From IMG/VR virus record IMGVR_UViG_3300005529_000007, positions 1 to 64,000 of that record: a stretch of 64,000 nt of DNA. One strand, given 5' to 3'. The translations under genes were made by a program, and so were the position numbers. The DNA comes from a virus. The notes below the pieces were generated by a model, which did no database searches, had not been told where the DNA came from, and saw nothing but the letters and a program-made list of their open reading frames with translations. Each line of letters opens with the position of its first letter. Position 1 is the stretch's first letter. Shown here piece after piece: positions 1 to 64,000 of the stretch.

Positions 1-435
1 CCCATCGACATCTGGCTCATTGATCCCAAATGGGGCAGCCAGCGGAACAACGAGACTCACAAGACAGGAGCCCAGCTCTATCGGGAAAACAACATCCCCG
101 TTCGCCTGGCGGAAGTCAACTTCGAGGATTACGGCCTCAATGCCAGCCGTGAGTACATTGCTGCTACTGGCGACCCTAACGCTCGGCATCCTAAAGTTTT
201 TGTATTCCGCACACTGAATCACTTCCGATTCGAGATCTCACACTACGTGTGGGATTTTTTCCAGCGTGGCGAACAGAAGGGCCTGAGCAAAGACAAGCCC
301 CTCAAGCGCAACGACCACCTGATGAATGCTTTTCAATATCTCTGCTGCCTCAAGCCCCGAGCCCATAAGACCCGCTCCATGCCCCTGAATGACGCAGAAA
401 AGAGAGATTTCGCGCAAATCAACTCTTACACCTAG
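1..435 (+). CDS. Terminase large subunit, C-terminal part (5' truncated)
   Basis: The frame is open from the first base and runs 144 codons to a TAG. The visible part corresponds to the nuclease half of a phage packaging motor, which cuts and translocates DNA into the prohead. It ends with a basic, helical segment containing NDHLMNAFQYL, the kind of tail seen at the end of large terminases (DHLMDALRYL-type). The ATPase half lies outside the window. It heads a co-directional run of virion genes, the usual place for a terminase. A generic RNase-H-fold nuclease is the alternative. The function is inferred from the tail motif and context. Confidence 0.72.
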   Translation, partial: PIDIWLIDPKWGSQRNNETHKTGAQLYRENNIPVRLAEVNFEDYGLNASREYIAATGDPNARHPKVFVFRTLNHFRFEISHYVWDFFQRGEQKGLSKDKPLKRNDHLMNAFQYLCCLKPRAHKTRSMPLNDAEKRDFAQINSYT

Positions 436-479
436 AAGGCAAATTGTTCTGCAAACTAATTCCACTCTTGGAGAAACTA

Positions 480-641
480 TTGGCTGCAATCGACACACTC
501 ACCGCTAACGTTCAGAAGCTCTCTGCTGATGTAGACGCCCTTATCGCTGCGAAGCAGGCGGCTCCTTCGGAAGCTGCCGTCCAGGCTCAGGCTGATGCCG
601 TGGCCGCAATCGACGCGAAAGTCACTGCTGCACTGCCGTAA
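480..641 (+). CDS. Small helical protein, coiled-coil-like
   Basis: A 53-residue protein with a TTG start chosen because GGAG lies seven bases upstream. An in-frame TTG at 444 has no comparable ribosome binding site. The sequence is rich in Ala, Asp and Gln with heptad-like spacing, consistent with a short coiled coil. The stop overlaps the next start (TAATG). Its function is not recognisable. Its place between terminase and small structural genes suggests a virion or assembly accessory role. Confidence 0.55.
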   Translation: MAAIDTLTANVQKLSADVDALIAAKQAAPSEAAVQAQADAVAAIDAKVTAALP

Positions 642-820
642 TGAACGTCACTACAGATTTCCTGCCTAAGGTACAAGTCACCGAGACCAAAGATTCCTCG
701 TACTCGTACTCAGGCACCAAGGATTTCGAGAAACCGGAGGGAGATGTTAAGACCATCTCCCCTTCGGGGTCCCGGACAAGGCTACGTACTAGGGCCTCTC
801 TAAATAACTCGTACACCTAA
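641..820 (+). CDS. Small hypothetical protein (59 aa)
   Basis: Starts at an ATG that overlaps the preceding stop as TAATG and runs 59 codons to TAA. The product is polar, rich in Ser, Thr and Lys, with no domain I recognise. The following gene starts 14 bases later behind AGGAGAAAC, so this frame fills the gap exactly. Translational coupling to the upstream gene is the main support. Confidence 0.5.
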   Translation: MNVTTDFLPKVQVTETKDSSYSYSGTKDFEKPEGDVKTISPSGSRTRLRTRASLNNSYT

Positions 821-833
821 ATAGGAGAAACAA

Positions 834-1193
834 ATGGCAATTACCACACAAAACCTCTCATACACTGGGCAGGGCCCGGTAGGCGGAGGTTCTACAATTC
901 TCGCCTTTGGCGGAAGTTCCATGCAGGAGCTTTCGTACCTGGGCACCGTTACCTTTACGGGTGACGCTGGCAACAGCACTACTGCAATTCTGAACTACAT
1001 CGACGGAGTGAATGCTCTGGCGTTCGTTCCCACGGCCTTCCTGGCCCTGCGAGTAGGTGGAAACGGCACTGCGACCGTCTCGGTCGTGTCCATTACCGAT
1101 AACGCCGATGGTGGCAAGACCGCTACCGTTCAGTTCTCGGCTGCTATCGGCAACGGCAACACGTTGAAGATGGCCGTCTTCGTGTTGAAATAA
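834..1193 (+). CDS. Small beta-rich virion-associated protein
   Basis: A 119-residue protein with ATG start and AGGAGA ribosome binding site. It is Gly-, Thr- and Ser-rich with alternating hydrophobic residues, as in beta-sandwich capsid decoration or tail accessory proteins. There is no signal peptide and no cysteine. It resembles in composition the products at 1388 and 3769. No family is recognised. A structural role is inferred from composition and its setting among late genes. Confidence 0.6.
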   Translation: MAITTQNLSYTGQGPVGGGSTILAFGGSSMQELSYLGTVTFTGDAGNSTTAILNYIDGVNALAFVPTAFLALRVGGNGTATVSVVSITDNADGGKTATVQFSAAIGNGNTLKMAVFVLK

Positions 1194-1212
1194 CCAACCC
1201 CTGAGGGCATTC

Positions 1213-1398
1213 ATGGAAAACAAATGCTATGGGGAACATGAAATCTACGTGGCCGAAGTCGTGGGCGTCCAGGCGGAAGGCAAAGTGGTAGTCATTACCG
1301 TTTGCAGGCACTGTGACTCTGTTCAATTCCACGAACACCAGGTTGCGAAAGCGCATGTTCCCTTCACGTTAATTAAAGGAAACGAAAATGTCATTTAA
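1213..1398 (+). CDS. Small protein with CxxC motif
   Basis: A 61-residue protein starting at ATG. It contains two cysteines in CRHCD plus several histidines (GEHEIY, FHEHQ), a possible metal-binding arrangement. Its last codons overlap the ATG of the next gene by 11 bases, implying coupled translation. Function unknown. Confidence 0.5.
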   Translation: MENKCYGEHEIYVAEVVGVQAEGKVVVITVCRHCDSVQFHEHQVAKAHVPFTLIKGNENVI

Positions 1399-1888
1399 CT
1401 TCAGGGACATCACCCCGGTACTCAGTGGGGATTCTCTCATTGAGGTATCTAACGGGGCAGGTCCATCTACCCTGGTCAAGCCCCAGCTCGTGGAAGTCTA
1501 TCAGTACTTCGCGGCTGGCGTACCTAGTCCTACAAGCCAGGTTGTCTTCATTGCACCTCCGATAGCTTCGGTGGCTACAGGAGCCACACCGCTGGGCAAT
1601 TATCGCCTGGTGGGTGTGTCGGCTACTTTTACCACTGCCAGCACCTCGGGCACTTTGCAGATCACGCACGATACTGGCGTGTCCGCGCCTGGATCGGGCA
1701 CCGCCCTTCTGGGTTCGACCGTTTCGCTATCGGGAACTGCCAATACCGTTGTCAGTGGCGTGCCCTCTGCGAGCGTCTCGTTGGCCAATCAGACCATCTC
1801 CCCTGGAGATCGCTTGAGCCTGGTCTTCGCTGGCACCCTGACCAACCTGGTCAACCTGTCGGTGTCTCTCTACGTAGCGAGGGTCTAA
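1388..1888 (+). CDS. Beta-rich structural protein (166 aa)
   Basis: ATG start behind AAAGGAAAC. The protein is dominated by Ser, Thr, Gly and Val in alternating patterns expected of an all-beta fold, with almost no charged residues after residue 40. This composition is typical of phage decoration or tail-tip accessory proteins. Start and stop overlap both neighbours (11 bases and TAATG), so it sits inside one coupled translation unit. No specific family is assigned. Confidence 0.6.
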   Translation: MSFNFRDITPVLSGDSLIEVSNGAGPSTLVKPQLVEVYQYFAAGVPSPTSQVVFIAPPIASVATGATPLGNYRLVGVSATFTTASTSGTLQITHDTGVSAPGSGTALLGSTVSLSGTANTVVSGVPSASVSLANQTISPGDRLSLVFAGTLTNLVNLSVSLYVARV

Positions 1889-2250
1889 TGGCTAATCCCT
1901 ATCCCTTACAACCAGGAGATCGCTCCTCGAACTACAGCGGGAGTGATTCCTCGACATCTGCGGATCGGCGGCCAGCTTCAGACAATCCCGTCCGTCCTGA
2001 GGGGGGCACACATAGTGCCCCCCAGGCGGAAGCACCCATGGGAGATCTGTGGCGAGCTGGATCTCTGGCCCCGACATATCGTCTCCCAGAGCCTGTGCAT
2101 TGCGTTGGAGACAACGCTGGTGCGCCGGATGAAGTCCACGAGATCAACATCAACGTGTACGGAGACTGCTACGACCCCGAGGCGCCTATGCGCGTGCGTG
2201 TAGTGCGCGACTGGACCTTCGATCCCGACAACGACGGGAAGGTTTCGTAA
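1888..2250 (+). CDS. Hypothetical protein, Pro/Ser-rich (120 aa)
   Basis: ATG start overlapping the previous stop. The first half is low-complexity and rich in Pro, Ser, Asp and Arg, probably disordered. The second half is acidic and contains a short DPDNDGKV segment like a calcium-binding loop, though without an EF-hand context. No homologous family is recognised. Confidence 0.5.
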   Translation: MANPYPLQPGDRSSNYSGSDSSTSADRRPASDNPVRPEGGTHSAPQAEAPMGDLWRAGSLAPTYRLPEPVHCVGDNAGAPDEVHEININVYGDCYDPEAPMRVRVVRDWTFDPDNDGKVS

Positions 2251-2251
2251 A

Positions 2252-2521
2252 TTGTGGGCGTTACTCTGTCTACCTCTCATCGGTCTGGACATGTATGTAA
2301 CGCACAAGCGGATCAAGGCGTTCGGGCCCCAAGTGGAACTGAATCCCCTTATTCGCCATGTAGCCTCGGAAGACGGTCCGTCGGCAGCAACCGCAATGCT
2401 GCTTATGAGCAACTTGTTGCTCTTGGGATTGATTTCCCAGAGTTCAACACTTTTACACATATTCTTCGGGGCGAAGCTAAGCCTGGCAGCACTTCAGATA
2501 AGGAGCTTATATGGTAGCTAG
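2252..2521 (+). CDS. Small membrane protein, DUF5658-like
   Basis: A TTG start at 2252 gives an 89-residue protein. It has a hydrophobic N-terminus, a D-x-Y/L-x-T segment followed by E-x-NP, and a second and third hydrophobic stretch in the C-terminal half. The pattern (an early Asp in the first helix, then ELNPLI) resembles small DUF5658-type membrane proteins. A protein with the analogous EINPIA motif is encoded at 57500-57787 on the other strand. An internal ATG at 2291 is an alternative start. Role unknown. Confidence 0.5.
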   Translation: MWALLCLPLIGLDMYVTHKRIKAFGPQVELNPLIRHVASEDGPSAATAMLLMSNLLLLGLISQSSTLLHIFFGAKLSLAALQIRSLYGS

Positions 2522-2708
2522 AGCTACTGGAAGTCCGGGAAGTATCCCGAACAATGTGACGTTGAGCGTCCAGAAGGATTCTCGACAGCAAGCAATAAGA
2601 ATCGTAGGCACAGCCCGAGCCCCGGAGATTGACGCCGATGGCGGCATGTGGGACCCCCTAAACAACGTGTTCGTACTCCCGGAGAACACGACCCTAAACG
2701 CACAATGA
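2511..2708 (+). CDS. Small virion-associated paralogue A of tandem set
   Basis: A 65-residue protein starting at an ATG that overlaps the previous gene by 11 bases. Its C-terminal third has the signature D-x-GG-M-WD-P-x-NN-x-FV-PENT, shared with the next three genes (B, C, D). The four are therefore a tandem duplication. The short length and the dense block of late genes suggest a head or tail accessory protein, but no known family is recognised. Confidence 0.55.
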   Translation: MVARATGSPGSIPNNVTLSVQKDSRQQAIRIVGTARAPEIDADGGMWDPLNNVFVLPENTTLNAQ

Positions 2709-2917
2709 GCAACTGGCAAAAACAAAATAGCGAGCAGAACAATAACTACAGTACCCACCAGCCGCAAGTCGCTGGCAAGCCCGTGACTGTCAACAGTCCG
2801 GCAGGTAATCCCGTGCAAGTTCGCGGGGACTTTGGGGTGTGGGACACGGTCGCCAATAAGTACGTCAATGTAGATCAGACGCAGTTCGGCACCACCCTTG
2901 CACCTAAGAATCAGTAA
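2705..2917 (+). CDS. Small virion-associated paralogue B of tandem set
   Basis: The start is the ATG at 2705, overlapping the stop of paralogue A as ATGA. A longer frame begins upstream but would run deep into gene A. The 70-residue product is Gln/Asn-rich at the N-terminus. It ends with GDFGVWDTVANKYV, the signature shared with genes A and D. Function unknown. Confidence 0.6.
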   Translation: MSNWQKQNSEQNNNYSTHQPQVAGKPVTVNSPAGNPVQVRGDFGVWDTVANKYVNVDQTQFGTTLAPKNQ

Positions 2918-2927
2918 AGGAAACTAA

Positions 2928-3164
2928 ATGGCCGCACGCCCAACTATTGCGAATGTAAGTCTCTCCACATGGGGTCAACCCTTCGTGGGGCAGAAGACCA
3001 AGAACGTAACCATCCAAGGCCCGTACAACGGCCAGCAAGGTTCGGCTGGTAGCAACGACCAGACCACGGATACCTTGTCGGTCAGTGCTGACTATGGAGT
3101 TTACGACACGACCACGAGCTCCAATGTGGACTCGAACTCAACCAACTTCAAGGACCCCGCCTAA
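2928..3164 (+). CDS. Small virion-associated paralogue C of tandem set
   Basis: ATG start after AAAGGAAACTAA. The 78-residue protein begins MAAR like paralogue D and carries the diverged signature ADYGVYDTTTSSNV, where Tyr replaces the Trp of the other copies. Its stop is followed directly by the GTG of the next gene. Function unknown. It is the most diverged member. Confidence 0.55.
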   Translation: MAARPTIANVSLSTWGQPFVGQKTKNVTIQGPYNGQQGSAGSNDQTTDTLSVSADYGVYDTTTSSNVDSNSTNFKDPA

Positions 3165-3362
3165 GTGGCTGCACGCACAGACCCAACTAATACGAACATT
3201 GGGATCTACACGAAGGTCCCAAGCATTACCGTAACCAAGGCCACCGCCCAGGGAGCCGCCGTCAGTGATCCCGTCGAACGAGACGCTGACATGGCTCTGT
3301 GGGACACCACGGCCAACTGCTACGTCGCCCCGGAAAATACCTCCGTGGGCGTCAACCAGTAA
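3165..3362 (+). CDS. Small virion-associated paralogue D of tandem set
   Basis: GTG start immediately after the TAA of paralogue C, with no base between them. The 65-residue protein begins MAAR and ends with ADMALWDTTANCYVAPENT, close to the endings of A and B. It closes the four-gene array. Reinitiation after gene C is the likely mode of translation. Confidence 0.55.
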   Translation: MAARTDPTNTNIGIYTKVPSITVTKATAQGAAVSDPVERDADMALWDTTANCYVAPENTSVGVNQ

Positions 3363-3369
3363 CCTTGAC

Positions 3370-3462
3370 CTTGGGTAGACACGACGCGAGTCCCGCCCTC
3401 TTACTCGCCAGCAGCTCCGCTCTCTTCCTGCCTTGCGTTGAGTTGACTAAGGTCTACCCTAG
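3370..3462. other. Intergenic inverted repeat
   Basis: The 110-base gap between paralogue D and the next gene is bounded by an inverted repeat. CTTGGGTAGAC at 3370-3380 pairs with GTCTACCCTAG at 3452-3462 (10 of 11 positions). No T-run follows, so it is not a canonical terminator. The right arm ends 10 bases before the next start codon and could mask its ribosome binding region. Confidence 0.35.
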
Positions 3463-3472
3463 CCCCTTCTAA

Positions 3473-3769
3473 ATGGAAATTATCGGTATCACGCGCCTGG
3501 ATGCAGACGGCAACCCCACAGATCAGTTCGTGGTTCGTTGCGAGATTCACAACTGGTACTTCAAGGGAATGCCCCCAATTACTACAGGGTGCCGGGAATG
3601 CTGGCAAGCCTACTACTTCGCCCAGGTCGCACGCGCCGGAATGGACAAGAAGGAGTGCGTAGATCAACTAGAGAGTGCCATTCGGCACACTACGGAGTTG
3701 GTTGAAAAAGGCGGCTGGGATTTCGAGCCCTTAGAACATCCTGAAATCAAAATAGAAGAAGAAAACTAA
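3473..3769 (+). CDS. Hypothetical protein with possible zinc site (98 aa)
   Basis: ATG start. One C-x-I-H pair (residues about 23-26) and a CRECW segment (about 40-44) could together bind a metal as C-x2-H...C-x2-C. The C-terminal half is helical and acidic, ending IKIEEEN. The stop overlaps the next ATG (TAATG). No family recognised. Confidence 0.5.
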   Translation: MEIIGITRLDADGNPTDQFVVRCEIHNWYFKGMPPITTGCRECWQAYYFAQVARAGMDKKECVDQLESAIRHTTELVEKGGWDFEPLEHPEIKIEEEN

Positions 3770-4089
3770 TGGCAACATATTCAAGTATTTTCATCCCCGC
3801 TTGCAGTGGATCTGCCTCCACACAGGACATTAGCGGTTCTGTGGGAGCGGCCTCGGCATCGGGCGAGATCGTCCTGGGTAAGTATCGCCTCTTTGCGATC
3901 AATGCCTCGGGAGATCTGAACATCATCGTGGGGCAGGCAGGTGTGCAAGCGCCTACGGCTGCCAACTTCCGCATTCCCTCCGGGGTTGTGGCGGTCTACG
4001 ACCTGGGTTCTCACGCCGACAGGATTCGCCTCTTCAACAACGGTGCTGGTTCGGTCACGTACTGGATTCAGCCCCTGGAGCGCACCTAA
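3769..4089 (+). CDS. Beta-rich structural protein (106 aa)
   Basis: A 106-residue protein, Ser/Ala/Gly-rich, with an alternating beta pattern and a conserved-looking GKYRLFAINASGD stretch. It resembles small phage decoration proteins and the products at 834 and 1388 in style. It is translationally coupled to both neighbours through TAATG junctions. Structural role inferred from setting. Confidence 0.55.
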   Translation: MATYSSIFIPACSGSASTQDISGSVGAASASGEIVLGKYRLFAINASGDLNIIVGQAGVQAPTAANFRIPSGVVAVYDLGSHADRIRLFNNGAGSVTYWIQPLERT

Positions 4090-4970
4090 TGAAAAAACTC
4101 CTCTTAACGTGCCTTCTCCTAGTGGGCAGCGCCTTCGGGCAGCTCGGGCAGTTCGGGGGAGGGACGAGCAACGGCTCAGGGAGCTCCGGGACGCTCAGTG
4201 CAGGCACACCGCTCTGCATTGGAGGTGACACTGGATGGTCCAGGTCGGCGGCAGCTATTTGGAACGCGGGAACGTGCGCCAATGGCAACGCCACAGGGAC
4301 TATCAACGCAGCCACGATCAATGCTGGCTCGGGTGTATTCTCCACTGGAACAGGCGCAGGGCAACTTACGCTTGGCCAGGGTGCAGCTCCGGGAGCGCTC
4401 ACGGCGAATACTTGGAACCTCTATGCCCCTGCGACGCTCACAACTTCCTATGGCTGGACCCTACCTGCGGCGGGCAACACTGGCGCAGCCCAGGGACTCC
4501 TGGTAAGCCAAGCTACAGGCTCTCCTCTCAATTCCAATCTTAGTTTCTTGACGCTGTCTAACCCCACTACGACTGGTGGGTATGCGACCTTCACGGGCAC
4601 GCTGACTAATAACAACGTAGCTTGTATCCTCGGGACCTCCCCCAACCAGGACATCGGCAACTGTGGCGCTTCTGCCTCGTTGAACGGCCTGAACTTCACC
4701 AAGCTCAACGCCAATACCAACGGCACGCACTTCACGGCCACTACTGCCAACAAGGACATCTACGGCGTCTGTGCCTTCGCTGCCGCAACAACCTGCTCAA
4801 TCGTTTTCACCACGAACTATTCATCGACTCCTGGCGTGCTAATCACGCCCCTGATTCCTGGCTCCACCACCTTCACCGTTACTGCCGTGGCCACGACTGG
4901 CTTCACGATCACAGCCAGCGCCTCCTTCACCGGGAACGTGGCCTACCTAACGTTCGGTGACCCGAACTAA
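4089..4970 (+). CDS. Exported-looking tail/spike protein (293 aa)
   Basis: It begins with MKKLLLTCLLLVGSAFGQ, a textbook Sec signal peptide with basic start, hydrophobic core and small residues before a predicted AFG-Q cleavage. The rest is Gly/Ser/Thr/Asn-rich, beta-structured and has several cysteines, as in tail fibre or spike repeat proteins. Signal peptides are unusual on phage structural proteins. Here at least four virion-region genes share this feature (see 4970, 7010, 9381, 14982). No catalytic domain is recognised. Confidence 0.6.
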   Translation: MKKLLLTCLLLVGSAFGQLGQFGGGTSNGSGSSGTLSAGTPLCIGGDTGWSRSAAAIWNAGTCANGNATGTINAATINAGSGVFSTGTGAGQLTLGQGAAPGALTANTWNLYAPATLTTSYGWTLPAAGNTGAAQGLLVSQATGSPLNSNLSFLTLSNPTTTGGYATFTGTLTNNNVACILGTSPNQDIGNCGASASLNGLNFTKLNANTNGTHFTATTANKDIYGVCAFAAATTCSIVFTTNYSSTPGVLITPLIPGSTTFTVTAVATTGFTITASASFTGNVAYLTFGDPN

Positions 4971-6763
4971 TGTTCCGTAAGCTCATCGCAGTCTTAGCGC
5001 TGTGTGCTTCTAGCTTCGCTGTTACAGCGGGGCATGGCTGGAAAGGGATTACCCTCACGGCTACGCCAGGACTTCCTGGTTGCGTTGGGGGCTCTCTCGT
5101 CTGCGGGAACCTGGGCACCTCTGCCACGATCCAAACCGACATCGTCAATGACACCACCATCATGACGAACATCAAGCCTGCCTTTCAGCCGAACGTGGCC
5201 TGGGCAGCTTGGGACGGCGATCAGAATGGCAATGGTACTTGTGCAACCAACCACACATCTGCCTGTGTGGACTGGACGCAAGTAGACAACATGTTGATGC
5301 AGTACGTGAGCGCAGGTGTGGTTGTCAACCCCATGATGGTCCCTACCCAGGGCATCCAGGCGGCGATTGAGAACTACTTGCCGACGTATGTGACAAGTCC
5401 TACGTATGCCACGACCCTCGGGGCCCTGCCGAATACCCTCACTTGTTGCAATAACTTCTCAGCTAGTCTCTGGACTGGCACCAGTGTAAACACCGGAACG
5501 AACTGCGCAGGAGGGGATGCAAACACCGTCTGCGTGAACGTGGGTCCGAATTTCACCACGGGTAGTTCCTGGGTGGGAATGGGAGTAGTTGTGGGGACTT
5601 CGGTCTTTACGATAGCTTCTGTTACCAACACCACCAACCTAGAGCTTACTACCAGCCCTGGGAATCAATCAGCAGTCTTCTTTGGGGTAGGTAGTCCGTT
5701 TGGTTCTGGTGCGAACTGCGGAACTCCGCCGTGCACCTATCCCCAGTGCGGCGGCACAAACGGCTGCCTCTGGACACAGAGCCAATTCAACGGCAACCAG
5801 GGCGAGCCCGTGCAATACGAGATCCCCTTCCAGACTGCCTGGCAAGTCGCCATTGGCAAGATCCTCCGACATTTTTCAGGGAATACCTCCCTCTGCCAGT
5901 CCGACCAGGCCACGGGAGATGTGACCGATTGCACCCAGGCGAATCAGATCGCGGCTGCTATTGGCTATGTCCGCTTCGGCTTCGGCGGCAACTCCGAGAA
6001 CTTCGGCATTTGCTTCAACCACTGGACGTTTAACGTAAACAGTTTCCTGGGGACAGGCTTTACAAATGCCGAGGATGAATACATCCTCCACGCCTCCACG
6101 AACTACATCCAGACGATGTTCAACTATACCCAGAGCCTGGCCACGACCTACAACGTGCCCTTTGATCTGGTGGCTGACACGCATGGCTGGGGCGCTGGCG
6201 CAGGCGATGTCAACGCCGCGAATGCGGAATTTAAGTACGCAGTGGCCGTGGGCTGGGGCTCCGGCAACCACGGAATGCAGAAGTCCGACCTTACGAACTT
6301 CGCCACGGGCGTAGCTACGAATGCTAACTGGCTAGGGAATCATCTCCTCTACGCTGGCCAGACCTTGGACTACATGCAGCTCTTTGCTGCGGACGATCCA
6401 AGTTGCATGTTGGGCGCGTGCGCGAGCACCAATCCAAATGCCGTCCAGGTCGGTGCCCTTCCTCCGCTTCTAGTGTTCGCCTCCGAGCATGGGATTCGTC
6501 GAATCGAATTCACCATTTGCCCGGTTGTGGGACTCCACTTCACCGTAGGCAACTACGCCTCACTGCCGACGAACGGCCTGGCTTCTGGGAACAACTTGAA
6601 TTGCTCCTCGGGCTGGGTCAGCTCTGCCACCTTCAATGCCCTGGGAGGCCCCACCGGGGTCTACTTCCAGGCCATGCAGAACTTCGTCAACGGCACCCCT
6701 GTGTCAGCCTCCGCCCTCTCGGGCAGCGTTGCCATCAAGGGGAACAACGCCATACTTCACTGA
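4970..6763 (+). CDS. Secreted-type glycosidase-like tail protein (597 aa)
   Basis: The N-terminus MFRKLIAVLALCASSFA is signal-peptide-like. The body contains many cysteines in pairs (CC, CGG, PPCTYPQC) and Gly-rich loops. The segment AIGYVRFGFGGNSENFG is followed by a region typical of TIM-barrel sugar hydrolases, where an Asn-Glu pair at the end of a strand can be catalytic. I infer a capsule- or exopolysaccharide-degrading enzyme carried on the tail, but cannot name a GH family. It is coupled to 4089 (TAATG) and followed by a short zinc-ribbon gene. Confidence 0.5.
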   Translation: MFRKLIAVLALCASSFAVTAGHGWKGITLTATPGLPGCVGGSLVCGNLGTSATIQTDIVNDTTIMTNIKPAFQPNVAWAAWDGDQNGNGTCATNHTSACVDWTQVDNMLMQYVSAGVVVNPMMVPTQGIQAAIENYLPTYVTSPTYATTLGALPNTLTCCNNFSASLWTGTSVNTGTNCAGGDANTVCVNVGPNFTTGSSWVGMGVVVGTSVFTIASVTNTTNLELTTSPGNQSAVFFGVGSPFGSGANCGTPPCTYPQCGGTNGCLWTQSQFNGNQGEPVQYEIPFQTAWQVAIGKILRHFSGNTSLCQSDQATGDVTDCTQANQIAAAIGYVRFGFGGNSENFGICFNHWTFNVNSFLGTGFTNAEDEYILHASTNYIQTMFNYTQSLATTYNVPFDLVADTHGWGAGAGDVNAANAEFKYAVAVGWGSGNHGMQKSDLTNFATGVATNANWLGNHLLYAGQTLDYMQLFAADDPSCMLGACASTNPNAVQVGALPPLLVFASEHGIRRIEFTICPVVGLHFTVGNYASLPTNGLASGNNLNCSSGWVSSATFNALGGPTGVYFQAMQNFVNGTPVSASALSGSVAIKGNNAILH

Positions 6764-7017
6764 TGGGCAGAATATATATCTATAAAAATCCCCGCACCCC
6801 CTTTAGGAAGCTCCCTAAGGGCGTGAACCTCCACCTCGTGGAGCCGCCACAGTACGTCTGTGCGAAGTGCCGAGAGTACGCCAAGGAATACTCCGATGGC
6901 GTCATCTGGTGCGACAAGTGCGGTGGGCCCAAAGAACAATCCGACCTCGTCAATCTCCGTCGCGGAAGATCGCGTGTGACGCCAACCCCTGAATGGAAAC
7001 GCATCAACGTTGATTAA
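6763..7017 (+). CDS. Zinc-ribbon protein (84 aa)
   Basis: The ATG at 6763 overlaps the preceding TGA as TGATGG. Longer upstream frames would lie inside the 597-residue gene. Two CxxC pairs (CAKC near residue 33 and CDKCGG near residue 50) form a classical zinc ribbon. The rest is basic. It sits between two large exported tail proteins. The role, perhaps assembly, is unknown. Confidence 0.55.
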   Translation: MGRIYIYKNPRTPFRKLPKGVNLHLVEPPQYVCAKCREYAKEYSDGVIWCDKCGGPKEQSDLVNLRRGRSRVTPTPEWKRINVD

Positions 7018-8812
7018 GAAACTTCTTCTTAGCTTAGTCCTGCTAGGTTCTGCCTTCGCCCAGGTGAACACGGCCAACATTGGCTTGATTCAGATCCCAG
7101 ATGGCACGCTCAACTGGGGCGGATCAATGCGCACCAACTTCAACATCCTGGATAACCTGTTCTCTGCGTCGAATCCAACCGTTGTCCCAGGCTTCAAGGT
7201 TACGAATCTTTATCTCCCTGCGGTCTCTGTCGGGAGCTGTCTCAACGTCGGGGCGCTTAACGTCGTCACCGGATACAACTGCCTGAACTTGGTATCTGGT
7301 CCGGGCATGAACTGCACGGGCTTCTCGGGCACGGTTACCTGTGGTATGACCAACACGGGTGTGACTGCGGGAAGCTACTCGAATGTCAACGTGACGGTGG
7401 ATGCTCAGGGAAGAATCCTTGGTATCTCCAGCAGCACTGGCGGGACAGGCCTTCCAGCGACAGTCAACTATCTCCCCTCTGGGTCGAACCAAGCCACCAT
7501 CCAAGCTGCCCTGACGGGCGCGATCAGCGGAGAGACCATCTGGTTCTCAGGGTCCTATACCGCGTGCGGACTTACTTTGTCCGTGCCGGATGTGCACCTC
7601 CTTGGAATGGACGAAGACGGTTCAGTAATTTCCTGCGCAACCGCCAGTTCACCCATCTTGACAGTCAGCGGCGCAGGCGACCAGGTAGACAACCTGAACC
7701 TGAAGCACGTGACCAACTCCCCTACTTGTCCTGGAGGCAATGGAACTGCAACCTGCGGAGACGGCATTCAAGTCTTCCCCTCAGGCTCTCGGGTCAGGAT
7801 CTCGAACGTCCACACGAATTTCAACTACAACGGTATCGCCCTGGGCTGGACGGCCTACGCGGTTCTCGACAACTTCATCTCCGAGTTCAATAACAACCAC
7901 GGAGTAGCGTTCATCCTGGACGCCAGCAACCCCCACATGCAGTGGGAGGTGGGACGCGGACTCTCTGAGCAGAACCTGGGCAATGGCTTCGATGTCACCT
8001 GTCCAGCGTCGTTCACCAATGTCCACACTCCTGGCCCGCACTTCTCGGGCAAGACCCAGACCTTCGGCAACAACGGCTACGGCTTCAACTTCGACTGCAC
8101 GGCAGCGACCTCGTCCGGGATCTCGGACATCTGGATAGACGGAGCATTCTCCTCCCAGAACAACAAGTCAGGCTTCCACTTCAGCAACGGTGGGCGGAAC
8201 GTCATCATGACGGGAACCTATTCCGAGCAAGCTGGAAGCTACGCGGGTGGCGCAGGATTTCCAAACTGTAGCGGCAATCCTTGTTCGCAAACCCCCTCGG
8301 GCTCGGGCTACGGAATCGAAGTAACCTCCGCTTGCGACAACACCTTTCCCCCGGATATTACGGGCGGCGGCATATGGCAGAACGACTACAGCGGAATCTT
8401 TGCTGGATGCCCTGGCATGTCGATCACTGGCGTCAATACGTTTGACAACGGCTTCGCCTCTGCCTCGGCCCAGACCGAAGCAGGCATCACCATCGCGGCA
8501 GACAACGTGAACGTCACGGGTGGGTACAACCAGAAGGGCTCGCATGAGACTTCCGGTATCTACATCCAGTCTGGGGACAAGCCGAACATCATGGGCTACC
8601 AGTGCGATTCCAACGTGAACAACTGCATCAACGTGGCCTCGATCCCCGCTAGTGGCTTCATCGAGCGCATTGGCAACTCCCGCTGGACACAGTCGGACTC
8701 GGTAGCCTCCGGTTCCTGCCAGAACGGCGACAAGTGGACGCGGACGAATGCTGCCAACACTGGCACCTCCGAATGGACGTGCAAGAACGGCGCATACGTG
8801 GCCATTAACTAA
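7010..8812 (+). CDS. Tailspike-like beta-helix protein with signal peptide (600 aa)
   Basis: TTG start gives MIKKLLLSLVLLGSAFAQ, a complete signal peptide with an AFA-Q cleavage site. From about residue 190 there are runs of short hydrophobic strands with Asn/Gly/Asp turns (for example LDNFISEFNNNHGVAF), the pattern of right-handed parallel beta-helices in pectate-lyase-like depolymerases and tailspikes. Cys pairs are frequent. Probably a receptor-binding or polysaccharide-degrading spike. The start overlaps the upstream gene by eight bases. Confidence 0.62.
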   Translation: MIKKLLLSLVLLGSAFAQVNTANIGLIQIPDGTLNWGGSMRTNFNILDNLFSASNPTVVPGFKVTNLYLPAVSVGSCLNVGALNVVTGYNCLNLVSGPGMNCTGFSGTVTCGMTNTGVTAGSYSNVNVTVDAQGRILGISSSTGGTGLPATVNYLPSGSNQATIQAALTGAISGETIWFSGSYTACGLTLSVPDVHLLGMDEDGSVISCATASSPILTVSGAGDQVDNLNLKHVTNSPTCPGGNGTATCGDGIQVFPSGSRVRISNVHTNFNYNGIALGWTAYAVLDNFISEFNNNHGVAFILDASNPHMQWEVGRGLSEQNLGNGFDVTCPASFTNVHTPGPHFSGKTQTFGNNGYGFNFDCTAATSSGISDIWIDGAFSSQNNKSGFHFSNGGRNVIMTGTYSEQAGSYAGGAGFPNCSGNPCSQTPSGSGYGIEVTSACDNTFPPDITGGGIWQNDYSGIFAGCPGMSITGVNTFDNGFASASAQTEAGITIAADNVNVTGGYNQKGSHETSGIYIQSGDKPNIMGYQCDSNVNNCINVASIPASGFIERIGNSRWTQSDSVASGSCQNGDKWTRTNAANTGTSEWTCKNGAYVAIN

Positions 8813-9381
8813 TGCCAGGCTTTGGTTCAAATCCGTTCGGACAGACAGCCTTTGGTGATCCCCCTGTACCGACTTTAACGGTCTCAGGTTGCATCCCGCT
8901 GATTCCTTCTCCGAATGGACAGAACTGGACCCTGGGCATCACCGACAACGGAGAACTCACCACCACCCCAGCGCGGCAGGCAGGCATTCCTTCTCCTATG
9001 AAGATCGCCTCCCCGAGCTTTAGTTGGCTCATCACTGCCGACAACAACGGGGCAATCGTAACTACCCAGTTCTCCCTGGACTCCTCGCCCTTCTACTGGA
9101 CGTTGAGATCCCTCCCTAGCTTCCTGCGCTATGCCATCTCAGCCGACGATCTCGGGGAACTTCAAACGCAACTGTTCAATGTTGCGGCGAATATCTCGGC
9201 TACTGTTCCTTATCCCCAAGATGTAACCATGTCCCGCTGGCCTGACACCATTGGCCTGATCTGCTACTCCTGTGGCAACGCCACGGTCAGCCTCTCAGCG
9301 GACATGAGCTGCTGGTGCTGTTCCTGCAACTCCTTCGTAGACGTAGAAGACACCAACGAGCTGGTCATCATAGACGAGTAA
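8812..9381 (+). CDS. Hypothetical protein with Cys-rich C-terminus (189 aa)
   Basis: ATG start overlapping the previous TAA as TAATG. The first 140 residues look beta-rich without catalytic motifs. The last 45 include CYSCGN and CWCCSC, six cysteines that could form a metal knuckle or disulphides. It lies between two spike genes, so a tail-baseplate connector or spike chaperone role is possible. No family recognised. Confidence 0.5.
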   Translation: MPGFGSNPFGQTAFGDPPVPTLTVSGCIPLIPSPNGQNWTLGITDNGELTTTPARQAGIPSPMKIASPSFSWLITADNNGAIVTTQFSLDSSPFYWTLRSLPSFLRYAISADDLGELQTQLFNVAANISATVPYPQDVTMSRWPDTIGLICYSCGNATVSLSADMSCWCCSCNSFVDVEDTNELVIIDE

Positions 9382-11279
9382 TGTTTAAGAAATTTATAGC
9401 AATCCTCACCCTGGCTGCTACGTGCTTCGCACAGACGCACACTACCGTGATGAAGGATCTGAATAGCACCATCACTGGCGCAGTCTCCACCAGGCAGTGG
9501 ATCGACGCCTCGGACACCTCCCGGTTCACGGGCGATGCCTGCCAGATGATTCTCGCGGCCCAGCAAAGCACAGCCGTGGGAGTGGTGATTGATGCCCGTG
9601 GCTTCACGGGCGACCAGGCATGTTCGGTTAATCCGTTCTCCTTTAGCTACCAGGGGACCATTCTCCTGGGGCCTACGTTCTACCACATTGCCACGCCCTG
9701 GATGCTGCCTCACAAGGTCAATCTTCTCGGAGCTGGCTGGGAGACGGGCCTGGGCAATAACTCCATTGGCTCGACGGTTATTCAGGCTTGCAGCGGGGCT
9801 GGACAGTATTGTGCCGGAGCATTTCCCTCGAATGGGATCATGTTCTGCTACACGGACGATGGCACTACGTGCAACCACACTAGCGGACCAGTCTTTGACT
9901 CGCCTTTATATAACTTAACCTTCGACGGGAACAACGTCCTAGGCATCACTCTCTTGGCGAACTTCGTAGGCCAAGAGGGAACGGGCTTCTTCCGCATCAA
10001 CGGCTTCGGCTACGGCAACCATGGCGTGGGTATCAACCTCGGTGGGATTGGCAAGGACCCCGTAGACAATGGTCCTGGCTCCCAGAACACCACCCTCGAC
10101 GAGATCTCCCTCTCGCTCATCACAGGCAATACCTGCACCGTAGATTCGATTGGCATCCTGGTGGACACTGGCGGTCCGGCTTTCCCGAGCGCCCGCTCGA
10201 TCAGCAATGTGACCATCACCAACCAGGGATGCGCCTCGAACCTCTACCCGGATGTAAACATCCAGATCAGCACAGGCTCCATGAAGCTGGACTCGATTCA
10301 CTGCGAGAGCTTTCAGCGAGCGTGTGTCACCCTGGGGTATAGCCCAGTTGGCTTAGCAGGCGGCGCTTCCGGCATCTCCATCGACGAGATCAACTGCGGG
10401 AACTGTGCGCCACAGCCTTCGACCAACCTGGCCACCACCACTTCCATTAGCGGCAACACCGTCACCGTCACAGGCCTGGGCACGAACACCAACATCCGCG
10501 TGGGCGACCTGGTCATCATGTCGGGTTGCGCCCCGGCTGGCTACAACAACGCCTACGTAGTTCTTACTACGACCGCCACGACTTTCACAGGCGTCATCGG
10601 CGGGAACACCCCTCCTGTCGGGAACGGCACCTGTAGTGCCTACCAGCCAGAGAACACGGTTGTTCTGATCTCCAATCAATATGCGGCAGGCACGGCCTCT
10701 ATCTCTCTTTCCAACGTTAGGGCTGTCGGGCCTAATCTCCCCTTCGACACGATTGTCGATGAAATCAACGCCACGGCCAGCACCGGAGCCACGGTCAATA
10801 CCACCAACGCGAACGTGCTAAATGCTGCGGTTGAAAATCAAGTCTCCCTCTACATCCTGGGCGATGCCAGCTCCTTCCCCGCATTCGGCACGAACGTCTT
10901 CACGACTTCCTGGCAGATCCCGCAAACGCAGCTTTCGGTGATGTCCACACAGGAAATTGTCACCTCGTATAACTGCGCTGCCCAAGGCGGCAACTGTCAG
11001 AACGGCGGTCCCTCACAGCCAGCGGTCATTGCGGGCCTGGTCGCCATCGGCACCGGACAGACCACCGTCACAGTGACGACGAAGGCTGTCACATCGAACT
11101 CCGAAATCTTCATTCAAGAAGATCCCTCTGCCGGGAGCAGGTTCCTGGCCACGTGCAGCACCTCTCAATTCGTCAACGCCATGGTCACCTCTCGCAGCGC
11201 TGGAGTCAGTTTCACGATCACGATCTCTGCCCCGGTTACAAGCAATCCCCTCTGTTTTGACTTCTGGATAGTCAACTAA
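9381..11279 (+). CDS. Tailspike-like beta-helix protein with signal peptide (632 aa)
   Basis: The start is the ATG at 9381 in TAATG with the preceding stop. It gives MFKKFIAILTLAATCFAQ, a signal peptide closely similar in plan to those at 7010 and 14982. The body shows beta-helix-like repeats with Asn, Gly and Asp at turns (residues about 90-380), and from 380 a beta-rich C-terminal domain. It is probably a second receptor-binding or depolymerase spike. The signal peptide and cysteines suggest the protein, or an ancestor, was exported. Confidence 0.6.
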   Translation: MFKKFIAILTLAATCFAQTHTTVMKDLNSTITGAVSTRQWIDASDTSRFTGDACQMILAAQQSTAVGVVIDARGFTGDQACSVNPFSFSYQGTILLGPTFYHIATPWMLPHKVNLLGAGWETGLGNNSIGSTVIQACSGAGQYCAGAFPSNGIMFCYTDDGTTCNHTSGPVFDSPLYNLTFDGNNVLGITLLANFVGQEGTGFFRINGFGYGNHGVGINLGGIGKDPVDNGPGSQNTTLDEISLSLITGNTCTVDSIGILVDTGGPAFPSARSISNVTITNQGCASNLYPDVNIQISTGSMKLDSIHCESFQRACVTLGYSPVGLAGGASGISIDEINCGNCAPQPSTNLATTTSISGNTVTVTGLGTNTNIRVGDLVIMSGCAPAGYNNAYVVLTTTATTFTGVIGGNTPPVGNGTCSAYQPENTVVLISNQYAAGTASISLSNVRAVGPNLPFDTIVDEINATASTGATVNTTNANVLNAAVENQVSLYILGDASSFPAFGTNVFTTSWQIPQTQLSVMSTQEIVTSYNCAAQGGNCQNGGPSQPAVIAGLVAIGTGQTTVTVTTKAVTSNSEIFIQEDPSAGSRFLATCSTSQFVNAMVTSRSAGVSFTITISAPVTSNPLCFDFWIVN

Positions 11280-13376
11280 GTGCCTCTAGAGTACAACAAC
11301 CCATCCGTTGCTCCCATGGTCTCGGTCTCCGAAGACCCTAACGAGCAGATTACCAACAAGGCTATTACCAGCCTGCGTCGTATGCGGTACTTCCGCAAGC
11401 AATACGACCAGCGCCGGGCCTACTTCTATCGGCAATACATTGGGCAGCGGGACCAGAGATTCTACCCGGATAACATCACCCCCAGGGCGAACTCCTTTGT
11501 TCCATATCCTCTCTCCAACGTAGAGACCATCGTCTCCCGTGTTCTGGATGCCTTCTTTTCATATGAGGACTTCTTTGATTCGCGTGGCCGCTCTGCGCAA
11601 GATGAGCCCTCTGCCGAGAAGATGAAGCACGTCCTGCTCAAGATGTTCCACGAGGCCAAGCTCATCCAGTCCTTCGAGACCCTGGTGCGGAACATCGCCA
11701 TCTACGGCCACGCAGGAATGAAGATCGACTGGGATTGGGACTTCGATTGGGTGACATACGCCAAGCCCATCTTTGCCATGAGCGACGATGGCATGACGCC
11801 GCTGATGCAGCCGACCCTGGACCCCAATACGATGCAACCTGTCATGCAGCCTGTCATCCTGGGGTATCAGCCAGATCGCAAGCCAGTGGCGCGGAACAGG
11901 CCGCGCTTCATCCCCATCGACGTGTATGACCTGATGGTCGATCCCGATGGCGGAATCATTGCCCATCTCACCGAACGCACCCTTGGACAAATGAAGCGCG
12001 AGCAAGCCATGAGTCTCATGGCAGCGCAGCAGGACCCCAGCAAGAAGCCGCTCTATCTCCCAGAGGCAATGGAGACCTTGGAGCGCCGCGTCAGGGAAAG
12101 CGTCAAGGCTCCCGACAACCCGGATGATACTGTCATCCGCCTAGCAGAGCTCTGGGATGAATATGCCCAGACTCAAACCATCATGACCTACGGCGAAGAT
12201 GCCGAGGCCATAAGCTGGAAAGATCTCCGCGCATCCTACAGGGCCGCAGGCTACAGCCCCTTCAAGCGCAAAGTTTACGCAGGCACGCCTCTCCTTCTCT
12301 ACCACGGAGAGAGCCCCTTCATGCACAAGAAGTGCCCGATTGTGCACACGAGCTTCATCAAGATTCCGAATGAAATCTTCGGCCTGGGTGCCATCGAGAT
12401 CATCTCGGACTTGACCGAGTCCCTGAACAAGTTCGTCAACATGGTTACGGACAACTGGAACCTGGGCATCAATCGGCGGTTTGCCTTCGACGTGAACGCC
12501 GACATCGACCATGAAGCACTGAACAGTTTCAACGTCCCAGGCGGACGAGTGGGCGTCTCCGGCGATCCCACCAAGGTCATCATGCCCCTGCCCTTCTTCA
12601 CCCCCCAGGCAGGCGACTACCAGGTCCTCGATCTCTACAAGGGCATGATCGAAATGACCTCCGGGGTGAGTGACTTCTACTCCAAGGCAGTGGGTTCCCC
12701 GACTGGGAATCGCACCGCCACAGGCATCAGCAATGTCATGCAGGAGTCCAACTACAGGTTCAAGATGTTCATCCGCAACCTGGAACTGGATGTCCTACAG
12801 CCTCTCCTTGAAATGTGCGCCTCGATGGTCCAGCAGTACTTGACGGATGACATTGAAGTGCAGATCACCGGGGAGAACCCCACCATCAAGAAGTGGATCA
12901 CCCTGCGCCCCGAGGAACTCATCGGGACTTTGCAGTTCGATCTCATTGCCGCCAACTACGCCAGCAATCGGATGATTCGCCAGAGAAACCTGCTGGCCTT
13001 GTTCAACCTGGCTGCACAGAGCCCGTACCTCAACCAGTACGAGGCCCTTAAAGAACTCTTCGTGGCCTTCGAGGTGCGCAACGTCAACAAGCTGTTGTAC
13101 GCCCCGCCTCAAGTTCAGATGATGCAGCTCCAAGAACAAGAGCAGCAGATCAAGATGATGGCCTTGCAGAGCATGATGGACACCGAAGGGAAGGCCCGGT
13201 TAAGCCAGGCCAAACCGCAAATGGGCAAGGGCCCAGACGGGCGTCCGCGCAAGATGCAGTTCGAGGGCAAGATCCCAGGCGCAGGCCTGATGGGTCCGAT
13301 CCGCGAGCTCGCGCAAAGCATGGGAGCCAACGGCCTCGGCCTTGAAGGCATGGGTCAGGTTCCTGAGGGAGAGTAA
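11280..13376 (+). CDS. Portal protein
   Basis: GTG start directly after the previous stop. At 698 residues it fits the large portals of N4-like and other podovirus-type phages. It shows the early alpha-helical clip with NVETIVSRVLDAFF, a central region with IYGHAGMKIDWDW and EIISDLTESLNKFVNM, and a Gln/Met-rich helical C-terminus that would form the barrel. Portals are dodecameric channels at one head vertex through which terminase pumps DNA. The scaffold and capsid genes follow 0.7-1.6 kb later, the canonical order. Confidence 0.85.
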   Translation: MPLEYNNPSVAPMVSVSEDPNEQITNKAITSLRRMRYFRKQYDQRRAYFYRQYIGQRDQRFYPDNITPRANSFVPYPLSNVETIVSRVLDAFFSYEDFFDSRGRSAQDEPSAEKMKHVLLKMFHEAKLIQSFETLVRNIAIYGHAGMKIDWDWDFDWVTYAKPIFAMSDDGMTPLMQPTLDPNTMQPVMQPVILGYQPDRKPVARNRPRFIPIDVYDLMVDPDGGIIAHLTERTLGQMKREQAMSLMAAQQDPSKKPLYLPEAMETLERRVRESVKAPDNPDDTVIRLAELWDEYAQTQTIMTYGEDAEAISWKDLRASYRAAGYSPFKRKVYAGTPLLLYHGESPFMHKKCPIVHTSFIKIPNEIFGLGAIEIISDLTESLNKFVNMVTDNWNLGINRRFAFDVNADIDHEALNSFNVPGGRVGVSGDPTKVIMPLPFFTPQAGDYQVLDLYKGMIEMTSGVSDFYSKAVGSPTGNRTATGISNVMQESNYRFKMFIRNLELDVLQPLLEMCASMVQQYLTDDIEVQITGENPTIKKWITLRPEELIGTLQFDLIAANYASNRMIRQRNLLALFNLAAQSPYLNQYEALKELFVAFEVRNVNKLLYAPPQVQMMQLQEQEQQIKMMALQSMMDTEGKARLSQAKPQMGKGPDGRPRKMQFEGKIPGAGLMGPIRELAQSMGANGLGLEGMGQVPEGE

Positions 13377-13591
13377 TGTTCCACCACTGGGATTATGTCG
13401 CGCTGTGTGTCGCCATGGCAGTTGTCTTCGCCCTGGAGATGCTGGGCGTGTTCGGCAAGCATTACGTCACGATCACTTACATCATCCGCACCTACATGCC
13501 CTGGGCGGCACGGGTAGCCGTGTGGCTCTGGCTAGGGCACCACTTCCTTAAGCCATTGCCTGAATGGCTCCAGAAGTATCTGGGGAAATAA
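13376..13591 (+). CDS. Small membrane protein (71 aa)
   Basis: ATG in TAATG with the portal stop. It has one or two hydrophobic segments (VALCVAMAVVFALEMLGV and a Trp-rich region near residue 45) with a basic C-terminus. Such proteins between portal and scaffold can be holin-like or act in membrane-associated assembly. No family recognised. Confidence 0.5.
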   Translation: MFHHWDYVALCVAMAVVFALEMLGVFGKHYVTITYIIRTYMPWAARVAVWLWLGHHFLKPLPEWLQKYLGK

Positions 13592-13595
13592 ATTA

Positions 13596-13624
13596 CCACT
13601 ACCCCCAAAACGGGTCGCATAGAC
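13596..13624 (+). repeat. Dispersed repeat copy 1 (CACTACCC family)
   Basis: CCACTACCCCCAAAACGGGT followed by CGCATAGAC. It sits in the 45-base gap between the membrane protein gene and the 118-residue gene, ending 13 bases before the latter's ATG, which lacks a clear Shine-Dalgarno. The ACCC/GGGT arms can pair across an A-rich loop. Other copies are at 25979, 26069, 42304-42492, 58006 and 63155. A promoter, operator or RNA element is possible. Confidence 0.6.
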
Positions 13625-13636
13625 ACAAACAAACAT

Positions 13637-13993
13637 ATGTTCAAGAGGGATATTCACCACTACCACGTTGTAGAAGTCGAGAAAGGGAGCAAGCTCCCCG
13701 AGATGAACGGAGACCTCCGCGAATCTCTCAAGACTCTTCAACATCACCCCGGTTTCCAATACCTGATCCAGCGCTGGCGTTTTCACAAGGCAGCCCTTGA
13801 GACTACTCTCAAGGAAGGTTTGAATCTTACTGAGGTTCAACTCCGCTACCTGCAAGCTGGCATCTACTGGGCAGGTAAGATCGAAGACGAGATCAATCTT
13901 CTCACCAAGGCAACTCCCAAGTCCCGCCCTGCCGAAGACGACGAACATGCGGCCTTCGCCGCCATGGCGTCCAATCTCGAACTCGTTAAATAA
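13637..13993 (+). CDS. Helical hypothetical protein, possible assembly factor (118 aa)
   Basis: ATG start. The protein is helical with charged residues and ends in an acidic segment (PAEDDEHAAF). It lies between portal and scaffold genes. Similar-sized helical proteins in this position are often head-completion or terminase-small-subunit-like, but no HTH can be identified here. Dispersed repeat copy 1 lies immediately upstream in place of a ribosome binding site. Confidence 0.5.
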   Translation: MFKRDIHHYHVVEVEKGSKLPEMNGDLRESLKTLQHHPGFQYLIQRWRFHKAALETTLKEGLNLTEVQLRYLQAGIYWAGKIEDEINLLTKATPKSRPAEDDEHAAFAAMASNLELVK

Positions 13994-14034
13994 GCTCGGA
14001 CCCACAAGGTCCATATCTCCCACAAGGAACTGTA

Positions 14035-14946
14035 ATGCCCAATCAAGTGTCCCCTGGTTTCGACCGTGGCTTTGTCAGCATGAGCGATGCCCCTGGGGCA
14101 GACATTGGTTTCGACGATTTGTTCCCACCCGAAACCAACAATCTCGGTGCGCCACAAGCGCCACCTCAGGGAACTAACCCTCAAGAGCCGCCACAAGCTA
14201 CACCTCCTACCGAAGCGGATTTCATCCGCGCTGGTCAGACGGTCTACAGAACTCGTGAGGATGCAGAAAAGGGAATCGAACATAAAGACTCCCTGATCTC
14301 GCGCTACCGGACATTCCTTGCAGACCAAGGAATCGACCCTGACGAACTCAAACCTCGCCCCAAAGCTCCCGAGCCCACAACGACTCCCGAGCCTCCTTCC
14401 CAGTTCAAGTACTACCAGAATCCCAAGATGTTCGATGAATTGTCCGAGGCTGTCAAAGCCCAGGACAAGGTTCGTTATCAGCAGATCCTGGAACAGCACA
14501 ACCTGGAGCAGATGAACGCTGTCTTCGCTCCTGTTGCGCCGTACATCGCTGAAGTCGCCCGGCAACGGGCCGTCCGTCAAGTTGCGGACGAAGTCCCAGA
14601 CTTCACACAGTTCATCAATAGCCAAGGCTACCGAGAAACCCTCAAGAGCCTGCCCAGCTTAGAGATGGCTGTCAAGAACGCGGAAAGCAACTTTGCGATG
14701 GCAGAGAACCTAGGCGAACTCTACAAGATCGCCTACCTGGTCAATCAGGGGCGGAACCGAAGCGCAAATCCGGCACCGATTCAACAGTCTGTGCCTCCCC
14801 CGGCTGTGAGACCGACAACCGCACCCTCTACCATGACTCCCCCCGCCCCCGCTCCCCCGACTAGCGACTGGACCACTAATCGTGATTCACGTCGCCAGCT
14901 CATCAAGGACATGGAGGGCAGAGGCATAAAAGACGTTGCGTTTTAA
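14035..14946 (+). CDS. Scaffolding protein
   Basis: A 303-residue protein just upstream of the major capsid gene. It has a Pro/Gln-rich disordered N-terminus, a helical charged centre (LSEAVKAQDKVRYQQILE) and a Pro-rich linker before a basic C-terminal helix (RDSRRQLIKDMEGRG) suited to binding the capsid inner surface. Size, composition and position match head scaffolds, which are expelled or cleaved during maturation. A ribosome binding site AAGGAACTGTA precedes the ATG. Confidence 0.75.
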   Translation: MPNQVSPGFDRGFVSMSDAPGADIGFDDLFPPETNNLGAPQAPPQGTNPQEPPQATPPTEADFIRAGQTVYRTREDAEKGIEHKDSLISRYRTFLADQGIDPDELKPRPKAPEPTTTPEPPSQFKYYQNPKMFDELSEAVKAQDKVRYQQILEQHNLEQMNAVFAPVAPYIAEVARQRAVRQVADEVPDFTQFINSQGYRETLKSLPSLEMAVKNAESNFAMAENLGELYKIAYLVNQGRNRSANPAPIQQSVPPPAVRPTTAPSTMTPPAPAPPTSDWTTNRDSRRQLIKDMEGRGIKDVAF

Positions 14947-14981
14947 CTACTCACAGCAGGGTCCAATTCACGAGGAAAACC

Positions 14982-15992
14982 ATGTTTAAGAAGTTTCTTT
15001 CCCTTCTCTTCATTGTCCTCGGTTTCGGACCTGATGTCGTAACTGTCACAGCAGGTACGGCAGGCAATGCGGGGTCAACAGCCGCCGAGCTGATTACCTA
15101 CATGTCTGCCCGTCTCTTGGAAGTGGCCGAGTTCAATACCATCCTCGACCAGTTCGGAGACAAGCATCCCCTCCCCAGCAACTCCTCGAAGACGATTCGT
15201 TTCGTCCGTGAAGAGAAGCTGACGGTTGCTGCTACGCCTACTCAGTTGACAGAAGGCATCCCGCCCGATGCTGTGGGCCTGACCCTTAACCAGATTGAGG
15301 CCACGATTGAGCAGTATGGTTCCGTGGTTCGTTTGTCAGATCTTGCTGAGATCACCGCTCGTCATTCCATTACCGAGCGCACGATCTACATCCTAGGTCT
15401 GCAAGCGGCTGAAACCTACGACCAGCTCATCTTCAACGTCCTCAACGCTGCAACTAACACCTACTACCCCAACAACAGAGCGGGTGATACCTCTCTGCTT
15501 GGCTCTGACTTGGTCGGCTTCCCTGACCTGGTCGAACTGGATGCTGCCCTGCAAGATCAGGGTGCGCGGCCCTTTGAAGGGGGCGAATACGTTTTCGTCA
15601 CCCCGCCTCAGGTCTATGCAGGCATCCTGAAAGACCCGGACTACAAGGCCTCCAATCAGTTCCGCGCCCCTGAAAAGATCTGGCGTGGTGAAGTCGGCGC
15701 TCTCGGTGGATTCCGCGTAATCCGCTCGAACAGCGCTGCATTCGCTGCCACCTCTCAGGCGGGTGCGGGCCAGGCGAGCAAGGTGTTTAGCTCGTTTGCC
15801 ATTGCTCGTTTTGCTTATCAGATTACTGATTTGCAGAACCTGCGCGTCTATGTCGTGGCCCCTGGTGGCCAGACTGACCCGTTGCAACAGAGCCGGAAGA
15901 TCGGCTGGAAGTTCGCTTTCAAGTCGCTGATAACCAATCAGAATTGGGTGCGGCGAGTTCGTTCAGCGGGTGCAAACTCCATCACTAACTAA
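14982..15992 (+). CDS. Major capsid protein, N4-gp56 family-like
   Basis: 336 residues. Residues about 80-150 show the pattern TLNQIEATIEQYGSVVRLSD, then an ARHSITERTIYILGLQAAE segment, typical of N4-gp56-type HK97-fold capsid proteins. It follows scaffold and precedes head-completion-sized genes. Oddly, the chosen ATG (behind GAGGAAAACC) adds MFKKFLSLLFIVLGFG, a signal-peptide-like N-terminus similar to those of the spike genes. Starting later is possible only at in-frame codons without good ribosome binding sites. The leader may be removed in maturation. Confidence 0.82.
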   Translation: MFKKFLSLLFIVLGFGPDVVTVTAGTAGNAGSTAAELITYMSARLLEVAEFNTILDQFGDKHPLPSNSSKTIRFVREEKLTVAATPTQLTEGIPPDAVGLTLNQIEATIEQYGSVVRLSDLAEITARHSITERTIYILGLQAAETYDQLIFNVLNAATNTYYPNNRAGDTSLLGSDLVGFPDLVELDAALQDQGARPFEGGEYVFVTPPQVYAGILKDPDYKASNQFRAPEKIWRGEVGALGGFRVIRSNSAAFAATSQAGAGQASKVFSSFAIARFAYQITDLQNLRVYVVAPGGQTDPLQQSRKIGWKFAFKSLITNQNWVRRVRSAGANSITN

Positions 15993-15994
15993 TA

Positions 15995-16564
15995 GTGCCT
16001 AAGACCGCAAAGCAAAAGTCCCAGAACAGAATTTGGTACCACCGTCATCGTGATGAACAAATCATCAAGATGAAAGAGTACCGGAACAAACTCAAAGACC
16101 GCTGCTTTGCGGCTTACGGTGGCTATGTGTGCGCTTGTTGCAAAGAGACTGAACAGTCTTTCCTTTGCATCGACCACATCAACAACGACGGTTATCAACA
16201 TAGAAAGGAAATCGGGTTCAGGGGAGGAATTGGAATTTACCTTTGGTTAATTCGCAATAACTTCCCTCCCGGTTTCCAAGTTCTCTGTTTCAACTGTAAC
16301 CAAAGCAAGCGTCTAAACAAAGGCGTTTGCGCACACAAAGGAACAAAGATGAGTCATTCATTTGAGCAACCTGGTCCTGGAGATGGCATCCACGAAATGC
16401 GGAGGCCGGAAGGTCACGCCCATCTCGACCAGAAACTCGACAAAGGGATGCGGTCTCCAATGATTGGTCAGCTTCCCATGAACGCTGGCCTAGAGAGCCC
16501 CTCTGAATCTGCCCAGAATGGTAGTGGCCACGGTGATAGTGGCTACACCGGGAGCGGCTTCTAG
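15995..16564 (+). CDS. HNH endonuclease domain fused to a small virion-region protein
   Basis: GTG start three bases after the capsid stop, giving 189 residues. Residues 1-115 show an HNH nuclease: CACCKE, FLCIDHINNDG and LCFNCNQSKR supply the metal-binding and catalytic pairs, as in free-standing homing endonucleases. The frame then runs on without a stop into a 71-residue polar segment. That segment starts at an internal ATG (16350) with its own AAAGGAAC ribosome binding site. I infer that an HNH gene inserted in frame upstream of an older small gene, so two products may be made. Confidence 0.65.
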   Translation: MPKTAKQKSQNRIWYHRHRDEQIIKMKEYRNKLKDRCFAAYGGYVCACCKETEQSFLCIDHINNDGYQHRKEIGFRGGIGIYLWLIRNNFPPGFQVLCFNCNQSKRLNKGVCAHKGTKMSHSFEQPGPGDGIHEMRRPEGHAHLDQKLDKGMRSPMIGQLPMNAGLESPSESAQNGSGHGDSGYTGSGF

Positions 16565-16908
16565 TGGCTGAGACCAAACCCAAAGTAGAGACCAAGGACC
16601 CTTGGCAGACGCCAAAGGAAACCTGGCAGTACGTCACCGTCCCGGACGAAGATCCGCTAGGTCATGCTCACCCCACGGTCAGCTTGAACAAGCATGTCTT
16701 CGAGCCGGGGAAAACGTATCTGCTTCCCCCACAGGTCGCGGAGTATGTAACTGATCGCGTGCGCGTGTATGCGCGTTCGTGCGTCCGCCAGCTCCAGCCC
16801 AACGTGGATCTCAAGTCTCTGAGAGAAGTTGCTGTAGGTACAGCCAACTCAACTGCCAGCCAATATACCAGTGGTGCGCAGCTTGTAGATGGCTCCACCC
16901 TTCCGTGA
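16564..16908 (+). CDS. Hypothetical virion-region protein (114 aa)
   Basis: GTG start overlapping the previous TAG by one base. The protein has a hydrophilic N-terminus and a region VFEPGKTYLLPPQVAEYVTDRV, resembling small head-tail joining proteins that have a short beta-domain followed by a helix. Its stop overlaps the GTG of the hydrolase gene. No family assigned. Confidence 0.55.
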   Translation: MAETKPKVETKDPWQTPKETWQYVTVPDEDPLGHAHPTVSLNKHVFEPGKTYLLPPQVAEYVTDRVRVYARSCVRQLQPNVDLKSLREVAVGTANSTASQYTSGAQLVDGSTLP

Positions 16909-17288
16909 CCTGGGACGACTACAACAAAGCACTCTTGGCCTTAACCATGTGGCGTGAAGCCCGTGGGGAGGGCCGAGAGGGCATGTACGCAGTGGGATGC
17001 GTCGTGCGTAACAGGGTCGTTGCGAACGACTGGGAACTGGTCATGGCGAAGAAACGGCAGTTCTCATCCCTTACTGCGCCAGGAGATGCCATGCTTGTGC
17101 AGTGGCCCCTCCAAGGCGATCTCCCCTTTGAGACGGCAATGGAACTTGCCGAGGCCATTTACTCCGGTTCCCTGCCGGACATTACCGAAGGCGCAACTCA
17201 CTACTTCAACCCAAACGTAGTTCTTCCAACCTGGGCGAAGGACATGACCAAGATCAAGTCCATTGGCCATCATGACTTCTATAAGTGA
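16905..17288 (+). CDS. Cell wall hydrolase, SleB/CwlJ-like endolysin
   Basis: GTG start in GTGA with the previous stop. Longer frames upstream would overlap the preceding gene. 127 residues, matching the compact Hydrolase_2 (SleB) catalytic domain. It has WREARGEGREGMYAVG with the catalytic Glu, VVRNRV, then ATHYFNP and a C-terminal H-x-F-Y. SleB-type enzymes are lytic transglycosylases of peptidoglycan. There is no signal peptide, so release would depend on the holin gene two genes downstream. It forms a coupled lysis cassette with 17285 and 17899. Confidence 0.78.
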   Translation: MTWDDYNKALLALTMWREARGEGREGMYAVGCVVRNRVVANDWELVMAKKRQFSSLTAPGDAMLVQWPLQGDLPFETAMELAEAIYSGSLPDITEGATHYFNPNVVLPTWAKDMTKIKSIGHHDFYK

Positions 17289-17899
17289 ACCCAACTGTCC
17301 TTCTTGTTCGGCACGCAGAAACAGAACTAAACGATCCTAAGAATGAGAAGATCCGGGGATACTCGGATATTCCCATCTCCTACAAGGGCAAAGACGGCTT
17401 GCGGAATACCGCGAGCTTTCTCAAAGAGCAAGCGTTTCCGATTGCCTTTGTACTCAGCTCCCCTCTCCAGCGGGCAATGATGTCCGCGAACGAAGTGGCG
17501 CAGCCCTTCGGAGCCAAGGTCATTCCCAACAATTCCCTTCTCCCTTGGAGCCTGGGCAAGTTGACAGGCGAGCCCGTGGCCATGGCTGCCAAGGAGATGA
17601 ATTACTACCAAGAGTATCCCGACATCAAGGTGCCTGAAGGTGAAAGCTACCGCGACTTCTACAACCGCTGGGCCGTTGGCCTGGACAAGATGTTGCTCTA
17701 TGCCGAGCAGCATCCTGAGGAGGTTCTAGTTGGAGTGGTTCATTCGCGTAACCTACTGGCTCTACCTAGTATTTTGGGCTCACGTGATATTGGGGACGTG
17801 CCTGTCAAAGGGGGCCCACCTCCCGAAAGCGTCACGCAAATCTCGCAAGACGAAAACGGAAACTGGCACATGAAAGTAATCCACCAGGAGCCAGCGTAA
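17285..17899 (+). CDS. Histidine phosphatase family protein
   Basis: GTG start in GTGA with the hydrolase stop. Residues 5-15 are VLLVRHAETEL, the RHGE-type motif with the phospho-accepting His. A second His occurs in VGVVHSRNLLAL near residue 154, and SSPLQRAMMSA supplies the conserved Arg. At 204 residues it is a standard phosphoglycerate-mutase-like phosphatase. Its place between endolysin and holin, coupled to both, is unusual. It may act on a phosphorylated envelope precursor or nucleotide during lysis, but the substrate is unknown. Confidence 0.8.
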   Translation: MNPTVLLVRHAETELNDPKNEKIRGYSDIPISYKGKDGLRNTASFLKEQAFPIAFVLSSPLQRAMMSANEVAQPFGAKVIPNNSLLPWSLGKLTGEPVAMAAKEMNYYQEYPDIKVPEGESYRDFYNRWAVGLDKMLLYAEQHPEEVLVGVVHSRNLLALPSILGSRDIGDVPVKGGPPPESVTQISQDENGNWHMKVIHQEPA

Positions 17900-18435
17900 T
17901 GTCCTTCCTAGACATCATTAAAAAAGCCTTTCCCTTTATATCTGCTGCGGCCTCCCTCGGTGGTCCGCTGGGCACGATGGCAGCGAATGCCGTAGGGAAA
18001 GCTCTCAACGTAGACGCCAGCAAGGCGGTTACTCCTGAGAACATTGAAAGCATAATCACCCAGGCCTTTGCCGATCCCGCACAGCGTGCGGCCCTCCTAC
18101 AAGCGGAGCAAAACTTCCAAGCCCAGATGGCTGAGCTCGGCTACAAAGACGCCGAGACCATGGTGGAAGATGCGAATGCTGATCGAGCCAATGCCCGCGC
18201 CAGGGAGATTGCAGTAAGGGACTGGACTCCGAAAGTCCTAGCCGCCTGCGTCACCATCGGCTTCTTTGGTGTGTTGATGCTGATGGGATTCCACAAGACG
18301 CCCGACTCAGCCCACGACGCTTGGATGCTAATGCTCGGTGCCCTCAGCACAGCCTGGGGCGGAATCATCCAGTACTACTTCGGCAGCTCGGCAGGCAGCG
18401 CACGCAAGACTGAACTCATGGCCCAGAATGGCTAA
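17899..18435 (+). CDS. Holin, 3TM type
   Basis: ATG in TAATG with the phosphatase stop. 178 residues: an N-terminal hydrophobic helix region, an acidic helical middle, then RDWTPKVLAACVTIGFFGVL, a second membrane helix around WMLMLGALSTAWGGIIQYYF and a tail SSAGSARKTEL. The RDWTPK and SSxGSxxKTE landmarks are typical of putative 3TM phage holins. It would form the membrane lesion that lets the SleB-like hydrolase reach peptidoglycan. The final codons overlap the tail adaptor start. Confidence 0.78.
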   Translation: MSFLDIIKKAFPFISAAASLGGPLGTMAANAVGKALNVDASKAVTPENIESIITQAFADPAQRAALLQAEQNFQAQMAELGYKDAETMVEDANADRANARAREIAVRDWTPKVLAACVTIGFFGVLMLMGFHKTPDSAHDAWMLMLGALSTAWGGIIQYYFGSSAGSARKTELMAQNG

Positions 18436-19597
18436 TCTATATTCCGCAACTACAACTTGCCAGAACGTAATTAGCGCAACCGCGCAAGACGTTCGCAACA
18501 CCCTCGATACTACGCAGAACCAAGCTCTGCTCATTGACTACACCAACCGTGTGCAGCTAGAGATGCTGCGCTGGAGTAGGTGGATCTTCTTGCTTAGTGC
18601 ACCGCAGAGGTTCATCACCCAACTTGGCGTGACTGACTACTGGCTTGGGGCCACGGCAGGAAACTCCCAGGGGCAGTACGACACGGGCCTCAACCTTACG
18701 GACATCCGTACCATCAAGCCTGGCACGGTCTTTGACAGGACAAACTTCACCCCTCTCCAAAAGGTAGACGAGCCACCTCTGGTTGCGAAGGTCGCATACC
18801 CGGATGCTACATCTCGTCCCGCTCGGCCCTCGCAATGGCGGCAAGCCATCGACACGCCGAACGTAATGAACATCTATCCGGCCCCGGATAACCAGACGCT
18901 TTACTCTCCCCAGCCGGAGCCGCCGATCTGCACGACAGCTACTTCAGGAGCTCTGGCCAATCGCCTCTACTGGGTCACGGTGACATTTGTGGACTCGACT
19001 GGGGCAGAATCTACTGCTCCCCGCGCCACCAAGATCTTCGTCCCCGCAGGCAAGGTGCTGGTTGTCAATCCCCCGAAGGAGCCGCTCATCGCTGGCACCA
19101 CGGGCATCAAGTACGACCGCTACAACGTCTACGCAGTCTCGTCGCCGTTCGGCACGACCCTAACTGCCAACCAAGCTACCCAACAAGCAACTCTCATTTC
19201 CACCAGCTCCAACTGGCAGGAGCCCAACTCCGGCCTCACCACAACTGGTCTCAATCCTCCGACCAACAATGCCGTGGAGCCCATCGACGGCTACATCATC
19301 GAGTTCCGTTACTGGAAGCAGCGCAAGCAGGTTGCTGCCACAAGCGATGTCCTCCAGATCCCGGACGACTACAAAGACATCGTCATCGCGGGAGTCAATG
19401 CGCTTTCATTTCAATTCCTCAACCGTATGCCCGACGCCAGTGCCTGGATGCAGCGCTACCGCGAAGGCCTCACGGGAATCATCCGAGATATAAACCTGTT
19501 CCCACGCGGAAGCGAATTCATTCGCCCCGACTCCGCAGGAATTGGTGGCCAGCTCCCGGCTATCGAATCCATCGACCTCTCGGTCTTGCAGAACTAA
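18428..19597 (+). CDS. Tail adaptor / tail tubular protein A-like
   Basis: The ATG at 18428 overlaps the holin stop. 389 residues. The N-terminal helical region (TRVQLEMLRWSRWIFLL) and the C-terminal region (IPDDYKDIVIAGVNALSFQFL...WMQRYREGL) are typical of gp11/gp4-like ring adaptors that sit below the portal. An Ig-like insertion occupies residues about 165-260 (WVTVTFVDSTGAES). It directly precedes the nozzle-like gene, the usual pair in podovirus-type tails. Confidence 0.7.
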   Translation: MANLYSATTTCQNVISATAQDVRNTLDTTQNQALLIDYTNRVQLEMLRWSRWIFLLSAPQRFITQLGVTDYWLGATAGNSQGQYDTGLNLTDIRTIKPGTVFDRTNFTPLQKVDEPPLVAKVAYPDATSRPARPSQWRQAIDTPNVMNIYPAPDNQTLYSPQPEPPICTTATSGALANRLYWVTVTFVDSTGAESTAPRATKIFVPAGKVLVVNPPKEPLIAGTTGIKYDRYNVYAVSSPFGTTLTANQATQQATLISTSSNWQEPNSGLTTTGLNPPTNNAVEPIDGYIIEFRYWKQRKQVAATSDVLQIPDDYKDIVIAGVNALSFQFLNRMPDASAWMQRYREGLTGIIRDINLFPRGSEFIRPDSAGIGGQLPAIESIDLSVLQN

Positions 19598-22084
19598 ATG
19601 TCCTGGTACAAATCCCCCATACGCCCCATTGATCCGATTGTCTCGGACGTACAGCCGGAATATCCCGAGCGGTATATACGAGACAACTTCGAGGGCACGG
19701 GGCTGGACCTCTATACCCAGCCTCCTGCCCAGGATCAATCCATGTGGACGCTGCTGACCAATGTGATGCCCATCACAGATGGGACACTCCATCGGCGCTG
19801 GGGAGCGCAGTTCTTTACCACGAACGCACAGTTCGGTGGGAATACATATGGTCCCTACACGCGAGCCTATCAGTATCGCAATGATCTAAACGGCAGCACA
19901 GGCACGCGGCGGCTCATCTTCATGGGTGGGTCCTTCGATGTCTTCAACGAAGACGGCACGGTCTACACCGCCAGCGCCTTCGGCACCAGACCCAATCCCA
20001 TGTTCCGTGGCGTCCTCTCCCGGAACTGGTTCTACATGTGCAACACCCAAAGCGCCTTCAAGTGGGCGGACATGTGGAACGGGGTCAACTTCCCTAACTG
20101 GGGAATCGCTGCCCCGGTGGGAGCCACGTCGTCAGTCATCACCTCTGGGCCGAATCCCCCCACCACCGCCACCAACATCGGCTCCTGGTCAAACCCGAAC
20201 AACATCCTCGTTTCAGATAACACCTACGCTGTCGAGAGCCTGGCCACAGGCATCACCGATGGCGGCGACATCCAGGCGACGGGGTTTGGTTTCGCCATCC
20301 CCAGCAACGCAACCATCACAGGCTTTCGGGTAGAAGTTCAAGCTAAGGCAACCACCTCCGGCTCCGATGTCCCTGAGTTGTCCATTCTCCTCCTCAAGGC
20401 AGGTGTGATCTACGGAGGAACTTCCCAACTAAGCGGCTTCCAATCGCTCGTGAGCGGCGCACCGGAGACGTTCATCTCCTTCGGTGGCAACGGCGATCTG
20501 TTCTACGGAGCTCTGTGGACACCCGCTGATGTGAATGCGTCGAACTTCGGCGTGCAGATTCATCCCATGGTGCGGCCCACGTCCTCCGGCCCCGCCACCT
20601 TTAACATCGACTTCGTAAGAGTCACAGTCTTCTACACGACCGTCACGGGCGCGATCAATGCCACTCCTGGCGGCGGCGCAGGCATCACCCTCTCCCTCGG
20701 GCGCGTTTACTACTGCGTCTTTGAGAACAGCAGGACCGGGCACTTCTCCGATCTCAACCCGAGCAGCGGCTCGACTGGTCCCCTCAACAACCAGAACGTC
20801 AACCTGACGAACATTCCCGTCTCGGGCGATAACCAGGTGGACAAGAAGGTAATCCTCGCCACGGCAGATGGAGGAGATCCCAGTACGTTGTACCTCGTGG
20901 CGGAAATCCCCAACAGCTCCACGACCTACACCGACAGCACGCCTGAGCTCACGCTGCTGAACAATCAGATATACGTCTACACCGACCAGTTCGGAACTGA
21001 GTTTGGGGTGGCGAACAATACTCCTCCCCCTCTTGGCCAGATCATGTGCAAGCACAAGGGCCGCTTGTGGATGGCAGTGCAGGAGAATCTCTTCTTCTCC
21101 AAGAGCGTGGACGAGCTCACGCTTCCCGATGGCTTCATTGCCGGGAAGTACGAAGAAGCCTGGCCAGCCGATAGTTACTTTGATGTTTCCAACGGCGCAG
21201 AGACCATCACAGGTCTTCTCTCTGATGGCAACGTGCTTTACATCGGGACCACGCAGCATGTCCGCCGTCTCTTCGGAGATAGCCCCTCCAACTTCCAGCA
21301 GCCCGAGATTGTCCACACCAATGTAGGCGTGGTCAATCAAGAGGTCTGGCAGATGGTCTATATGGAAGGCACACCCGCAGGAGCCATCTGGCTTACGCCC
21401 GATGGACGTGTCATCCAGTCAGATGGGAACACTTACGTTGATATTGGCAAGCCTGTTCAGCCTCTCCTGAACGGCATCTCCCCTGGCGTCATGGCCAACT
21501 CCCACGCAGCCTTCATGAGCGACGGGGAGTTTGATCTTTACTTCCTCTGCATCCCGAGCGGCTCCAACTACGGGGACGTGCACCTGGTCTACGATCTCCG
21601 CTCCCAGCGCTGGTTCGAGTGGGTTCCCCCGGTAGCCAGTGCAAGCATTCTCTACAACGTCAAAGCTGATGGCACACCGCAATGGCTATTCTGCGATGAC
21701 ACGGCCCAGGGCGTCGTCTATCGCTACACCCCAGGATTCGTAACCGACAACGGGGGCGCGAACATCTTCGTGACTGCCACGACTGCTTGGTTGCACATGG
21801 GCGATCCTACTTATCGCAAGGTCCTCGATGAGCTAGAAGTCACGACCCAAGACCCCGGACTCACGGTCTCCGTGTCTGGCTCCAGTGGGGACGATGGCTT
21901 CTCCGGCACTTCCATCGTGGCCAATGCCGCTCTCAAGACGAGCCCATTTGGACAAAAGAAAATCTACTTCCCCGGCACAGGCAGCAAGCACCGCTACTAC
22001 AAAGTAACCTTCAGCACATCCACCGCCACGGACCAAGTGATCCTTGGCTACAGCTTCCGCTTCACCCCCTGGAACACTCTCTAA
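19598..22084 (+). CDS. Tail nozzle / tail tubular protein B-like (828 aa)
   Basis: ATG right after the adaptor stop. The 828-residue protein has an N-terminal segment PIDPIVSDVQPEYPERYIRDN, beta-propeller-like repeats, and an inserted lectin-like region around residues 190-340. The centre has HKGRLWMAVQENLFFS and LLSDGNVLYIGTTQHVRRL, a pattern found in tail nozzle proteins that build the distal tube. It follows the adaptor gene as in T7-like and N4-like tails. Confidence 0.68.
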   Translation: MSWYKSPIRPIDPIVSDVQPEYPERYIRDNFEGTGLDLYTQPPAQDQSMWTLLTNVMPITDGTLHRRWGAQFFTTNAQFGGNTYGPYTRAYQYRNDLNGSTGTRRLIFMGGSFDVFNEDGTVYTASAFGTRPNPMFRGVLSRNWFYMCNTQSAFKWADMWNGVNFPNWGIAAPVGATSSVITSGPNPPTTATNIGSWSNPNNILVSDNTYAVESLATGITDGGDIQATGFGFAIPSNATITGFRVEVQAKATTSGSDVPELSILLLKAGVIYGGTSQLSGFQSLVSGAPETFISFGGNGDLFYGALWTPADVNASNFGVQIHPMVRPTSSGPATFNIDFVRVTVFYTTVTGAINATPGGGAGITLSLGRVYYCVFENSRTGHFSDLNPSSGSTGPLNNQNVNLTNIPVSGDNQVDKKVILATADGGDPSTLYLVAEIPNSSTTYTDSTPELTLLNNQIYVYTDQFGTEFGVANNTPPPLGQIMCKHKGRLWMAVQENLFFSKSVDELTLPDGFIAGKYEEAWPADSYFDVSNGAETITGLLSDGNVLYIGTTQHVRRLFGDSPSNFQQPEIVHTNVGVVNQEVWQMVYMEGTPAGAIWLTPDGRVIQSDGNTYVDIGKPVQPLLNGISPGVMANSHAAFMSDGEFDLYFLCIPSGSNYGDVHLVYDLRSQRWFEWVPPVASASILYNVKADGTPQWLFCDDTAQGVVYRYTPGFVTDNGGANIFVTATTAWLHMGDPTYRKVLDELEVTTQDPGLTVSVSGSSGDDGFSGTSIVANAALKTSPFGQKKIYFPGTGSKHRYYKVTFSTSTATDQVILGYSFRFTPWNTL

Positions 22085-22618
22085 ATGCCCCGCGTAGCAC
22101 AAGTACAAAACACATCCGAGCTGAACAAGCTCCTGTCGCGCATTGACAAATTAGAAAAGCGCATGGTCTCCGTGCAGGACACCGTTGATGTCCATGCCTC
22201 TCAACTGGCGCGGATAGATGTGGCGCACGCGCAGCCGACAACGAATAATCTTGTCTTCACCTGGACGGGAGGAAGTACCAGCCTCTCCTGGGCCACAGGT
22301 TGGATCAAAGACAAGAACGCCAGCAGCTCTAAGACGATCTCCCCGCCAACCTTCTCGTCGGCTCCTGGCACCTCTCATTCCAGCACGGTGATCGCCGGGT
22401 CCCTGACCCTGTCACCGTCAACTCACTACTGGCTCGGCTGGGACAAGGTCCACCAGAAGATGGTGGCCAATACGGACGCCAGTGTCTTGTTTCAAAACTA
22501 CAACGTGCAAATCGTCTGCCGCCTGTTCACCGGAACAGCGGGCCAGACGGGAACTGCCGGGGGAGGCGGAAGTGCAGCAAGCAGCGACCTCTCAGGGCAG
22601 ACATACAAATTGTTCTAA
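22085..22618 (+). CDS. Tail accessory protein with N-terminal coiled coil (177 aa)
   Basis: ATG immediately after the nozzle stop. Residues 8-40 form a heptad-rich coiled coil (LNKLLSRIDKLEKRMVSVQD) and the remainder is beta-rich and Ser/Thr/Gly-heavy, a build common in short trimeric tail fibres or fibre attachment proteins. No enzymatic motif is present. The function is inferred from architecture and position. Confidence 0.55.
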   Translation: MPRVAQVQNTSELNKLLSRIDKLEKRMVSVQDTVDVHASQLARIDVAHAQPTTNNLVFTWTGGSTSLSWATGWIKDKNASSSKTISPPTFSSAPGTSHSSTVIAGSLTLSPSTHYWLGWDKVHQKMVANTDASVLFQNYNVQIVCRLFTGTAGQTGTAGGGGSAASSDLSGQTYKLF

Positions 22619-22624
22619 ACGCAA

Positions 22625-22855
22625 ATGCAAATCTCAACAATTTACTACGGCGTTGGAATCGTTGGCGCAGGGGGAACGGTCCTTTACAAAGTGGCGAAGT
22701 TCTTCCTGGGTATGGATTTCAACATCAAGACAATCTTAACCAACCACCTGCCTCACATTGATGCGCGGTTGAACTTAATAGAGGAGCACCTTTTTGAGAG
22801 AACGAATCCGTCCAGCAACGCCCGAAGAGATCGAGAAGATCGCAGCGAAGGCTGA
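22625..22855 (+). CDS. Small membrane-anchored protein (76 aa)
   Basis: ATG start. An N-terminal hydrophobic stretch (IYYGVGIVGAGGTVLYKVA) is followed by a helical segment HIDARLNLIEEHL and a highly charged tail NARRDREDRSEG. The last 62 bases overlap the next gene in another frame. The overall plan resembles small holin- or spanin-like inner membrane proteins. No family is assigned. Confidence 0.5.
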   Translation: MQISTIYYGVGIVGAGGTVLYKVAKFFLGMDFNIKTILTNHLPHIDARLNLIEEHLFERTNPSSNARRDREDRSEG

Positions 22856-23132
22856 CTTAACGCCACGCAGTGCCGTATGGGCCTTGGGCGAGAGCATAGC
22901 AGTAACAAGATTAGCAGCAGAGATTGACCCCGTCTTCTATGGAGAAGGCACCCCGACCATCCGCAAGGCATGGTTCATCTGGGGGCTGGAGAACATGCTG
23001 AAGGGTAATGGCTACACCGAGTACTACTTCAATGTGCCAGTTCGTGACGAGGAATACGTAAAGATCGTCAAGGGCTTTGGCGCGGAGCAGACCTCCTTGG
23101 AGCCGGAGTTCCGATTCAAGAAAGTTCTTTAA
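22794..23132 (+). CDS. Acyltransferase-like virion-region protein (112 aa)
   Basis: TTG start supported by GAGGAGCACCTT just upstream. It overlaps the previous gene by 62 bases. The protein contains PATPEEIEKIAAKAD near the start and a C-terminal EYVKIVKGFGAE segment. Such small proteins between nozzle and ejection genes in N4/T7-like genomes often have a GNAT-like fold and are packaged, but the acetyl-CoA motif cannot be identified here. Start confidence is moderate. Confidence 0.5.
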   Translation: MRERIRPATPEEIEKIAAKADLTPRSAVWALGESIAVTRLAAEIDPVFYGEGTPTIRKAWFIWGLENMLKGNGYTEYYFNVPVRDEEYVKIVKGFGAEQTSLEPEFRFKKVL

Positions 23133-23839
23133 TGAGCACTAAGACCACCACCTCAAGCGACAATCAAAGTAATCTGAACTTTGATCCAGGTTCGATGAGT
23201 CTCTACAAGAACCTGACTGGCAATGCTGGCAATGTACTGAACCAGTACATGAACAACCCCTTTACGAATGCCTTTTATCAAATGGGCCTTCAGACCAGTC
23301 AAAAGGGAGCCATGCAGCAGGGCCAGAACAACATCCAGGCCATGCTCCAGAACATGAAAGTATCTGGGCTGGGCGGAGCCTCTGGCGCTGGCTTCCAGCA
23401 AGCGCAGCTTGGCAAGATCGGACGTAGCAATGCGTCCATGTTGTCGCAAGCGAACTTGGGGAACGTGATGAACGCTTTCCAACGGCAGCTTGGCGCGACG
23501 GGCATGGGCATGGCCTTCCAGCCACTCATGACTGGCGAGAAGTCTCACGGTCAGCAGACGCAGCAGACGGGTGGGCTGGGCACATGGTTGCCACAGCTTG
23601 CTGGCGCGGCGTTTGGCGGACTCACTGGCGGCTTAGGTGGCCTCTTTGGAGGTGGCGGGGGAGCTGGCTCAGGGTTAATTAGTCCCACGATGAGCAGCAT
23701 GGCTGGCGGAGCGCCGACCATGATCCCTGGCATGATGGGAGGAATCAATTCCATGGCCATCAATCCCTTCAGCGCTGGCATGGACCCGAGCTCCTTGTTC
23801 AGTGGCTACAGCCCCACAATGCCTAGCTTCGGAGGTTAA
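23132..23839 (+). CDS. Gly/Met-rich internal virion protein (235 aa)
   Basis: ATG overlapping the previous stop as TAATGA. The first half is Gln/Asn/Gly-rich and helical (QNNIQAMLQNMK). From residue 150 it is a glycine-rich, hydrophobic low-complexity region (GGLTGGLGGLFGGGGGAG) resembling membrane-inserting ejection proteins. It is followed by two further ejection-type genes, so it is probably one of three proteins released into the host envelope with the DNA. Confidence 0.58.
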   Translation: MSTKTTTSSDNQSNLNFDPGSMSLYKNLTGNAGNVLNQYMNNPFTNAFYQMGLQTSQKGAMQQGQNNIQAMLQNMKVSGLGGASGAGFQQAQLGKIGRSNASMLSQANLGNVMNAFQRQLGATGMGMAFQPLMTGEKSHGQQTQQTGGLGTWLPQLAGAAFGGLTGGLGGLFGGGGGAGSGLISPTMSSMAGGAPTMIPGMMGGINSMAINPFSAGMDPSSLFSGYSPTMPSFGG

Positions 23840-23842
23840 TCA

Positions 23843-25072
23843 ATGGGATTACTAGACGACGTTTCTTTCATGGGGGGCGGCTTCAACTCAATGGGTATGC
23901 CCTCTGCCCAGATGATGCGCCAGTATCAACAGATGCGGAACATCCGCCTGCTCGATCCTGAACGACAACTCCGAGAGATGGGACCCATGCGCGGCATGGG
24001 TAATCGTGGCGCGGCCAACCCCTGGTTCGCGCAGATGGGGCAGCTCGGGAACACACCGGACTATAGTGGATTTACGTATGACCCTGGCGCGAATGCTGCG
24101 GCCAGTGCGGCCCTGCGGCCCTATGGACTCAGCCCGCTTAATCCCAATCAAGTTAACCCCAATGCGATCTTTCCCAACAGCGGATTCTTCGGACGCCATC
24201 CTGGACTGACGAGTCGGCTGGAAGGTGGGATCTTTGGAGCGGCTGCGACACGGGGAGCAAATACCTGGGGCGAGGGAATCTCTAACGTCGCTCAGTCCAT
24301 GATCGAAGGGCCACGCGCCAAGGCAGGGATTGTCAACCAGCAATTCGCCAGGCCATTCCAGCAAGCCCAGATGCTTGAGAGCTTGCAGGACATGCAGCAG
24401 AAGCGAGAGCTTACTGAGGCAGACATTCAATGGCGCAGAGCCGAAGCGCAGAAGGCCGGGCAGTCTCCCTTTCCGAAATACGGCGAAGCCAAGATCGGCG
24501 CAAAGGGCGAAGCGTATATGTTCCCGAACGATGGAGGTGAGCCCAAGCAAGTACTTCCTCCTGGGACATTCAACACCAAGGACGACAAGGTGCTATCTCC
24601 AGAGGAACAAGCCATCGACGCCTTCAGGCGTGAGCAAAAACGAGAGCCCACTTCTCAAGAACTCGTCACGTTACATAACGAGTGGACCGAGAAAGAGCGC
24701 AAGGCTGCGAATGCTGCGAACGGAGCCAAGATGGCCGTGCCAAACGGCAAGGGTGGATTTACCTTTCAAGTTATCCAACCTGGTTCCCCTATCCCCGCAG
24801 GCTCCCGAACCATTAACGACATTGGAACCGAGCAGCACAAAGAGACAGCCTCACGGGAGAAGTTCCTGGCCAGCTCCGCCAGTTGGCCCGCCTCACGCTG
24901 GGCAAGGCTCAAGGCCTTCGGCGTGAAGCGCGGCGACATGCAATCGCTGGGTCAGTTCTACGATCAGAACATTTCCTCCGGCGCGTACACCATGGACGAG
25001 AGCGGTGCGCCTCGTGCTAACGGCGACGCCCCCAGTCCCACCCCTTCTTTATCCAACCCCTTTAGGAAATAG
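23843..25072 (+). CDS. Internal virion (ejection) protein (409 aa)
   Basis: ATG start shortly after the previous stop. The N-terminal third is Met/Gly/Asn-rich, the centre is charged and helical (MLESLQDMQQKRELTEAD), and the C-terminus is Pro/Ser-rich. No enzymatic motif is visible. The setting between two other internal-virion-like genes and the final-base overlap with the giant 1647-residue gene support an ejection complex component. Confidence 0.58.
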   Translation: MGLLDDVSFMGGGFNSMGMPSAQMMRQYQQMRNIRLLDPERQLREMGPMRGMGNRGAANPWFAQMGQLGNTPDYSGFTYDPGANAAASAALRPYGLSPLNPNQVNPNAIFPNSGFFGRHPGLTSRLEGGIFGAAATRGANTWGEGISNVAQSMIEGPRAKAGIVNQQFARPFQQAQMLESLQDMQQKRELTEADIQWRRAEAQKAGQSPFPKYGEAKIGAKGEAYMFPNDGGEPKQVLPPGTFNTKDDKVLSPEEQAIDAFRREQKREPTSQELVTLHNEWTEKERKAANAANGAKMAVPNGKGGFTFQVIQPGSPIPAGSRTINDIGTEQHKETASREKFLASSASWPASRWARLKAFGVKRGDMQSLGQFYDQNISSGAYTMDESGAPRANGDAPSPTPSLSNPFRK

Positions 25073-28000
25073 TGGCCGACCAAGTAGCAGATTACCTTCG
25101 TTCACAGCAAATTCCTGACAGTGTTCGAGCGGACGCTTGGGATGCGTACCATCAGGCAACTGATGCGAACGACTTCCAGTCTCGCTTTACCAAGCTGCAA
25201 GTCCCGGACAACGTCAAGGCTGACTTGTGGGATATGCGCTTTGCTGCCCAGCCGCAACGTCGTGTTACGAATGTCCCCACCGGGGAGATCCGCGCTGACG
25301 ATAGCTGGATGTCTGGCGCTCGTCGCATGGTTGCGAACACAGCCCTGGGACATGCTCTGCAATCTTCCATGCCGAAGGTCGCGGACTTCTTCGGGCTTAC
25401 GCCTTCGCATACCGTGTACGACCCGGAGTACGAAGCTACCAAAGGCCAGCTCCTTGCTCCACAAGAACTGATCGCCGCCTCGCAACCAGACAGTGTCATG
25501 GGCTACGTCAAGGACGCAGCCAGGGCAGGCCTGGGAGGTGTCGGATCTCTAACCTCTGGCGAGAACATGGCCACCATGGCCGGGATCGCCACGGGTGGAG
25601 GTGCGCTGGCTGAAGTTTACTTCGGTTCGGAGATGTTGATCGGGGCCGACCAAGGACTGAAGCGCAGTTACCAGGCCGCGAGCCGAGGTGATTACCACAC
25701 AGCGGCGGCTGAGTTTGGCGCAGCGGCAACTAACTTAGAACTTGGCAGACGTACTCTCCGGCACTTGGCTGGCGCGGAAACTCACAGCCCGATGCCCGGC
25801 ACGAATCTTGTTGCTCCAGAAAATGGCAACGGAGTATCATCCCCGGCATCTGTACCAGCAGCACCTGAAGTTTTAGCACCCAAACCAAAAGTACCCGAGC
25901 CGCCACTCGTGCCTGAAGGGTCCGAACAACCCGCGCCCCAAGTGTCTGCCCCGCCCCCTGCGCCTGAAGTGTCTGCGCGACCCGTTTTTAAGGGGAGTGA
26001 CATCGCTTCGCGCTTGGACACGATTGAACGGAGCCTGCCTGGAGAGGTACCCGAGGCGAAGCCGAAGGCACTACCCCAAAACGGGTCCCTAGAAGATGAG
26101 CCCAACTATCTCAAGCGGCCCTTGAGCGTGGACCCTGCAACAGGCGAGCGCAAGGTTATCCGGGATTCTTATCCCGAGGACATGGCAGCCCGTGGCAAGA
26201 AGAAGTTCGACTTCTACACGGATGCCAACAAGCAGATCGAGAATGCCGCCAAGTACAACCCTCAAGGCGAGCAGATCGGGGATGCGAAGATCCTGGCAGC
26301 CTACCGGGAGAACCAGGCGAATGCCGTTGCTGGCTTCCGCACCTGGGCTCAGTATGCCGACATCGAGGATGTCAAGGGAGCTGTAAAGGATCTCGCCGCG
26401 AAGATCAAAGACGGCGGAGAACGCCTGGATATGATGCGCGTCCTAGGCTACGGCCTCTCCAAAGACAAGCTGGTATTTCACGCGGGCATCGAGGGAACCG
26501 AGCAAATCACCGAGGACGCACTCCAGAAGGCCATTGGACGCAGGACCGTTCCCAGTGTGCCCAAGGATTACACGATTGAAGATCCCATCAAGAAGGACAT
26601 GGTGGACAAGGGGCTGGCCCGTCAGAAAGACGTGGACGCCCTGGATGAGCAGATTGACAAGCTAAAAGAGACGTACAAGAAGGCCACTTCCCTCGACGAG
26701 AAGCAATCCATCAGCGATCACATTGATGCCTTGAGGGAACAGCGTAAAGCACCCTTCAAGGAAGTCAAGGACGCCAAGGCCACCCTCCGTCGTGACTGGG
26801 CCTCGAACTACATCCGCAGCAAGGGACTGGAGCTCTCCGACCAGATCGCGCACTACCGTGACCTGGCACAGGCAGCCATCCGCGCCAAGCAGCTCAGGCC
26901 GAAAGATTTCGTAGAAGAAGTCAAGACAGACGTTGCTCCTATCCGACAACTCGGCACGGGCGAAGAAGCCGTGCAGTATTCCAAGGAGTCCATCGCTGGG
27001 GCCGTGTTCGGCTCCGAGGCAGATGCCCGCAAAGCTGCGGAGCAAGTCTATGGCGACAAGTACACACTCCGCACCCGCGAGCGAGAGGGCAAGCAAGTCT
27101 ATTCTGTCCTCCCCCGTGAGGAAGTGGCGCGGCAGGTTACCGCCCAATCCACCGGGGACATAGCAGCTCGCAAGCAGAACCTGGACTTCCTGAAGAAGGA
27201 ATTGACCAAAGCCACCACCGAGAAAGCGAGGCTTAAACTCCAACGTGCAATCGCAAAAGAGGAGCGTGCGCTGGGCCTTTCAGCCAGCGAAGCCCCGACA
27301 GGTCCGACCGCCGCAACTGCGGGCACCCCTAAAGCCCCCGAAGCCGCAGCGCCCACCAGAGAATCCGTTCAGGCCCCCCAGGGGACAGAAGTAAGACCTA
27401 GCTTCGACGAGCGCATGAAGGCTCGTACTGAGGTTAAGGACGACATCTTCGAGTACCGCGTACAGCAGCTCGTCAAGAAGGGCATGAGTCGCGCCACAGC
27501 CGAGCTCATGGTACGCAAGAAGATGGAGAGCGAGCGTGGCTCCTTCTCCAACAAGCCGCCCATGGGAGCTTATGGCCCCTCTGGCCCAGGCGTCCTCTGG
27601 CGTTTAGGCAGCGCCCTCGACAGAGTCTTCGGAGATCGCAGCTCAGAGGAAAAGAAACAAACCGAGACCATCATCCGGGAAGCTGGGGGCGAACTCGCCC
27701 GCAAGCACGAGATGATCTGGAACAAGCTCCAGGAAGGCATCGACCGCCACGATGCTGATACCGAAGTCCAGACCAGGCAGTTCATGGACGCAGGGGAAAT
27801 GAAACCCGGCGCAACCGTCCTCTCTCCCGAGGACCAGGCCATGGCCCAGGAACTCCACTCCATGTTCCAGGAGCGCTGGGACAAACTAAAGAACCTTCTC
27901 CCTGATCGCTTCGATGGCGCAGGGATCGAGAACTACCTAAAACACATCTGGGAAGGCAAGCGTGGCCAGGTCGCAGCCGAACGCCTCTGGCAGAGTGTCG

Positions 28001-30015
28001 GAGGCAAGCGGCCCCTGGAAGGCTCGGCTACCTTCGCACGCCACCGCTTCTATAGATATTTCTCAGACGGCCTGGACGCAGGACTCAAGCCGCTGACCTA
28101 CAACCCAATTAAGATGCAGCTCCTGGGCCTCTATGAGATCGACCGCTTCATCATGGCCCATGAGATGAAGAACGACATGCGCCAGGCTGGCCTGGTGAAG
28201 TTCGTGAAGATCGGCCAGGATGTCCCTCCCGGCTGGTCCAAGCTGGATGACAAGATCTTCAAGCCGCGCCTGTTCAAGGACGGTGGCCTTACGTCGTACG
28301 GCGAATACTGGGCCCCGGCTGACGTGGCCAAGGTATTTAATAACTACCTCTCTCCTGGTCTCCGTTCCAACGAGGCCTATGAGATCGCCCGCCAGTACGG
28401 CAACTTCATGAACCAGATTCAGCTCGGGGCCTCTGCCTTCCACGGCGGCTTCGAGGTCGTCAATGCGAGTTCCTCTGAGGTGGCCCTTGGCCTCCAGCAG
28501 CTCACCCGTGGACAGTACGCGGATGGCATGAAGCGCATCGCTCGTGGCTACGCAGTTGGCCTCGCGGCCAAGCATTACTACTCCCTGGGCAAAGCCATCG
28601 AGCAGGAGTACATCGCCCCTACAGGCATCACGCCCAACAACATCAAGCTCGTTGAAGCTGTCCGAGAACTGGAGATCGCAGGTGGCCGTATCGGCCTCGA
28701 TCCCATCTACTCCAATCAATCCTTTGATGCCATGCGCAAAGCCTGGACCGAGGGAAGATACATCGCCTCTGGTGCACACGCCCTGGGTCACGCTGTCGAA
28801 TACACCGCCCGCCCCTTGATGAAGTACTTCGTTCCCCGCATCAAGCTGGGGATGTTCGCGGACATGGCACAACATCGCCTGACTGAACTCATCAACCAAG
28901 GAGCCACCCGCGACGAGATCGCCCACGAACTGGGCAAGGTCTGGGACAGCGTAGACAACCGCGCTGGCCAGCTCGTTTACGACAATCTCTTCTGGAACAA
29001 GGCCACCAAGGACATTGGCTTCCTGGCTGTCCGCTCTCTGGGCTGGACCCTCGGTACTGTCCGTGAACTTGGCGGCGCAGGCGTCGATACCTTCCGCCAG
29101 GCTTCTGACCTCCTCAAAGGCAACGGCAAGAATATCCGCCTCACCGAGCGCCAGGCCTATGCCATCGGTATGACGACCACTGTCGGTCTGATCGGTGGCA
29201 TCATGACCTACCTGGCCACAGGCAAAGCCCCCCAGAAGGCCGAGGATTACTTCTTCCCACCTACGGGTACCCTGGACCCCTCCGGCAACCCCGCTCGTCG
29301 CTCCTTGCCCTCCTACGTGCGCGATGTGGCGGCTTTTAAGAACCAACCGCTCCAGACTATAACCAACAAGGCCCAGCCCCTCCTGGTGGACATCCACCAG
29401 CTCTGGACCAACCAGGACTACTACGGCACTGAGATCCGGCACCCAGGAGATAGTACCCTGGCTCAAGTAGGCGAAGTTGCCAAGCACGAGCTGACTAACC
29501 TTCAGCCGTTCGGCATTCAGTCCTACATGCGCAGCAGACATTCGGCTGAGTCCCGCTTAGACAGTGCCCTCTCATTTGTCGGCGTGACCCCAGCCCCTCG
29601 CTACATCGGCCAGACCAAAGCCGAGAAACTGGCCTACGAACTTTCCGAGCGGCACAGAGAAGCAGGCCCGAGAGACGCGAATACCTTCCAGAAGTACCGC
29701 ACCGCAGGGCAACTACGAGCCCTATATGCCGCAGGCAAGATCGACGAATCCAAACTAGATGACGCTCTCTTCTCTGGGAAGATCACCGACTCCCAGTACA
29801 ACGACATAGTAGACGCCACCCAGATGACTCCCTTCGAGCGACAGGTCAAGTCCCTGAAAACTCCTGAGGAGATCATGACGGTCTGGCGCGAAGCCAACCC
29901 ATCTGAACGTGCAACCATGCACGACTACATGGAAGGAATGTGGGATAGAATAGACCCAGATACTCAGCCCGAACTCTTCAAGCAGTTCGAGAAAGAACTG
30001 GGATACGAGCAATGA
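25072..30015 (+). CDS. Giant internal virion protein (1647 aa)
   Basis: GTG start in TAGTG with the previous stop. The N-terminal region has two similar 25-residue helical units (IPDSVRADAWDAYHQ and VPDNVKADLWDMRF), then a hydrophobic stretch, a long Pro/Ala linker (residues about 235-330), helical charged segments and a C-terminal region with many aromatic helices. Length and position equal the largest ejection protein of podovirus-type phages, though no transglycosylase motif is found. It carries two copies of the dispersed repeat in its linker. The stop overlaps the recombinase start. Confidence 0.65.
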   Translation: MADQVADYLRSQQIPDSVRADAWDAYHQATDANDFQSRFTKLQVPDNVKADLWDMRFAAQPQRRVTNVPTGEIRADDSWMSGARRMVANTALGHALQSSMPKVADFFGLTPSHTVYDPEYEATKGQLLAPQELIAASQPDSVMGYVKDAARAGLGGVGSLTSGENMATMAGIATGGGALAEVYFGSEMLIGADQGLKRSYQAASRGDYHTAAAEFGAAATNLELGRRTLRHLAGAETHSPMPGTNLVAPENGNGVSSPASVPAAPEVLAPKPKVPEPPLVPEGSEQPAPQVSAPPPAPEVSARPVFKGSDIASRLDTIERSLPGEVPEAKPKALPQNGSLEDEPNYLKRPLSVDPATGERKVIRDSYPEDMAARGKKKFDFYTDANKQIENAAKYNPQGEQIGDAKILAAYRENQANAVAGFRTWAQYADIEDVKGAVKDLAAKIKDGGERLDMMRVLGYGLSKDKLVFHAGIEGTEQITEDALQKAIGRRTVPSVPKDYTIEDPIKKDMVDKGLARQKDVDALDEQIDKLKETYKKATSLDEKQSISDHIDALREQRKAPFKEVKDAKATLRRDWASNYIRSKGLELSDQIAHYRDLAQAAIRAKQLRPKDFVEEVKTDVAPIRQLGTGEEAVQYSKESIAGAVFGSEADARKAAEQVYGDKYTLRTREREGKQVYSVLPREEVARQVTAQSTGDIAARKQNLDFLKKELTKATTEKARLKLQRAIAKEERALGLSASEAPTGPTAATAGTPKAPEAAAPTRESVQAPQGTEVRPSFDERMKARTEVKDDIFEYRVQQLVKKGMSRATAELMVRKKMESERGSFSNKPPMGAYGPSGPGVLWRLGSALDRVFGDRSSEEKKQTETIIREAGGELARKHEMIWNKLQEGIDRHDADTEVQTRQFMDAGEMKPGATVLSPEDQAMAQELHSMFQERWDKLKNLLPDRFDGAGIENYLKHIWEGKRGQVAAERLWQSVGGKRPLEGSATFARHRFYRYFSDGLDAGLKPLTYNPIKMQLLGLYEIDRFIMAHEMKNDMRQAGLVKFVKIGQDVPPGWSKLDDKIFKPRLFKDGGLTSYGEYWAPADVAKVFNNYLSPGLRSNEAYEIARQYGNFMNQIQLGASAFHGGFEVVNASSSEVALGLQQLTRGQYADGMKRIARGYAVGLAAKHYYSLGKAIEQEYIAPTGITPNNIKLVEAVRELEIAGGRIGLDPIYSNQSFDAMRKAWTEGRYIASGAHALGHAVEYTARPLMKYFVPRIKLGMFADMAQHRLTELINQGATRDEIAHELGKVWDSVDNRAGQLVYDNLFWNKATKDIGFLAVRSLGWTLGTVRELGGAGVDTFRQASDLLKGNGKNIRLTERQAYAIGMTTTVGLIGGIMTYLATGKAPQKAEDYFFPPTGTLDPSGNPARRSLPSYVRDVAAFKNQPLQTITNKAQPLLVDIHQLWTNQDYYGTEIRHPGDSTLAQVGEVAKHELTNLQPFGIQSYMRSRHSAESRLDSALSFVGVTPAPRYIGQTKAEKLAYELSERHREAGPRDANTFQKYRTAGQLRALYAAGKIDESKLDDALFSGKITDSQYNDIVDATQMTPFERQVKSLKTPEEIMTVWREANPSERATMHDYMEGMWDRIDPDTQPELFKQFEKELGYEQ
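25979..25999 (-). repeat. Dispersed repeat copy 2, minus orientation, inside coding sequence
   Basis: On the minus strand this reads CACTCCCCTTAAAAACGGGTC, a diverged copy of the CACTACCC-N-AAAA-CGGGTC repeat. It lies in the Pro/Ala linker of the 1647-residue gene, about 70 bases from an oppositely oriented better-matching copy (26069). This is the same head-to-head geometry as at 42304-42492. Confidence 0.4.
26069..26087 (+). repeat. Dispersed repeat copy 3, inside coding sequence
   Basis: CACTACCCCAAAACGGGTC matches the family core exactly, within the linker-encoding part of the giant virion gene. Because the encoded peptide (ALPQNGS) is low-complexity, the DNA signal may be maintained for its own sake. 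Confidence 0.5.
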
Positions 30016-30878
30016 CCTTTAGAGATTACGAAGCACAGTACGAGAACTTTGTCAGAATCCATCTTCGCTTTTCAACTTGGCTGCGCTACTGCGACTGCCT
30101 GGAAAAGCTCATGGAGCACTTCGGAGACCGCCACCCCAAAGACATCTTCCGCATTGATGTCATCGGCTACGTCACCAAGCGCACCCAGCAAGGAGCTGCA
30201 TATCGAACCGTAGCCCTGGAGAAGATGGTAGGGAGTGCTTTCTTTCGCTGGATGGCAGACAACAACATCGTGGAAGAGGATCACAATCCCTTCGCTGCTA
30301 CCAAGGTTCCTGGTAGGGAGCCGCAGTTTGTGCACAAGGCCCTGTCGCCTGAGACCATCAAGGCCATGTGGAACGCCACTCGTACAGACGAGGACCGTCT
30401 CCTCATGCGCCTGGCCAACACTACCCCGCTCACTGTCGGCATGATGGCCGCACTCCAGAGGGAGGACTTCGACTTCGAGAGAGCCCGTCTCACTGTCAAG
30501 CGCAGCAAGACCCAGAAGGTCGTGACGCTGCCAGTAGACCCAGCTCTCCTGGAGCAGGTGCGCAATCGCCCGCCTGGGCCGCTGTTCCCCGAGGCCGCCA
30601 AGCGCCTCCAGGGATCACGCTACCTCAGACAAAAATTTGAATGCTTAGCAAGACGGGCTGGCGTAAAGGCTACCGCCCATTGCTTCCGGCACACCTTTGC
30701 AACGGACGCGCTACGTGGTGGGATTGATCTGAGGACCGTCCAAGAACTTCTTGGTCACGCGAACATCTTAACTACTTCGCGTTACCTCGCTCCTGCCGAC
30801 GTGGAGTCTGTCCGGGGTTTTCTGGAGACTCGCCCGAAGCTGGATGAAGCCAGTCCTCTTTCTCCTTCTCACTGTTAG
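30012..30878 (+). CDS. Tyrosine recombinase lacking the first catalytic Arg
   Basis: ATG overlapping the virion gene stop as ATGA. 288 residues with an N-terminal SAM-like core-binding domain and a C-terminal catalytic domain. The later motifs are intact: Lys in RSKTQKVV, H-x-x-R in HCFRHTFATDAL, His in LLGHANI and the nucleophile Tyr in TTSRYL. The usual T-G-L-R-x-G-E box reads TPLTVGM, so Arg I is Thr and the Glu is Met. Known IntDOT-type recombinases also lack Arg I and still work, so activity is possible. It ends the virion operon. Confidence 0.8.
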   Translation: MTFRDYEAQYENFVRIHLRFSTWLRYCDCLEKLMEHFGDRHPKDIFRIDVIGYVTKRTQQGAAYRTVALEKMVGSAFFRWMADNNIVEEDHNPFAATKVPGREPQFVHKALSPETIKAMWNATRTDEDRLLMRLANTTPLTVGMMAALQREDFDFERARLTVKRSKTQKVVTLPVDPALLEQVRNRPPGPLFPEAAKRLQGSRYLRQKFECLARRAGVKATAHCFRHTFATDALRGGIDLRTVQELLGHANILTTSRYLAPADVESVRGFLETRPKLDEASPLSPSHC

Positions 30879-31047
30879 CAACATCCCAGACCTTATCTGA
30901 ACACAATTTAAGGACCCTGACTTCAGCGTACAATTCAGCACGCTTAACAGGGTCCTTTTCATTGGACAGAAGGTCGTCGAGCTCTTGCGCTTTACGGGCC
31001 CAAGCAGTGGCCAGATTCAATAGGTCGGCATACCCGTAGAGGACCAT
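30772..31047 (-). CDS. Hypothetical helical protein (91 aa)
   Basis: ATG at 31047. The product is uniformly helical and charged (ATAWARKAQELDDLLSNEKD; LYAEVRVLKL) with a hydrophilic tail. It converges with the recombinase and overlaps its 3' end by 107 bases on the opposite strand. No Shine-Dalgarno is clear, but AT-rich promoter-like sequence (AAATTATGCTACTAT) precedes the start, so the mRNA could be nearly leaderless. Coding nature is plausible, not certain. Confidence 0.42.
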   Translation of the reverse strand: MVLYGYADLLNLATAWARKAQELDDLLSNEKDPVKRAELYAEVRVLKLCSDKVWDVANSEKEKEDWLHPASGESPENPGQTPRRQERGNAK

Positions 31048-31077
31048 GGACGAATAGTAGCATAATTTTTGTACTCG

Positions 31078-31248
31078 TCATGTGGATTGCCCTAATACGG
31101 TCACCAGGCCGATGACATCCAACAATCCTGCCACGCAAACGGCGGTAGCCATAGCGAGAGGGTGACGAAGCAGTCCCAGAAAGCCGCCAGCCATTAGGGA
31201 CACCCCAGAGAGTGACACACAGCCAAGTAGAACGTGGCCCTTGTCCAT
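31078..31248 (-). CDS. Small membrane protein (56 aa)
   Basis: An ATG at 31248 opens a 56-codon frame. Its product is two hydrophobic helices (HVLLGCVSLSGVSLMAGGFL and AVCVAGLLDVIGLVTVLG) joined by a short basic turn. The ribosome binding site is weak (AAAAGACA). It is the only evident gene between the two recombinases apart from the 91-residue one. Role unknown. Confidence 0.42.
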   Translation of the reverse strand: MDKGHVLLGCVSLSGVSLMAGGFLGLLRHPLAMATAVCVAGLLDVIGLVTVLGQST

Positions 31249-31585
31249 TGTCTTTTTTTACAGAACCGGGGGGCGAGCGTCGTGGACCTTACTACGTAAT
31301 CAATAGTACACGCAACTATATTTTTATCTTGTTACGAAATCCGAACAAAACCTAAGTTGAACGCCCTATGAGTCTATTCGCATGAGATCGCCTGCCGCGA
31401 AACACACTGTACTCATTTCGAGAACAATCGTACTCAGAACGAGAACGAAAACTTAGGCACAACTTAGGCACAAAAAAGGGGGGCTATTCGCCCCCTTTTC
31501 GCCTTTCAGGACTCTAAAGGCAACAGATTCAACAGGACTTTTAGAATGGTACTGAGTTAAGCGCCCTGAAAGTCAAACACATAAG
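31249..31585. other. Intergenic region between recombinases with tandem repeats; candidate attP
   Basis: No gene is visible in 337 bases. It is AT-richer than its neighbours. It holds an exact 11-bp tandem repeat AACTTAGGCAC at 31450-31460 and 31461-31471, several CGAGAAC or GAGAACG repeats (about 31409-31447) and the terminator below. Being adjacent to the integrase 3' end and carrying short direct repeats fits an attP with arm-type sites. No tRNA fragment is recognised. Confidence 0.4.
31472..31495 (-). terminator. Intrinsic terminator, possibly bidirectional
   Basis: Six-base stem GGGGGC (31479-31484) / GCCCCC (31490-31495) with loop TATTC. On the minus strand the stem is followed by a run of six T. 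On the plus strand TTTTC follows. It lies 90 bases beyond the integrase stop on the minus strand and can also stop plus-strand readthrough. Confidence 0.75.
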
Positions 31586-32782
31586 TTATACATTCGGTTG
31601 GATTTGGCTGTCAACCTGGGAGCAAGATGGGATCAAAATTGATCCCAATTTGTTTGCCATCTTCCTGCTGTGCTCTCGGCTGGCATGGGCATAGACCTTC
31701 AGCGTAATGCTGGGATCAGAATGCCCCAGGCGTGCGGCGACCGTGCGGATGTCCTCCCCTTCAGAGATGAGGGCCGTAGCATTCCCATGGCGAAAAGCAT
31801 GGAGCCCCGCCTTGGGGATACCTAATGTGGCAAGGAGTTTTTGAAGTTTGTCTCGCACCACATATCGGCTATCCCACGGTCTTCCATTGGCGGTTGCAAA
31901 CAGAAACGGCACCGAAGCGTCATGGGATCTGACGGCCAGGAAACGAAGAATATGTTCTGCAAGGGTGTCGGATATTTCAACAGAACGGATTCCACTTGCG
32001 CTTTTAGGAGTTTGAAGTCTTCCTCTCCATACTCCCTGCCGCACACGCAGACAACGGTTCGCATAGTCGAAGTCCTCCACACGAAGACCACACAGCTCAC
32101 CTGCACGTAGGCCCGTCTCCGCCGCGATCAGGAAGAACGTCTTGAACGGTTCCTGGGCTGCGGATATGATCTGTTGCATCTGCTCAGTTGTAAAGGAAGG
32201 ACGTTCAACAGGCGTTAGCCTGGGGAGCACAATGCCCTCTTTGACATTGTGGGAGACATATCCCCAGGCTTTCGCTGTCTTCCACGCGGTCCTGAAGGTG
32301 GCGTAGATATTTCTAACCGTCTTCGGGCGACACACGAGCGTGGAAATAAATTGTTGCACGAGGGCTGTGGAGATGTCCCCCATGTTCATCTTCCCGAAGA
32401 AGGGCATGATGTACTTGGTCATGTGCACCTTCTCCGAGTTCTGACTAGATGGCTTGTGCTGTGGGAGCACAGTCTTCATCCAGCGTTGTGCGAAATCGTT
32501 GTAAGACACGACCGCCTTGGGGCGGTAGCTAGTAGAGTTGATCTCCGCCAGCTTCGCTTCCAAGGCGCGTTGTGCTAGTCGTTTAGTAGGGAGTTCCTGT
32601 AGAGTCCCCAAGACCACGGACTTTTGCAAGCGGTGGGTGTTTGTAGATGCAGGGGGTGCACCACAACTCGCTCGATGTTCTGTGACAGGAGCAAGGACAT
32701 CCTCCCGCCATCTCCCTACCCACACTTTGTTTCGCTTGCCCCTCAAGAACAGTTGCCCCTTCTGATACCTTCTCCGGGCCAT
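31586..32782 (-). CDS. Tyrosine integrase
   Basis: The ATG at 32782 is chosen because AGGAGATAAAC lies just upstream. A longer frame to 32902 lacks this. 398 residues: an N-terminal AP2-like arm-binding region (RRRYQKGQLFLRGKR), core-binding domain (residues about 120-210) and catalytic domain with all key residues. These are Arg in TGLRAGELCGL, Lys in LQTPKSASG, H-x-x-R in HAFRHGNAT, His in LGHSDPSI and Tyr in LKVYAH. It integrates or excises phage DNA. Its first 200 bases overlap the C-terminal end of the DUF1599 gene. Confidence 0.92.
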   Translation of the reverse strand: MARRRYQKGQLFLRGKRNKVWVGRWREDVLAPVTEHRASCGAPPASTNTHRLQKSVVLGTLQELPTKRLAQRALEAKLAEINSTSYRPKAVVSYNDFAQRWMKTVLPQHKPSSQNSEKVHMTKYIMPFFGKMNMGDISTALVQQFISTLVCRPKTVRNIYATFRTAWKTAKAWGYVSHNVKEGIVLPRLTPVERPSFTTEQMQQIISAAQEPFKTFFLIAAETGLRAGELCGLRVEDFDYANRCLRVRQGVWRGRLQTPKSASGIRSVEISDTLAEHILRFLAVRSHDASVPFLFATANGRPWDSRYVVRDKLQKLLATLGIPKAGLHAFRHGNATALISEGEDIRTVAARLGHSDPSITLKVYAHASREHSRKMANKLGSILIPSCSQVDSQIQPNV

Positions 32783-33104
32783 GTTTATCTCCTGGCCCGT
32801 TGAAACTATTGCCAGGGGTATTGTACTCTCTTGGGTAGGCTGCATACAAGACTGCGTAGTTGATGATGTCGGCAATGGTGTCCTGGAGTCCTTCATCTTC
32901 AACCGCGAAGTGTCCCTTCTCCTCGTAAGATACTAGCCGTGCGATCTTGTCCGACATGCGGACAAGTATTCCGTAGGTGCCAAAGGCTCGGAAGTTGGCG
33001 AAGATGTCGCTGCTCCGTCCGTAGTCTTGGTTCTTCTTCTCCATGACGGCTCGCGCCTTCCTGGAAAGATCGGCGTGAAACGCCAGTAGCTCTTGTCTAT
33101 TCAT
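32583..33104 (-). CDS. DUF1599-type nucleotide-modification-associated protein with Cys-rich tail
   Basis: ATG start. Residues 1-95 contain EKKNQDYGRSSDIFANFR and DTIADIINYAVLYA, typical of the DUF1599 nucleotide-modification-associated domain, a MazG-like helical fold found in phages. The tail (residues 135-155) has C-P-C-S-C-H and C-T-P-C, a possible zinc site similar to one in the 61-residue protein at 42586. That tail overlaps the start of the integrase gene by 200 bases in a different frame. Both readings look coding. Confidence 0.7.
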   Translation of the reverse strand: MNRQELLAFHADLSRKARAVMEKKNQDYGRSSDIFANFRAFGTYGILVRMSDKIARLVSYEEKGHFAVEDEGLQDTIADIINYAVLYAAYPREYNTPGNSFNGPGDKHGPEKVSEGATVLEGQAKQSVGREMAGGCPCSCHRTSSELWCTPCIYKHPPLAKVRGLGDSTGTPY

Positions 33105-33279
33105 CTGCGTCCGCCTTCCACTTCTCGTACATACGAACCCAATCTATATTGGGATCGTAGCCATCTTCGGAGAGAGCGGTCATCGTTGCTGACCAATTAT
33201 TCTCAAGGCACATCCGCATACATGCCAGGTAGGCTTCTTTGTTAGTTATTGCAACACCCCTTCTTGGCGTGACGTACAC
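33097..33279 (-). CDS. Small hypothetical protein (60 aa)
   Basis: A short helical protein containing NKEAYLACMRMCLENNWSA and WVRMYEKWKADADE. It overlaps the MazG-like gene by 38 bases upstream and the DUF1599 gene by eight bases downstream. GTG at 33279 is the longest start, and a start nearer residue 12 is possible. Function not recognised. Confidence 0.5.
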   Translation of the reverse strand: MYVTPRRGVAITNKEAYLACMRMCLENNWSATMTALSEDGYDPNIDWVRMYEKWKADADE

Positions 33280-33544
33280 GCAACTTCTTCACATTCGCGT
33301 CCATGACATCCTCAGGATCGAAGCCAAACTCCTGGCATATCCTGGTCCAATAGAAGATCTGGTCCCCTAGCTCTAGCTTGAGTTCTTCCAGGTCCAGACG
33401 GTCATCCCGAATGTGCTTCTTCAAATGTTCCAGGACCTCGCCAGTTTCCCCAGCGAGGCCTGTAGACATGACGAAGAGGCCGCGTAGCTTCTCTCCGTCG
33501 TGCCAGAGTTTCTTTACTTCCTTCTTGTACTGGTCAATCGTCAA
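33242..33544 (-). CDS. MazG-like nucleotide pyrophosphohydrolase
   Basis: ATG start, 100 residues. It carries the MazG acidic motif: GLAGETGEVLEHLKKHI followed by LEELKLELGDQIFYW, the E-x2-E...E-x2-D arrangement that binds Mg and hydrolyses NTPs or dNTPs to monophosphates. Phage MazG proteins are thought to adjust nucleotide or alarmone pools. It clusters with the DUF1599 gene. Confidence 0.85.
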   Translation of the reverse strand: MTIDQYKKEVKKLWHDGEKLRGLFVMSTGLAGETGEVLEHLKKHIRDDRLDLEELKLELGDQIFYWTRICQEFGFDPEDVMDANVKKLRVRHAKKGCCNN

Positions 33545-33710
33545 TCTTCATTTCTCCATAGCCCAAGCCTGTTAGCACCTGAGTCTCTAGAATTCCTAGA
33601 TCCTCCACTAGCGCGAACAGAGCCGAAGGCTCCTCAAACTCCAGGACAACTTTCTCGTCCCTGGTTTCGACTTTGATACTCCTGCATAAAGGAATCTCGA
33701 AGATAAACAT
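33534..33710 (-). CDS. Hypothetical protein (58 aa)
   Basis: The ATG at 33710 is next to the phosphoesterase stop (33712). A GTG 18 bases upstream would overlap that gene. The product alternates charged beta-like stretches (SIKVETRDEKVVLEFEEP) and ends overlapping the MazG-like gene by 11 bases. No recognised family. Confidence 0.5.
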   Translation of the reverse strand: MFIFEIPLCRSIKVETRDEKVVLEFEEPSALFALVEDLGILETQVLTGLGYGEMKIDD

Positions 33711-33711
33711 C

Positions 33712-34545
33712 TCACGCGAGCTGGTCACGAAACACGTAATCGTGTCTCAATTCATGCTGACCATCGGAACGGAAGATGCGACTCTCTTGCCTCCGCATTG
33801 CCGTGCCTTCAATAATCCGTCCATCAAAGGTGACGACAATGTACGCAGGGAGAATTGGCGGGTAGGCTTTCTCTTCTGCATACCCACTACGTGAGTCGTA
33901 GCCACAGCCACAGATGTACTGATGGCGCAGCTTCGTTCTTATCTTCCGTGTTCCATTGTCACAGCTCAAAAGGGCCGCAGGAGGAACCTCCATGCAGGCA
34001 TGGGAGTGCGCGGTGAACAGAGCGTCCGCGTCGATGAATTGTTTGAACGTCTCGGCCTTGGTGACCTTGGACTGCATGGCCACACCCGAGTCCGCGCCGT
34101 GGTGGAAGAACAGATCATACGTAGACCGATTCACCACCAGGTTGCACATGGCGCATACCCCCAGGTAGGGAATCCCCAAACGATGGCAAAGGTTCTTGTC
34201 AAAGCTGAGGCCAGTCTCCTTGAAGATGCGGTGCCCGTGGTTTCCCCGAATGCCGAATAGCAACTTGTCGGCAACGGGAGCGAGTTCTTCTACGACCACA
34301 TCGTGCTGTTGCTGGGGGGACAAGATCTGCTCGTACAGCCCACCCTTGCTCAGCTTGGTGACGCACTCCCCGCCGTCCCCCATGTAGATGCCAAATCCAT
34401 TAGGGTCCTTGCGAAGGCGCTCGATATGCTCGCGGATAAATTGCATGTCGCACTGGCTCGCGCCGACGTGCATACACACAAGTGGATAAAGTCGAATGAC
34501 TGATTCCTTCAACTCCATCTTCTTGGTGTCGAAGGCGAACCTCAT
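33712..34545 (-). CDS. Calcineurin-like metallophosphoesterase
   Basis: 277 residues with the ordered metal-binding motifs of this fold: CMHVGASQCD, YMGDGGEC, GIRGNHGHR, FFHHGAD and TAHSHACME. The canonical GDxH is replaced by HVGASQCD and the GDxxD by GDGGE, a common phage variant. The protein could act on nucleic acid or on a phosphorylated metabolite. It heads a coupled run of nucleotide-metabolism genes. Confidence 0.78.
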   Translation of the reverse strand: MRFAFDTKKMELKESVIRLYPLVCMHVGASQCDMQFIREHIERLRKDPNGFGIYMGDGGECVTKLSKGGLYEQILSPQQQHDVVVEELAPVADKLLFGIRGNHGHRIFKETGLSFDKNLCHRLGIPYLGVCAMCNLVVNRSTYDLFFHHGADSGVAMQSKVTKAETFKQFIDADALFTAHSHACMEVPPAALLSCDNGTRKIRTKLRHQYICGCGYDSRSGYAEEKAYPPILPAYIVVTFDGRIIEGTAMRRQESRIFRSDGQHELRHDYVFRDQLA

Positions 34546-34556
34546 GTATTCCAGAG

Positions 34557-34937
34557 TTAAGCTCCTAGAGCGGCTGCTTTAACTGTCTGCCACTCTTCCT
34601 TGGTGATCTGTGCGTACCGCGCACTGGCCCCCACAGCCGCCTTGCCCTTCTCGTTGAGCAGGCTCCAATAATGGGCAACCAGGCTCCCGACCAGGGTAAA
34701 GAGCGTGTAGTAAAGGGCCGTGAAGATTGCCATGCCGATACCGTACTTCCCGGTCATCATGGCGAACATCTTCGAGAAGATAATGATCTGGCTAATGAAC
34801 CAGACCCCGTTGCTGGCTAGACCAGCAACCATGTGGCGACTGAGGGAGCCACTGTTTCTCGCACGGCTAACGAATGTGAAAGCAAAATTCTGAGCCACCA
34901 GGATGGGTGCCCAGTACAGCCAGGTTAAGTCAAACAT
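34557..34937 (-). CDS. Multi-pass membrane protein (126 aa)
   Basis: Start at ATG (MFDLTWLYWAPI). Three hydrophobic helices (residues about 5-22, 45-65 and 72-95) are followed by a soluble helical tail. It lies between replication-module genes and the phosphoesterase. It might be a second holin, a superinfection-exclusion factor or a membrane anchor for replication. Confidence 0.6.
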   Translation of the reverse strand: MFDLTWLYWAPILVAQNFAFTFVSRARNSGSLSRHMVAGLASNGVWFISQIIIFSKMFAMMTGKYGIGMAIFTALYYTLFTLVGSLVAHYWSLLNEKGKAAVGASARYAQITKEEWQTVKAAALGA

Positions 34938-35083
34938 TCCCTTTTAACTTTCTCCAACGCTCGTCGAGCAATTTCTTGTTCCGTAGGTGTTGGATCGTAT
35001 TCATACGAAGCACACACTGGCCCGTGTATGATTTGCTCCAAAGCCTGCTTATAAATATCACGTTCCCTCCGAAGGCTAGACAA
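34925..35083 (-). CDS. Small phage protein (52 aa)
   Basis: A TTG start at 35083 gives 52 residues with LRRERDIYKQALEQI and YDPTPTEQEIARRALEKV, a helical layout common in small phage accessory proteins. Its stop lies inside the start of the membrane-protein gene (13-base overlap) and its start overlaps the upstream gene by eight bases, so it fits the coupled operon exactly. Confidence 0.52.
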   Translation of the reverse strand: MSSLRRERDIYKQALEQIIHGPVCASYEYDPTPTEQEIARRALEKVKRECLT

Positions 35084-35327
35084 CCGCGTTCAACTCCTTC
35101 TTCCCCTCCAGGACTTCCCGGAGCAGCTTGTCCATGGCCTGCATCAACTGCGCCAGGACATCGCTCTCGGGGTTGAGTAATTCTTTGGAGACCTTGTACG
35201 AGGTCTGGAAGGCATACTTCTCCCCCACCACCTTGCAGATCAGGTCCACTTTTAGTTTGTCGTCATCGGAAGGGGTCGCTATAAGCGCCAGCTTCTCGAT
35301 CTCGAATTTGGATTTAAGTTCTTCCAT
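35076..35327 (-). CDS. Hypothetical beta/helical protein (83 aa)
   Basis: The ATG at 35327 is preferred: AGAAGGGTAC precedes it and a longer frame would run far into the helicase gene. The product has a beta-rich front (KFEIEKLALIATPSDDDK) and a helical back (LLREVLEGKKEL). It is coupled to the helicase gene by a 14-base overlap. Function unknown. Confidence 0.55.
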   Translation of the reverse strand: MEELKSKFEIEKLALIATPSDDDKLKVDLICKVVGEKYAFQTSYKVSKELLNPESDVLAQLMQAMDKLLREVLEGKKELNAVV

Positions 35328-36471
35328 GTACCCTTCTGAACTTCCCATCGACGAACAGAATGTCCCTGCTCCCCAGGAGACTCTGTAGCATCTTGTCCAC
35401 ATCCTGGCTGGAGCAATAGTTCCTCATCGCCCGCTTGATCTGGACATCGCTCACGTAGTCATCTCCAATAGCTTCCATGACCTTGTTGAGCATCTTGCCC
35501 TGCGGACTCATAGGCACGATGACCTCTTGCAACCGTCGCTGGGTATAGTCATACAGCGCTATCCCCGCTTGGATGTCCTCCGCAGTCAGCTCCGCCCTGC
35601 GGCAGCTCAAGGCCACCAGCAAAGCCATCCTCAGAACATGTGCTCCCGCTCTCGCGGCGAACGGTGCCAAGTTTCCCGTATCCGGTGTGAAGGACTGATA
35701 CCACAGCCCATAGGCATCGCTCGCCGCATAGTCAGCGAAGTCCACAGGACCTTCCGACATCCTGAGTATCCTCGTGAACTCATAGAAGACGCGCTCGCGT
35801 TCGATGGCCAGCGTGTCCCTTTGAGCCTTTGACAATACCCGGTTCGGGTCCGGGACTCTCTGCCCCTTGTGGTCTTCTTTAACGATCACAAATCTAGGCA
35901 GGAAGCCCCCAACTCCAGCGGAGCTGGGGAGCTGTTCTTGTAACCACTCTTTCGTACTTCCCCCACATACACAGACCGCCGGATCGTAGACGATTTTCGC
36001 GGGGCCACCACCCTTTGTGCGAATGCTCGCAGGACGAAGGTCCAGCAAGTCTGTCATGTAGGGGATCATGCCCTCCTGGTACTTCTCCTTGGAGAAGAAG
36101 TTCGCCAGCTCCGAGGCCATGATGATCGAATGCGGCTTTTGCATCAGATCCTCATGCAGGGCTTCCTTGGTTGATTTACCCGTGATGATGTGTGGAGGTT
36201 GCAAGCCTTCTGGTAGTGGCCGGATAAGGTGGTCCATTGCCATGTCAACCAGGGCTGTGCTTTTTCCTATTCCGCTTGGGCCTATGAGCAGAAGATTCAT
36301 CAGGGGATAGGTCGTGTGGATGTCGAGATCCACCCACACTCTACGGCCCAAAGCCGCGCCCAGCATGGCCATTCCTGCGAACAGGATGTAGCTCTTGGGG
36401 GGCTCGGCAGTGGGCCAAATCTGCATATACTCTCTCAGCCAGCTATCGTTTGGTAGACAGCTTTCTAACAA
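35314..36471 (-). CDS. DUF3987-type primase/helicase ATPase
   Basis: TTG start, overlapping the upstream gene by 29 bases. 385 residues. Walker A is GPSGIGKST (residues about 64-72) and Walker B-like SIIMASELANFF lies near residue 117. An arginine-containing KGGGPAKIVYDP segment and a C-terminal winged-helix-like domain follow. This pattern fits DUF3987-type phage ATPases used as replicative helicases. With the polymerase gene nearby it is the best candidate replicative helicase. Confidence 0.75.
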   Translation of the reverse strand: MLESCLPNDSWLREYMQIWPTAEPPKSYILFAGMAMLGAALGRRVWVDLDIHTTYPLMNLLLIGPSGIGKSTALVDMAMDHLIRPLPEGLQPPHIITGKSTKEALHEDLMQKPHSIIMASELANFFSKEKYQEGMIPYMTDLLDLRPASIRTKGGGPAKIVYDPAVCVCGGSTKEWLQEQLPSSAGVGGFLPRFVIVKEDHKGQRVPDPNRVLSKAQRDTLAIERERVFYEFTRILRMSEGPVDFADYAASDAYGLWYQSFTPDTGNLAPFAARAGAHVLRMALLVALSCRRAELTAEDIQAGIALYDYTQRRLQEVIVPMSPQGKMLNKVMEAIGDDYVSDVQIKRAMRNYCSSQDVDKMLQSLLGSRDILFVDGKFRRVHGRT

Positions 36472-36664
36472 TCCCTTTTTCCTTTAGCCTCTTCTCCTGC
36501 GCATCGCAGGCCTCTTCCCACCAGCGGTTGAGACCCACCTGCGCTATGCGCTTCTTGTCTTCTGGATTGAGTCCGTCGATACTAAGATAGGCCGGGATCA
36601 AGAGCAGGTTTCGCCGTCGTGAATGAGCCAAAGCGGTTGGTGATCTCGCTATACTGACGAGCAT
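36443..36664 (-). CDS. Small helical protein (73 aa)
   Basis: ATG at 36664 behind ACGAGAAGA. It overlaps the upstream gene by 83 bases in another frame and the helicase gene by 29. The C-terminal two-thirds (NPEDKKRIAQVGLNRWWEEA) is helical and charged. The N-terminal 20 residues may not be translated if a later start is used. Function unknown. Confidence 0.48.
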   Translation of the reverse strand: MLVSIARSPTALAHSRRRNLLLIPAYLSIDGLNPEDKKRIAQVGLNRWWEEACDAQEKRLKEKGIVRKLSTKR

Positions 36665-36875
36665 TCTTCTCGTCCAAGGTTTCGATCTCCTCGGTCAGGA
36701 AATCTTCTACGATATACCGCAGCCCATGCTCGGAGAGCTGAGGGCGACGAACGGTTAAAGTGCTACCGGAAAAGCCTGCATACTGCGGCTCACCTGAATT
36801 CAGCGAGAGGACAAAGAGAGGCTCCTCCGTGGTCTTCATGTAAACTACAGTTCCGGGTTTGATGGTGTCTGACAA
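36582..36875 (-). CDS. First gene of the helicase operon (97 aa)
   Basis: TTG start with strong GGAGG nine bases upstream. This is the gene that follows promoter-like element 1 (36891-36923). The protein has a beta-rich N-terminus (TVVYMKTTEEPLFVL) and helical middle (LRYIVEDFLTEEIETLDEK), as in small phage regulators that bind sequence ends. No family is assigned. Confidence 0.55.
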   Translation of the reverse strand: MSDTIKPGTVVYMKTTEEPLFVLSLNSGEPQYAGFSGSTLTVRRPQLSEHGLRYIVEDFLTEEIETLDEKNARQYSEITNRFGSFTTAKPALDPGLS

Positions 36876-36890
36876 TTACTTCCTCCGTTA

Positions 36891-36923
36891 AAGATTAGAC
36901 GCTACAGATGTTAAATTCTGGTC
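36891..36923 (-). promoter_or_regulatory. ECF-type promoter-like element 1
   Basis: On the minus strand it begins GACCAGAA and ends GCGTCTAATCTT, one of three 33-bp elements with matching ends and constant length. The GTCTAA core is of the -10 type used by ECF sigma factors, with GACMAGA as a candidate -35 at about 16 bp. It ends 15 bases before the start codon of the 36875 gene, with GGAGG between. The same DNA is also the end of a short open frame upstream (about 36893-36990) that has no convincing start. Confidence 0.65.
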
Positions 36924-37006
36924 AGGGTGGTGAATTCTGGCCTTGTATTTATCCGGGTGGGCTACGAACTTGTCGAAGTTCACTGGATAAGCTGGTGCCC
37001 CCTCTG

Positions 37007-37369
37007 TTATCGCTCATTTCCCCGTAACCGGATAGCACCGCACCAGCAGAATTGCTTCCCTTGACAACATGAATCGCATGGACATGGGTTGGTCCATATG
37101 TGCCGACCGGACTCGCAGAATGGATGCGTTCTGTCTGTTATCTCGTGGTCTTGAAAGATAGCGGGGAGTGAGCAATACCAGCACTCGTACTCATACCTAC
37201 CTTCAGGTCTATTCGGGCTGCTGGACCGGAGAGTCAGGCTATGCTTTACAGCACATCGGGCCGCATCTATCGCGTGATAGTTAGGGCAATTAGTCGGGTG
37301 TTTAAGCCACGTCAACCCGCAATACTCACACGGTGTATTCCAGAGATCGGGTTTGATCGTGACCTTCAT
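37007..37369 (-). CDS. Cys-rich zinc-binding protein (120 aa)
   Basis: The ATG at 37369 is chosen. The longer frame to 37429 is inside the polymerase gene. It has many metal-ligand-like cysteines: CEYCGL near residue 14, CWYC, then CPCDSCC and CWC. The layout suggests two or three zinc knuckles. Its start overlaps the polymerase end by 44 bases. It may be a DNA-binding accessory factor. No family is known to me. Confidence 0.58.
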   Translation of the reverse strand: MKVTIKPDLWNTPCEYCGLTWLKHPTNCPNYHAIDAARCAVKHSLTLRSSSPNRPEGRYEYECWYCSLPAIFQDHEITDRTHPFCESGRHIWTNPCPCDSCCQGKQFCWCGAIRLRGNER

Positions 37370-39833
37370 AGTCGTCTGCCTCTCCCCAGCTATCTCCCAC
37401 CTTGATGCCAATGGGAATGTGGAACCCACCCAACTCTGGCCAGGGCTGTTCCATAACCTCGCGCACTACCGCTATCAGCTCGTCCACCTGCTCGGCTGGA
37501 CATTCAAACACCAGCGAGTCATGGACCTGGATCAGCAATCTTGCTGGCTTCGGGAGTGCTTTATATATCTTGACAACACGGCGCACCTTCTCCTCGGGCC
37601 AGCCAATCCTCTCGTACATCAGTCCGATCATGGCGCGGAAAATGATGTCTGCGGCAGTGCTCTGGGGCAAGAAGGACAAAGACTCCGTATAGTACGAGCT
37701 TGTCCAGAACCACCTCATCCTTGAGAATGGGGTCCGCAGGTAGCCTTGCTTTTTTGCGAGGTCGGCGGTCCTTTGTTGCCAGGTGATGGTGGGCCATATT
37801 TCTTTTTTCCATTTCTCTTGCAGGTCCCTCGTTTCGACCAGGTCCATGTCGTACATGTTGGCGATCTTCTTGTAACCGCCCCCATAGTTCGTCATGTGGA
37901 CGATGCGCTTGGCTTTGCCATAGGGCGCATCTTTATCGTTGTCTTTTACGACCTCGTCGTAGGGCACTCCGAGGAAGAGGCTGGCGGCATATCGGTGTTC
38001 CGAAAATTTAGGATCAGCTCTGAACCTTTCGAGCCTGGCCTTATCCCCAGCGAAATAAGCCGTGAGCCTGTTTTCGATCTGGGAGTAATCCACGTCAACG
38101 ATCTTCCATCCTTCGTGACTTGGAACGTAAATGAACCGAGCCGTCTCGGGAATGTTTTGAAAGTTCGGATCTGAACTAGATAGCCTTCCTCCGTTTGTCC
38201 CATGTACGTTGAAGTGCGGAAACATTCGGTCAATCTTGACCATGTCCGCTTTAGCAAATGTCGTAATGAGCTCATCGAGTTGGTTCAGTCTCCGAATTGC
38301 CTTGAGGGTACGAGCTTCCTTGGGCTTGCCCGCCTTGACCAGGCGGTGGGTCAACTTGTCCAGGGCGATCTTGCCCGTGGTTACATTGCCACTCTTCTGG
38401 TCAGTGATCTCCTCAAGTCCAAGGCAACCCTCTTCTTTGCTGTATAAATATCTCGCCTTAATTGCAGGAGAGCGCCAAGGAATTTCCTTTTCCGTGGTTG
38501 GGACGAGAACGTATTTAACAGGCTTTCCGCTCTTGCCGAGAGTTCCAGGAGGTGCCTCCCTTCGACGATTAACCTGCACCTCTCTTGTTCGCAGGAAATC
38601 GGGGAGATATTTTTCTTCGTCATCGCGTTCCTTTAGGAGTTTCTCCCGGACGTTCAGGATCTGGTTGGGGTTGATCTTGAAGCCCGTCTCGTGCATGAGG
38701 CGGCAGATCCTGGCCAGGGGAACCTGAACATTGAGATAAAGGTCAAGGAGCTTGTAGCTCTTGACCATAGGCAGAAGCTGATTGAAACATTGCAGCGTGA
38801 CATCAACGTCACGGCAGCAGTACCACTCTAGGCCTAAGCTCTTGTCGTCTTTCCAGGCGGGCTTGTTTACGAACTGACTTCCGACAAACTCAAGGTCATG
38901 AGGAAAGTCCGGGAAACACAAATGCTGGAGGAGCATCGTATCGTAAACGACGCACTCTTCCCGAGCTGTAATATCGAACTTCCGCAATATGGGCAGGTCA
39001 AATTGCAGAGCGTTGTGACCCACCAGCGTTTCCGCTTCTCGGAAGATTCGCTTGAGCTCGGGGATATAGGCTCCCCGGTACGGGATGGTAAGAGCCTTTG
39101 TGGGTTCCGCACACAACCCGACCATGAGGAGTTCTCCGGTCCAGCGGTTGGTTTCAATATCGAAGGCGAATTTTCTGTATCTAAAGGCTCGGACATCTTC
39201 TAGGCTCGGTTGCGGGTTGTAGTGCTCAGGTGGAGGATCGAGGCCTTTCAGGAGGTCATTGACCGCCACCGGGAACATCGTCTGGTCCCGCATGATGTAT
39301 GCGGGGTGGAGGGTGGCTACATAAGGTATTCTTCCGCCGCCAGGCAGAAGGATCTCACCAGGGCTGCCACGCCACTTAAAAATGCCACCGTCCCTTCCAG
39401 CGACGAGCCGTAGTGGTTTATCTCCAAGTAGATCAAGCCGCCTCCAAGGACGAGAAGACAGAAGGGGTTCGAGGTGACTCCTTCGACAATATCTGACAGC
39501 TTCATTTGCATCCTCCTTGGATATGTAACTCCGTGCCTCGGGATCTGTCGGGAAGACATTGTCCGGGGGACGGCATTGAATACAGTTCGTGATGGTCAGG
39601 CCATCGCGGGGGATGTGGGCCTTGGCCAACATCTGGTTGAACCAGTTCCCCGCCCCGCCCACCAACGGCTCCCCGATCTCAGCCTCGTGCTCGCCAGGGG
39701 CCTCGGCAATCACCAGCCTGACCAGGTCCTTGCTGGGGTCAGGCATCTTGGGAGGGACGAAAGAGTTATTGGGAAAGAGCCGCCTCATGGGGCAGCCCTC
39801 GCAACCTGCTACTTCAGAAACTTTTTTAGGCAA
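37326..39833 (-). CDS. Fusion: FeS uracil-DNA glycosylase-like domain, 3'-5' exonuclease and DNA polymerase A
   Basis: 835 residues, TTG start. Residues 1-200 resemble a family-4-type uracil-DNA glycosylase: CEGC, VIAEAPGEHEAE, TNCIQCRPPDN, a later Cys and TLHPAY, enough cysteines for an Fe-S cluster. Residues 215-370 are a proofreading exonuclease (FAFDIETN, GHNALQFDLPIL, CCRDVDVTL). The polymerase carries motif A DVDYSQIENR, motif B KRIVHMTNYGGGY and motif C QVHDSLVFE (Ser for the usual Glu). The SPO1 polymerase also carries an N-terminal UDG-like region. It replicates the phage genome. The start lacks a clear Shine-Dalgarno and follows a hairpin. Confidence 0.9.
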   Translation of the reverse strand: MPKKVSEVAGCEGCPMRRLFPNNSFVPPKMPDPSKDLVRLVIAEAPGEHEAEIGEPLVGGAGNWFNQMLAKAHIPRDGLTITNCIQCRPPDNVFPTDPEARSYISKEDANEAVRYCRRSHLEPLLSSRPWRRLDLLGDKPLRLVAGRDGGIFKWRGSPGEILLPGGGRIPYVATLHPAYIMRDQTMFPVAVNDLLKGLDPPPEHYNPQPSLEDVRAFRYRKFAFDIETNRWTGELLMVGLCAEPTKALTIPYRGAYIPELKRIFREAETLVGHNALQFDLPILRKFDITAREECVVYDTMLLQHLCFPDFPHDLEFVGSQFVNKPAWKDDKSLGLEWYCCRDVDVTLQCFNQLLPMVKSYKLLDLYLNVQVPLARICRLMHETGFKINPNQILNVREKLLKERDDEEKYLPDFLRTREVQVNRRREAPPGTLGKSGKPVKYVLVPTTEKEIPWRSPAIKARYLYSKEEGCLGLEEITDQKSGNVTTGKIALDKLTHRLVKAGKPKEARTLKAIRRLNQLDELITTFAKADMVKIDRMFPHFNVHGTNGGRLSSSDPNFQNIPETARFIYVPSHEGWKIVDVDYSQIENRLTAYFAGDKARLERFRADPKFSEHRYAASLFLGVPYDEVVKDNDKDAPYGKAKRIVHMTNYGGGYKKIANMYDMDLVETRDLQEKWKKEIWPTITWQQRTADLAKKQGYLRTPFSRMRWFWTSSYYTESLSFLPQSTAADIIFRAMIGLMYERIGWPEEKVRRVVKIYKALPKPARLLIQVHDSLVFECPAEQVDELIAVVREVMEQPWPELGGFHIPIGIKVGDSWGEADDYEGHDQTRSLEYTV

Positions 39834-39847
39834 CTATAGAGAATCCA

Positions 39848-39905
39848 AGAGGGGCCCCATCAACGCCCCATGTGAAAGGAGAAAAGCCATGGGAGGAGCC
39901 CCTCT
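39848..39905 (-). promoter_or_regulatory. Leader hairpin upstream of the polymerase gene
   Basis: AGAGGGGC at 39848-39855 pairs with GCCCCTCT at 39898-39905, and CCCATG/CATGGG pair inside it. The stem ends 15 bases before the polymerase start, a place where no ribosome binding site is seen. No T-run follows, so a translational control structure is more likely than a terminator. Confidence 0.42.
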
Positions 39906-39938
39906 GTGCGCAGGGCTTAGATCTGCCCGCGCAAACCT

Positions 39939-40148
39939 TTATTCAGTTTTGGGTTCGTATTCGTTGCAACAACCCCGAGGGTGCACAACTGCCTTGCCGT
40001 TTAGCATTGGCAGCACACCACTCCTGGCGTCACGAAGGACTACCGGGTTGCCACAAAGGGTGGGACGCTTGAAGTACTCACAGTGCTCGCACTTGAATGG
40101 TCCGAGGTCAGGCGGAGCATATTTGGCACGGCCAGAGCCTACACTCAT
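39939..40148 (-). CDS. Small Cys-rich protein (69 aa)
   Basis: ATG start overlapping the previous gene by four bases. Cysteines in FKCEHCEYF, TLCGNP and PRGCCNEY give a C-x2-C...C...CC arrangement typical of small phage metal-binding proteins. Zinc or Fe-S is equally possible. It ends just before the polymerase leader hairpin. Function unknown. Confidence 0.58.
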   Translation of the reverse strand: MSVGSGRAKYAPPDLGPFKCEHCEYFKRPTLCGNPVVLRDARSGVLPMLNGKAVVHPRGCCNEYEPKTE

Positions 40149-40453
40149 TTCTTCGGCGCTTCCCGGATGACCACATCCCCAGGAACATCCAGCACGTACT
40201 TGTCAGGGTCCAGCTTCAGCTTCTTGAACAGCTTCAACTGAGCGTCCTGGCCTTCCTGGTTGATGGCGCGAAGTTCACTCTCAGCAGCCTTGTAGTCCAG
40301 CTCAAGCTGTTTCATCTTGAGCAACGCGGTCTGCTGGCGAATGACAATGGCCTGAATTACGCTCTTGTCTTCAAGGGGAGCAGTGGGAATATCCTTAGCG
40401 TGAGCCAGAGGCAACACCAGTGTCAGGAACAGAATTGTCCGTATCAGGCGCAT
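40145..40453 (-). CDS. Exported coiled-coil protein (102 aa)
   Basis: ATG at 40453 with GAGGAGGTCTGCA upstream. A longer frame lacks this. The N-terminus RLIRTILFLTLVLPLAHA is a signal peptide. The mature part is a heptad-rich coil (KQLELDYKAAESELRAINQE). An exported coiled coil of this size resembles an o-spanin or envelope-associated factor. It overlaps its neighbour at 40395 by 59 bases. Confidence 0.58.
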   Translation of the reverse strand: MRLIRTILFLTLVLPLAHAKDIPTAPLEDKSVIQAIVIRQQTALLKMKQLELDYKAAESELRAINQEGQDAQLKLFKKLKLDPDKYVLDVPGDVVIREAPKK

Positions 40454-40712
40454 TGCAGACCTCCTCGATGTCTTGCATAGCATGTTTGAGTTCCGCGACG
40501 GGCACGAATCCCTTCAAGGCGGTCTTGGCTTCGATCCAGTGATTGCAGGCTTGCCCTATGTTGCCGCTGTCAAAGTTGGCAGCGATGTAGCCATATGCGA
40601 AGCCGCCAGACTGGTTGTTCACCAGCACGTCATGCTTTGGGGTAGGGGGGAAGATGCGGAACATAATCATGCACAAGATCATCCCCGTTGCTATTCCAGA
40701 AAGTATTCTCAA
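40395..40712 (-). CDS. Membrane-anchored hypothetical protein (105 aa)
   Basis: TTG start within TTGA of the upstream gene's stop. A hydrophobic N-terminal helix (ILSGIATGMILCMIMF) is followed by a soluble domain. The C-terminal end overlaps the exported coiled-coil gene by 59 bases. The inner-membrane anchor plus downstream exported coil has the topology of an i-spanin/o-spanin pair, although the soluble part of this one is not clearly coiled. Alternative: unrelated membrane protein. Confidence 0.48.
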   Translation of the reverse strand: MRILSGIATGMILCMIMFRIFPPTPKHDVLVNNQSGGFAYGYIAANFDSGNIGQACNHWIEAKTALKGFVPVAELKHAMQDIEEVCNAPDTDNSVPDTGVASGSR

Positions 40713-40843
40713 TCTTTTTTCCTCGTTACGGGATTGTCCTTGTGGTTGGAGTTGTAGATTTTCGCGGCTTTACTCTTCGCCGCTTTGTCTGACATTCCCT
40801 CCTTCTTGAACTTGTCCCGCATTGCTTCGTACTGTTTTGGCAT
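40709..40843 (-). CDS. Small basic phage protein (44 aa)
   Basis: An ATG at 40843 opens 44 codons: MPKQYEAMRDKF, then KEGMSDKAAKSKAAKIYN, a helix-turn pattern recurrent in small phage proteins. Start and stop overlap both neighbours (it lies partly within the 40770 gene and shares TTGA with 40712). The function is unknown. Confidence 0.55.
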   Translation of the reverse strand: MPKQYEAMRDKFKKEGMSDKAAKSKAAKIYNSNHKDNPVTRKKD

Positions 40844-41114
40844 CTTTGTGCCTTATCTCCAGTCTCCAGCCCTTGGTGTTGAAACTAACCACGGGGCTGA
40901 TTAAGGTCATGTGTTTAAGGTCTGGGCCTGGACCGTCTGCTAGTTCGGTCACCGGGGCTTCGAGGCGGGTACGGACGTTCTTGTCGATGGAGGTAATGCA
41001 ACCCTCGTCACACACGTAAACGCCGTATTGGTCGGTGCGCTCCGCGATGAGTGAGCAGTCAGGTTCGTGTCTCCCTGCACAAACCATTGCCAACCATAAA
41101 GTCAAAGTCACCAT
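40770..41114 (-). CDS. Exported hypothetical protein (114 aa)
   Basis: GTG start. The first 15 residues (VTLTLWLAMVCAG) are hydrophobic and signal-peptide-like. Cys pairs (DCSLI, VCDEGC) may form disulphides. The stop overlaps the 44-residue gene and the start overlaps the SprT-like gene by seven bases. Function unknown. Confidence 0.5.
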   Translation of the reverse strand: MVTLTLWLAMVCAGRHEPDCSLIAERTDQYGVYVCDEGCITSIDKNVRTRLEAPVTELADGPGPDLKHMTLISPVVSFNTKGWRLEIRHKDAKTVRSNAGQVQEGGNVRQSGEE

Positions 41115-41443
41115 AGCTCGTTAAGCGCTCCCCTCACTGCTAAGCGAAGCATCTCCTCGTTGAACTTCTTGCCGTGCTTCATGTACGGGTACAGCTTTAT
41201 GTGACACATCTCATGGAGCAAGGTCAGCCGATATTGTTCTGAACTAAAGTGCTTACGAGGGTCAATAGAGATCGTGAACAACAGATGGTTGCCCTCGTCG
41301 GCGACTGAGATGTTCAAGCCAAAGGTCTTGGGACCTAGCTCGTCGTTCCAGCCAACCAAAGTCTCAGACGGGAGTTGCCCATCGAAGTACTTACGGTTGT
41401 AAGTGTTGTAGATCGTTTTTAGCCGAGCACTTGCTATGAACAA
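41108..41443 (-). CDS. SprT-like zinc metalloprotease
   Basis: TTG start, 111 residues. It contains TLLHEMCHIKLYPY, the HExxH zinc site, with a further conserved-looking KHGKKF downstream, as in SprT/Spartan-type proteases that degrade DNA-crosslinked proteins. It begins 16 bases after a terminator on the minus strand (41448-41486), so expression may depend on readthrough. In phage it may help process proteins on replicating DNA. Confidence 0.75.
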   Translation of the reverse strand: MFIASARLKTIYNTYNRKYFDGQLPSETLVGWNDELGPKTFGLNISVADEGNHLLFTISIDPRKHFSSEQYRLTLLHEMCHIKLYPYMKHGKKFNEEMLRLAVRGALNELW

Positions 41444-41455
41444 TTTTTATAAAAG

Positions 41456-41640
41456 ATTGATTGAGGGGAGCCGAAGCCCCCCTCAATTTGTCCAGGGAAT
41501 AGCCTTTCCCCGGACGGTTGCCACGTGGCGGTGGGAACTTGAGGGAGTCTCAGTGTGTCGTTTACAGAGGATTACCAAGTCCTCTCCAGGGACGATAGTG
41601 ACTCTCCCTCATAGCCGGGTTCGCTGGTACCGCTACCCGG
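41456..41640 (-). ncRNA. Structured RNA candidate with terminator, upstream of SprT-like gene
   Basis: This 185-base stretch on the minus strand contains no gene but a chain of stems. CCGGGT/ACCCGG (41615-41640) comes first, then GAGGGAG/CTCCCTC (41541-41547 with 41604-41610) enclosing AGAGGA/TCCTCT. The palindrome GCCACGTGGC (41520-41529) and GTCCAGGGAA/TTCCCCGGAC (41490-41515) follow. The terminator TTGAGGGG/CCCCTCAA (41461-41486) with a UUCG-type loop and T-rich tail closes the series. It lies between the DUF669-like gene and the protease. It could be a 3' UTR, a stand-alone ncRNA or an attenuator. Confidence 0.55.
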
Positions 41641-41648
41641 TACGTCGA

Positions 41649-42044
41649 TTAGGCCGCTGGCTTCACGTTGAAGATGTCCAGATTGGCCCGAGCGCGGGGG
41701 TACTCAGGAGTAGGGGCGGAGTGCTTCACAGCAGCCGAGAAGCGCGAGCCACTCGCTGCGTTAAGAACTTCCACCGGATTCTGCCCAGGTGTCGAATCCA
41801 AACCCATCACTTCGATGAGCCGCTTGAGAACGCGAGGACTCCAGTCATAGTGTTCAGGATTCGGATACGAGAACGTCAGGCGACGGCCAGTGAATTCACC
41901 GTCGTTTACAATGGTAGCGCTGGCTACGATCCGACCAGATTCGTCTTCACGTGCGCCTGGAGCTAACTCCCAGGTGTAAGTTTTCTCAGGAATGGTTTCG
42001 AGATTCGTAGAGATGTTAGAGAGATCAATGTTTTGCCAACCCAA
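41649..42044 (-). CDS. DUF669-like ssDNA-binding protein candidate (131 aa)
   Basis: The TTG at 42044 is chosen because GGAGG lies 11 bases upstream. Longer frames pass through promoter element 2. The product has TYTWELAPGA, VNDGEFTGRRLTFSY, VLKRLIEVMG and a C-terminal FNVKPAA, an OB-fold-like arrangement of the DUF669 kind found beside phage recombinases and single-strand annealing systems. With the Sak4-like ATPase and Cas4-like nuclease downstream it suggests a recombination module. Assignment by pattern only. Confidence 0.55.
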   Translation of the reverse strand: MGWQNIDLSNISTNLETIPEKTYTWELAPGAREDESGRIVASATIVNDGEFTGRRLTFSYPNPEHYDWSPRVLKRLIEVMGLDSTPGQNPVEVLNAASGSRFSAAVKHSAPTPEYPRARANLDIFNVKPAA

Positions 42045-42074
42045 AGGTGCGACTTCCTCCAATTTTGTCTTGCA

Positions 42075-42107
42075 AAGATTAGACGCTCCAGACGATAATT
42101 TCTTGTC
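42075..42107 (-). promoter_or_regulatory. ECF-type promoter-like element 2
   Basis: On the minus strand it starts GACAAGAA and ends GCGTCTAATCTT, with the same 33-bp length as elements 1 and 3. It lies 30 bases upstream of the DUF669-like start, with GGAGG in between. On the other strand it abuts the ATG of the small plus-strand gene at 42109, so it may sit in a divergent intergenic region. Confidence 0.62.
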
Positions 42108-42108
42108 T

Positions 42109-42294
42109 ATGCCAACCAAAAAACGGGTCTGGACGCCTGAACAACGGGCACGAGTAGCAGCCTCGCAGAAAGCTCGCTGGGACGCTAAACGTGCCGCAAC
42201 AACCACCAGCACGCAAGTCAACACGATCAGGGACTCGGAGTCCTACCGCATTGGTTATCGTGATGGCTATAAAGATGGACGAGAGGGGAGATGA
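42109..42294 (+). CDS. Small basic protein on the opposite strand (61 aa)
   Basis: An ATG at 42109 gives 61 residues: an N-terminal KKRVWTPEQRARVAASQKAR segment and a C-terminal YRIGYRDGYKDGREGR, both common in small phage DNA-binding or NUMOD3-like proteins. No ribosome binding site is visible and it is the only plus gene in this arm. The start directly abuts promoter-like element 2. A hairpin GAGGGG/CCCCTC covers its stop. Either a real divergent gene or a chance frame in a regulatory region. Confidence 0.45.
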   Translation: MPTKKRVWTPEQRARVAASQKARWDAKRAATTTSTQVNTIRDSESYRIGYRDGYKDGREGR

Positions 42295-42303
42295 TCCCCT
42301 CCT

Positions 42304-42492
42304 GTCTGTGAACCCGTTTTTGGGGTAGTGGTACAGGGTTTCCGCAGGGCTTGTAGCCCATTGGAGGCTTGTTGAGAGGCACTACCCACCGGACCAGAAC
42401 GGGTCAGAAACTGGTTGCCCGGATTTCGCAACCTCTCGCATCCTTGGCTTGCGAACCCTGTATCCACTACCCTAAAAATGGGTCGAACAGAC
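42304..42492. repeat. 190-bp palindromic element made of repeat-family copies
   Basis: A 42-bp arm at 42304-42345 (GTCTGT, the CGTTTTTGGGGTAGTGG repeat in minus orientation, TACAGGGTTTCCGC) is inverted at 42451-42492. Inside are hairpins GGGCT/AGCCC (42347-42359), GAGAGG/CCTCTC, GGTTGC/GCAACC and a third degenerate copy CACTACCC...ACGGGTCAG (42380-42408). No gene spans it. The neighbouring stretch 42295-42578 shows no other coding frame. Possible replication origin, large operator or structured RNA. Confidence 0.6.
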
Positions 42493-42578
42493 AAAAACTT
42501 GGCCCGAGTCATATTCCCTACTTCCTCTTGGGGCCAGCGCGGCGTTGCAAAATTTCACTAGGGAACCGCGAGATCGAA

Positions 42579-42632
42579 CTACTTGCTAAATTTCTTGCTC
42601 GACTTCTTTGCGGTTTTCTTCTTCGTTGCCAT
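42579..42632 (-). CDS. Lys-rich micropeptide (17 aa)
   Basis: ATG with GGAGGG and a four-base spacer. The product MATKKKTAKKSSKKFSK is strongly basic, like histone tails. It overlaps the next gene in another frame. The ribosome binding site is far better than expected by chance, but a 17-codon frame is weak evidence alone. Confidence 0.35.
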   Translation of the reverse strand: MATKKKTAKKSSKKFSK

Positions 42633-42771
42633 TTGACCCTCCTTTCGTAGGCTCGATTGAGTTCTTCCACTGACGCAAGGTCAGCCCGTGATAGACATAG
42701 CAATCACCACAGCACGTCCAATGTGGGCCGATGCCGTGGCATTCACAACTACACTGGGGTTGGACCATCAT
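42586..42771 (-). CDS. Zinc-knuckle protein (61 aa)
   Basis: ATG at 42771 after AAAGGAAACG. It contains CSCECHGIGPHWTCCGDC, several closely spaced Cys/His that can form a zinc site, similar in pattern to the DUF1599 gene's tail. The C-terminus is acidic and polar (NGNEEENRKEVEQEI). It overlaps the 30-residue membrane peptide gene by 23 bases. Confidence 0.55.
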   Translation of the reverse strand: MMVQPQCSCECHGIGPHWTCCGDCYVYHGLTLRQWKNSIEPTKGGSNGNEEENRKEVEQEI

Positions 42772-42841
42772 CGTTTCCTTTCCAGACCAGAACCATAAGC
42801 ATGAGCAGGATGCCTTCGAGGGCATACGTTAGGTAGCTCAC
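42749..42841 (-). CDS. Single-pass membrane micropeptide (30 aa)
   Basis: GTG in GTGA with the upstream stop, preceded by GGCGGAAG. The product has a hydrophobic helix LTYALEGILLMLMVLVW and a short polar tail. Coupling geometry on both sides supports translation. Function unknown. Confidence 0.45.
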   Translation of the reverse strand: MSYLTYALEGILLMLMVLVWKGNDDGPTPV

Positions 42842-42945
42842 GACTTCCGCCTAAACTTCTCCCAACACTTGAGGCAGCCCTTGCCACCGTTACAGCGCGG
42901 GACTCTGATGCCCTTGTATCGTTTGTAGTTCTTGCACATTTTCAT
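42838..42945 (-). CDS. Small Cys-rich basic protein (35 aa)
   Basis: The ATG at 42945 overlaps the previous TGA as ATGA, with GGGGAG upstream. The 35 residues contain CKNYKRYKG, RCNGGKGC and LKCWEKFRRK, four cysteines with basic residues, suggesting a mini zinc finger. A longer frame to 43056 lies inside the upstream gene. Confidence 0.5.
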   Translation of the reverse strand: MKMCKNYKRYKGIRVPRCNGGKGCLKCWEKFRRKS

Positions 42946-43127
42946 ACAAAATGCTCCCCGCACACGTACTGACTGTAGTGATACCGTTCCTGCAAAGGAG
43001 GAGGCGGACCGTACTTGCGATAGCGATGTGTGTGACCGCGCCCGCAGAGGACGCACTCGTCTGACTCAAACTCATACCAGTAAGAACCAGTACGGTATTG
43101 AATCTCCGGCACACCCCAAGCTCTCAT
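42942..43127 (-). CDS. Zinc-finger-like protein (61 aa)
   Basis: ATG in ATGA with the ATPase stop. It holds CVLCGRGHTHR then C-x2-H near the end, a C-x2-C...C-x2-H site. The centre is aromatic and proline-rich (YGPPPPLQERYHYSQY). It belongs to the block of zinc-binding small genes that follows the recombination module. Confidence 0.55.
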   Translation of the reverse strand: MRAWGVPEIQYRTGSYWYEFESDECVLCGRGHTHRYRKYGPPPPLQERYHYSQYVCGEHFV

Positions 43128-43948
43128 GCCACTACCGCGCTCGTGTACCCTGCTTTGATTTTCTCTAGCAGCATGTTAAACGTCCCCCTGCCCTCCGTGG
43201 GTTTCCCCTCGACGGGCTCGAAGATCTCCTCCCGATCAAGCAGCGCCTTGCTGGAACTATTGGCCCTGCACTTCGCCACGACGCCACCTTCCGGCTGCGT
43301 CACCAGGAACCTCTGGCTGTACTTCGACTTCGCATCTGCGGGATTCCGCAACGCTGTCCGCGTCCGCATCCTCAGCACAAAGTCAAACATCGCTGGCGCT
43401 CCCAGGAACATCTGCCCTGGTAGATCTGGCCCGATGAGGCTCTCCGTCCCTGGAGGATCATCCGGTCCAGCCTTGTCATACTTCTCCAGCGCTGTCACAA
43501 TAATGTGCTTGTCGGGGGCAGAGTCGAACAGCCTGACGAGCAGCCTACGGGATAGTTCTCCCATGACCTGGTAGTCATCGAGCTCCGGTATCCCCTGCTT
43601 CCGCTTGTCCGACTCGCCCCTTGCCCGTGGGATCTGGAGGGCCGCTGCCTTGATGTGCTTGCGCACAACTTCGGTCCAGGAGTCCACAATCAGGCTATCT
43701 TTATCTTTGAAGATCTCTCCTGAGCAGAATTCTTCCACTTCCTTGAAAGACTGAGGTATGACAAAATCAACTGCACGATCAGCAATAGTAAGTAACCCAT
43801 TACCTTGCCCTGTCTCACAAGCGCAGCACCCAGGATTAGGAGCCCCACCAGCCCAAAGAGTTTTACCAGTTCCCGGCAGTCCATATACCAGGACCTTAAT
43901 CTTGAGATTATCCGCATTGACCAGTTCCTTCGTGTTTCTTATCTGCAA
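43124..43948 (-). CDS. Sak4-like RecA-fold ATPase
   Basis: TTG start directly after the upstream stop. 274 residues. Walker A is VYGLPGTGKTLW (residues about 20-31), Walker B-like DSLIVDSWTEV lies near residue 86, and a SIGPDLPGQ-like stretch near residue 163 resembles loop regions. This is the size and layout of Sak4-type phage RecA/RAD51-like ATPases, which drive single-strand annealing with an SSB partner. The DUF669-like and Cas4-like genes are close by in the same direction. Confidence 0.8.
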   Translation of the reverse strand: MQIRNTKELVNADNLKIKVLVYGLPGTGKTLWAGGAPNPGCCACETGQGNGLLTIADRAVDFVIPQSFKEVEEFCSGEIFKDKDSLIVDSWTEVVRKHIKAAALQIPRARGESDKRKQGIPELDDYQVMGELSRRLLVRLFDSAPDKHIIVTALEKYDKAGPDDPPGTESLIGPDLPGQMFLGAPAMFDFVLRMRTRTALRNPADAKSKYSQRFLVTQPEGGVVAKCRANSSSKALLDREEIFEPVEGKPTEGRGTFNMLLEKIKAGYTSAVVA

Positions 43949-44149
43949 CTACTCTGCCTCCAATGAATCGTCAACCGTGGCAGGAATGGCCTCGCAATAC
44001 TCCACTTCCGGCATCCCAAGAGCCCCGCTGTCCCCGTCTTCCAACATTCTCTCCGCAATTACCTCAGCCTCTTCAGGTGAGTTTGCACTGTCTACATAGT
44101 AAGTATGGTCCTGCGTTACAGTCACAGTGACCTTATATGGTTTCTTCAT
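43949..44149 (-). CDS. Hypothetical acidic protein (66 aa)
   Basis: ATG start. Residues 1-22 are basic and beta-like (YKVTVTVTQDHTYYVDS) and the rest is acidic and helical (SPEEAEVIAERMLED). It overlaps the nuclease gene by 17 bases and adjoins the Sak4-like gene, so it is part of the recombination operon. No family recognised. Confidence 0.55.
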   Translation of the reverse strand: MKKPYKVTVTVTQDHTYYVDSANSPEEAEVIAERMLEDGDSGALGMPEVEYCEAIPATVDDSLEAE

Positions 44150-44909
44150 TTTTCTCTTTCATGTGTAGGCGCTTGAAGAGTTTCAGTGCGCCTAAAAAGG
44201 CTTGAAAATCCTGTCGATATTCCCTGCGACCACTGGCGTGGTCCTCAAAGACAGCCGCTTCTTTATCCAGTCGGATTAGTATCCGTTTCTCTATTCGCCG
44301 TTGTGTCTCCTCCTCATAAGCAGCTTGATACGCAGAGGTTTGAAGCCAGTACTCGTCATAAAGAGACTTGGAAGTCTTCCAGTCGATGAGGGTAAGCTCA
44401 CCGTCCACGTATGCAAGTTTGTCCAGCGTCCCACTGAATCTGTGTCGCCGTGAATATATACGACGTTCGACTTCCACAAGCCGAACCTCGTGCTCTCGTA
44501 ACCACGCGAGAGCAGCATCGACACAGGACCTAACCGCAGTACCCTCGGCGGGAAGAAGGGGCTTCTCAGTGCTCTTGAGGTGCTTCTCAAGGAAAGAGTG
44601 AACTTCCTTGCCCACGTTGAGAGCCTCGTCCCGAACGGAACGATAGGCGCTTGTGGCCTGCTTCCATACCTGTTCGAGATAGAGATCGCTGTGAGCGACA
44701 TCAGGACTAACGGCCCCCTTGCAAAGGTTAACTGCCGAGTTGACAGCCCAGGGGATTAGCCAGGGCTTATCAATCACACTGCATATGCGCGTGACCGAGG
44801 GAACCTTACGGCGTTCCTCTCCCTCGATGACGTGATACGTATGGGCCCGGTCGTTGTACTCCAGGCAAACTTCCCCACCATACAAGTGGGTGATTTCTAC
44901 TTCAGCCAA
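44133..44909 (-). CDS. Cas4/RecB-like PD-(D/E)XK exonuclease
   Basis: TTG start. 258 residues. The nuclease core includes RFSGTLDKLAYVDGELTLIDWKTSK (quoted in parts: FSGTLDKLAYVDG, then LTLIDWKTSK) and a Q-x3-Y box in WLQTSAYQAAYEEET, the order seen in phage exonucleases of the Cas4/RecB fold. No iron-sulphur cysteines are visible. The enzyme would supply single-stranded ends for annealing by the DUF669/Sak4 pair. Confidence 0.78.
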   Translation of the reverse strand: MAEVEITHLYGGEVCLEYNDRAHTYHVIEGEERRKVPSVTRICSVIDKPWLIPWAVNSAVNLCKGAVSPDVAHSDLYLEQVWKQATSAYRSVRDEALNVGKEVHSFLEKHLKSTEKPLLPAEGTAVRSCVDAALAWLREHEVRLVEVERRIYSRRHRFSGTLDKLAYVDGELTLIDWKTSKSLYDEYWLQTSAYQAAYEEETQRRIEKRILIRLDKEAAVFEDHASGRREYRQDFQAFLGALKLFKRLHMKEKNEETI

Positions 44910-44915
44910 TAAGTC

Positions 44916-45185
44916 TTATCTGTTCCAGGTGTCCCCCAGTTCTTCGATGCCCCCCTCGATGGCTCCCCATGGAACGGTGATGTCATCAATGGTTTCTCGG
45001 TGTGTGCCAATGGACGAAGTGATGGTGATCCCTTCATCGTTGGCCTGGACGACGTAACCTAGCGTCTGGATTTTTGCGGTCTGTCGCGGCCTTTCGGGGT
45101 TGTATTGCCAGCCCATGTGAGACTTTGAGTCATGCCAACAGAACCTGACTGCTGTCCCAAATGGGATCTTCCGTACTCTTGCCAC
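44916..45185 (-). CDS. First gene of the recombination operon (89 aa)
   Basis: GTG at 45185 with GGAGGAACA directly upstream and promoter element 3 only nine bases from the start. Earlier in-frame starts would lie inside the element. The small protein is beta-rich (AVRFCWHDSKSHMGWQYN; GYVVQANDEGITITSSIG). Function unknown. Confidence 0.55.
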   Translation of the reverse strand: MARVRKIPFGTAVRFCWHDSKSHMGWQYNPERPRQTAKIQTLGYVVQANDEGITITSSIGTHRETIDDITVPWGAIEGGIEELGDTWNR

Positions 45186-45194
45186 TGTTCCTCC

Positions 45195-45227
45195 AAGATT
45201 AGACGCCTGAGAAGGGTGTATCTTGTC
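45195..45227 (-). promoter_or_regulatory. ECF-type promoter-like element 3
   Basis: On the minus strand TTGACAAGATACACC leads into a part that ends GCGTCTAATCTT. The 33-bp length and both ends match elements 1 and 2. If GTCTAA is the -10, transcription starts at or just before the ribosome binding site, leaving an unusually short leader. It faces the recombination operon. Confidence 0.62.
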
Positions 45228-45261
45228 AAGCATCTGTAGTTAATTTGATCTCCCCCGTGTG

Positions 45262-45310
45262 TCTCTCTCTGCCTATATATTTATTAGAAAAAAGATATAT
45301 AAGAGAGAGA
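45262..45310. other. AT-rich inverted repeat in intergenic region
   Basis: TCTCTCTCT-GCC-TATATAT (45262-45280) is mirrored by ATATAT-A-AGAGAGAGA (45295-45310) around an A-rich loop. The 200-base gap 45228-45436 shows no gene. It also contains a direct repeat TTGCATCTC (about 45354 and 45370) and GTGCCTAA at 45338-45345, which shares eight bases with the tandem repeat near the integrase. Candidate operator, terminator remnant or origin. Confidence 0.42.
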
Positions 45311-45436
45311 GCCAAAACCGTACCGCTGAGTCTACTTGTGCCTAAATTTAATTTGCATCTCCTTCAACTTAGTTGCATCTCGGTGCACGCACGATGCGAA
45401 GTATGCAGAAAAGTAGCAGGATAATGATAATTATCT

Positions 45437-46537
45437 TCACAGTTGTGCCTTTCCTTTCCAACGTTCTCTGAAGTCAACTTCCGGGTCCGCCACCAGGGCC
45501 TTGTGTCCCTGGCTTAGGACCTTGTCCACAAGCCTCCGCGCATTGACATCCTTCTCCTTGAATAGCTCGAACCAGTTCACGAGCTGCTTCCAGGGGATGG
45601 TCGTTCGCTTGATGTGCTCTAGCGCAACCTGCGGCTCGGCTGCTGCCAGCTTAGCCGCAGTGAGGCATAAAAAAGCATTCCTGGGATCGTAGAGCCAGCT
45701 CGCCATGGTGCGGTACTCGGTGTGGAGATGCCACGAGGGGCGATAAGCAGGATCGTATTTAAGGTGCCGCTGGACCCGCACATCTCCATAGTGCCCGTAA
45801 TCCCCGGAAGATCGACGGGTCTGTGACTCATGATTCGGAAGAATGTCTAGCTGTTCCAATCGGGCGGTGATAGTATCCAGGGCCTTGACTCTCGCCTTGT
45901 GCTCATCTGTCCAGGTTTCTTCAACTAGCACCTGCTCAGGATTGTCCGGGTCACGCACGACACTGGTCTCGTGCACATATCCTTCCTTCAAGGGGGAGAT
46001 GTCCAGGTGCACGTGGCCTCCCAGGGTCACGGTCCTCCCCGCCAGGCGCGACACGGCCCCGGCCTTCCACTTGTTGCCCAGGTCCAGGGAGTCTGCCCTC
46101 ATCATTAGTTCCTTGAGTCTCTTAACCAAAGTAAAGGTCCCCTTCGCAGGCTGTGGCCGAAGCTCCGCCACGTACCCGCTATGGTCCCAACCGATCTGCC
46201 CCGCATGAGGCAGCTTGTGCGATAGATTCACGCCCTCTCCCGCAGCGTCAAAGACAACAAACTCAGGATCACAACCTACAAGAAATGAATTGACCACAAC
46301 TTCTTCAACCTCCGGTGAAGGTACATCGCCTTCACTTCTATAGTGTCGAGCGTACAAATTTTGGGACTGGAGGAGTATGCCCAAGGGGCGACTCTGGGAA
46401 AGCTGAACCTGGGCTAGTTGGTTCCCATACGACCCCATCAGTTGATTCGTATAGGCATTCCGCCCCTCTTCAAAGCCCTGCTGAAACGCCTGCATCCCTA
46501 GTCCAAGCAAATCCCCCAGCCCGCTAAACCCTCCCAT
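45437..46537 (-). CDS. COOH-NH2 amidoligase 1
   Basis: ATG overlapping the sigma-factor stop. 366 residues. After a 50-residue Gly/Gln-rich leader, the glutamine-synthetase-like amidoligase motifs appear in order: GCDPEF (88-93), YVAELRPQP (122-130), LGGHVHLD (173-179) and HTEYRT (272-277). These acidic and histidine residues would bind Mg-ATP. Such enzymes join a carboxyl to an amine and act in peptide tagging, cell-wall crosslinks or natural product synthesis. It shares its transcript with the ECF sigma factor. Two diverged copies are encoded at 52446 and 58709. Confidence 0.83.
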   Translation of the reverse strand: MGGFSGLGDLLGLGMQAFQQGFEEGRNAYTNQLMGSYGNQLAQVQLSQSRPLGILLQSQNLYARHYRSEGDVPSPEVEEVVVNSFLVGCDPEFVVFDAAGEGVNLSHKLPHAGQIGWDHSGYVAELRPQPAKGTFTLVKRLKELMMRADSLDLGNKWKAGAVSRLAGRTVTLGGHVHLDISPLKEGYVHETSVVRDPDNPEQVLVEETWTDEHKARVKALDTITARLEQLDILPNHESQTRRSSGDYGHYGDVRVQRHLKYDPAYRPSWHLHTEYRTMASWLYDPRNAFLCLTAAKLAAAEPQVALEHIKRTTIPWKQLVNWFELFKEKDVNARRLVDKVLSQGHKALVADPEVDFRERWKGKAQL

Positions 46538-47069
46538 CGCGCATCCTCTCTTCCAGCCTGCGCCAACGCGAGGTCACACAATCCAAGGTCTCGCCTGACT
46601 TCTCAGCAATCTCCGGGAGGGTCATACCCTCCAGCTTGCATCGAACTAAAAACATCTCCTCTTCTTTTAAGCCCTCGGTCAGCTTCTCCAGGGCGATCTC
46701 CGCCTCCAGGCTGTCCTCGAACATCCCCGCCCCCACGTCATCCGTGAGCTCCACCTGCTGCCTGCGCATCTTGTCGCGGATCGCAGTGCGGCACAGGTTG
46801 AGTACAATGGCATGGAACCAGGTGGAGAATTTGCTATCCCCCCGGAACTTGTCAGACATGTAAAGGGCTTTGGTAATGGCCTCGTCAGCGATCTCCTGAT
46901 CGCTTCGGCCTAGAGTGAGGACGCAGACACTTTCTGCGTGATAGCGCAGGGCCTTGAAGAGTTTCTCCAGCACTTGCTCGTCTTGCGTCTCGCGCCAGAG
47001 TTGAAACAGTTCGTTCTCATCGCCGCCACCAACCCCAGTGTTTGAGGTCGTAAAAGAACAAGTGGACAT
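46524..47069 (-). CDS. ECF-type RNA polymerase sigma factor
   Basis: ATG with GAGAGAGG upstream. 181 residues: region 2 (residues 30-110) contains FRGDSKFSTWFHAIVLN followed by the helix RTAIRDKMRR, and region 4 (130-178) contains EEEMFLVRCKLEGMTL then PEIAEKSGETLDCVTSRWR. These match two-domain ECF sigma factors that recognise GTC-type -10 elements. No anti-sigma gene is adjacent. The three 33-bp elements with GTCTAA are the expected targets. The gene ends overlapping amidoligase 1. Confidence 0.9.
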   Translation of the reverse strand: MSTCSFTTSNTGVGGGDENELFQLWRETQDEQVLEKLFKALRYHAESVCVLTLGRSDQEIADEAITKALYMSDKFRGDSKFSTWFHAIVLNLCRTAIRDKMRRQQVELTDDVGAGMFEDSLEAEIALEKLTEGLKEEEMFLVRCKLEGMTLPEIAEKSGETLDCVTSRWRRLEERMRDGRV

Positions 47070-47138
47070 TAAAAGTCAACCTCTCTCCCCTGTCTCGGGG
47101 CTGAATAAATAGAAATCCTGGTAATGCGCTGTGATGTC

Positions 47139-47369
47139 TCATGCTGCTCTCCCTGCCTCGTGCTCCCGCTGCACCCACCACAAGGCCAACTCTACTCGAT
47201 TCGAGAGACCCGTCTTGTCATAGATGCAACAGACATAATTCTTTATTGTGTTCTCTGTGGTTCCGATAGCGTTGGCCACTTCCCGGTTTGTGTTTCCGTC
47301 TGCGACCAGGCGGACGACATCTCGTTCTCGGGGAGTGAGCTCACGCTTCCCTTCGTATCTTGTAGGCAC
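47139..47369 (-). CDS. LuxR-type HTH protein 2 (76 aa)
   Basis: GTG with GGAGGATCT upstream. The product is almost only a LuxR/GerE HTH domain: ELTPRERDVVRLVADGNTN, then REVANAIGTTENTIKNY, the recognition helix. It overlaps the other HTH gene by 127 bases in a different frame, so its ribosome binding site lies inside that gene. A DNA-binding regulator or co-regulator. Confidence 0.75.
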   Translation of the reverse strand: MPTRYEGKRELTPRERDVVRLVADGNTNREVANAIGTTENTIKNYVCCIYDKTGLSNRVELALWWVQREHEAGRAA

Positions 47370-47758
47370 AGATCCTCCTTGTAAATCAGGACAGCCAACT
47401 TCACGCGCTTGACCCCGGTGTCAATTCCATAACGGTCGTACATATTGTTCAGGTGCTGCTTGACTGAACGGTTTGCGATTCCCAACGTCTTTGCCATGTC
47501 TCGGGTCTCGTAACCCTGGAGAAGAAGCTCGACAATCTGCCGCTCGCGGGGGGTGAGGGTGTCCCGCATCTTGTCGCGTGGCATGGTCGCGGCCAGTACT
47601 TCACGGGCGAAGGCGGTTACTGTATTTACCATCTGCCGGACTTTGGCATCGTGAAACATTGGAAGTCCGTATCTATAGCTGTCGTAATTGCGGGCTATTT
47701 CGTCGAGCTTCCATACCAATTCAAGCGCTCGCTTCTCTAGATCGTCGCTCATCGCCAT
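47243..47758 (-). CDS. LuxR-type HTH protein 1 (171 aa)
   Basis: ATG after GGGGGAGATACTACG. An N-terminal helical domain (residues 1-60) is followed by a LuxR HTH: TLTPRERQIVELLLQ, TRDMAKTLGIANRSVKQHL (residues 65-125). Then comes a 50-residue polar tail that overlaps the second HTH gene. A -1 frameshift at the overlap would create a double-HTH protein, but the strong internal ribosome binding site argues for two genes. Confidence 0.75.
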   Translation of the reverse strand: MAMSDDLEKRALELVWKLDEIARNYDSYRYGLPMFHDAKVRQMVNTVTAFAREVLAATMPRDKMRDTLTPRERQIVELLLQGYETRDMAKTLGIANRSVKQHLNNMYDRYGIDTGVKRVKLAVLIYKEDLCLQDTKGSVSSLPENEMSSAWSQTETQTGKWPTLSEPQRTQ

Positions 47759-47943
47759 CGTAGTATCTCCCCCATGAGAATAATTCCGCTGACTACGCCG
47801 AAGAATAGCCCGGCTCCTGCGGCAAACGCTGCCGCCCTAATCGCCCTTGTGTCGCTTACACTTTCGCAGTAAGTATGCAGCCCACAGAACTGGCACTTGC
47901 CAGGAATATCGCAGCCTTCGAAGTTCTCTAGATCGTCGCTCAT
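47749..47943 (-). CDS. Membrane protein with zinc motif (64 aa)
   Basis: ATG start. It begins MSDDLE like the HTH gene next to it, and 17 bases around the two starts are identical. It contains GCDIPGKCQFCGLHTYC, four cysteines for a metal site, and a C-terminal hydrophobic helix (AGAGLFFGVVSGIILMG). The start overlaps the upstream stop in ATGA. Function unknown. Confidence 0.55.
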   Translation of the reverse strand: MSDDLENFEGCDIPGKCQFCGLHTYCESVSDTRAIRAAAFAAGAGLFFGVVSGIILMGEILRWR

Positions 47944-48170
47944 GACGCTGGCTCCTCTGGTGTGGGTGCAGGCGCGGCCTCGAAGTAAAACGTATACGTC
48001 AATGGCAAGACGTACCCGGCACAGTATTCATGAATCATGTAAGGCGGGAGTTCGCTTACAAGAATGAATGGATAACCGCTCCAGTTTCTCAGCGCCTGCC
48101 AGAAACGCTGTTCGGGATTGTCTTCACAGTAGGCGACGAACTTAGCCAGTAATTCGCTGTTCTTGCTCAC
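47940..48170 (-). CDS. Small phage protein (76 aa)
   Basis: ATG start. A helical front (LLAKFVAYCEDNPEQRFWQALRN quoted in parts: LLAKFVAYCED, PEQRFWQALRN) and a Pro/Ala-rich end. The motif FWQALRNW is common in small phage accessory proteins. It is coupled to its neighbours through four-base overlaps. Function unknown. Confidence 0.55.
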   Translation of the reverse strand: MSKNSELLAKFVAYCEDNPEQRFWQALRNWSGYPFILVSELPPYMIHEYCAGYVLPLTYTFYFEAAPAPTPEEPAS

Positions 48171-48520
48171 ACTTCCTCCTTCGGACTCTCCACGGCAGCG
48201 CGGTCAATGGGTGCGCTCGGCTGCGGACTCTGGGCGAGAGCGCGTTCGGCAACGCAATGCAGGCACACGTAATCAGGCACCGACCAGTCTTCAGTGTGCT
48301 CCAGACGCTCGGCTATTTTCTGCAACGCTTCCCGCAGTTGCGCGTTCTCAGCGGAGAGAGCGGCCCGGCCAGCTTGCCATGCTTTATACGCCAGCTCTGT
48401 CGCAAACAGCCAGTATGTACCCTCATTATCCGGGTCTGTTGCGATGGCCAGTTTTTCAGTCTTGGCCCACTTCTCAAACTCCGCTCGGCTCGCTTCCTGT
48501 ACCTCGGTAGGCTCAGTCAT
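48167..48520 (-). CDS. Small phage protein (117 aa)
   Basis: ATG start. The pattern YKAWQAGRAALS, then a coiled coil ENAQLREALQKIAERLEH and a CxxC motif (VCLHC) is seen in many small phage proteins of unknown function. It ends overlapping the 76-residue gene. Confidence 0.55.
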   Translation of the reverse strand: MTEPTEVQEASRAEFEKWAKTEKLAIATDPDNEGTYWLFATELAYKAWQAGRAALSAENAQLREALQKIAERLEHTEDWSVPDYVCLHCVAERALAQSPQPSAPIDRAAVESPKEEV

Positions 48521-48535
48521 CTCCGTCCCTCCCTC

Positions 48536-48940
48536 TCATCGACCTTCAGACTGCGAACTCAGTGATGGCCCTTCAATCGGCGGCGGACATTGTTTATGGG
48601 AATGCTGCCTCTCGTAGTCTGGATTGTGTGAGGGCAGTATTGGCGCTTTACCCGCTATGATGGCATCGACTAATCTCCTTGCCGCCTCCTCCTGTGTCGC
48701 GCCGTGCTCTGCCCAAAAACCCTTCGCCCCGTCTTCGATATATATCCTGTGGCAGTCGTCCATACATAAGTTAGCTTGAAATTGCGCGTTCGGATCGTCC
48801 TGCCAATCCACACAAAATATCCAATAGTGCATGTGACGCGCCTTAGCGAGTTGGATCAATTCCGCGATTCCGTTTCGTTGTTTAGCAAATACCGTTACCG
48901 ACAACAACAGACAAGTCAGCATCAATTTGATAATTTTCAT
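48536..48940 (-). CDS. Exported protein (134 aa)
   Basis: ATG overlapping the 18-codon frame upstream as ATGA. The N-terminus KIIKLMLTCLLLSVTVFA is a signal peptide. The mature part has CVDWQDD, LCMDDC and an acidic C-terminal half, with paired cysteines for disulphides. It is probably a periplasmic or surface protein. Role unknown. Confidence 0.55.
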   Translation of the reverse strand: MKIIKLMLTCLLLSVTVFAKQRNGIAELIQLAKARHMHYWIFCVDWQDDPNAQFQANLCMDDCHRIYIEDGAKGFWAEHGATQEEAARRLVDAIIAGKAPILPSHNPDYERQHSHKQCPPPIEGPSLSSQSEGR

Positions 48941-48993
48941 CGACCCCCCTCTGCTGCTACGCTCCCTTCTGCCGCCCTTCTACTCGCTGCCAT
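48937..48993 (-). CDS. Leader micropeptide (18 aa)
   Basis: ATG with GGAGGCAGAC upstream and a stop overlapping the next start (ATGA). The 18-residue product MAASRRAAEGSVAAEGGR is basic and simple. The geometry suggests translational coupling to the exported protein gene. A real peptide product is less certain. Confidence 0.35.
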   Translation of the reverse strand: MAASRRAAEGSVAAEGGR

Positions 48994-49021
48994 GTCTGCC
49001 TCCAGCAGAATACCTACTCAC

Positions 49022-49384
49022 TCACGTGTAACTATCCATGTCATCAATGTAATCATCGTCGCAATCTCCCACGACGGAAGCCACGCTGTCGCCTGCCGCT
49101 ACCAGATCATCGTCCGCCACTTCCTCGATGAAGCACCGATCACAGGCAGGAATCAACACCCCTCCCACAGACACCCACAGTACTTCCGTAAACGCCTTGC
49201 ACTTCTGGCAGAAGTAACTGTCTCCGTCATTCCTCGACACTTGCCTGAGATGCGACGTTCCCGGAATAGGGGGTGAGAGAACTCTCGTAGTATCGGATGG
49301 TCCTGATGGGGACGCTGTCGAGGTCCCATGTAAATCTCTCTCGTCCTGGTGGTGGTGTCGGGGTGGCGGCAACTGAATTGTCAT
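49022..49384 (-). CDS. Zinc-ribbon protein with disordered start (120 aa)
   Basis: ATG behind AAAAGGAGAGAAAGAG. The first 60 residues are Pro/Ser/His-rich, followed by YFCQKCKAF and ACDRCF, a zinc ribbon, and a highly acidic end (DCDDDYIDDMD). It overlaps the 155-residue gene by 158 bases in another frame. Both frames have good ribosome binding sites. Confidence 0.52.
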   Translation of the reverse strand: MTIQLPPPRHHHQDERDLHGTSTASPSGPSDTTRVLSPPIPGTSHLRQVSRNDGDSYFCQKCKAFTEVLWVSVGGVLIPACDRCFIEEVADDDLVAAGDSVASVVGDCDDDYIDDMDSYT

Positions 49385-49694
49385 CTCTTTCTCTCCTTTT
49401 AAGTGGCACGTTCAGCCTGTACTTCCTGGCGAAGTGCATATAACGGCTGTTCTTCACATGCACACGCGAGGGCTCGCGGAATACCCACATACCCTTCCTG
49501 GCATAGCTCAGCCTATCCATGTACCACCGCGCACGTTCCCACCAGGGCCACTTCTTAAAGCCCTCTGGATAATCCTCCGGCTTCAGGAACGGCGTCAGGT
49601 ACTTCTCCACGCTCGCCATGAGTATGGCCTTGGCCCTGCCCCCGGCGTACTTCCTGCCCTCGATGTCTATTACAAAACGAACTTTGTTCGGCAT
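49227..49694 (-). CDS. Hypothetical basic protein (155 aa)
   Basis: ATG start. The first 105 residues are basic and aromatic (KKWPWWERARWYMDRLSY; MHFARKYRLNVPLKRRE), the last 50 polar. The tail lies over the zinc-ribbon gene in a different frame. It is adjacent to the ATP-grasp/GNAT/GATase cluster and could be a substrate or partner of those enzymes, but no family is recognised. Confidence 0.5.
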   Translation of the reverse strand: MPNKVRFVIDIEGRKYAGGRAKAILMASVEKYLTPFLKPEDYPEGFKKWPWWERARWYMDRLSYARKGMWVFREPSRVHVKNSRYMHFARKYRLNVPLKRRERDDNSVAATPTPPPGRERFTWDLDSVPIRTIRYYESSLTPYSGNVASQASVEE

Positions 49695-49697
49695 AAG

Positions 49698-49892
49698 CTA
49701 ATCTACCAGTCCCTTGGTGAGTTCATACCGCAACTGCTCGGCCCTTCTCATGGCTTCTTCCCGAGGGTTGTACCAATCCCAATAGAGATTCCCAACCCTC
49801 ACCCAGCCACCGCGCCCATCTTCGGGCACTTCTACTTCAACCATTGCTCGGATGCGTCTCCGCAGCACCCTTGCGTCTACGGTATCCGCCAT
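49698..49892 (-). CDS. Small helical protein next to ATP-grasp gene (64 aa)
   Basis: ATG with GAGGTGGGTC upstream. It overlaps the ATP-grasp gene by 56 bases. A helical charged protein (RVLRRRIRAMVEVEV; NPREEAMRRAEQLRYELT). A start at the internal ATG at 49844 would avoid most of the overlap. As the gene after the ATP-grasp ligase, it could be a peptide substrate carrier. Confidence 0.5.
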   Translation of the reverse strand: MADTVDARVLRRRIRAMVEVEVPEDGRGGWVRVGNLYWDWYNPREEAMRRAEQLRYELTKGLVD

Positions 49893-50628
49893 TGACCCAC
49901 CTCACAATGTGCTCCGCAAGAGACGTGATGCCCTGCCGCCGATCTTGCACACCTGGGGCGGTGTTGACCTCCAGGACAAACATCCTATCGTCCATGCTGT
50001 GGATGATGTCCACGGCCCCGAAGTCCAGGTCCATCGCCTCGACCGCCGCTGACCCGAGGTCCTTCAGCGCTTGCGGTGCATTATCGTAAAATCTAAACGC
50101 AAAACCGTGTCCCCAGTTCCACCCGATGCCCGCCGTTCGTCCAACACCGTATCTTTCAGGGTACTGCATAACTTTCTCATACACTGCGATAGGTCTCCGG
50201 CGATACGCCCAGACTCGATACTCTCGTTGCCTCGGGATATACTGTACGAAATAATCACAAGCACCTCCTTGTGTGCGCCATGTGAACTCCACATCATTCT
50301 GGAGTATTGGCACGATGTCCTTCGCCTTCGAGTGCTTGAACTTGCGCCCTAAGATGGGGAAGGAAAGTGGCTGGCCATTCGTCCACCCGCCATTCGTGCT
50401 CCAGGTATTATGTGGAGGCACAAGAACTCCTCTGCTGTGCAGGCGCTGGAGTTCCTGGAATTTGTTTAGCCTGCCTGCATTGCCATTGAGCACGGGCACC
50501 GAAGCAGCCACGGGGACGCCATAAGAAACTATGGCTTCCCCCGGTGTGCCGATCTGTATCCCTTGCTCTTGTAGGAGCTGCCCCAACAGTCTCCCGGTGT
50601 CCCCTTTTACTGCGCGAAGTTCGATCAC
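49837..50628 (-). CDS. ATP-grasp carboxylate-amine ligase
   Basis: ATG start, 263 residues. An N-terminal Rossmann-like pre-ATP-grasp part includes VLNGNAGRLNKFQEL. The ATP-grasp core has FPILGRKFKHSKAKD, REYRVWAYRRRPIAVYEK (adenine and phosphate contacts) and DFGAVDIIHSMDD, then FVLEVNTAPGV, the Mg-binding E-x-N motif. It would join an acyl-phosphate to an amine, as in glutathione-, RimK- or YheCD-type enzymes. It sits behind the GNAT and GATase genes in one operon. Confidence 0.82.
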   Translation of the reverse strand: MIELRAVKGDTGRLLGQLLQEQGIQIGTPGEAIVSYGVPVAASVPVLNGNAGRLNKFQELQRLHSRGVLVPPHNTWSTNGGWTNGQPLSFPILGRKFKHSKAKDIVPILQNDVEFTWRTQGGACDYFVQYIPRQREYRVWAYRRRPIAVYEKVMQYPERYGVGRTAGIGWNWGHGFAFRFYDNAPQALKDLGSAAVEAMDLDFGAVDIIHSMDDRMFVLEVNTAPGVQDRRQGITSLAEHIVRWVNGGYRRRKGAAETHPSNG

Positions 50629-50637
50629 AAAGACTCC

Positions 50638-51099
50638 TTAAAGTTGTTTCGACCAGAACTCAACCACGTGTTTCTCCATGTAGTTTGAAGCAAAGCTCCC
50701 GGTCGTCTTCCATCCTTGTTTCAGTAGCAAGGTGCGCTCGACGATGTTGTCCTCACGTACTGTGGCAACGAGCACTTCTGCCCCTGCCTTTCGTGCGATC
50801 TCTTCTCGGTAGCTCGCCATGAGCGTGCCGATCCCACGCCCTCGTTGAAAGCGGCTGACACTCACCTCGTGCGACACCAGAATCAAGTCGTTCCCTGGCA
50901 TTGGAGCCAGGGCAAAGTTGCACAGACAGAAGCCATTACTTTCCCCTTCACGAACCATGATGCTGGCGTGAAAGTTGTCTCCTGCCGAGTTGGTGGTCAG
51001 CCTGAGATTCTCTGGCCTGATGTAAGTAAGCCTTGCGATGGTCCGCAAGGCTTCCTCGTTGAGTACCTCTTTCGTCTTTTCGTCGAGTGTGTAGATCAC
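50638..51099 (-). CDS. GNAT acyltransferase
   Basis: GTG or ATG start overlapping the amidotransferase stop (ATGA). 153 residues. The acyl-CoA motif is RFQRGRGIGTLMASYREE (residues about 82-99), then a beta-strand VATVREDN and C-terminal WKTTGSFASNYMEKHV. GNAT enzymes acylate amines. In amidoligase gene neighbourhoods they act on the same peptide or amine substrate, the inference made here. Confidence 0.82.
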   Translation of the reverse strand: MIYTLDEKTKEVLNEEALRTIARLTYIRPENLRLTTNSAGDNFHASIMVREGESNGFCLCNFALAPMPGNDLILVSHEVSVSRFQRGRGIGTLMASYREEIARKAGAEVLVATVREDNIVERTLLLKQGWKTTGSFASNYMEKHVVEFWSKQL

Positions 51100-52055
51100 G
51101 CCTTCAACTCCTTGACTGCGAGGAATGTATTACAACCAGTGCAAACCAGTTCCCAGAGGGGCTGGTTCTTCTGGCTGTGCGTAAGACTCACGTACTTTTT
51201 GCACCCCGGACACTCCACTACATCCAAGGTCTTCTCGTCGTAGTACCGTGTGCGATGACTACGATAGTTGTCGTGCAGCTTCCCATAGTCCGGGGCAGTG
51301 TAGAACTTCGCCACCCGGAACTCGTCATGCCACTCCAGCCCACGTTCCCCGAACATGTAGATCGAGTCGTTGTTCATGGTGATAAAGGCCAGGTCCGCCC
51401 GATTGGGCTGCATGAGCAACCCATGCCGCTCTACGAACGGCCTCATGGCATTATGTATCGCCTGCTTTTCACTACTCCACACCAGCAAGTTCGGCGTGCT
51501 CGCCAGCACGAGCGGGCTCCCGCTGCGTGCCAGGACCAGCTTGCCTGGATACGCATTGGCAATGGCTGCGATGGCCACGGAACCTGAGATCTTCCTCAAG
51601 GCCCGCAGACCCTTCATCGTAAAGCCCCCCTCATCGAGGATCGCCCGCAGGATGTCGCTGTCCACGTCTGCCTTCCGGTCCAGCGAAAGCTCCCGGAACA
51701 ACGTGTCATCGTTGTGAATCATGCCGTTGTGCACCACTGCCACGTTCCCGGCAAACACAGGATGATTATTGGCGTTGTCCTTCGGGTTGCCTTGCGTCGC
51801 TGCTCTTGTGTGCCCCAGGAAGATCTCGGTCTCTTCCCTCAGGTGAGCTGTAAGAAACTCCTTATACGCCCGGCTCCTCACGAAGTGATTCGCAGGCTCG
51901 TCCTGCTTGAGCACCTGGACTTCTTCGCCAGGATTTTGCAAGGCCATCCCCGTGGCGTCCAGCCCACGTCTCTCATTCGCGCAGAGAAGCGTGGTGATCT
52001 TCTCCTCGGTTATAGGTTCGTCGCCAAAGCGGCGGATGCCGCAGATTCCACACAT
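51096..52055 (-). CDS. Class-II glutamine amidotransferase domain protein
   Basis: The ATG at 52055 follows GAGGAGAAC. An earlier start would mask the catalytic Cys at position 2. It begins MCGICGIR, so Cys2 becomes the N-terminal nucleophile after Met removal. Then come CANERRGLDATG, GHTRAATQG, NNHPVFAGNVAVVHNG and DSDILR, the GATase-II (Ntn) landmarks. The C-terminus carries a zinc ribbon (CPGC...CTGC). It would release ammonia from glutamine for an amidation by the neighbouring ligases. No separate synthetase domain is present. Confidence 0.85.
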   Translation of the reverse strand: MCGICGIRRFGDEPITEEKITTLLCANERRGLDATGMALQNPGEEVQVLKQDEPANHFVRSRAYKEFLTAHLREETEIFLGHTRAATQGNPKDNANNHPVFAGNVAVVHNGMIHNDDTLFRELSLDRKADVDSDILRAILDEGGFTMKGLRALRKISGSVAIAAIANAYPGKLVLARSGSPLVLASTPNLLVWSSEKQAIHNAMRPFVERHGLLMQPNRADLAFITMNNDSIYMFGERGLEWHDEFRVAKFYTAPDYGKLHDNYRSHRTRYYDEKTLDVVECPGCKKYVSLTHSQKNQPLWELVCTGCNTFLAVKELKA

Positions 52056-52381
52056 GACTGTTCTCCTCGTCCGCTCCAGGCATATCCCTGGATTTCGGCT
52101 TTCTCTCGCTCGGATAGCTCTCCGAAAAACTTCCATTTGTACTGCTGCATCCAGGAAAGGTGCTTTGCCTTATTCTGGTGTTTGATAACCCACTTGCGAA
52201 ATCCGGTTACGTACATACTGCTTTTCCTTGTGTTGCAGAGAGCACAAGCCGGGACCAGGTTCTGTTGGTACTGATGTCTCGTCCAACCCCTGGGTAAGTA
52301 CACCCTCGGTACTTGGTGATCTCTGGTTGTGGCAGGTTGCCCACAATACCAGCAGGGTTTCCCCCTTACATAAGACTTCAT
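52010..52381 (-). CDS. HNH endonuclease (123 aa)
   Basis: The ATG at 52381 is preferred over an in-frame upstream start. It carries CWYCGQPATTRDHQVPR and ACALCNTRKSS, the two zinc-binding pairs and DH catalytic motif of an HNH nuclease. It lies between amidoligase 2 and the amidotransferase and overlaps the latter by 46 bases. Possibly a homing endonuclease that invaded the operon. Confidence 0.75.
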   Translation of the reverse strand: MKSYVRGKPCWYCGQPATTRDHQVPRVYLPRGWTRHQYQQNLVPACALCNTRKSSMYVTGFRKWVIKHQNKAKHLSWMQQYKWKFFGELSEREKAEIQGYAWSGRGEQSCVESAASAALATNL

Positions 52382-52401
52382 GGCGCGGTCCCCAAAGAAA
52401 A

Positions 52402-52427
52402 GGGGCAAGATGTACTATCCTCGCCCC
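52402..52427 (-). terminator. Intrinsic terminator after amidoligase 2
   Basis: GGGGC/GCCCC stem extended by GGAT/ATCT around AGTAC, followed on the minus strand by TTTTCTTT. It lies 20 bases beyond the amidoligase 2 stop and upstream of the HNH gene, so it separates the amidoligase 2 transcript from the GATase/GNAT/ATP-grasp operon. Confidence 0.6.
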
Positions 52428-52445
52428 CCAGAGTCGAAGCAGCTA

Positions 52446-53954
52446 CTACTCCAAGTCTTTGCTTGGGTATTCGTACAACACTTTGCCCTTGAATCTGACA
52501 GGAGCGGGAACATATTGGGATTTCCACTCCTTCAGACTGTCGCGGTGAACTTTTTTTATGTCCCAGATAGGCAACACTCCGTTGAGTAATGCCTTCTTCA
52601 TCTTGTGGAACCGCTCGCCTTCGCGCCAGTCGGCACCAATGGAGATGTGCTTTCCTCCATCTGCCTCGAAGGTCTTGACCGAAAACGGGAACCTGGTCTG
52701 CCAGCCAGAGGGCAGGTACTTCACCAGGCTCCTGGACAACATCAACGGATGCACGCCTCTTGTATGCCCTTGTATGGACATCTTCAATTCCTTGTGGTAG
52801 CAGATGTCCCAGATCATCTCGCCCAGGCCCTTGGCTTGGTGAGTATTGGCCGTAGCCAGCGCCAGGGCATAGCCATCCGGCAACACAGTCGGGTGCCAGG
52901 TAGCTGTCGGCGTCCTCGCAGGAATGGGCACGCCCGAAAAGAGATGGTCAAACATGTCCCGGACATCCTGCTCACTGGGAGCGATGCTCAAAGGCACAAC
53001 CTTCACGGGCGTCTTCTCTGTCGGGGTCGTGATCCCCCAGCGTCCCTTGAAGTCCCAGCCCACATGCCTCGGGAACCCGCCGCGCTTAATTAGGTACAGC
53101 GCCAGCAGAGCGTCATCGTCCGTGTCCTTGAAGTACGCCAGGAGGTTCCGCAACTTGGCCGCAAGTACCGTAGGATTAGTTCCGTTCCCCGATCTCGTCA
53201 CCAGCCCTGGGCAATGCACACACAGCTTCGCCAGGGTGATGCTGATAAAGGCCAGCGCTGGGCTGTCTAGCCAGCTCGGAAACGTGCGGTACTCATAGCC
53301 GTGGGTCTGTAGCCTAAAGTCCCCCGGCATCCCGTAATGCTGGCCCAGTCGATCCCCGCCTCGCCTCTCGGCCATCTCTCGCGTGGGATAGACGCCCATG
53401 CCAAGCAGATCCTCGGTGAGATTGTCCAGGGCACGGACCTCATCGGCTCTCGTGGGCCGCTTGCGTCCCATGTGCACATGCCCGCCAATCCCGTCACCAA
53501 AGACAAATGCCCCACAGCGCCATTGGTACGTCGTAATACCTTCCACTAAGGTGGACATCCACCTCAGGGTGCTCAGAATGCTCGCGCACACACGCAGCGC
53601 ACACCGGCTCGGGTGAGGCCGAATCTCTGCCAGTCGCCCGTTGTTGTCTGCGCCAAACGCTGGCCCTTGTTGCAAGCCCAGGTGATGTGCATCCACCCGA
53701 GAATCCTCATCTCTCGTCAGCCCACTGCTCACGAACACGAACTCCGGGTCAGCTCCCAGCTTGAAGCGATTCACATACCGCCTCTGCGGGCCGAACTCGG
53801 GCAACTTCTGGAGCCGTTTCAACCAGCTCTCTAGCTTCTGGTCGGAGACCGTGTAGCCCAACGGGAACGCACGGTGGATTCCCTCCGGCGCAGAGATCCC
53901 GTGGCTGATGGCCACCCGATAAAAGGCATCCTTGAGTTTCACAAGTTCGCTCAT
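52446..53954 (-). CDS. COOH-NH2 amidoligase 2 (502 aa)
   Basis: The ATG at 53954 overlaps the upstream stop as ATGA. It carries all amidoligase motifs: LGADPEF (66-72), RLAEIRPHP (107-115), IGGHVHMG (156-163) and GYEYRTFPSW (219-228). A 250-residue C-terminal region is absent from copy 1. It may recognise the amine or peptide substrate. It has the ATP-binding residues DPE, AEI and GGHVH. The nearby ATP-grasp, GNAT and GATase genes make a shared pathway likely. Confidence 0.85.
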   Translation of the reverse strand: MSELVKLKDAFYRVAISHGISAPEGIHRAFPLGYTVSDQKLESWLKRLQKLPEFGPQRRYVNRFKLGADPEFVFVSSGLTRDEDSRVDAHHLGLQQGPAFGADNNGRLAEIRPHPSRCALRVCASILSTLRWMSTLVEGITTYQWRCGAFVFGDGIGGHVHMGRKRPTRADEVRALDNLTEDLLGMGVYPTREMAERRGGDRLGQHYGMPGDFRLQTHGYEYRTFPSWLDSPALAFISITLAKLCVHCPGLVTRSGNGTNPTVLAAKLRNLLAYFKDTDDDALLALYLIKRGGFPRHVGWDFKGRWGITTPTEKTPVKVVPLSIAPSEQDVRDMFDHLFSGVPIPARTPTATWHPTVLPDGYALALATANTHQAKGLGEMIWDICYHKELKMSIQGHTRGVHPLMLSRSLVKYLPSGWQTRFPFSVKTFEADGGKHISIGADWREGERFHKMKKALLNGVLPIWDIKKVHRDSLKEWKSQYVPAPVRFKGKVLYEYPSKDLE

Positions 53955-54148
53955 AGTTCGGTCCTCGGCTCCAAGTGCACCAGCCCTCCACAAGAAGAAC
54001 AAATCACGTAGGGAAATGGCATCGAATTCACGGATGTTTCATGCACGCTGCCACACACGCTACAAGCTCCCCACATCCCTCCTACTTCTTCTGCGGCAGT
54101 AACCCCGTCCAGCTCGTAGATCTCCCCGTCTACATGTTGCTCAGCCAT
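53951..54148 (-). CDS. Zinc-ribbon protein (65 aa)
   Basis: The ATG at 54148 is preferred. A longer frame runs into the previous gene. The product has GACSVCGSVHET and ICSSCGGLV, a CxxC...CxxC zinc ribbon, after an acidic N-terminus. The stop is coupled to amidoligase 2 (ATGA), so it may be a partner or carrier of that enzyme. Confidence 0.55.
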   Translation of the reverse strand: MAEQHVDGEIYELDGVTAAEEVGGMWGACSVCGSVHETSVNSMPFPYVICSSCGGLVHLEPRTEL

Positions 54149-54621
54149 CTTTTGAACTCCCGTAACTGCTGTATGGTCAACTTGGCCATAGGCCCATAGA
54201 CTCTCTTTATTTGGTGTTCGTGACGAACTTTCTTGATCTGAAACGGCTCCCTCATCCAGGACAAGGACTGCAACCGCTGCCAAGGATGGTAGTAGTTCCA
54301 TAAGGTCTGGCTGGCTGCTGACACGGGCATATCCAGCCCCGCGATCCGCCCCCATGAGGCTGAGTTGGAGATAATGTTCTCCCGGTCGAACTCGTAGAGG
54401 TAAACGGTTTTGTCCTGCGAGATCCGTAACACTTTCTCCCAAAGCTGGCGCGTGGGCTTGCCTAGATAGGTAAACTGACGCTGTCTACCACTCCCTGCAA
54501 GCACCAGCACCCTAGTGGGATAGTTCCCAGGGAATGGCTTGGGCTTTGTGCCAGTCATGCTCATTCCCCGCAACTGCGCGAGCGCCATCTTCACTACGAT
54601 TTTCGGTGTAAACTTCTTCAT
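54130..54621 (-). CDS. Hypothetical basic protein (163 aa)
   Basis: ATG at 54621 chosen to overlap the upstream stop as ATGA. A start at 54690 is also open. It contains KFTPKIVVKMALAQLR, TVYLYEFDRENIISN and a C-terminal basic helical region (AKLTIQQLREFKRWLSNM). It is coupled to both neighbours in the operon of amidoligase 2. No family is recognised. Confidence 0.5.
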   Translation of the reverse strand: MKKFTPKIVVKMALAQLRGMSMTGTKPKPFPGNYPTRVLVLAGSGRQRQFTYLGKPTRQLWEKVLRISQDKTVYLYEFDRENIISNSASWGRIAGLDMPVSAASQTLWNYYHPWQRLQSLSWMREPFQIKKVRHEHQIKRVYGPMAKLTIQQLREFKRWLSNM

Positions 54622-54878
54622 GTTTTCGCCTTCTTTGCCGAAAGCTCCTTGAATGCCTGCCACAGCGTCCACACGGTCGTGGAGAAACACTGCACCCGCT
54701 TGATCTCGTTATTCCCGTTCCTGGTCCACACCCAATAGCTCGGACTCAATCCGTGCATTGGCCCTGGCTCGACGTAGATTCCGTGTCGTTCAAGCCAGAA
54801 CTGTTGAATAATGTTGAGTGACGAACCTGATGAAGTGTCATCTCCAGTGGCAGCCATCTGTCCATGTCGAACTTCCAT
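54618..54878 (-). CDS. Hypothetical protein (86 aa)
   Basis: The start is uncertain. The ATG at 54878 gives 86 residues, and ATGs further upstream lie deeper in the neighbouring gene. It contains IQQFWLERHGIYVEPGP and CFSTTVWTLWQAFKELSAKKA, a short alpha/beta pattern. It overlaps the upstream zinc-rich gene by more than 130 bases. Function unknown. Confidence 0.45.
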   Translation of the reverse strand: MEVRHGQMAATGDDTSSGSSLNIIQQFWLERHGIYVEPGPMHGLSPSYWVWTRNGNNEIKRVQCFSTTVWTLWQAFKELSAKKAKT

Positions 54879-55432
54879 CGCTCCTGACATGATCCTCCGC
54901 ACAGGGGAACTCCCCATTTCTGTTTCTTCGTATAGTCCTTGCAAACAACGCACTTGCCCTTTTCAAGGAGCTCCTTGTACGTATTGACGAGCAGCACGTT
55001 GCAGTTCCACCAGGATTTCTTGCTGTCGTGCTTGTGCAGGAATCTCTCTGCTCCGCCGTGGCATACCGTTCTACATGCCCGGCAGACGGAGAACGTCCCG
55101 TACTCTTGAGCCACCCCAATCCAGAACCGATATTCCCAGTTCTTCAGGTTCCCAGGCTTCGGGTTAAAGGCCGTCGTGACCTTCACGAAGCCCATCGGGG
55201 TGAACTTTTGCGGCGTACTCCTATTGCACCAGGTACAGATCCAGATCCCATTTCGCAAGATCTTGGCCGAGGAACCATACGGCAACTTGCACAACGGACA
55301 TCTATCGTCCGTGTCATATCGCCCTCGGGTCTTCTCCCAATGCGTGGCCTCCCTGGCCCTGACGGGCATCTGGGGCTGGCGTGCCCCGTAGGGATACACG
55401 ATGTTTCTGATTACCCAGAAGGGGACTTTCAT
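54746..55432 (-). CDS. Multi-zinc-finger protein (228 aa)
   Basis: ATG start. The protein has four or five Cys clusters: CPLCKLP, CTWCNR, CRACRTVC, CVVCKDYT and CGGSC, each spaced for a zinc site. Aromatic basic patches lie between (WEYRFWIGVAQEYGTF). It is probably a nucleic-acid-binding protein. It overlaps the 86-residue gene. No family is recognised. Confidence 0.55.
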   Translation of the reverse strand: MKVPFWVIRNIVYPYGARQPQMPVRAREATHWEKTRGRYDTDDRCPLCKLPYGSSAKILRNGIWICTWCNRSTPQKFTPMGFVKVTTAFNPKPGNLKNWEYRFWIGVAQEYGTFSVCRACRTVCHGGAERFLHKHDSKKSWWNCNVLLVNTYKELLEKGKCVVCKDYTKKQKWGVPLCGGSCQERWKFDMDRWLPLEMTLHQVRHSTLFNSSGLNDTESTSSQGQCTD

Positions 55433-55439
55433 GTCTCTC

Positions 55440-55781
55440 CTAGTTCACGAACGAAACTTCGATTCCGTTTTCAGCAAAAAGTCGAGTAATGTTTTTTTCC
55501 CGGTCAGCGTCATGCAGCGACGGGTCGTCATTCGTTGCCATTAGGTGGTCACCGACAAAAGAGCTGGAGAGCCCCTCGTCGTCGAAGAGAAAAGACATTT
55601 GTGTGGGACTATCCAACAAGTCCCGAGGCGAAACCACGCCTAGAATCTGATCCTCCCTCAACCCACACGCCAACGAGAAGAAGCCCAAGCAGCACATCTT
55701 CCTGTCAGATTTGCGCAAGAGATAGGACCTATGTCCTCCTTCTCCCCTCAACCACTGCTTGCGATCAATGACGAGTTTCAT
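55440..55781 (-). CDS. Conserved-type phage protein (113 aa)
   Basis: ATG start. It opens with KQWLRGEGGHRSYLLR, then KMCCLGFFSLACG, a pattern common in small phage proteins of unknown function, and continues with an acidic half ending in EVSFVN. It precedes the zinc-finger gene in the amidoligase 2 operon. Confidence 0.55.
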   Translation of the reverse strand: MKLVIDRKQWLRGEGGHRSYLLRKSDRKMCCLGFFSLACGLREDQILGVVSPRDLLDSPTQMSFLFDDEGLSSSFVGDHLMATNDDPSLHDADREKNITRLFAENGIEVSFVN

Positions 55782-55798
55782 AATGCTTTAGTTCCTTC

Positions 55799-55987
55799 CT
55801 ACGGACACATGTACTCGTATGCTTTGGTTTCCCGTTCTTCCCCACATTGAGCGCACACATCCATTTCGTATTGCCGAGTTCGTTGCTCGTCGGTACGCGG
55901 GTCATACGGGCCTAGCTTGGGGTGCGTTATGGTGCGATTCAAGCAGCACATCACCCATCTATGTAGACCGAACCTGCACCAGTTCAC
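55799..55987 (-). CDS. Small zinc-finger protein (62 aa)
   Basis: ATG start. It contains MNWCRFGLHRWVMC and MDVCAQCGEE, a C...H...CxxC type site, with a basic centre. It is coupled to the upstream gene through ATGA. Small proteins with this WCRFGLHRW opening are frequent in phages. The function is unknown. Confidence 0.55.
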   Translation of the reverse strand: MNWCRFGLHRWVMCCLNRTITHPKLGPYDPRTDEQRTRQYEMDVCAQCGEERETKAYEYMCP

Positions 55988-56265
55988 TGTTCCCTCAATT
56001 CCTCCACCGCCACAACCTGGCTGGTGTAAACCAATCTCCCTGCGGTCGCACCCAGCATCTTCCCCAACTCCCTGAGGCTCTCATCTCTCGCCTCCATCAC
56101 CATGCCGACGCGCTTGCCCACAACGGGCTCATCGCAAAGAATGAACGTCCCACTCTCGTCTCTCAACTCCCCGCTTTCAGTCGTCTTCTGGAGTCTCACC
56201 CACGTCTTAGCTGCGTGGTCAATTAGGTACTGGCTCCCTGTCTCAGTCGTTACGAGCTGTTTCAT
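55984..56265 (-). CDS. Hypothetical protein (93 aa)
   Basis: ATG start. Beta-rich front (GSQYLIDHAAKTWVRLQ; GTFILCDEPVVGKRV) followed by a helical end (REQ). It overlaps the small zinc-finger gene by four bases. A terminator lies upstream of this gene (56277-56331), so a promoter must lie in the short space between or readthrough occurs. Confidence 0.52.
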   Translation of the reverse strand: MKQLVTTETGSQYLIDHAAKTWVRLQKTTESGELRDESGTFILCDEPVVGKRVGMVMEARDESLRELGKMLGATAGRLVYTSQVVAVEELREQ

Positions 56266-56276
56266 GTGCCTCCCCC

Positions 56277-56331
56277 TAAAAAATTTAAGACCTGGGGAGA
56301 GGAGGCCTAAACACGCCCCTTCACCCAGGTC
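56277..56331 (-). terminator. Intrinsic terminator
   Basis: On the minus strand GACCTGGG pairs with CCCAGGTC (arms at 56289-56296 and 56324-56331) and is followed by TTAAATTTTTT. It terminates the transcript of the 56470 gene. The 130 bases between that gene's stop and this terminator hold only a weak 40-codon basic frame. Confidence 0.65.
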
Positions 56332-56469
56332 GTTTCACAGGGAGTTGAGCTTATCGTGCGCCAAGTGGCGAGCGGCAAGAAGGCCCCTCCTTGTCAAACT
56401 CCACCTGTCTCCCTGTATTGGCATAGGCCCACTTAGTGGACGCTGTCCAGGTCGCACTAGAACGCAGTG

Positions 56470-56895
56470 TTACCGCGAGGTCTTTTTTCTCCTCGCCTTG
56501 CGTCCGCTGCGATTGCTCGCAGATACTTTGCGTGCTGCCAACAGGGGCATGGTCTTCATGCCCTTGGCGAACATGGTAATGACGTTCCCGCTCCGCCCCT
56601 TGAAGGTGCCGAGTGCTACATAACCCGCCTTGACGGCGGCCTTCTGGGCAGCGAGCTGGTTGTCGTTCAACGTAATGAGCTTGCAAGGGGCGCTGTCTTC
56701 GGAATCCTCAATGGATGCAACGATGACCTTGATGGCCTCTTCTTCATTCGTGACCAGGTTGTCATCTTTCAGGCTCTCGATCTCGTCTTTGTCTTCAGAG
56801 ATCTGTTGTTTCAAATCCGCGTCGCTCGGGAAGGTGTAGATCACCTCCACCCCGCAACATCCTGGAAAATCGTCTCGATTGATTTCCGTCTCCAT
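56470..56895 (-). CDS. Hypothetical acidic protein with basic tail (141 aa)
   Basis: ATG behind GAAGAGGAGAAAT. The middle is acidic and helical (DLKQQISEDKDEIESLKDD) and the C-terminus strongly basic (SNRSGRKARRKKTSR), a plan seen in DNA-binding accessory proteins. The start overlaps a possible 60-residue frame. No family recognised. Confidence 0.55.
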   Translation of the reverse strand: METEINRDDFPGCCGVEVIYTFPSDADLKQQISEDKDEIESLKDDNLVTNEEEAIKVIVASIEDSEDSAPCKLITLNDNQLAAQKAAVKAGYVALGTFKGRSGNVITMFAKGMKTMPLLAARKVSASNRSGRKARRKKTSR

Positions 56896-56977
56896 ATTTC
56901 TCCTCTTCTTTGTGAATGTCTCCTCCCGGCAGAACCGTGAGGCCTACAAAACCGTGCTCTACATCCGCAGAAAGCAT
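56795..56977 (-). CDS. Possible small overlapping gene (60 aa)
   Basis: ATG at 56977 with AGGAGTGGGAAC upstream. The product (MLSADVEHGFVGLTVL, then DIHKEEEKYGDGN) overlaps the next gene's start by 101 bases. The good ribosome binding site makes it worth listing, but the overlap and composition leave it uncertain. Confidence 0.33.
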   Translation of the reverse strand: MLSADVEHGFVGLTVLPGGDIHKEEEKYGDGNQSRRFSRMLRGGGDLHLPERRGFETTDL

Positions 56978-56995
56978 GTTCCCACTCCTGTGCAT

Positions 56996-57021
56996 AAAAA
57001 AGGCCACTATTTCAAGTGGCC
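56996..57021 (-). terminator. Intrinsic terminator after the FnIII gene
   Basis: GGCCACT (57002-57008) pairs with AGTGGCC (57015-57021). On the minus strand the stem is followed by six T. It lies just beyond the stop of the exported fibronectin-like gene. Confidence 0.85.
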
Positions 57022-57043
57022 TTTATTCTGCGTAGGCGCTGGG

Positions 57044-57397
57044 CTACTTCGGCGCAGCCTGCAAGTTGGATGGAGGCGACGGGAGCACAGGTATCAGTAC
57101 CTGGACTTCTCCGTCACAGGCACTTTCCGCACCTCCTGTTCCGACATCCGAGACGTTGTAGAAGATCGTCTGGCCGTCAGTGAGGCCCACTGTGTCCACA
57201 TACTGAAGGGCGTTGATTCCCGTGGCGTAGGGCGTCGGGGAGCCATTGCAAACTCCCTTGGCCGTGCCCTTATAGATGTTGTACGTCACACCTGGTGTCG
57301 TGGAAGCGTTCCACGAGAGTGTGACGGAATGTTGTCCAGGGGTATTGGCAAACGCCATCCCTCCCAAAGCAAGTACAACAAGCAAGCGTTTAATCAT
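57044..57397 (-). CDS. Exported fibronectin type III protein (117 aa)
   Basis: ATG overlapping the C2H2 micro-gene stop as ATGA. The signal peptide RLLVVLALGGMAFANTP is followed by a single Fn3 domain: VTLSWNASTTPGVTYNIYKG, then YVDTVGLTDGQTIFYNVS and a Cys pair. The protein is probably displayed on or released from the host envelope, perhaps in adhesion or exclusion. Fn3 modules of this style are frequent in soil bacteria and their phages. Confidence 0.72.
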   Translation of the reverse strand: MIKRLLVVLALGGMAFANTPGQHSVTLSWNASTTPGVTYNIYKGTAKGVCNGSPTPYATGINALQYVDTVGLTDGQTIFYNVSDVGTGGAESACDGEVQVLIPVLPSPPSNLQAAPK

Positions 57398-57498
57398 TTC
57401 TTCCTCTTATTGTGGTCCTTGACATGATCCAACAACTTCTCCCAGCGCTTAAACTTCTTCTCGCAATGCCCGCAACGATGTAGTCTTTTCTTGGCCAC
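57394..57498 (-). CDS. C2H2 zinc-finger microprotein (34 aa)
   Basis: GTG with GGGGAGATGAG upstream, stop overlapping the next ATG. The sequence HRCGHCEKKFKRWEKLLD, then HVKDH, gives Cys-x2-Cys-x12-His-x3-His, the classical C2H2 finger with aromatic and Leu core residues at the correct spacing. Basic tails surround it. Such single fingers are rare in phages. It would bind DNA, RNA or protein. Confidence 0.6.
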   Translation of the reverse strand: MAKKRLHRCGHCEKKFKRWEKLLDHVKDHNKRKK

Positions 57499-57499
57499 C

Positions 57500-57787
57500 T
57501 CATCTCCCCTCGTGCACTGAGTAAGCCACCGCAGCACTCTCAGTGCCGATCAGTGCCCATTTGAAAATCTTGGCCGCTCGCTTATGCCCGTGCTTGTTCA
57601 GCTCATGCGTAGCGAGGATCTCCAGCCCCAGGTCGGCTGCACATGAGCCGTACCCAATCGCTGGTCCATGCGTAACAAATGGACGGGCTATGGGGTTTAT
57701 CTCCCGATAGCCCCCTCTGTCCAGGCGCTGCATTGTGAGCTGGCAATCTGTGGCCGTCAGGGCCATCAACAGGGCGAGTGTCTTCAT
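57500..57787 (-). CDS. DUF5658-like membrane protein (95 aa)
   Basis: ATG start. Hydrophobic N-terminus with Asp (LALLMALTATDCQLT), then REINPIARPF, a small-residue helix and a third segment (FKWALIGTESAAVAYSV). The D...E-x-NP pattern resembles DUF5658-type proteins and parallels the product at 2252. Function unknown. Confidence 0.55.
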   Translation of the reverse strand: MKTLALLMALTATDCQLTMQRLDRGGYREINPIARPFVTHGPAIGYGSCAADLGLEILATHELNKHGHKRAAKIFKWALIGTESAAVAYSVHEGR

Positions 57788-57996
57788 CGCTTGAATCCAA
57801 GAACTGTAAGGGCCTCTTGTATCTGGGCATCTCGCTTCGCCTTCGCTGCCTCAATGCGTTGTATTTCTTCTTCGCGGCACTTGGGGCAGAGGTAAGATAG
57901 AGAAGCGTAATCAGATGCCACATACTGCATCTTCACCCCATGCTTGCAGCAGTAGCCATTCCTAGCGAGCACATTGAGGGCTTCATCACGATTCAT
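57784..57996 (-). CDS. Zinc-binding protein (70 aa)
   Basis: ATG start. The sequence has GYCCKHGVKMQ, YLCPKCREEE, a C...CxxC zinc site, then a long helix (QRIEAAKAKRDAQIQEAL). The start lies 10 bases from a dispersed repeat copy (58006), again in place of a normal leader. Function unknown. Confidence 0.55.
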   Translation of the reverse strand: MNRDEALNVLARNGYCCKHGVKMQYVASDYASLSYLCPKCREEEIQRIEAAKAKRDAQIQEALTVLGFKR

Positions 57997-58005
57997 AAGT
58001 TCTCC

Positions 58006-58033
58006 CCACTACCCAAAAACGGGTCACACAGAC
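58006..58033 (+). repeat. Dispersed repeat copy 4
   Basis: CCACTACCCAAAAACGGGTC followed by ACACAGAC, the best match to the family consensus. It lies directly upstream of the minus-strand gene starting at 57996, in plus orientation. Confidence 0.6.
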
Positions 58034-58346
58034 CCAAGTTCCTTTTATCCCCGCGAACCCCGGCATCTCCAGAGCGTATGCAAATCCCCGCCCTATCCGT
58101 AAAGAACTTCTCCGACAAACTTTGTTCCTTGTTTAACGGGACGCCCGGAGTAAAGGGGTACTAATCGGTGATATAAGCTCCCCGATTTCCCCCACCCATA
58201 CGGTTTTCACCAAGGGCCTACCTACGTCGCCCACAGAGGGAACAAACTGATTGCCGTGCCCATCCAATCCAGACAGGAGACAAGATGTCCTGTTCTAGAG
58301 AAGCACAAAACGAGAGCGAGCTTATGATCGCCCACTCCCATACTTC

Positions 58347-58420
58347 CCCCGGCCCGTCCGAGCCGCGAACCTGGACTCCTTGCCTCGAAAAGCAAGGCCC
58401 GTGTCGCTCGGTTGCCGGGG
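58347..58420. ncRNA. Nested stem structure, candidate structured RNA
   Basis: A 74-base element folds as three nested perfect stems: CCCCGGC/GCCGGGG (58347-58353 with 58414-58420), CCGAGC/GCTCGG and CCTTGC/GCAAGG around CTCGAAAA. The length matches a tRNA, but the T-arm and a 7-base anticodon loop are missing on both strands, so it is not a tRNA. Strand and function are unknown. Confidence 0.4.
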
Positions 58421-58433
58421 TTCTGCGAAGAAC

Positions 58434-58751
58434 TTAATAGAAAATTCCATTCCAATTCTGATTGTCGTAATACGTTTCATACTGCGGCTTGGGATCTGTC
58501 TTGACCTTCACCAGGACATCCTCACAGCTTTTCCTGCCGCAACAGGGCACATGGCCCTTGGCCAAATGAAACGCAGGTCTGGCACAGCCCCGGCAGATAA
58601 ACCTTGGCAATTTCCCCCTGCCTTTACAGGTCACACAAATGGGATCTTGCTTCTGGTATCTCGGGTCCACTCGTGTCCCAAGCCCTCTACAAATGGGACA
58701 CACGTCCACTACGATTTCTTTGCCAGTCGCTTGCTCGCTAGAATTCCCCAT
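58434..58751 (-). CDS. DnaJ-like zinc-finger protein (105 aa)
   Basis: ATG at 58751 overlaps the amidoligase 3 gene in a different frame. It contains CPICRGLGTRV, CVTCKGRGKLP, ICRGC and CCGRKSC, the C-x2-C-x-G-x-G pattern of DnaJ zinc centres. It may act as a chaperone-like or RNA-binding partner of amidoligase 3, whose gene is directly upstream. Confidence 0.65.
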   Translation of the reverse strand: MGNSSEQATGKEIVVDVCPICRGLGTRVDPRYQKQDPICVTCKGRGKLPRFICRGCARPAFHLAKGHVPCCGRKSCEDVLVKVKTDPKPQYETYYDNQNWNGIFY

Positions 58752-60148
58752 TGACCCTCGTTCTCCACAAGGCGCTGGTCCCAATAAACCCTGCGCCCGT
58801 TTTTATCCACCTTCCCAAACATATCCAGCTTCCAATTCCCCTCGATGTCCGTGGGATCAGGAATGACATGCTCAACACCCTTGAGAATAGTTTCCATTGC
58901 CAACGTGATCGTTGGGGAGGCAACACCCTCCGCGTGCGGGAAATTTGTGTACGTCAACAGCGCCGCGAGCACCTTGGAATTAGTCGCAATCATCTCGCGG
59001 GCCGCAGCCACGTCGCACGTGTTAATCACCTTCCGCACATCCGCCGCATTGGCCTTCCAGAGCAAATCACACAGGCCAAGCCGCCCGAAGTTCAGGGCCA
59101 CACGGAACAGCTCCATTGTCAAGTGACCAATCGCCGGATGGCACAACCAGAAGTTGCTCAACGTGCGGTATTCAATGCCATACGCAGGCAATCTATACTC
59201 GCCCGCGAGACCGTAGAATCTCCGCCGAATTGGATTGTCGATATTGGCAGCCATGCTGACCGCGCATACACCCAGGACCGCATCCAACGAACGCACGGTC
59301 CGCGACACAATATCGTCATTCGTCGGGATCACACCATAGGTCAAATGTCCACCCGCGAATCTGTACTGCAACCGCCTGGGCTCCGCGACTTCCTGCCCCT
59401 TGTCGCCATAGATATTCCGGCTGGGCGTGCATCCCAGGATCACGTACTTCTCGTCGAGCTCCGCGAGCGTAGATAGGGGAATCTCAACCACATTCTCCAA
59501 GGACAACTTCGCATTTGCGTGCTTCTTCCGCGCCGCACTCAATGTGCGATACAAGCCCTCACGTATGTTGTACGTGACTGATTCCAGGCAATTTGCGGGA
59601 TTCACATTGAACTCCGCCTGGAAGCCATCCCAAAATGCACGCGCACCCACGCCCACACCGTCAGGAGCTCCGCCTTCCTGCATTTTGGCCACACGCTTCT
59701 GGAACTCCTGCTGACTCCCCTCATTACTCTCCAGGAAATCAAACGCATTGAGCACCTGGTCGCCCACCTTCACGAAGATCTCCGGGTCGCTTCCTGTGGT
59801 CCAGGCCGTGCCTTTCCGCATGACATACTTCCCATTCAAAAGCGAATCTGCCAGCCTGCTCTGCAATTCCTTGGTCCGCTCTTCAGGGAGCACCTTCCAG
59901 GGCATAGTTGCCGGAATCTTGTTTGGCACAGTCATCGCAGCAATCGTGTTGTTGTGGCCGTGCAACACGTGCAATTCCGGCCACACATAGGACGTGTTTA
60001 TTTTGCCCGTGTGATCGTAGGTGCCCTCTGCACCCATAACCAGGGCCTCACGTCCCCCGAAGTATCCCGCGCCCCACTCGGGCGGGACCTCCACCGCAGT
60101 ACCTGGGGGAATATCCTTAAATGGAATCTTGTTGCTCATGGTACTCAA
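58709..60148 (-). CDS. COOH-NH2 amidoligase 3 (479 aa)
   Basis: A TTG at 60148 overlaps the upstream stop as TTGA. An ATG nine bases later is an alternative. A 115-residue extension precedes the core. The motifs are TTGSDPEIFV (117-126), GFQAEFNVNP (175-184), AGGHLTYG (265-272) and YGIEYRTLSNFW (323-334). Compared with copies 1 and 2, the second His of GGHVH is Thr, so metal binding may differ. It is the distal gene of an operon whose leader has a long structured RNA and a terminator. Confidence 0.82.
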   Translation of the reverse strand: MSTMSNKIPFKDIPPGTAVEVPPEWGAGYFGGREALVMGAEGTYDHTGKINTSYVWPELHVLHGHNNTIAAMTVPNKIPATMPWKVLPEERTKELQSRLADSLLNGKYVMRKGTAWTTGSDPEIFVKVGDQVLNAFDFLESNEGSQQEFQKRVAKMQEGGAPDGVGVGARAFWDGFQAEFNVNPANCLESVTYNIREGLYRTLSAARKKHANAKLSLENVVEIPLSTLAELDEKYVILGCTPSRNIYGDKGQEVAEPRRLQYRFAGGHLTYGVIPTNDDIVSRTVRSLDAVLGVCAVSMAANIDNPIRRRFYGLAGEYRLPAYGIEYRTLSNFWLCHPAIGHLTMELFRVALNFGRLGLCDLLWKANAADVRKVINTCDVAAAREMIATNSKVLAALLTYTNFPHAEGVASPTITLAMETILKGVEHVIPDPTDIEGNWKLDMFGKVDKNGRRVYWDQRLVENEGQWGILASKRLAKKS

Positions 60149-60552
60149 TGTCCTTTCCCAGTGACTTCAAATCTCTTGTGAAAGCACAGTTGAACCAGAT
60201 CAGCCGCGAACTCAATGCACGTATGATGTACTTGATACGCGGCCATCACCTGCTCAACCCATTTGCGGTCTTCAACAAGGCTAAGCACATCTTTCAACGT
60301 AGCCTTGTATAGTTTGAGTTGCAGCTTCTCCATGACCATCTTGGCTGCCCCCTTGGCATACTGCTCTCTTTCATGCTGTCGTCTCACCAAGTTGTGCCAA
60401 GCGACTTGTTCAGGAGTACCTTCTTGCAGCAAACGTTCATCGGTTACTGTCCTGAGCCCATGCACGAATTTTCCCCTTGAGCGAAGTGCCCTCCCGAGAG
60501 CGAGCCCAAAAACCGTCGCACGTTCACGTCTTTTGGGCGTAAAAAAGGCCAT
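60145..60552 (-). CDS. Protein preceding amidoligase 3 (135 aa)
   Basis: The ATG at 60552 is inside the 3' arm of a terminator hairpin (60547-60577), and its AAGGGG ribosome binding site is in the loop. The product is helical and basic (FTPKRRERATVFGLALGRAL; DVLSLVEDRKWVEQVMAAYQ). It is coupled to amidoligase 3 (TTGA). Function unknown. It could be a partner or substrate of that ligase. Confidence 0.6.
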   Translation of the reverse strand: MAFFTPKRRERATVFGLALGRALRSRGKFVHGLRTVTDERLLQEGTPEQVAWHNLVRRQHEREQYAKGAAKMVMEKLQLKLYKATLKDVLSLVEDRKWVEQVMAAYQVHHTCIEFAADLVQLCFHKRFEVTGKGH

Positions 60553-60577
60553 AGGCAAACCCCTTCTGCCTATGGCC
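60541..60577 (-). terminator. Intrinsic terminator overlapping a start codon (attenuator candidate)
   Basis: GGCCATAGGC (60547-60556) pairs perfectly with GCCTATGGCC (60568-60577). On the minus strand six T follow. The ATG of the 60552 gene lies in the 3' arm and its ribosome binding site in the loop, so forming the stem blocks both transcription and initiation. Confidence 0.8.
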
Positions 60578-60618
60578 TCTTCGCTCTGGGGGAGAGACCT
60601 CCAGGTTTCCCTAGAGGC

Positions 60619-60816
60619 GGGTTCTTATAGAACCCTCACAATGGACCTAATCCACTGTGAGCGTTCCACTGGAACGCCCGACGACTAGCACGGATAATTG
60701 CACCCGCAATAAGTGCGGGTGAGTCAAAACGAGGAAGGTACGTACCCAAGTTCGGATAGGTGCCCTCTCCTTCCAGATGGGAGCTTATGCCGCTCCCTGG
60801 CGTATTACCTCGTTTT
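60619..60816 (-). ncRNA. Stem-loop array, candidate riboswitch or leader RNA of the amidoligase 3 operon
   Basis: Six consecutive stems without coding: GGGTTCT/AGAACCC (60619-60635), CTCACA...TGTGAG with TGGA/TCCA (60635-60661), CGTTCC/GGAACG (60662-60676) and CACCCGCA/TGCGGGTG (60701-60721). A 9-bp long-range pair AAAACGAGG/CCTCGTTTT (60726-60734 with 60808-60816) encloses GGGAGC/GCTCCC (60779-60797). It is followed on the minus strand by the attenuator at 60541-60577, the usual order of aptamer and expression platform. The ligand is unknown. Confidence 0.6.
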
Positions 60817-60909
60817 ATGAGGCCGAACAAAACAGCCACTTTTCTTGCAATCATGCTTTGCCAGTGGCCGCTTCTTCAGGCGTGTAAAAAGCCTCTTGAG
60901 CAATTTCAT
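60805..60909 (-). CDS. Basic amphipathic small protein (34 aa)
   Basis: ATG with GGGAG and a six-base spacer. The product begins KLLKRLFTRLKKRPLAK, a positively charged amphipathic helix, and includes two cysteines. Its 3' end overlaps the stem-loop array. It may be a peptide substrate or toxin-like factor. The evidence is the ribosome binding site and composition. Confidence 0.42.
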   Translation of the reverse strand: MKLLKRLFTRLKKRPLAKHDCKKSGCFVRPHKTR

Positions 60910-60923
60910 GAATAGCTCCCATC

Positions 60924-60952
60924 AAAAAAGGGAACGGAGAATGTCCGTTCCC
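60924..60952 (-). terminator. Intrinsic terminator
   Basis: GGGAACGGA (60930-60938) pairs with TCCGTTCCC (60944-60952) around ATGT-type loop bases. On the minus strand six T follow. It terminates the transcript of the 60978 gene, isolating the downstream structured leader. Confidence 0.85.
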
Positions 60953-60977
60953 TTTTATGTCGTTAGCTATTGCTACT

Positions 60978-61109
60978 CTACGGCGTGTGTGACCCCGGCA
61001 ACATCTGCACCAGCTCATGCTGCACAGAGCGCCTAAGCGCCCTCTGCTTGATGTCATCCAGGGAAACCACCACCAGCAGCAACAACAAAACCACCGCAAT
61101 CCACTTCAT
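60978..61109 (-). CDS. Single-pass membrane protein (43 aa)
   Basis: The ATG at 61109 has AGGAGGGAAGCG directly upstream. A continuous hydrophobic helix KWIAVVLLLLLVVVS is followed by a basic helical tail (DDIKQRALRRS). Terminator downstream at 60924. It may be an envelope peptide of unknown role. Confidence 0.58.
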   Translation of the reverse strand: MKWIAVVLLLLLVVVSLDDIKQRALRRSVQHELVQMLPGSHTP

Positions 61110-61119
61110 CGCTTCCCTC

Positions 61120-61833
61120 CTAATTGCGAGTACAATACGCTTTCGCAGGGGCGCTTGCATAGTGGGTTAATTCCAGCGCTATACCAATCGGGTGCCAATT
61201 CCCTGTCGGGGTGAATCTATACAGGGTTTGGTCATACGACCATCCCCATACTGACGCTTCCCCTGACGGCGCTTCCACACTGCCCGGATTCCAGTTCGGT
61301 GGCGTGTGCGCAGCATCGCACCACGTGGCCACCGGATACCAGCACCCATAGCCATCGCACGTGATTGCGAGACCTGTTCTTTGCAGCACATCCACCGCAC
61401 TCTCGATGTACGTGTTCAAATTAAAGTACTGTGTCCCGGACTTGCATATCGCGCCGCCTGTATAGGCAATCGCATACGTCACCGAGCCCGCGTAAACAGT
61501 CCCTTGAACCATTTTCCCTTGCAAGGCGTTGTTCGTAGCCCGCATGGCCTGCATGTTGCTGTCCCAATATCCGTTCACCGCAACACCGTTGACCGTAAAC
61601 GTCAGCGCCGTAGGCGTTGCATAGCACGTCCAGGGAATGCAGGTGTTACCGTTGCAGTACTCGGTGTCCTCGGAGCCGCCGAATACATCAAACTCAAATA
61701 CATCCGACGGGAAATCACTCCCCGAAGAAACGATCTGCGTACTTGTGGGCGGCGTCACCTCTTGCTGCCCTTGAGCGGCCATCACGAAGATCCCAAGTAT
61801 CAACGAAACTAACACTCCACACCATCGCGTCAT
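61120..61833 (-). CDS. Exported Cys-rich protein (237 aa)
   Basis: ATG start. Signal peptide CGVLVSLILGIFVMAAQGQ; mature part beta-rich with cysteine pairs (EYCNGNTCIPWTC; TCDGYGCWYP). The layout resembles exported host-envelope or spike accessory proteins, and the AQG-Q cleavage is like that of the virion signal peptides at 4089-9381. The sequence CCTAATCTAGGC upstream only weakly resembles the ECF promoter elements. No family recognised. Confidence 0.6.
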   Translation of the reverse strand: MTRWCGVLVSLILGIFVMAAQGQQEVTPPTSTQIVSSGSDFPSDVFEFDVFGGSEDTEYCNGNTCIPWTCYATPTALTFTVNGVAVNGYWDSNMQAMRATNNALQGKMVQGTVYAGSVTYAIAYTGGAICKSGTQYFNLNTYIESAVDVLQRTGLAITCDGYGCWYPVATWCDAAHTPPNWNPGSVEAPSGEASVWGWSYDQTLYRFTPTGNWHPIGIALELTHYASAPAKAYCTRN

Positions 61834-61843
61834 TTTGTCGCTC

Positions 61844-61978
61844 CTATATGCCTAGATTAGGCCGATAAAATCCAGAGCCCGAAGAGGCATTTAGGAGTCC
61901 CCCAGGTTCAGAGAACTTAATCCCATTCCCTGGGGGGTGCGTTGCGAGCAGCAACAACGTCGAGATTATCTTGGCCAC
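61844..61978 (-). CDS. Small protein (44 aa)
   Basis: GTG start within the stop region of the upstream gene, with GGAAA upstream. Residues AKIISTLLLLATHPPGNG give a short hydrophobic front and the remainder is polar. The TAG stop lies 10 bases before the next gene. Translation is plausible by coupling. Confidence 0.4.
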   Translation of the reverse strand: MAKIISTLLLLATHPPGNGIKFSEPGGLLNASSGSGFYRPNLGI

Positions 61979-62136
61979 TTTCCTTTGGTCACCATGATGC
62001 CGCGTACAATGTCGGCTACATGTTGTGGGTCCGCCAAACGCTCTTGCCATACAGCTAATGCCTTCCTGGCCTCTCTACGCAACTGCCGTTTGGAAACGTG
62101 GCGAGTTGCCCGATGTTGAAATATGCCTGCTCGCAT
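61966..62136 (-). CDS. Basic hypothetical protein (56 aa)
   Basis: The ATG at 62136 has AACAGGAGGCAAT upstream. The protein contains HRATRHVSKRQLRREARKAL, a highly basic helix, then a hydrophobic segment. Probably a nucleic-acid-binding accessory protein. No family recognised. Confidence 0.52.
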   Translation of the reverse strand: MRAGIFQHRATRHVSKRQLRREARKALAVWQERLADPQHVADIVRGIMVTKGKWPR

Positions 62137-62174
62137 ATTGCCTCCTGTTAATGTGTTTCTAGTGCTAACCAACC

Positions 62175-62339
62175 CTAACTCGAAGGATTCATAACTTCGT
62201 GGCAAACTGCATGACACTCGCCACAACAACCTGCGTCCGCCGGACAGCGACACCCATTGCCATATTCGTCATCATTTGTGTATCCGTCCCATGGACAGCT
62301 AGGACAGAACCCTTCGTCGTGACAAACAGGGCATGTCAT
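62175..62339 (-). CDS. Cys-rich zinc protein (54 aa)
   Basis: An ATG at 62339 opens 54 codons with twelve cysteines: TCPVCHDEGFCPSC, GCRCPADAGCCGEC and HAVCHE. The pattern is that of a multi-zinc or RING-like knuckle protein. The ribosome binding site is weak, AAAAGCG, nine bases after the previous stop. No family recognised. Confidence 0.5.
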   Translation of the reverse strand: MTCPVCHDEGFCPSCPWDGYTNDDEYGNGCRCPADAGCCGECHAVCHEVMNPSS

Positions 62340-62347
62340 TTCGCTTT

Positions 62348-62740
62348 TCACTCAAATCCCTCCCACCGCTGATTCTTGCCCTCGCCCATGGTCCGCACCA
62401 TACTGCCCGGCTGCGCCATACGCTTCTTGGCCTCACCCTCGCTAATCACTCTCCACTTGAGCTGCGAATCACCCGTGTCCATGTACCTATGGCGTCTCGC
62501 GCCCTCTTTGGGCTGGCTCCATAGCCATCGCGTCGTTTTCCATTTCTGCTCAATACGATCAATCTCGCCCTGGAGGAAATCATCCAGTCTCTTGTACTCG
62601 CAGCCCTCTATGGGACGCATCCCAGGAGGCAATGTCCCCAATTTCGACCTGAGGAACCATTTGCGGACACGGCTGCGCCCATCCTCGAAGCTCTTTAGCT
62701 CCGTTTCGTATTCCTCTTTGGACTTGTAGATCTTGCTCAT
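62348..62740 (-). CDS. Hypothetical helical protein (130 aa)
   Basis: The ATG at 62740 overlaps the upstream stop as ATGA. Charged helices (KIYKSKEEYETELKSFED; DFLQGEIDRIEQKWKTTRW) suggest a coiled-coil or DNA-binding protein. The C-terminus is Arg/Glu-rich and ends WEGFE. A longer frame upstream would overlap the zinc gene. Function unknown. Confidence 0.55.
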   Translation of the reverse strand: MSKIYKSKEEYETELKSFEDGRSRVRKWFLRSKLGTLPPGMRPIEGCEYKRLDDFLQGEIDRIEQKWKTTRWLWSQPKEGARRHRYMDTGDSQLKWRVISEGEAKKRMAQPGSMVRTMGEGKNQRWEGFE

Positions 62741-63096
62741 CGCTTGTTCCACTCCTTGAGAAGGTGTCCCACAAACGCGGGCCAGAGCATATCCATTCCC
62801 TTGCCCCATTGGCTCCAACCACACGAACAACTCGCCAGCGATGGGTTTCTCTCGCGTCCATCCATCGTAAACACGGGGACGTGTTGTAGCATGAACTTCA
62901 CGGGTATATTCACGTCTAGTTCTTTACCCATTGGGATGTGCCTCCGCGGCTTTCGCCAAACGATCACCGTACGTTTGTCTAAACACGGTTCGCAGCTAAA
63001 ATATGTCGCCTCGCCCTCTGGGCGCATCCAAGTAGCAGGTTCCTTGTGGCAATCGTCACACAGTAAACTCGAAGGTTCGATTTTGATCCAAGCCAT
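62737..63096 (-). CDS. Zinc-binding protein (119 aa)
   Basis: ATG start. Two CxxC sites (LLCDDCHKEP; SCEPCLDK) and a further CSCGW near the C-terminus form a probable zinc-binding domain. The centre has a basic IVWRKPRRHIP stretch. It is coupled to the 130-residue gene. No family recognised. Confidence 0.58.
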   Translation of the reverse strand: MAWIKIEPSSLLCDDCHKEPATWMRPEGEATYFSCEPCLDKRTVIVWRKPRRHIPMGKELDVNIPVKFMLQHVPVFTMDGRERNPSLASCSCGWSQWGKGMDMLWPAFVGHLLKEWNKR

Positions 63097-63120
63097 ATCG
63101 TCCTTCCCTACAACACGCGA

Positions 63121-63348
63121 TTAAGTTCTCTCCACCGCCCCCAAGTGCGAGTCGCTCTGTGCGACCCGTTTTTCGGGTAGTGCTAGAACAAGCTCTTGCC
63201 CATAGGGCACCACAACCCAGTCATCCATATGTGTCTTGGTATGTCCCGCAAGGTTGCGCATCATATCTCTCGCAACCTCCAAGGACATGTAGGAGGCCGA
63301 CAATCTCCGCCAGCCCCCTGTTCGCAACTTAAGCGCGAGCTGATACAT
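63121..63348 (-). CDS. Hypothetical protein (75 aa)
   Basis: The ATG at 63348 has AGGAGCCGTA upstream. The product contains RLSASYMSLEVARDMMRNL and WVVVPYGQELVLALPEK. Its 3' end includes dispersed repeat copy 5, encoding ALPEKRVAQSDSHL, so the protein end may be constrained by the DNA element. Confidence 0.5.
   Translation of the reverse strand: MYQLALKLRTGGWRRLSASYMSLEVARDMMRNLAGHTKTHMDDWVVVPYGQELVLALPEKRVAQSDSHLGAVERT
63155..63182 (-). repeat. Dispersed repeat copy 5, within coding end
   Basis: On the minus strand it reads CACTACCCGAAAAACGGGTC, then GCACAGAG, with a perfect ACCCG-AAAAA-CGGGT stem. It lies at the 3' end of the 75-residue gene. Confidence 0.58.
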
Positions 63349-63556
63349 TACGGCTCCTCTTGGTCGGCATGGGATTCGCCAACAAGGCGAATTTCCCTCG
63401 TGTCTCATGCCCATTGATGCACTTCACGGTCCCAAGACGGTAATTCCCATCCGTCTTGACCAGTCTCCAATGCGAGAAACAATGCACAATCTGTGTCCCG
63501 TGCTTCTCAACCACCTTGCGACACGCAAACTTCGCCAGACGTAGTTCCTTGTTCAT
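63329..63556 (-). CDS. Hypothetical basic protein (75 aa)
   Basis: ATG start overlapping the upstream stop (ATGA). It contains KFACRKVVEKHGTQIVHC, SHWRLVKTDGNYRLG and an NxHET segment, a pattern of a small basic beta-barrel-like phage protein. The last codons overlap the next gene by 20 bases. No family recognised. Confidence 0.5.
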   Translation of the reverse strand: MNKELRLAKFACRKVVEKHGTQIVHCFSHWRLVKTDGNYRLGTVKCINGHETRGKFALLANPMPTKRSRNVSARA

Positions 63557-63765
63557 GACTCTCTCCCAGGCGTACCGTGTGGGGCCAATCCTCGCAGTGC
63601 TCTTACCTGGTTGGCCCTCGTGATTAGCTTCGTGGCATTCTCATGCCATCTATCCAGCATGTTGCGATCTACCACACGTGAGACACGCTCCACTAGCGTG
63701 TGCTCTCGCTTGGCATTCGTTTCCTCCACGTGGCGCTGAAGCACCACGGGATCGAAATTGCTCAT
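63553..63765 (-). CDS. Hypothetical helical protein (70 aa)
   Basis: ATG behind CTCAGGAGAGCGTT. The sequence is helical with Arg/Glu-rich segments (LQRHVEETNAKREHTLVE; HENATKLITRANQVRAL). It overlaps the 75-residue gene by four bases. Function unknown. Confidence 0.5.
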   Translation of the reverse strand: MSNFDPVVLQRHVEETNAKREHTLVERVSRVVDRNMLDRWHENATKLITRANQVRALRGLAPHGTPGRES

Positions 63766-63813
63766 AACGCTCTCCTGAGGCGAGTAGCCTCACACAGGGG
63801 CGCATATAGCGCC

Positions 63814-63900
63814 CTAGTGCGCGATCACTCGCACAAGCTCATAAAGCCCGTACCACATCCACGCGCTCACGATGCACGCCATGACGAACTTGGGATTCAT
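63814..63900 (-). CDS. Single-pass membrane micropeptide (28 aa)
   Basis: ATG in CCATGA with the upstream stop and GGGAGAAG before it. The product is a hydrophobic segment KFVMACIVSAWMWYGLYE followed by a polar tail. A hairpin GGGCGC/GCGCCC (63797-63814) follows the stop without a T-run. Function unknown. Confidence 0.42.
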   Translation of the reverse strand: MNPKFVMACIVSAWMWYGLYELVRVIAH

Positions 63901-64000
63901 GGCTTCTCCCGCGTTATTGGGTCGTTGTCGTAGGAATACCCCTGATCGTTGATCTTGCGCCTGATGGAATCGAACACCACGCGCGCTTCTCCCTCAACCC
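63897..64000 (-). CDS. C-terminal end of a gene (partial)
   Basis: Open at the right edge of the window, this frame gives 33 residues including ARVVFDSIRRKINDQGY and the end ITREKP. The TGA overlaps the micropeptide ATG. The function cannot be judged from a tail. Confidence 0.45.
   Translation of the reverse strand, partial: VEGEARVVFDSIRRKINDQGYSYDNDPITREKP

Follow-up and report, generated by a model that had tools for sequence, protein, structure and literature searches.

The closest described systems are those of phages phiEco32 and 7-11, in which regulons of phage-encoded sigma factors were demonstrated by experiment (PMC8948821). The 7-11 sigma directed transcription in vitro, and matching 5' ends were detected in infected cells. 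Promoter positions agree between phiEco32 and 7-11, whereas promoter sequences do not; the two phages are said to have acquired their sigmas independently, and the authors predicted further such sigma-promoter pairs (PMC8948821). The first-pass annotation of the DNA studied here had called such a regulon unusual, a description that these precedents correct. A phage sigma regulon is already known; what is new is the apparent radiation of specificities within one family. A search of open-access journal papers found none that treats this family of phages or describes a radiation of this kind.

The window analyzed here is a stretch of DNA comprising bases 1-64000 of a 67,168-bp virus record from a soil phage. 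A 120-bp direct repeat is found at both ends of the record, which is therefore probably complete. Two integrase genes of the Phage_integrase family (30012-30878, plus strand; 31586-32902, minus strand) suggest a temperate phage. As in 7-11, the early genes run leftward and the structural genes rightward (PMC8948821). The structural region also encodes a 1647-aa protein without a Pfam match (25072-30015, plus strand). The regulator under study is encoded as follows.

46524-47069, minus strand: ECF-type sigma factor gene, 181 aa (NCBIfam TIGR02937, Pfam, AlphaFold model)

The identification of this gene as a two-domain ECF sigma factor was borne out by a curated profile and by fold search. Its product matched TIGR02937 (sigma70-ECF) over the full length at 44.9 bits, compared with a cut-off of 42.9, and Pfam Sigma70_r2 (sigma region 2) above cut-off; region 4, which Pfam did not reach, was covered by the full-length NCBIfam match and the AlphaFold model. 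The model (mean pLDDT 80) contains helices for two domains and a low-confidence linker, with regions 2 and 4 only and no region 3. The best Foldseek matches were sigmaE, SigH, AlgU, and SigW chains; both domains of sigmaE, SigH, and SigW were covered, with low overall TM-scores (0.3-0.4) because the domain arrangement is not fixed.

The bacterial ECF sigmas (RpoE, SigW, SigH, SigL) likewise have two domains and provided the best sequence and fold matches. Unlike in those systems, no promoter element lies directly before the sigma gene, and thus there is no sign of autoregulation, nor was an anti-sigma gene recognized next to it. Promoter scans revealed no sigma-70-like promoter near the sigma gene and no excess of them in the early region. 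Among phage sigmas, the 7-11 protein (SaPh711_gp47) is also ECF-like with a region 4 (PMC8948821). In a two-protein search, the profile of the sigmas studied here matched gp47 in region 4 only (E=2.5e-8) and did not match phiEco32 gp36. The proposed likeness to gp36 is that of a phage sigma controlling middle and late genes located at similar genome positions (PMC8948821). Phage 7-11 belongs to a different phage family, and portal matches in the phage collection were only 20-27% identical.

The sigma gene had been linked to three minus-strand 33-bp elements of the form GACMAGA-N14-GCGTCTAATCTT, all of which we recovered as exact matches. The motif search proposed for the genome yielded a fourth copy in the same record, beyond the window.

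45195-45227, minus strand: element A, exact match, with a -35-like GACAAGA (45221-45227) and a -10-like GCGTCTAATCTT (45195-45206)
42075-42107, minus strand: element B, exact match, GACAAGA-N14-GCGTCTAATCTT
36891-36923, minus strand: element C, exact match, GACCAGA-N14-GCGTCTAATCTT
65521-65553 of the record, plus strand, outside the window: fourth element, GACAAGA-N14-GCGTCTAATCTA

The three matches were obtained in none of 100 dinucleotide-preserving shuffles of the window, even at 3 mismatches. With a weight matrix built from the four copies, the elements scored 41.0-43.8, and no other place in the record exceeded 7.3. A weaker site at 799 (plus strand; GACAAGG-...-TCTAA) fell outside the ten best-scoring places of the record and was not counted. 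The sole IMG/VR match to the exact motif (L005) lies inside a ribonucleotide-reductase-like CDS of an unrelated phage and was taken as chance.

Element A was absent from a scan for sigma-70 promoters (TTGACA-16 to 18-TATAAT) of 44500-48500, a stretch that covers A, with B and C falling outside it; in element A, TTGACA and TAATCT are 22 nt apart. The -10 sequence CG-TCTAAT is of the T-C/G-N-A/C-A type and fits ECF promoters as described for sigmaL (PMC6372665), for which a preference for C-G immediately before the -10 is also known. The promoters of 7-11 are likewise two-part and few (GTAAtg-16-aCTA, 8 copies before late genes), with a spacing that differs by 2 nt from the GTAATA type found among the phages studied here, whereas those of phiEco32 consist of a single element, tAATGTAtA, without a -35 (PMC8948821).

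The elements precede the likely start codons by 9 nt (A; GTG 45185), 15 nt (C; TTG 36875), and 30 nt (B; TTG 42044) and end 0, 4, and 14 nt before GGAGG Shine-Dalgarno sequences, with GGAGG directly following A. The distance of 9-30 bases given earlier is correct for the start codons but not for the ribosome binding sites to which it was assigned. This proximity of the GCGTCTAATCTT block to the Shine-Dalgarno sequences at three genes would suit a leader RNA element, such as a translation or antitermination signal. We consider this next to negligible, as conservation is equally high in the -35 block and the 3' block, the two stand at a fixed distance from each other, and the stretch between element and start ranges from about 5 to >100 nt in relatives. 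Starts lying 9-14 nt from TCTAA at several sites also raised the idea of leaderless transcripts, which was dropped when the aligned start in G004/G019 turned out to be a GTG further downstream.

The genes led by the elements in the window are listed below.

44916-45185, minus strand: first gene after A, a small conserved protein (WxDSK..GW); orthologues by profile search
44133-44909, minus strand: PD-(D/E)XK exonuclease downstream of A (PHROG 298, PF12705)
43124-43948, minus strand: Sak4-like single-strand annealing ATPase downstream of A (PHROG 124, PF13479)
41649-42062, minus strand: first gene after B, start at 42062 or 42044; orthologues by profile search
37326-39833, minus strand: DNA polymerase A with a UDG-like N-terminal domain, downstream of B (PF00476, PF03167)
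36582-36875, minus strand: first gene after C; orthologues by profile search
35314-36471, minus strand: DUF3987 / primase-helicase-like gene downstream of C (PF13148, PHROGs primase/helicase)

The first of these heads the recombination genes and has no PHROGs match; its orthologue is led by an element of different sequence in six relatives. The label "DUF669-like" for 41649-42062 was not upheld, as neither Pfam nor PHROGs gave a match. The fourth element sits at the start of a small-terminase-like ORF, which is terS-like by position only and is followed by the large terminase gene (PF03237, PHROG 2). The proposal of a regulon of replication and recombination genes is supported but incomplete, as packaging genes would belong to it too. 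A repeated promoter element preceding middle and late operons of the same phage is found here, as in the phiEco32/7-11 kind of regulon. In this phage, and in the relatives in which both could be placed, the sigma gene and the first operon led by an element share a strand, with the sigma gene at most a few kb upstream.

We infer, with a probability of roughly 0.87, that the phage ECF sigma switches the host polymerase to middle and late genes and that sigma and promoters diverge together by descent. The sigma would be made early, likely through host-sigma transcription of the leftward early genes, and would bind the host RNA polymerase core and direct it to the two-part phage promoters, with region 4 reading the -35-like GACMAGA and region 2 the -10-like CGTCTAAT. 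The putative promoters stand before the recombination, polymerase, and primase-helicase genes and, beyond the end of the window, before those for terminase and structural proteins. The sigma would act as a switch to middle and late expression. Expression would likely begin with the early leftward genes, that of the sigma included, followed by sigma-dependent recombination and replication together with packaging and structure from the opposite strand. Relatives would have kept the circuit at the same genes while their promoters, chiefly the -35 block, changed in step across the regulon. A phage ECF sigma reading these elements, as the first-pass annotation proposed, would fit their two-part geometry, their position between genes, and, most of all, the findings in relatives; direct recognition appears probable.

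Searches for sigma relatives with peptide seeds, and by tblastn in phage records, 7-11 included, found no match, so that portal and head proteins were needed to find relatives. A portal search identified 40 related loci in IMG/VR, from which we took 19 records (G001-G019). The sigma query matched 11 of them at E<=10 and eight at E<=1e-7; a match in G011 (E=6e-7) lay inside a 2379-aa ORF and was dropped. The sigma alignment (A1) leaves out G011 as well as G014 and G015, the last two being distant and without an element; its eight relatives are about 23-38% identical to the sigma of this phage. All nine members matched TIGR02937 at E<=0.05, and, among proteins of known structure, the nine-member family profile matched sigmaE, SigW, and SigH as well as others. 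G017, G018, and G023 were covered by their first 40,000 bases; fewer methods were applied to G007, G012, G022, G023, and G027-G029 than to the other records; and G022, with a partial sigma, was left out throughout.

The 12-bp -10 block with one mismatch was matched in 6 of the 19 records, with repeated variants in some. Ten relatives each have their own repeated two-part element with a common geometry.

G001: -35 GGAAATAAA, -10 CATCTAATA
G004: -35 GTAATAA, -10 GGTCTAAA
G005: -35 GTTACCT, -10 GGTCTAAA
G006: -35 CTTAAGTTTTC, -10 CGTCTAAAG
G008: -35 GTTGTA, -10 GATACTAATA
G009: -35 GAGTCAAAA, -10 CGTCTAATA
G010: -35 GGGTAAAA, -10 CGTCTAATATA
G013: -35 GGTACCA, -10 CGTCTAAT
G016: -35 GGGAA, -10 CGTCTAATATA
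G019: -35 GTAATAT, -10 (T/G)(A/G)TCTAAA

Together with this phage, the 11 records contain 48 sites, with 2-8 own elements each. Across the element-bearing records, (C/G)TCTAA is the usual core of the -10, and some 24 nt separate the start of the -35 block from the T/A of [T/A]CTAA; the -35 sequence itself is mostly peculiar to each phage. In related phages, for which a search for the motif had been proposed, the arrangement is conserved but the exact motif of this phage is not. Promoters at the same places with different sequences suggest that sigma and promoters change together. A cross-scan with the site matrices was nearly diagonal, the off-diagonal signals being G004/G019, G010/G016, G010 on G009, and one of G001 on G004.

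When the matrices were run on simulated genomes (10 Markov-2 simulations for each of the 11 records), nothing reached the threshold. Their seeds had been picked by hand from the scans, and we therefore also ran an unanchored search for repeated 6+6 words. The support of the best cluster was 6-28 in 9 of the 11 records, compared with at most 5 in 132 simulated genomes; G009 (support 3) and G016 (support 1) were not significant by that test alone, and G002, G003, G011, G014, G015, G017, and G018 (support 1-2) did not stand out. Neither the scans nor the unanchored search found an element in G014 or G015, which carry a more distant sigma. Reversed genomes proved worthless as a motif-discovery control, since a two-block word that recurs in a genome recurs equally in its reverse; only the simulations count. 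G002/G018 and G003 showed single candidates before the terS-like gene, and L040 showed two sites; all of these were left uncounted.

None of the 48 sites lies within homology-supported coding sequence, which spans 42-80% of the 11 records; this is the opposite of the random occurrence within relatives' coding sequence that had been named as a refutation. By orthologue placement, 33 of the 48 sites precede genes of six orthologous classes. An element precedes the terS-like gene in 11 of 11 records (about 200 nt off in G006), the recombination leader in seven of the nine records having it, the gene after B in six of eight, and the gene after C in four of eight; two further classes are element-led in three and two records. 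As the classes were drawn from the downstream genes themselves, the argument rests on the recurrence of terS, A, B, and C across phages with differing -35 blocks.

With 19 specified positions within this phage, the elements exceed the length and conservation usual for a promoter and could instead be operators for another phage regulator, for example two LuxR-type HTH proteins (47139-47369 and 47243-47758) whose genes adjoin the sigma gene and whose family binds DNA. In the other 10 records with elements, neither of these proteins has a relative at E<=1e-6, whereas by the same test seven of the eight large ones contain a relative of the sigma, and the fixed two-block spacing with an ECF-like -10 has the look of a promoter, which makes operators a remote prospect.

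For a held-out test, a head-protein scan identified 61 loci and supplied ten new large records (G020-G029), six of which matched the sigma profile, one of them partially. A prediction was fixed in advance and evaluated by a strict automatic scan; none of the five records carrying a complete sigma bore it out. Later manual reading upstream of the orthologues found elements with the 24-nt geometry in three of the five and none in G021 and G026.

G020: GTCAGAAA / AGACTAAT, three sites before A, B, and D, and an extra match in a likely coding stretch
G024: AGACCCAAA / CGTCTAAT, two sites
G025: TGTAACA / GCGTCTTATA, two sites clear and two weaker

The numbers expected in mononucleotide shuffles were 0.15 (G020), 0.05 (G024), and 0.00 (G025). 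With these, the two-part arrangement was found in 14 of 30 records (11 plus G020, G024, and G025), the 16 without a counted arrangement including several fragments and some examined by fewer methods.

Twelve of the 14 element-bearing records contain the sigma gene, and the remaining two (G009 and G016) are fragments. Moreover, G000, G001, G004, G005, and G019 have major head proteins that are 84-93% identical and yet differ in their -35 blocks, except for G004/G019, whose sigmas are the most alike. Both observations speak against the elements being promoters for a host ECF sigma, with each phage copying its host's type and the phage sigma doing something else. ECF promoters are common in bacteria, and host differences could account for the differing -35 blocks; weak hints to hosts came from two MAGs, one of Terriglobia with a portal relative on a 3.3-kb contig and one of Nitrospiraceae containing a short piece. 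On balance, we regard recognition by a host sigma as very unlikely.

Our preferred reading, a phage sigma that diverges together with its promoters, was assessed by comparing distances. For the nine phages with both parts, the distances in region 4 and in the -35 block were correlated (r=0.42, p=0.017), whereas -10 distances showed no such relation to region 4 (r=0.05). Allowing for portal distance, the correlation of region 4 with the -35 was r=0.30, p=0.04, and allowing for head protein distance r=0.29, p=0.05; with 12 phages, it was r=0.24, p=0.058. Region 2 distance gave r=0.38, p=0.026 with the -35 (nine phages) and r=0.30, p=0.06 (nine phages) or r=0.21, p=0.10 (12 phages) with the -10. 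Statistically, region 4 and the -35 block are only weakly linked, and the result is suggestive at most. Sigma distances track portal (Mantel r=0.77) and head protein (r=0.67) distances, which speaks for divergence by descent and not by repeated replacement. In several pairs that include this phage, few shared genes are more diverged than the sigma, and in two pairs none is; its divergence is average in the close pair G004/G019, in which the sigmas are 51% identical and the -35 blocks near-identical.

From these comparisons, we tentatively propose, at slightly less than even odds, that within one family and by vertical descent the sigma and all of its 3-8 promoters repeatedly acquired new -35 specificities in concert, with almost no overlap among these specificities, while identity among head proteins remained at 84-93%. 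Such a history, if true, would amount to a naturally occurring radiation of orthogonal sigma-promoter systems, for which selection against cross-talk of co-infecting phages or against a promoter-reading host defense is a possible driver. It bears on the old question of how a regulator and all its binding sites shift specificity jointly without a dead intermediate. PMC8948821 describes two phages; here, a series of related phages carries homologous sigmas, most with their own -35, amounting to about a dozen compact regulons at the same three or four genes with differing promoters. Being open to in vitro tests, singly and crosswise, the sigma-promoter pairs could reveal the residues that change -35 and -10 specificity. 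The pairs would supply new orthogonal sigma-promoter systems, and the elements give promoter maps for uncultivated phages.

As post hoc leads only, a recognition helix RW[SN]RL coincides with GT[AT]A-type -35 blocks (G004, G005, G019, and G025), and "HAL" in region 2 coincides with ACTAA (G008 and G020). A second repeated motif, approximately CCAGGC-N-AAACCCCTCT, occurs in G008 (54157, 46813, 37415, and 22329, minus strand) and G016 (13481 and 19296, plus strand; 3064, minus strand) and may be a terminator or a signal of some other kind. At or near the record ends of G008 (65-150, 64934-65112), G016 (366-500), and G019 (22-110, 68199-68301) lie degenerate 6-bp tandem repeats (GGTCTG- or GACCCC-like).

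A further likeness to phiEco32 is the presence of COOH-NH2 ligase genes (PF14395), of which this phage has three (45437-46537, 52446-54002, and 58709-60148, minus strand). Near them are genes for a glutamine amidotransferase (49837-50628), a GNAT acetyltransferase (50638-51099), and a below-cut-off RimK ATP-grasp match (51096-52136), all on the minus strand; together, the ligases and their neighbors perhaps form a pathway that builds or modifies a peptide.

Follow-up and report, generated by a model that had tools for sequence, protein, structure and literature searches.

The locus described here raises the question of what a phage does with three ligases of a single family, PF14395 (phiEco32-like COOH-NH2 ligase), encoded alongside an ATP-grasp ligase, a GNAT acetyltransferase and a class-II glutaminase. 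It lies in a window of 64,000 nt, the whole stretch of DNA that was analysed, taken from an uncultured virus contig of 67,168 bases. Matches in the phage include a portal/head-tail adaptor and an internal virion protein of podovirus type, a major head protein, a DNA polymerase and integrases; a search for a close cultured relative found none. Gene sets of the phiEco32/LUZ24/RIO-1 type have been named the peptidoglycan modification cassette, with a block to superinfection proposed as their effect (PMC5498523; PMC10580990; PMC6256558). As cited in PMC5498523, the cassette proposal for phiEco32, LUZ24, tf, PA11, RIO-1, HP1 and CW02 is that of Iyer 2009 and Hardies 2013. The amidoligase cassette is widespread among phages and, in one studied infection, that of phage HP1, it is expressed immediately, earliest of all (PMC7082346). 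No assay or product for the window's cassette or a related one is reported in the literature searched. A sequence-only reading of the window had described a peptide-modification system, a prediction likewise published for the related cassette (PMC5498523).

The three ligases, here named AL1, AL2 and AL3, were described in that reading as amidoligases of 366, 502 and 479 residues; all score above the Pfam gathering cut-off for PF14395 (25 bits) and belong to one family (Table 1). A PF14395 search of the whole record returned exactly these three genes, and all three open reading frames are intact. AL2 measures 518 aa from its TTG start and 502 aa from the ATG start at 53954. The range 49837-60148, previously taken to hold all three copies, contains AL2 and AL3, but AL1 lies outside it. 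AL3 matches phrog_3815, ‘COOH.NH2 ligase’, at 1.7e-31 and, used alone as a query, finds matches in 303 isolated phage records, while AL1 and AL2 give no tblastn match in isolated phages.

Table 1. Features of the ligase cassette and its surroundings, in window positions
Feature	Position	Strand	Length	Profile match	Occurrence
AL1, PF14395 ligase, variable N-terminal extension of ~80 aa	45437..46537	-	366 aa	59.4 bits	
Sigma factor	46524..47069	-		Sigma70_r2 25.4 bits; phrog_1740 3.9e-9	
RimK-like ATP-grasp ligase, LEVN motif	49837..50628	-		phrog_2599 5.6e-17	
GNAT acetyltransferase	50638..51099	-		PF00583 27.5 bits (cut-off 20.7)	
Class-II glutaminase, N-terminal Cys	51096..52055	-		GATase_6 63.8 bits	
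HNH endonuclease, between AL2 and glutaminase	52010..52408	-		PF01844 22.2 bits (cut-off 21.4); phrog_2118 6.3e-11	
AL2, PF14395 ligase, conserved C-terminal extension	52446..54002	-		80 bits	
p186, conserved protein, FPGxxPTR...GKP...EFD	54130..54690	-			15/15 trio contigs
p228, Cys-rich conserved protein, WGVPxC motif	54746..55432	-			24/24 lineage contigs
Zn116, Cys-rich, CxxC motifs, weak DnaJ-type, after AL3	58434..58784	-			24/24 lineage contigs
AL3, PF14395 ligase, phrog_3815 / phiEco32-LUZ24 type	58709..60148	-	479 aa	39.1 bits	

Relatives were collected from IMG/VR with AL1, AL2 and AL3 as queries and then searched for PF14395; the contigs compared are metagenomic and possibly incomplete. 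Fifteen contigs, that of the window included, carry the order AL3, Zn116, p228, p186, AL2, class-II glutaminase, ATP-grasp and AL1. In these trio contigs the three ligases share one strand, the glutaminase and ATP-grasp genes fall between AL2 and AL1, and the ligases are only ~35-51% identical to those of the window. The differing extensions of the three copies, which had been noted as unusual for one phage, are present but are a property of the phage lineage as a whole. Nine further contigs hold AL3 and AL2 only, among them a fragment (G002) cut inside the glutaminase gene. A capsid protein is common to 20/29 records searched, at 58-91% identity, and the DNA polymerase to most of those 20, so that the contigs represent one phage family in which the cassette is a core gene set.

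On a tree of the ligase domain, built by a quick method with SH-aLRT support only, the AL3 clade (support 99) includes the phiEco32-like and LUZ24-like copies, the AL2 clade likewise has support of 99, the AL1 clade of the trio contigs has 95, and AL1 and AL2 form sister clades (96). As judged from ligase-domain sequence, AL1, AL2 and AL3 are three ancient paralogs; the profile search and phylogeny that had been suggested as a check yielded one Pfam family and three supported clades. Eight contigs without AL1 form a single group inside the AL2 clade (97), adjoining an AL1-bearing contig, a placement that fits one loss of the gene. Other PF14395 triples, with members outside the AL1 and AL2 clades, occur in two larger phages (G009 and G012) and in G030, so multi-ligase sets either arose more than once or date back further.

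Sequence searches at an E-value of 1 match the ligases to no PDB chain, and their fold was approached through AlphaFold2 models of AL2 (pLDDT 82.6) and AL3 (pLDDT 83.7). Both match glutamate-cysteine ligase, YbdK, glutamine synthetase and PafA/Dop; the best PDB matches of AL2 are YbdK-type ligases, glutamine synthetase and PafA, while AL3 shows the glutamine synthetase/glutamate-cysteine ligase fold. The best E-values are modest (6.6e-4 and 3.7e-5) and the Foldseek TM-scores, normalised by query length, are low (0.25-0.39), so that the models identify the class of fold but do not allow substrate pockets to be compared. On these models AL2 and AL3 are predicted to have the glutamine-synthetase/gamma-glutamyl-ligase fold. 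AL1 shares its PF14395 family and its side of the tree with the modelled AL2. Fold class and motif order are alike in the phage ligases and in glutamate-cysteine ligase, YbdK, glutamine synthetase and PafA, whereas the phage ligases carry extra domains and lack a PDB sequence match. Two outcomes had been named earlier as refuting the sequence-only reading, namely profile searches that assign the proteins to different folds and a structure prediction lacking the ATP-binding residues. As far as these checks reach, both favour the reading: the three proteins share a Pfam family, the AL2 and AL3 models share a fold, and all three paralog clades retain the ordered motifs DPE, E, GGHxH and EYR.

AL1 and AL2 of the window keep every motif. 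AL3 has Thr270 in place of the second His of GGHxH (GGHLT), a change that the sequence-only reading had pointed out and which is real; it occurs in the window's copy alone (1/36, with His in 35/36), and its codon, ACC, differs from any His codon by more than one base. By analogy, the GGHxH pair would be the HxH pair of glutamine synthetase. AL3 also has an additional N-terminal stretch of ~115 aa. The Thr, together with an AL3 match to the Pfam profile that begins only at position 94, could indicate that some of the three ligases are non-catalytic scaffolds or regulators, the window's AL3 being the candidate. Such a role is quite improbable, as AL3 keeps its other motif residues (E123, E179, H268, E326, R328) and an intact frame, and the motifs of AL1 and AL2 are complete.

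Comparison with cultured phages places the set close to the known cassette. Seven cultured phages from the AL3 search each carry a single PF14395 gene, and phiEco32-like, LUZ24-like, Vibrio, Aeromonas, Pantoea and Klebsiella phages combine an AL3-type ligase with PF12224 (Amidoligase_2), a glutaminase and an ATP-grasp protein. PF12224 is present in 7/7 of the cultured phages examined and gamma-glutamyl cyclotransferase in 5/7 by the profile used. The window's set resembles the phiEco32/LUZ24/RIO-1 cassette in its AL3-type PF14395 ligase, its RimK-like ATP-grasp and its position as an early-gene module, in having a second ligase immediately ahead of the class-II glutaminase, and in the cyclotransferase carried by over half of its relatives (13/22 lineage contigs). 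It differs in that PF12224 has no match in the window's contig, AL2 occupying the PF12224 position by the glutaminase; in the short glutaminase (~320 aa); in the lack of a cyclotransferase in the window's contig; and in the addition of AL1, Zn116, p228 and p186. Two metagenomic phages with a related AL3 (G005 and G007) retain PF12224. That AL2 might itself be a diverged PF12224 protein was rejected, the profile comparison not being significant. By this feature comparison the set is predicted to work like the known cassette, as a variant of it rather than a plain member. The lineage thereby shows a swappable part (AL2 for PF12224), parts retained throughout (AL3, a second ligase, the glutaminase and the ATP-grasp) and a travelling pair (AL1 with p186), a pattern of concrete gene sets that may help to identify the substrate.

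The explanation favoured here, with a probability of roughly 0.4, is that the set is a divergent phage peptidoglycan modification cassette, rebuilt around three PF14395 ligases and acting on a host envelope peptide. The three glutamine-synthetase-fold ligases and the one ATP-grasp ligase would use ATP to activate carboxylates for coupling to amines, the class-II glutaminase would supply ammonia and the GNAT would cap amines; jointly they would give a peptide an amide or gamma-glutamyl modification at an early stage of infection. The chemistry is the firmer part: ATP-driven formation of amides, probably gamma-glutamyl, between Glu-type acids and ammonia or amines is quite likely, given fold relatives that include known gamma-carboxylate ligases, the common cyclotransferase and a glutaminase without a synthase domain. 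The substrate and benefit are more tentative; the most likely target would be a host envelope peptide, for example a soluble cell-wall precursor, and the phage may profit by excluding later phages or by controlling the wall during infection. Some bacterial relatives of AL1 and AL2 adjoin cotE or YheC/D ATP-grasps, an envelope or spore-coat setting that, by analogy, leans towards envelope peptides. PF14395 ligases of Bacillota (Cohnella, Paenibacillus and a Symbiobacterium MAG) belong to the same Pfam family and to the AL1/AL2 side of the tree, and the Symbiobacterium locus has ATP-grasp neighbours, as in the phage cassette; these are, however, cellular genes with one PF14395 copy per locus and no glutaminase among the neighbours scanned. 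Against the envelope-peptide view stand the Cys-rich conserved proteins, for which no evident function in wall chemistry suggests itself, and the window's want of a cyclotransferase.

The same enzymes could instead be making a small molecule in free form, namely a gamma-glutamyl or peptide metabolite that acts on the host, on rival phages or on host defences. Successive ligases, an acetyltransferase and the relatives' gamma-glutamyl cyclotransferase resemble peptide-metabolite biosynthesis, and linked ligases often act in succession (PMC4431377), but no transporter, carrier protein or precursor peptide was found in the cassette, and this alternative is considered unlikely.

The accessory enzymes otherwise bear out what had been read from the sequence. 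The glutaminase and GNAT exceed their Pfam cut-offs, and the ATP-grasp ligase is recognised by its phrog_2599 match, though it falls slightly below the Pfam RimK cut-off (19.1 vs 21 bits); it is conserved both in the lineage and in the known cassettes. The best start of the glutaminase is the ATG at 52055, preceded by a GAGGAG ribosome site and giving MCGICG, and its C-terminus carries Zn-ribbon-like CxxC pairs. GNATs occur in many lineage cassettes at varying positions.

AL1 and p186 are separated by several kb, yet both are present (15 contigs) or both missing (8), which suggests a shared job; as the eight contigs form one clade, the coupling counts as one event. The fragment G002 also has p186, which is found in 0/8 complete cassettes without AL1, and Zn116, p228 and p186 are absent from 7/7 other metagenomic cassette loci tested. 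These distributions bear on a reading in which the enzymes add amino acids or ammonia to protein side chains or C-termini, much as RimK or PafA do; the target would be the phage's p186, Zn116 or p228, or else a protein of the host (ribosome, RNA polymerase). The phrog_2599 family is labelled ‘ribosomal protein S6 glutaminyl transferase’, the fold matches include PafA and Dop, p186 occurs exactly where AL1 does, and no lineage cassette lacks Zn116 or p228. Against this, Zn116 and p228 show no conservation at their C-termini, known cassettes without the three small proteins share the core enzymes, and the AL1-p186 coupling is that single event; protein modification is possible but doubtful. A narrower proposal, that the envelope-peptide cassette gained AL1 by an ancient duplication shared with AL2 as a dedicated ligase modifying or partnering the phage's own p186, a counterpart of PafA-type protein modification, is speculative and improbable. 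The idea that p228, p186 or Zn116 are counterparts of the phiEco32-type gp89 was rejected for lack of similarity. Zn116 scores 20.4 bits against DnaJ_CXXCXGXG, below the family cut-off.

The suggestion that the substrate might be a small peptide made by the phage found no backing. When 2032 short ORFs from the cassettes were scanned, the Zn116 family and one other small family were all that emerged, and a hidden ribosomal peptide was rejected as substrate. The other small family resembles alternate-frame ORFs. A Pup-type tag (a short ORF with a conserved C-terminal acceptor) was looked for in the cassette and is absent.

The minus strand of the cassette is shared with the DNA polymerase, primase, Sak4 and exonuclease genes. 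This arrangement, with Cys-rich proteins that could bind nucleic acid, would suit attachment of amino acids or amides to DNA bases. Such a role is very improbable: a thymidylate synthase relative occurs in 0/11 lineage contigs, on which ground DNA hypermodification was rejected, and no deazaguanine gene is among the annotated window proteins. In most trio contigs the sigma factor is immediately upstream of AL1, and in the window it lies, with the glutaminase, GNAT and RimK-like ATP-grasp, between AL2 and AL1. A promoter scan did no better than on shuffled sequence, and a terminator scan was only slightly above it.

Conservation of the ligases (38-51%) is far below that of the capsid protein (91% in the nearest capsid match). 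Fast ligase evolution as the sign of an arms race was rejected; DNA polymerase (65%) and exonuclease (42%) diverge too, so the divergence is not specific to the ligases. The HNH endonuclease, which has no relatives in the other contigs of the first comparison, is probably a mobile insertion.

Two tyrosine recombinase genes of the window are arranged tail-to-tail, which hints that the phage is temperate or that this is a mobile insert. Of the 22 contigs of the lineage sharing the cassette, 17 have integrase-like matches, many of them weak. Among the marker genes compared across these records, the capsid gene is seemingly in pieces in G013 and G026. In-frame stops interrupt the G026 capsid and, in both G001 and G020, the match to DNA polymerase. 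Such interruptions may reflect an intron, an insert or a sequence error.

Outside this lineage, the phages G030 (L143), G009 (L053) and G012 (L056/L057) each carry three PF14395 ligases accompanied by a glutaminase and an ATP-grasp. PF14395-type genes are also found in Bacillota (L121, L123 and L124), where among these loci the gene adjoins cotE in Cohnella and Paenibacillus, and two YheC/D ATP-grasps in a Symbiobacterium MAG.

Within the window, the sigma factor gene adjoins a pair of overlapping LuxR-type ORFs, and a histidine phosphatase gene is surrounded by virion genes.

Coordinates of additional features of the window
Feature	Position	Strand	Profile match
Histidine phosphatase	17285-17899	+	PF00300, 78 bits
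Tyrosine recombinase, integrase family	30012-30878	+	
Tyrosine recombinase, integrase family	31586-32902	-	
Two LuxR-type helix-turn-helix ORFs, overlapping	47139-47758	-	
ORF within this pair	47243-47758	-	GerE, 43.4 bits
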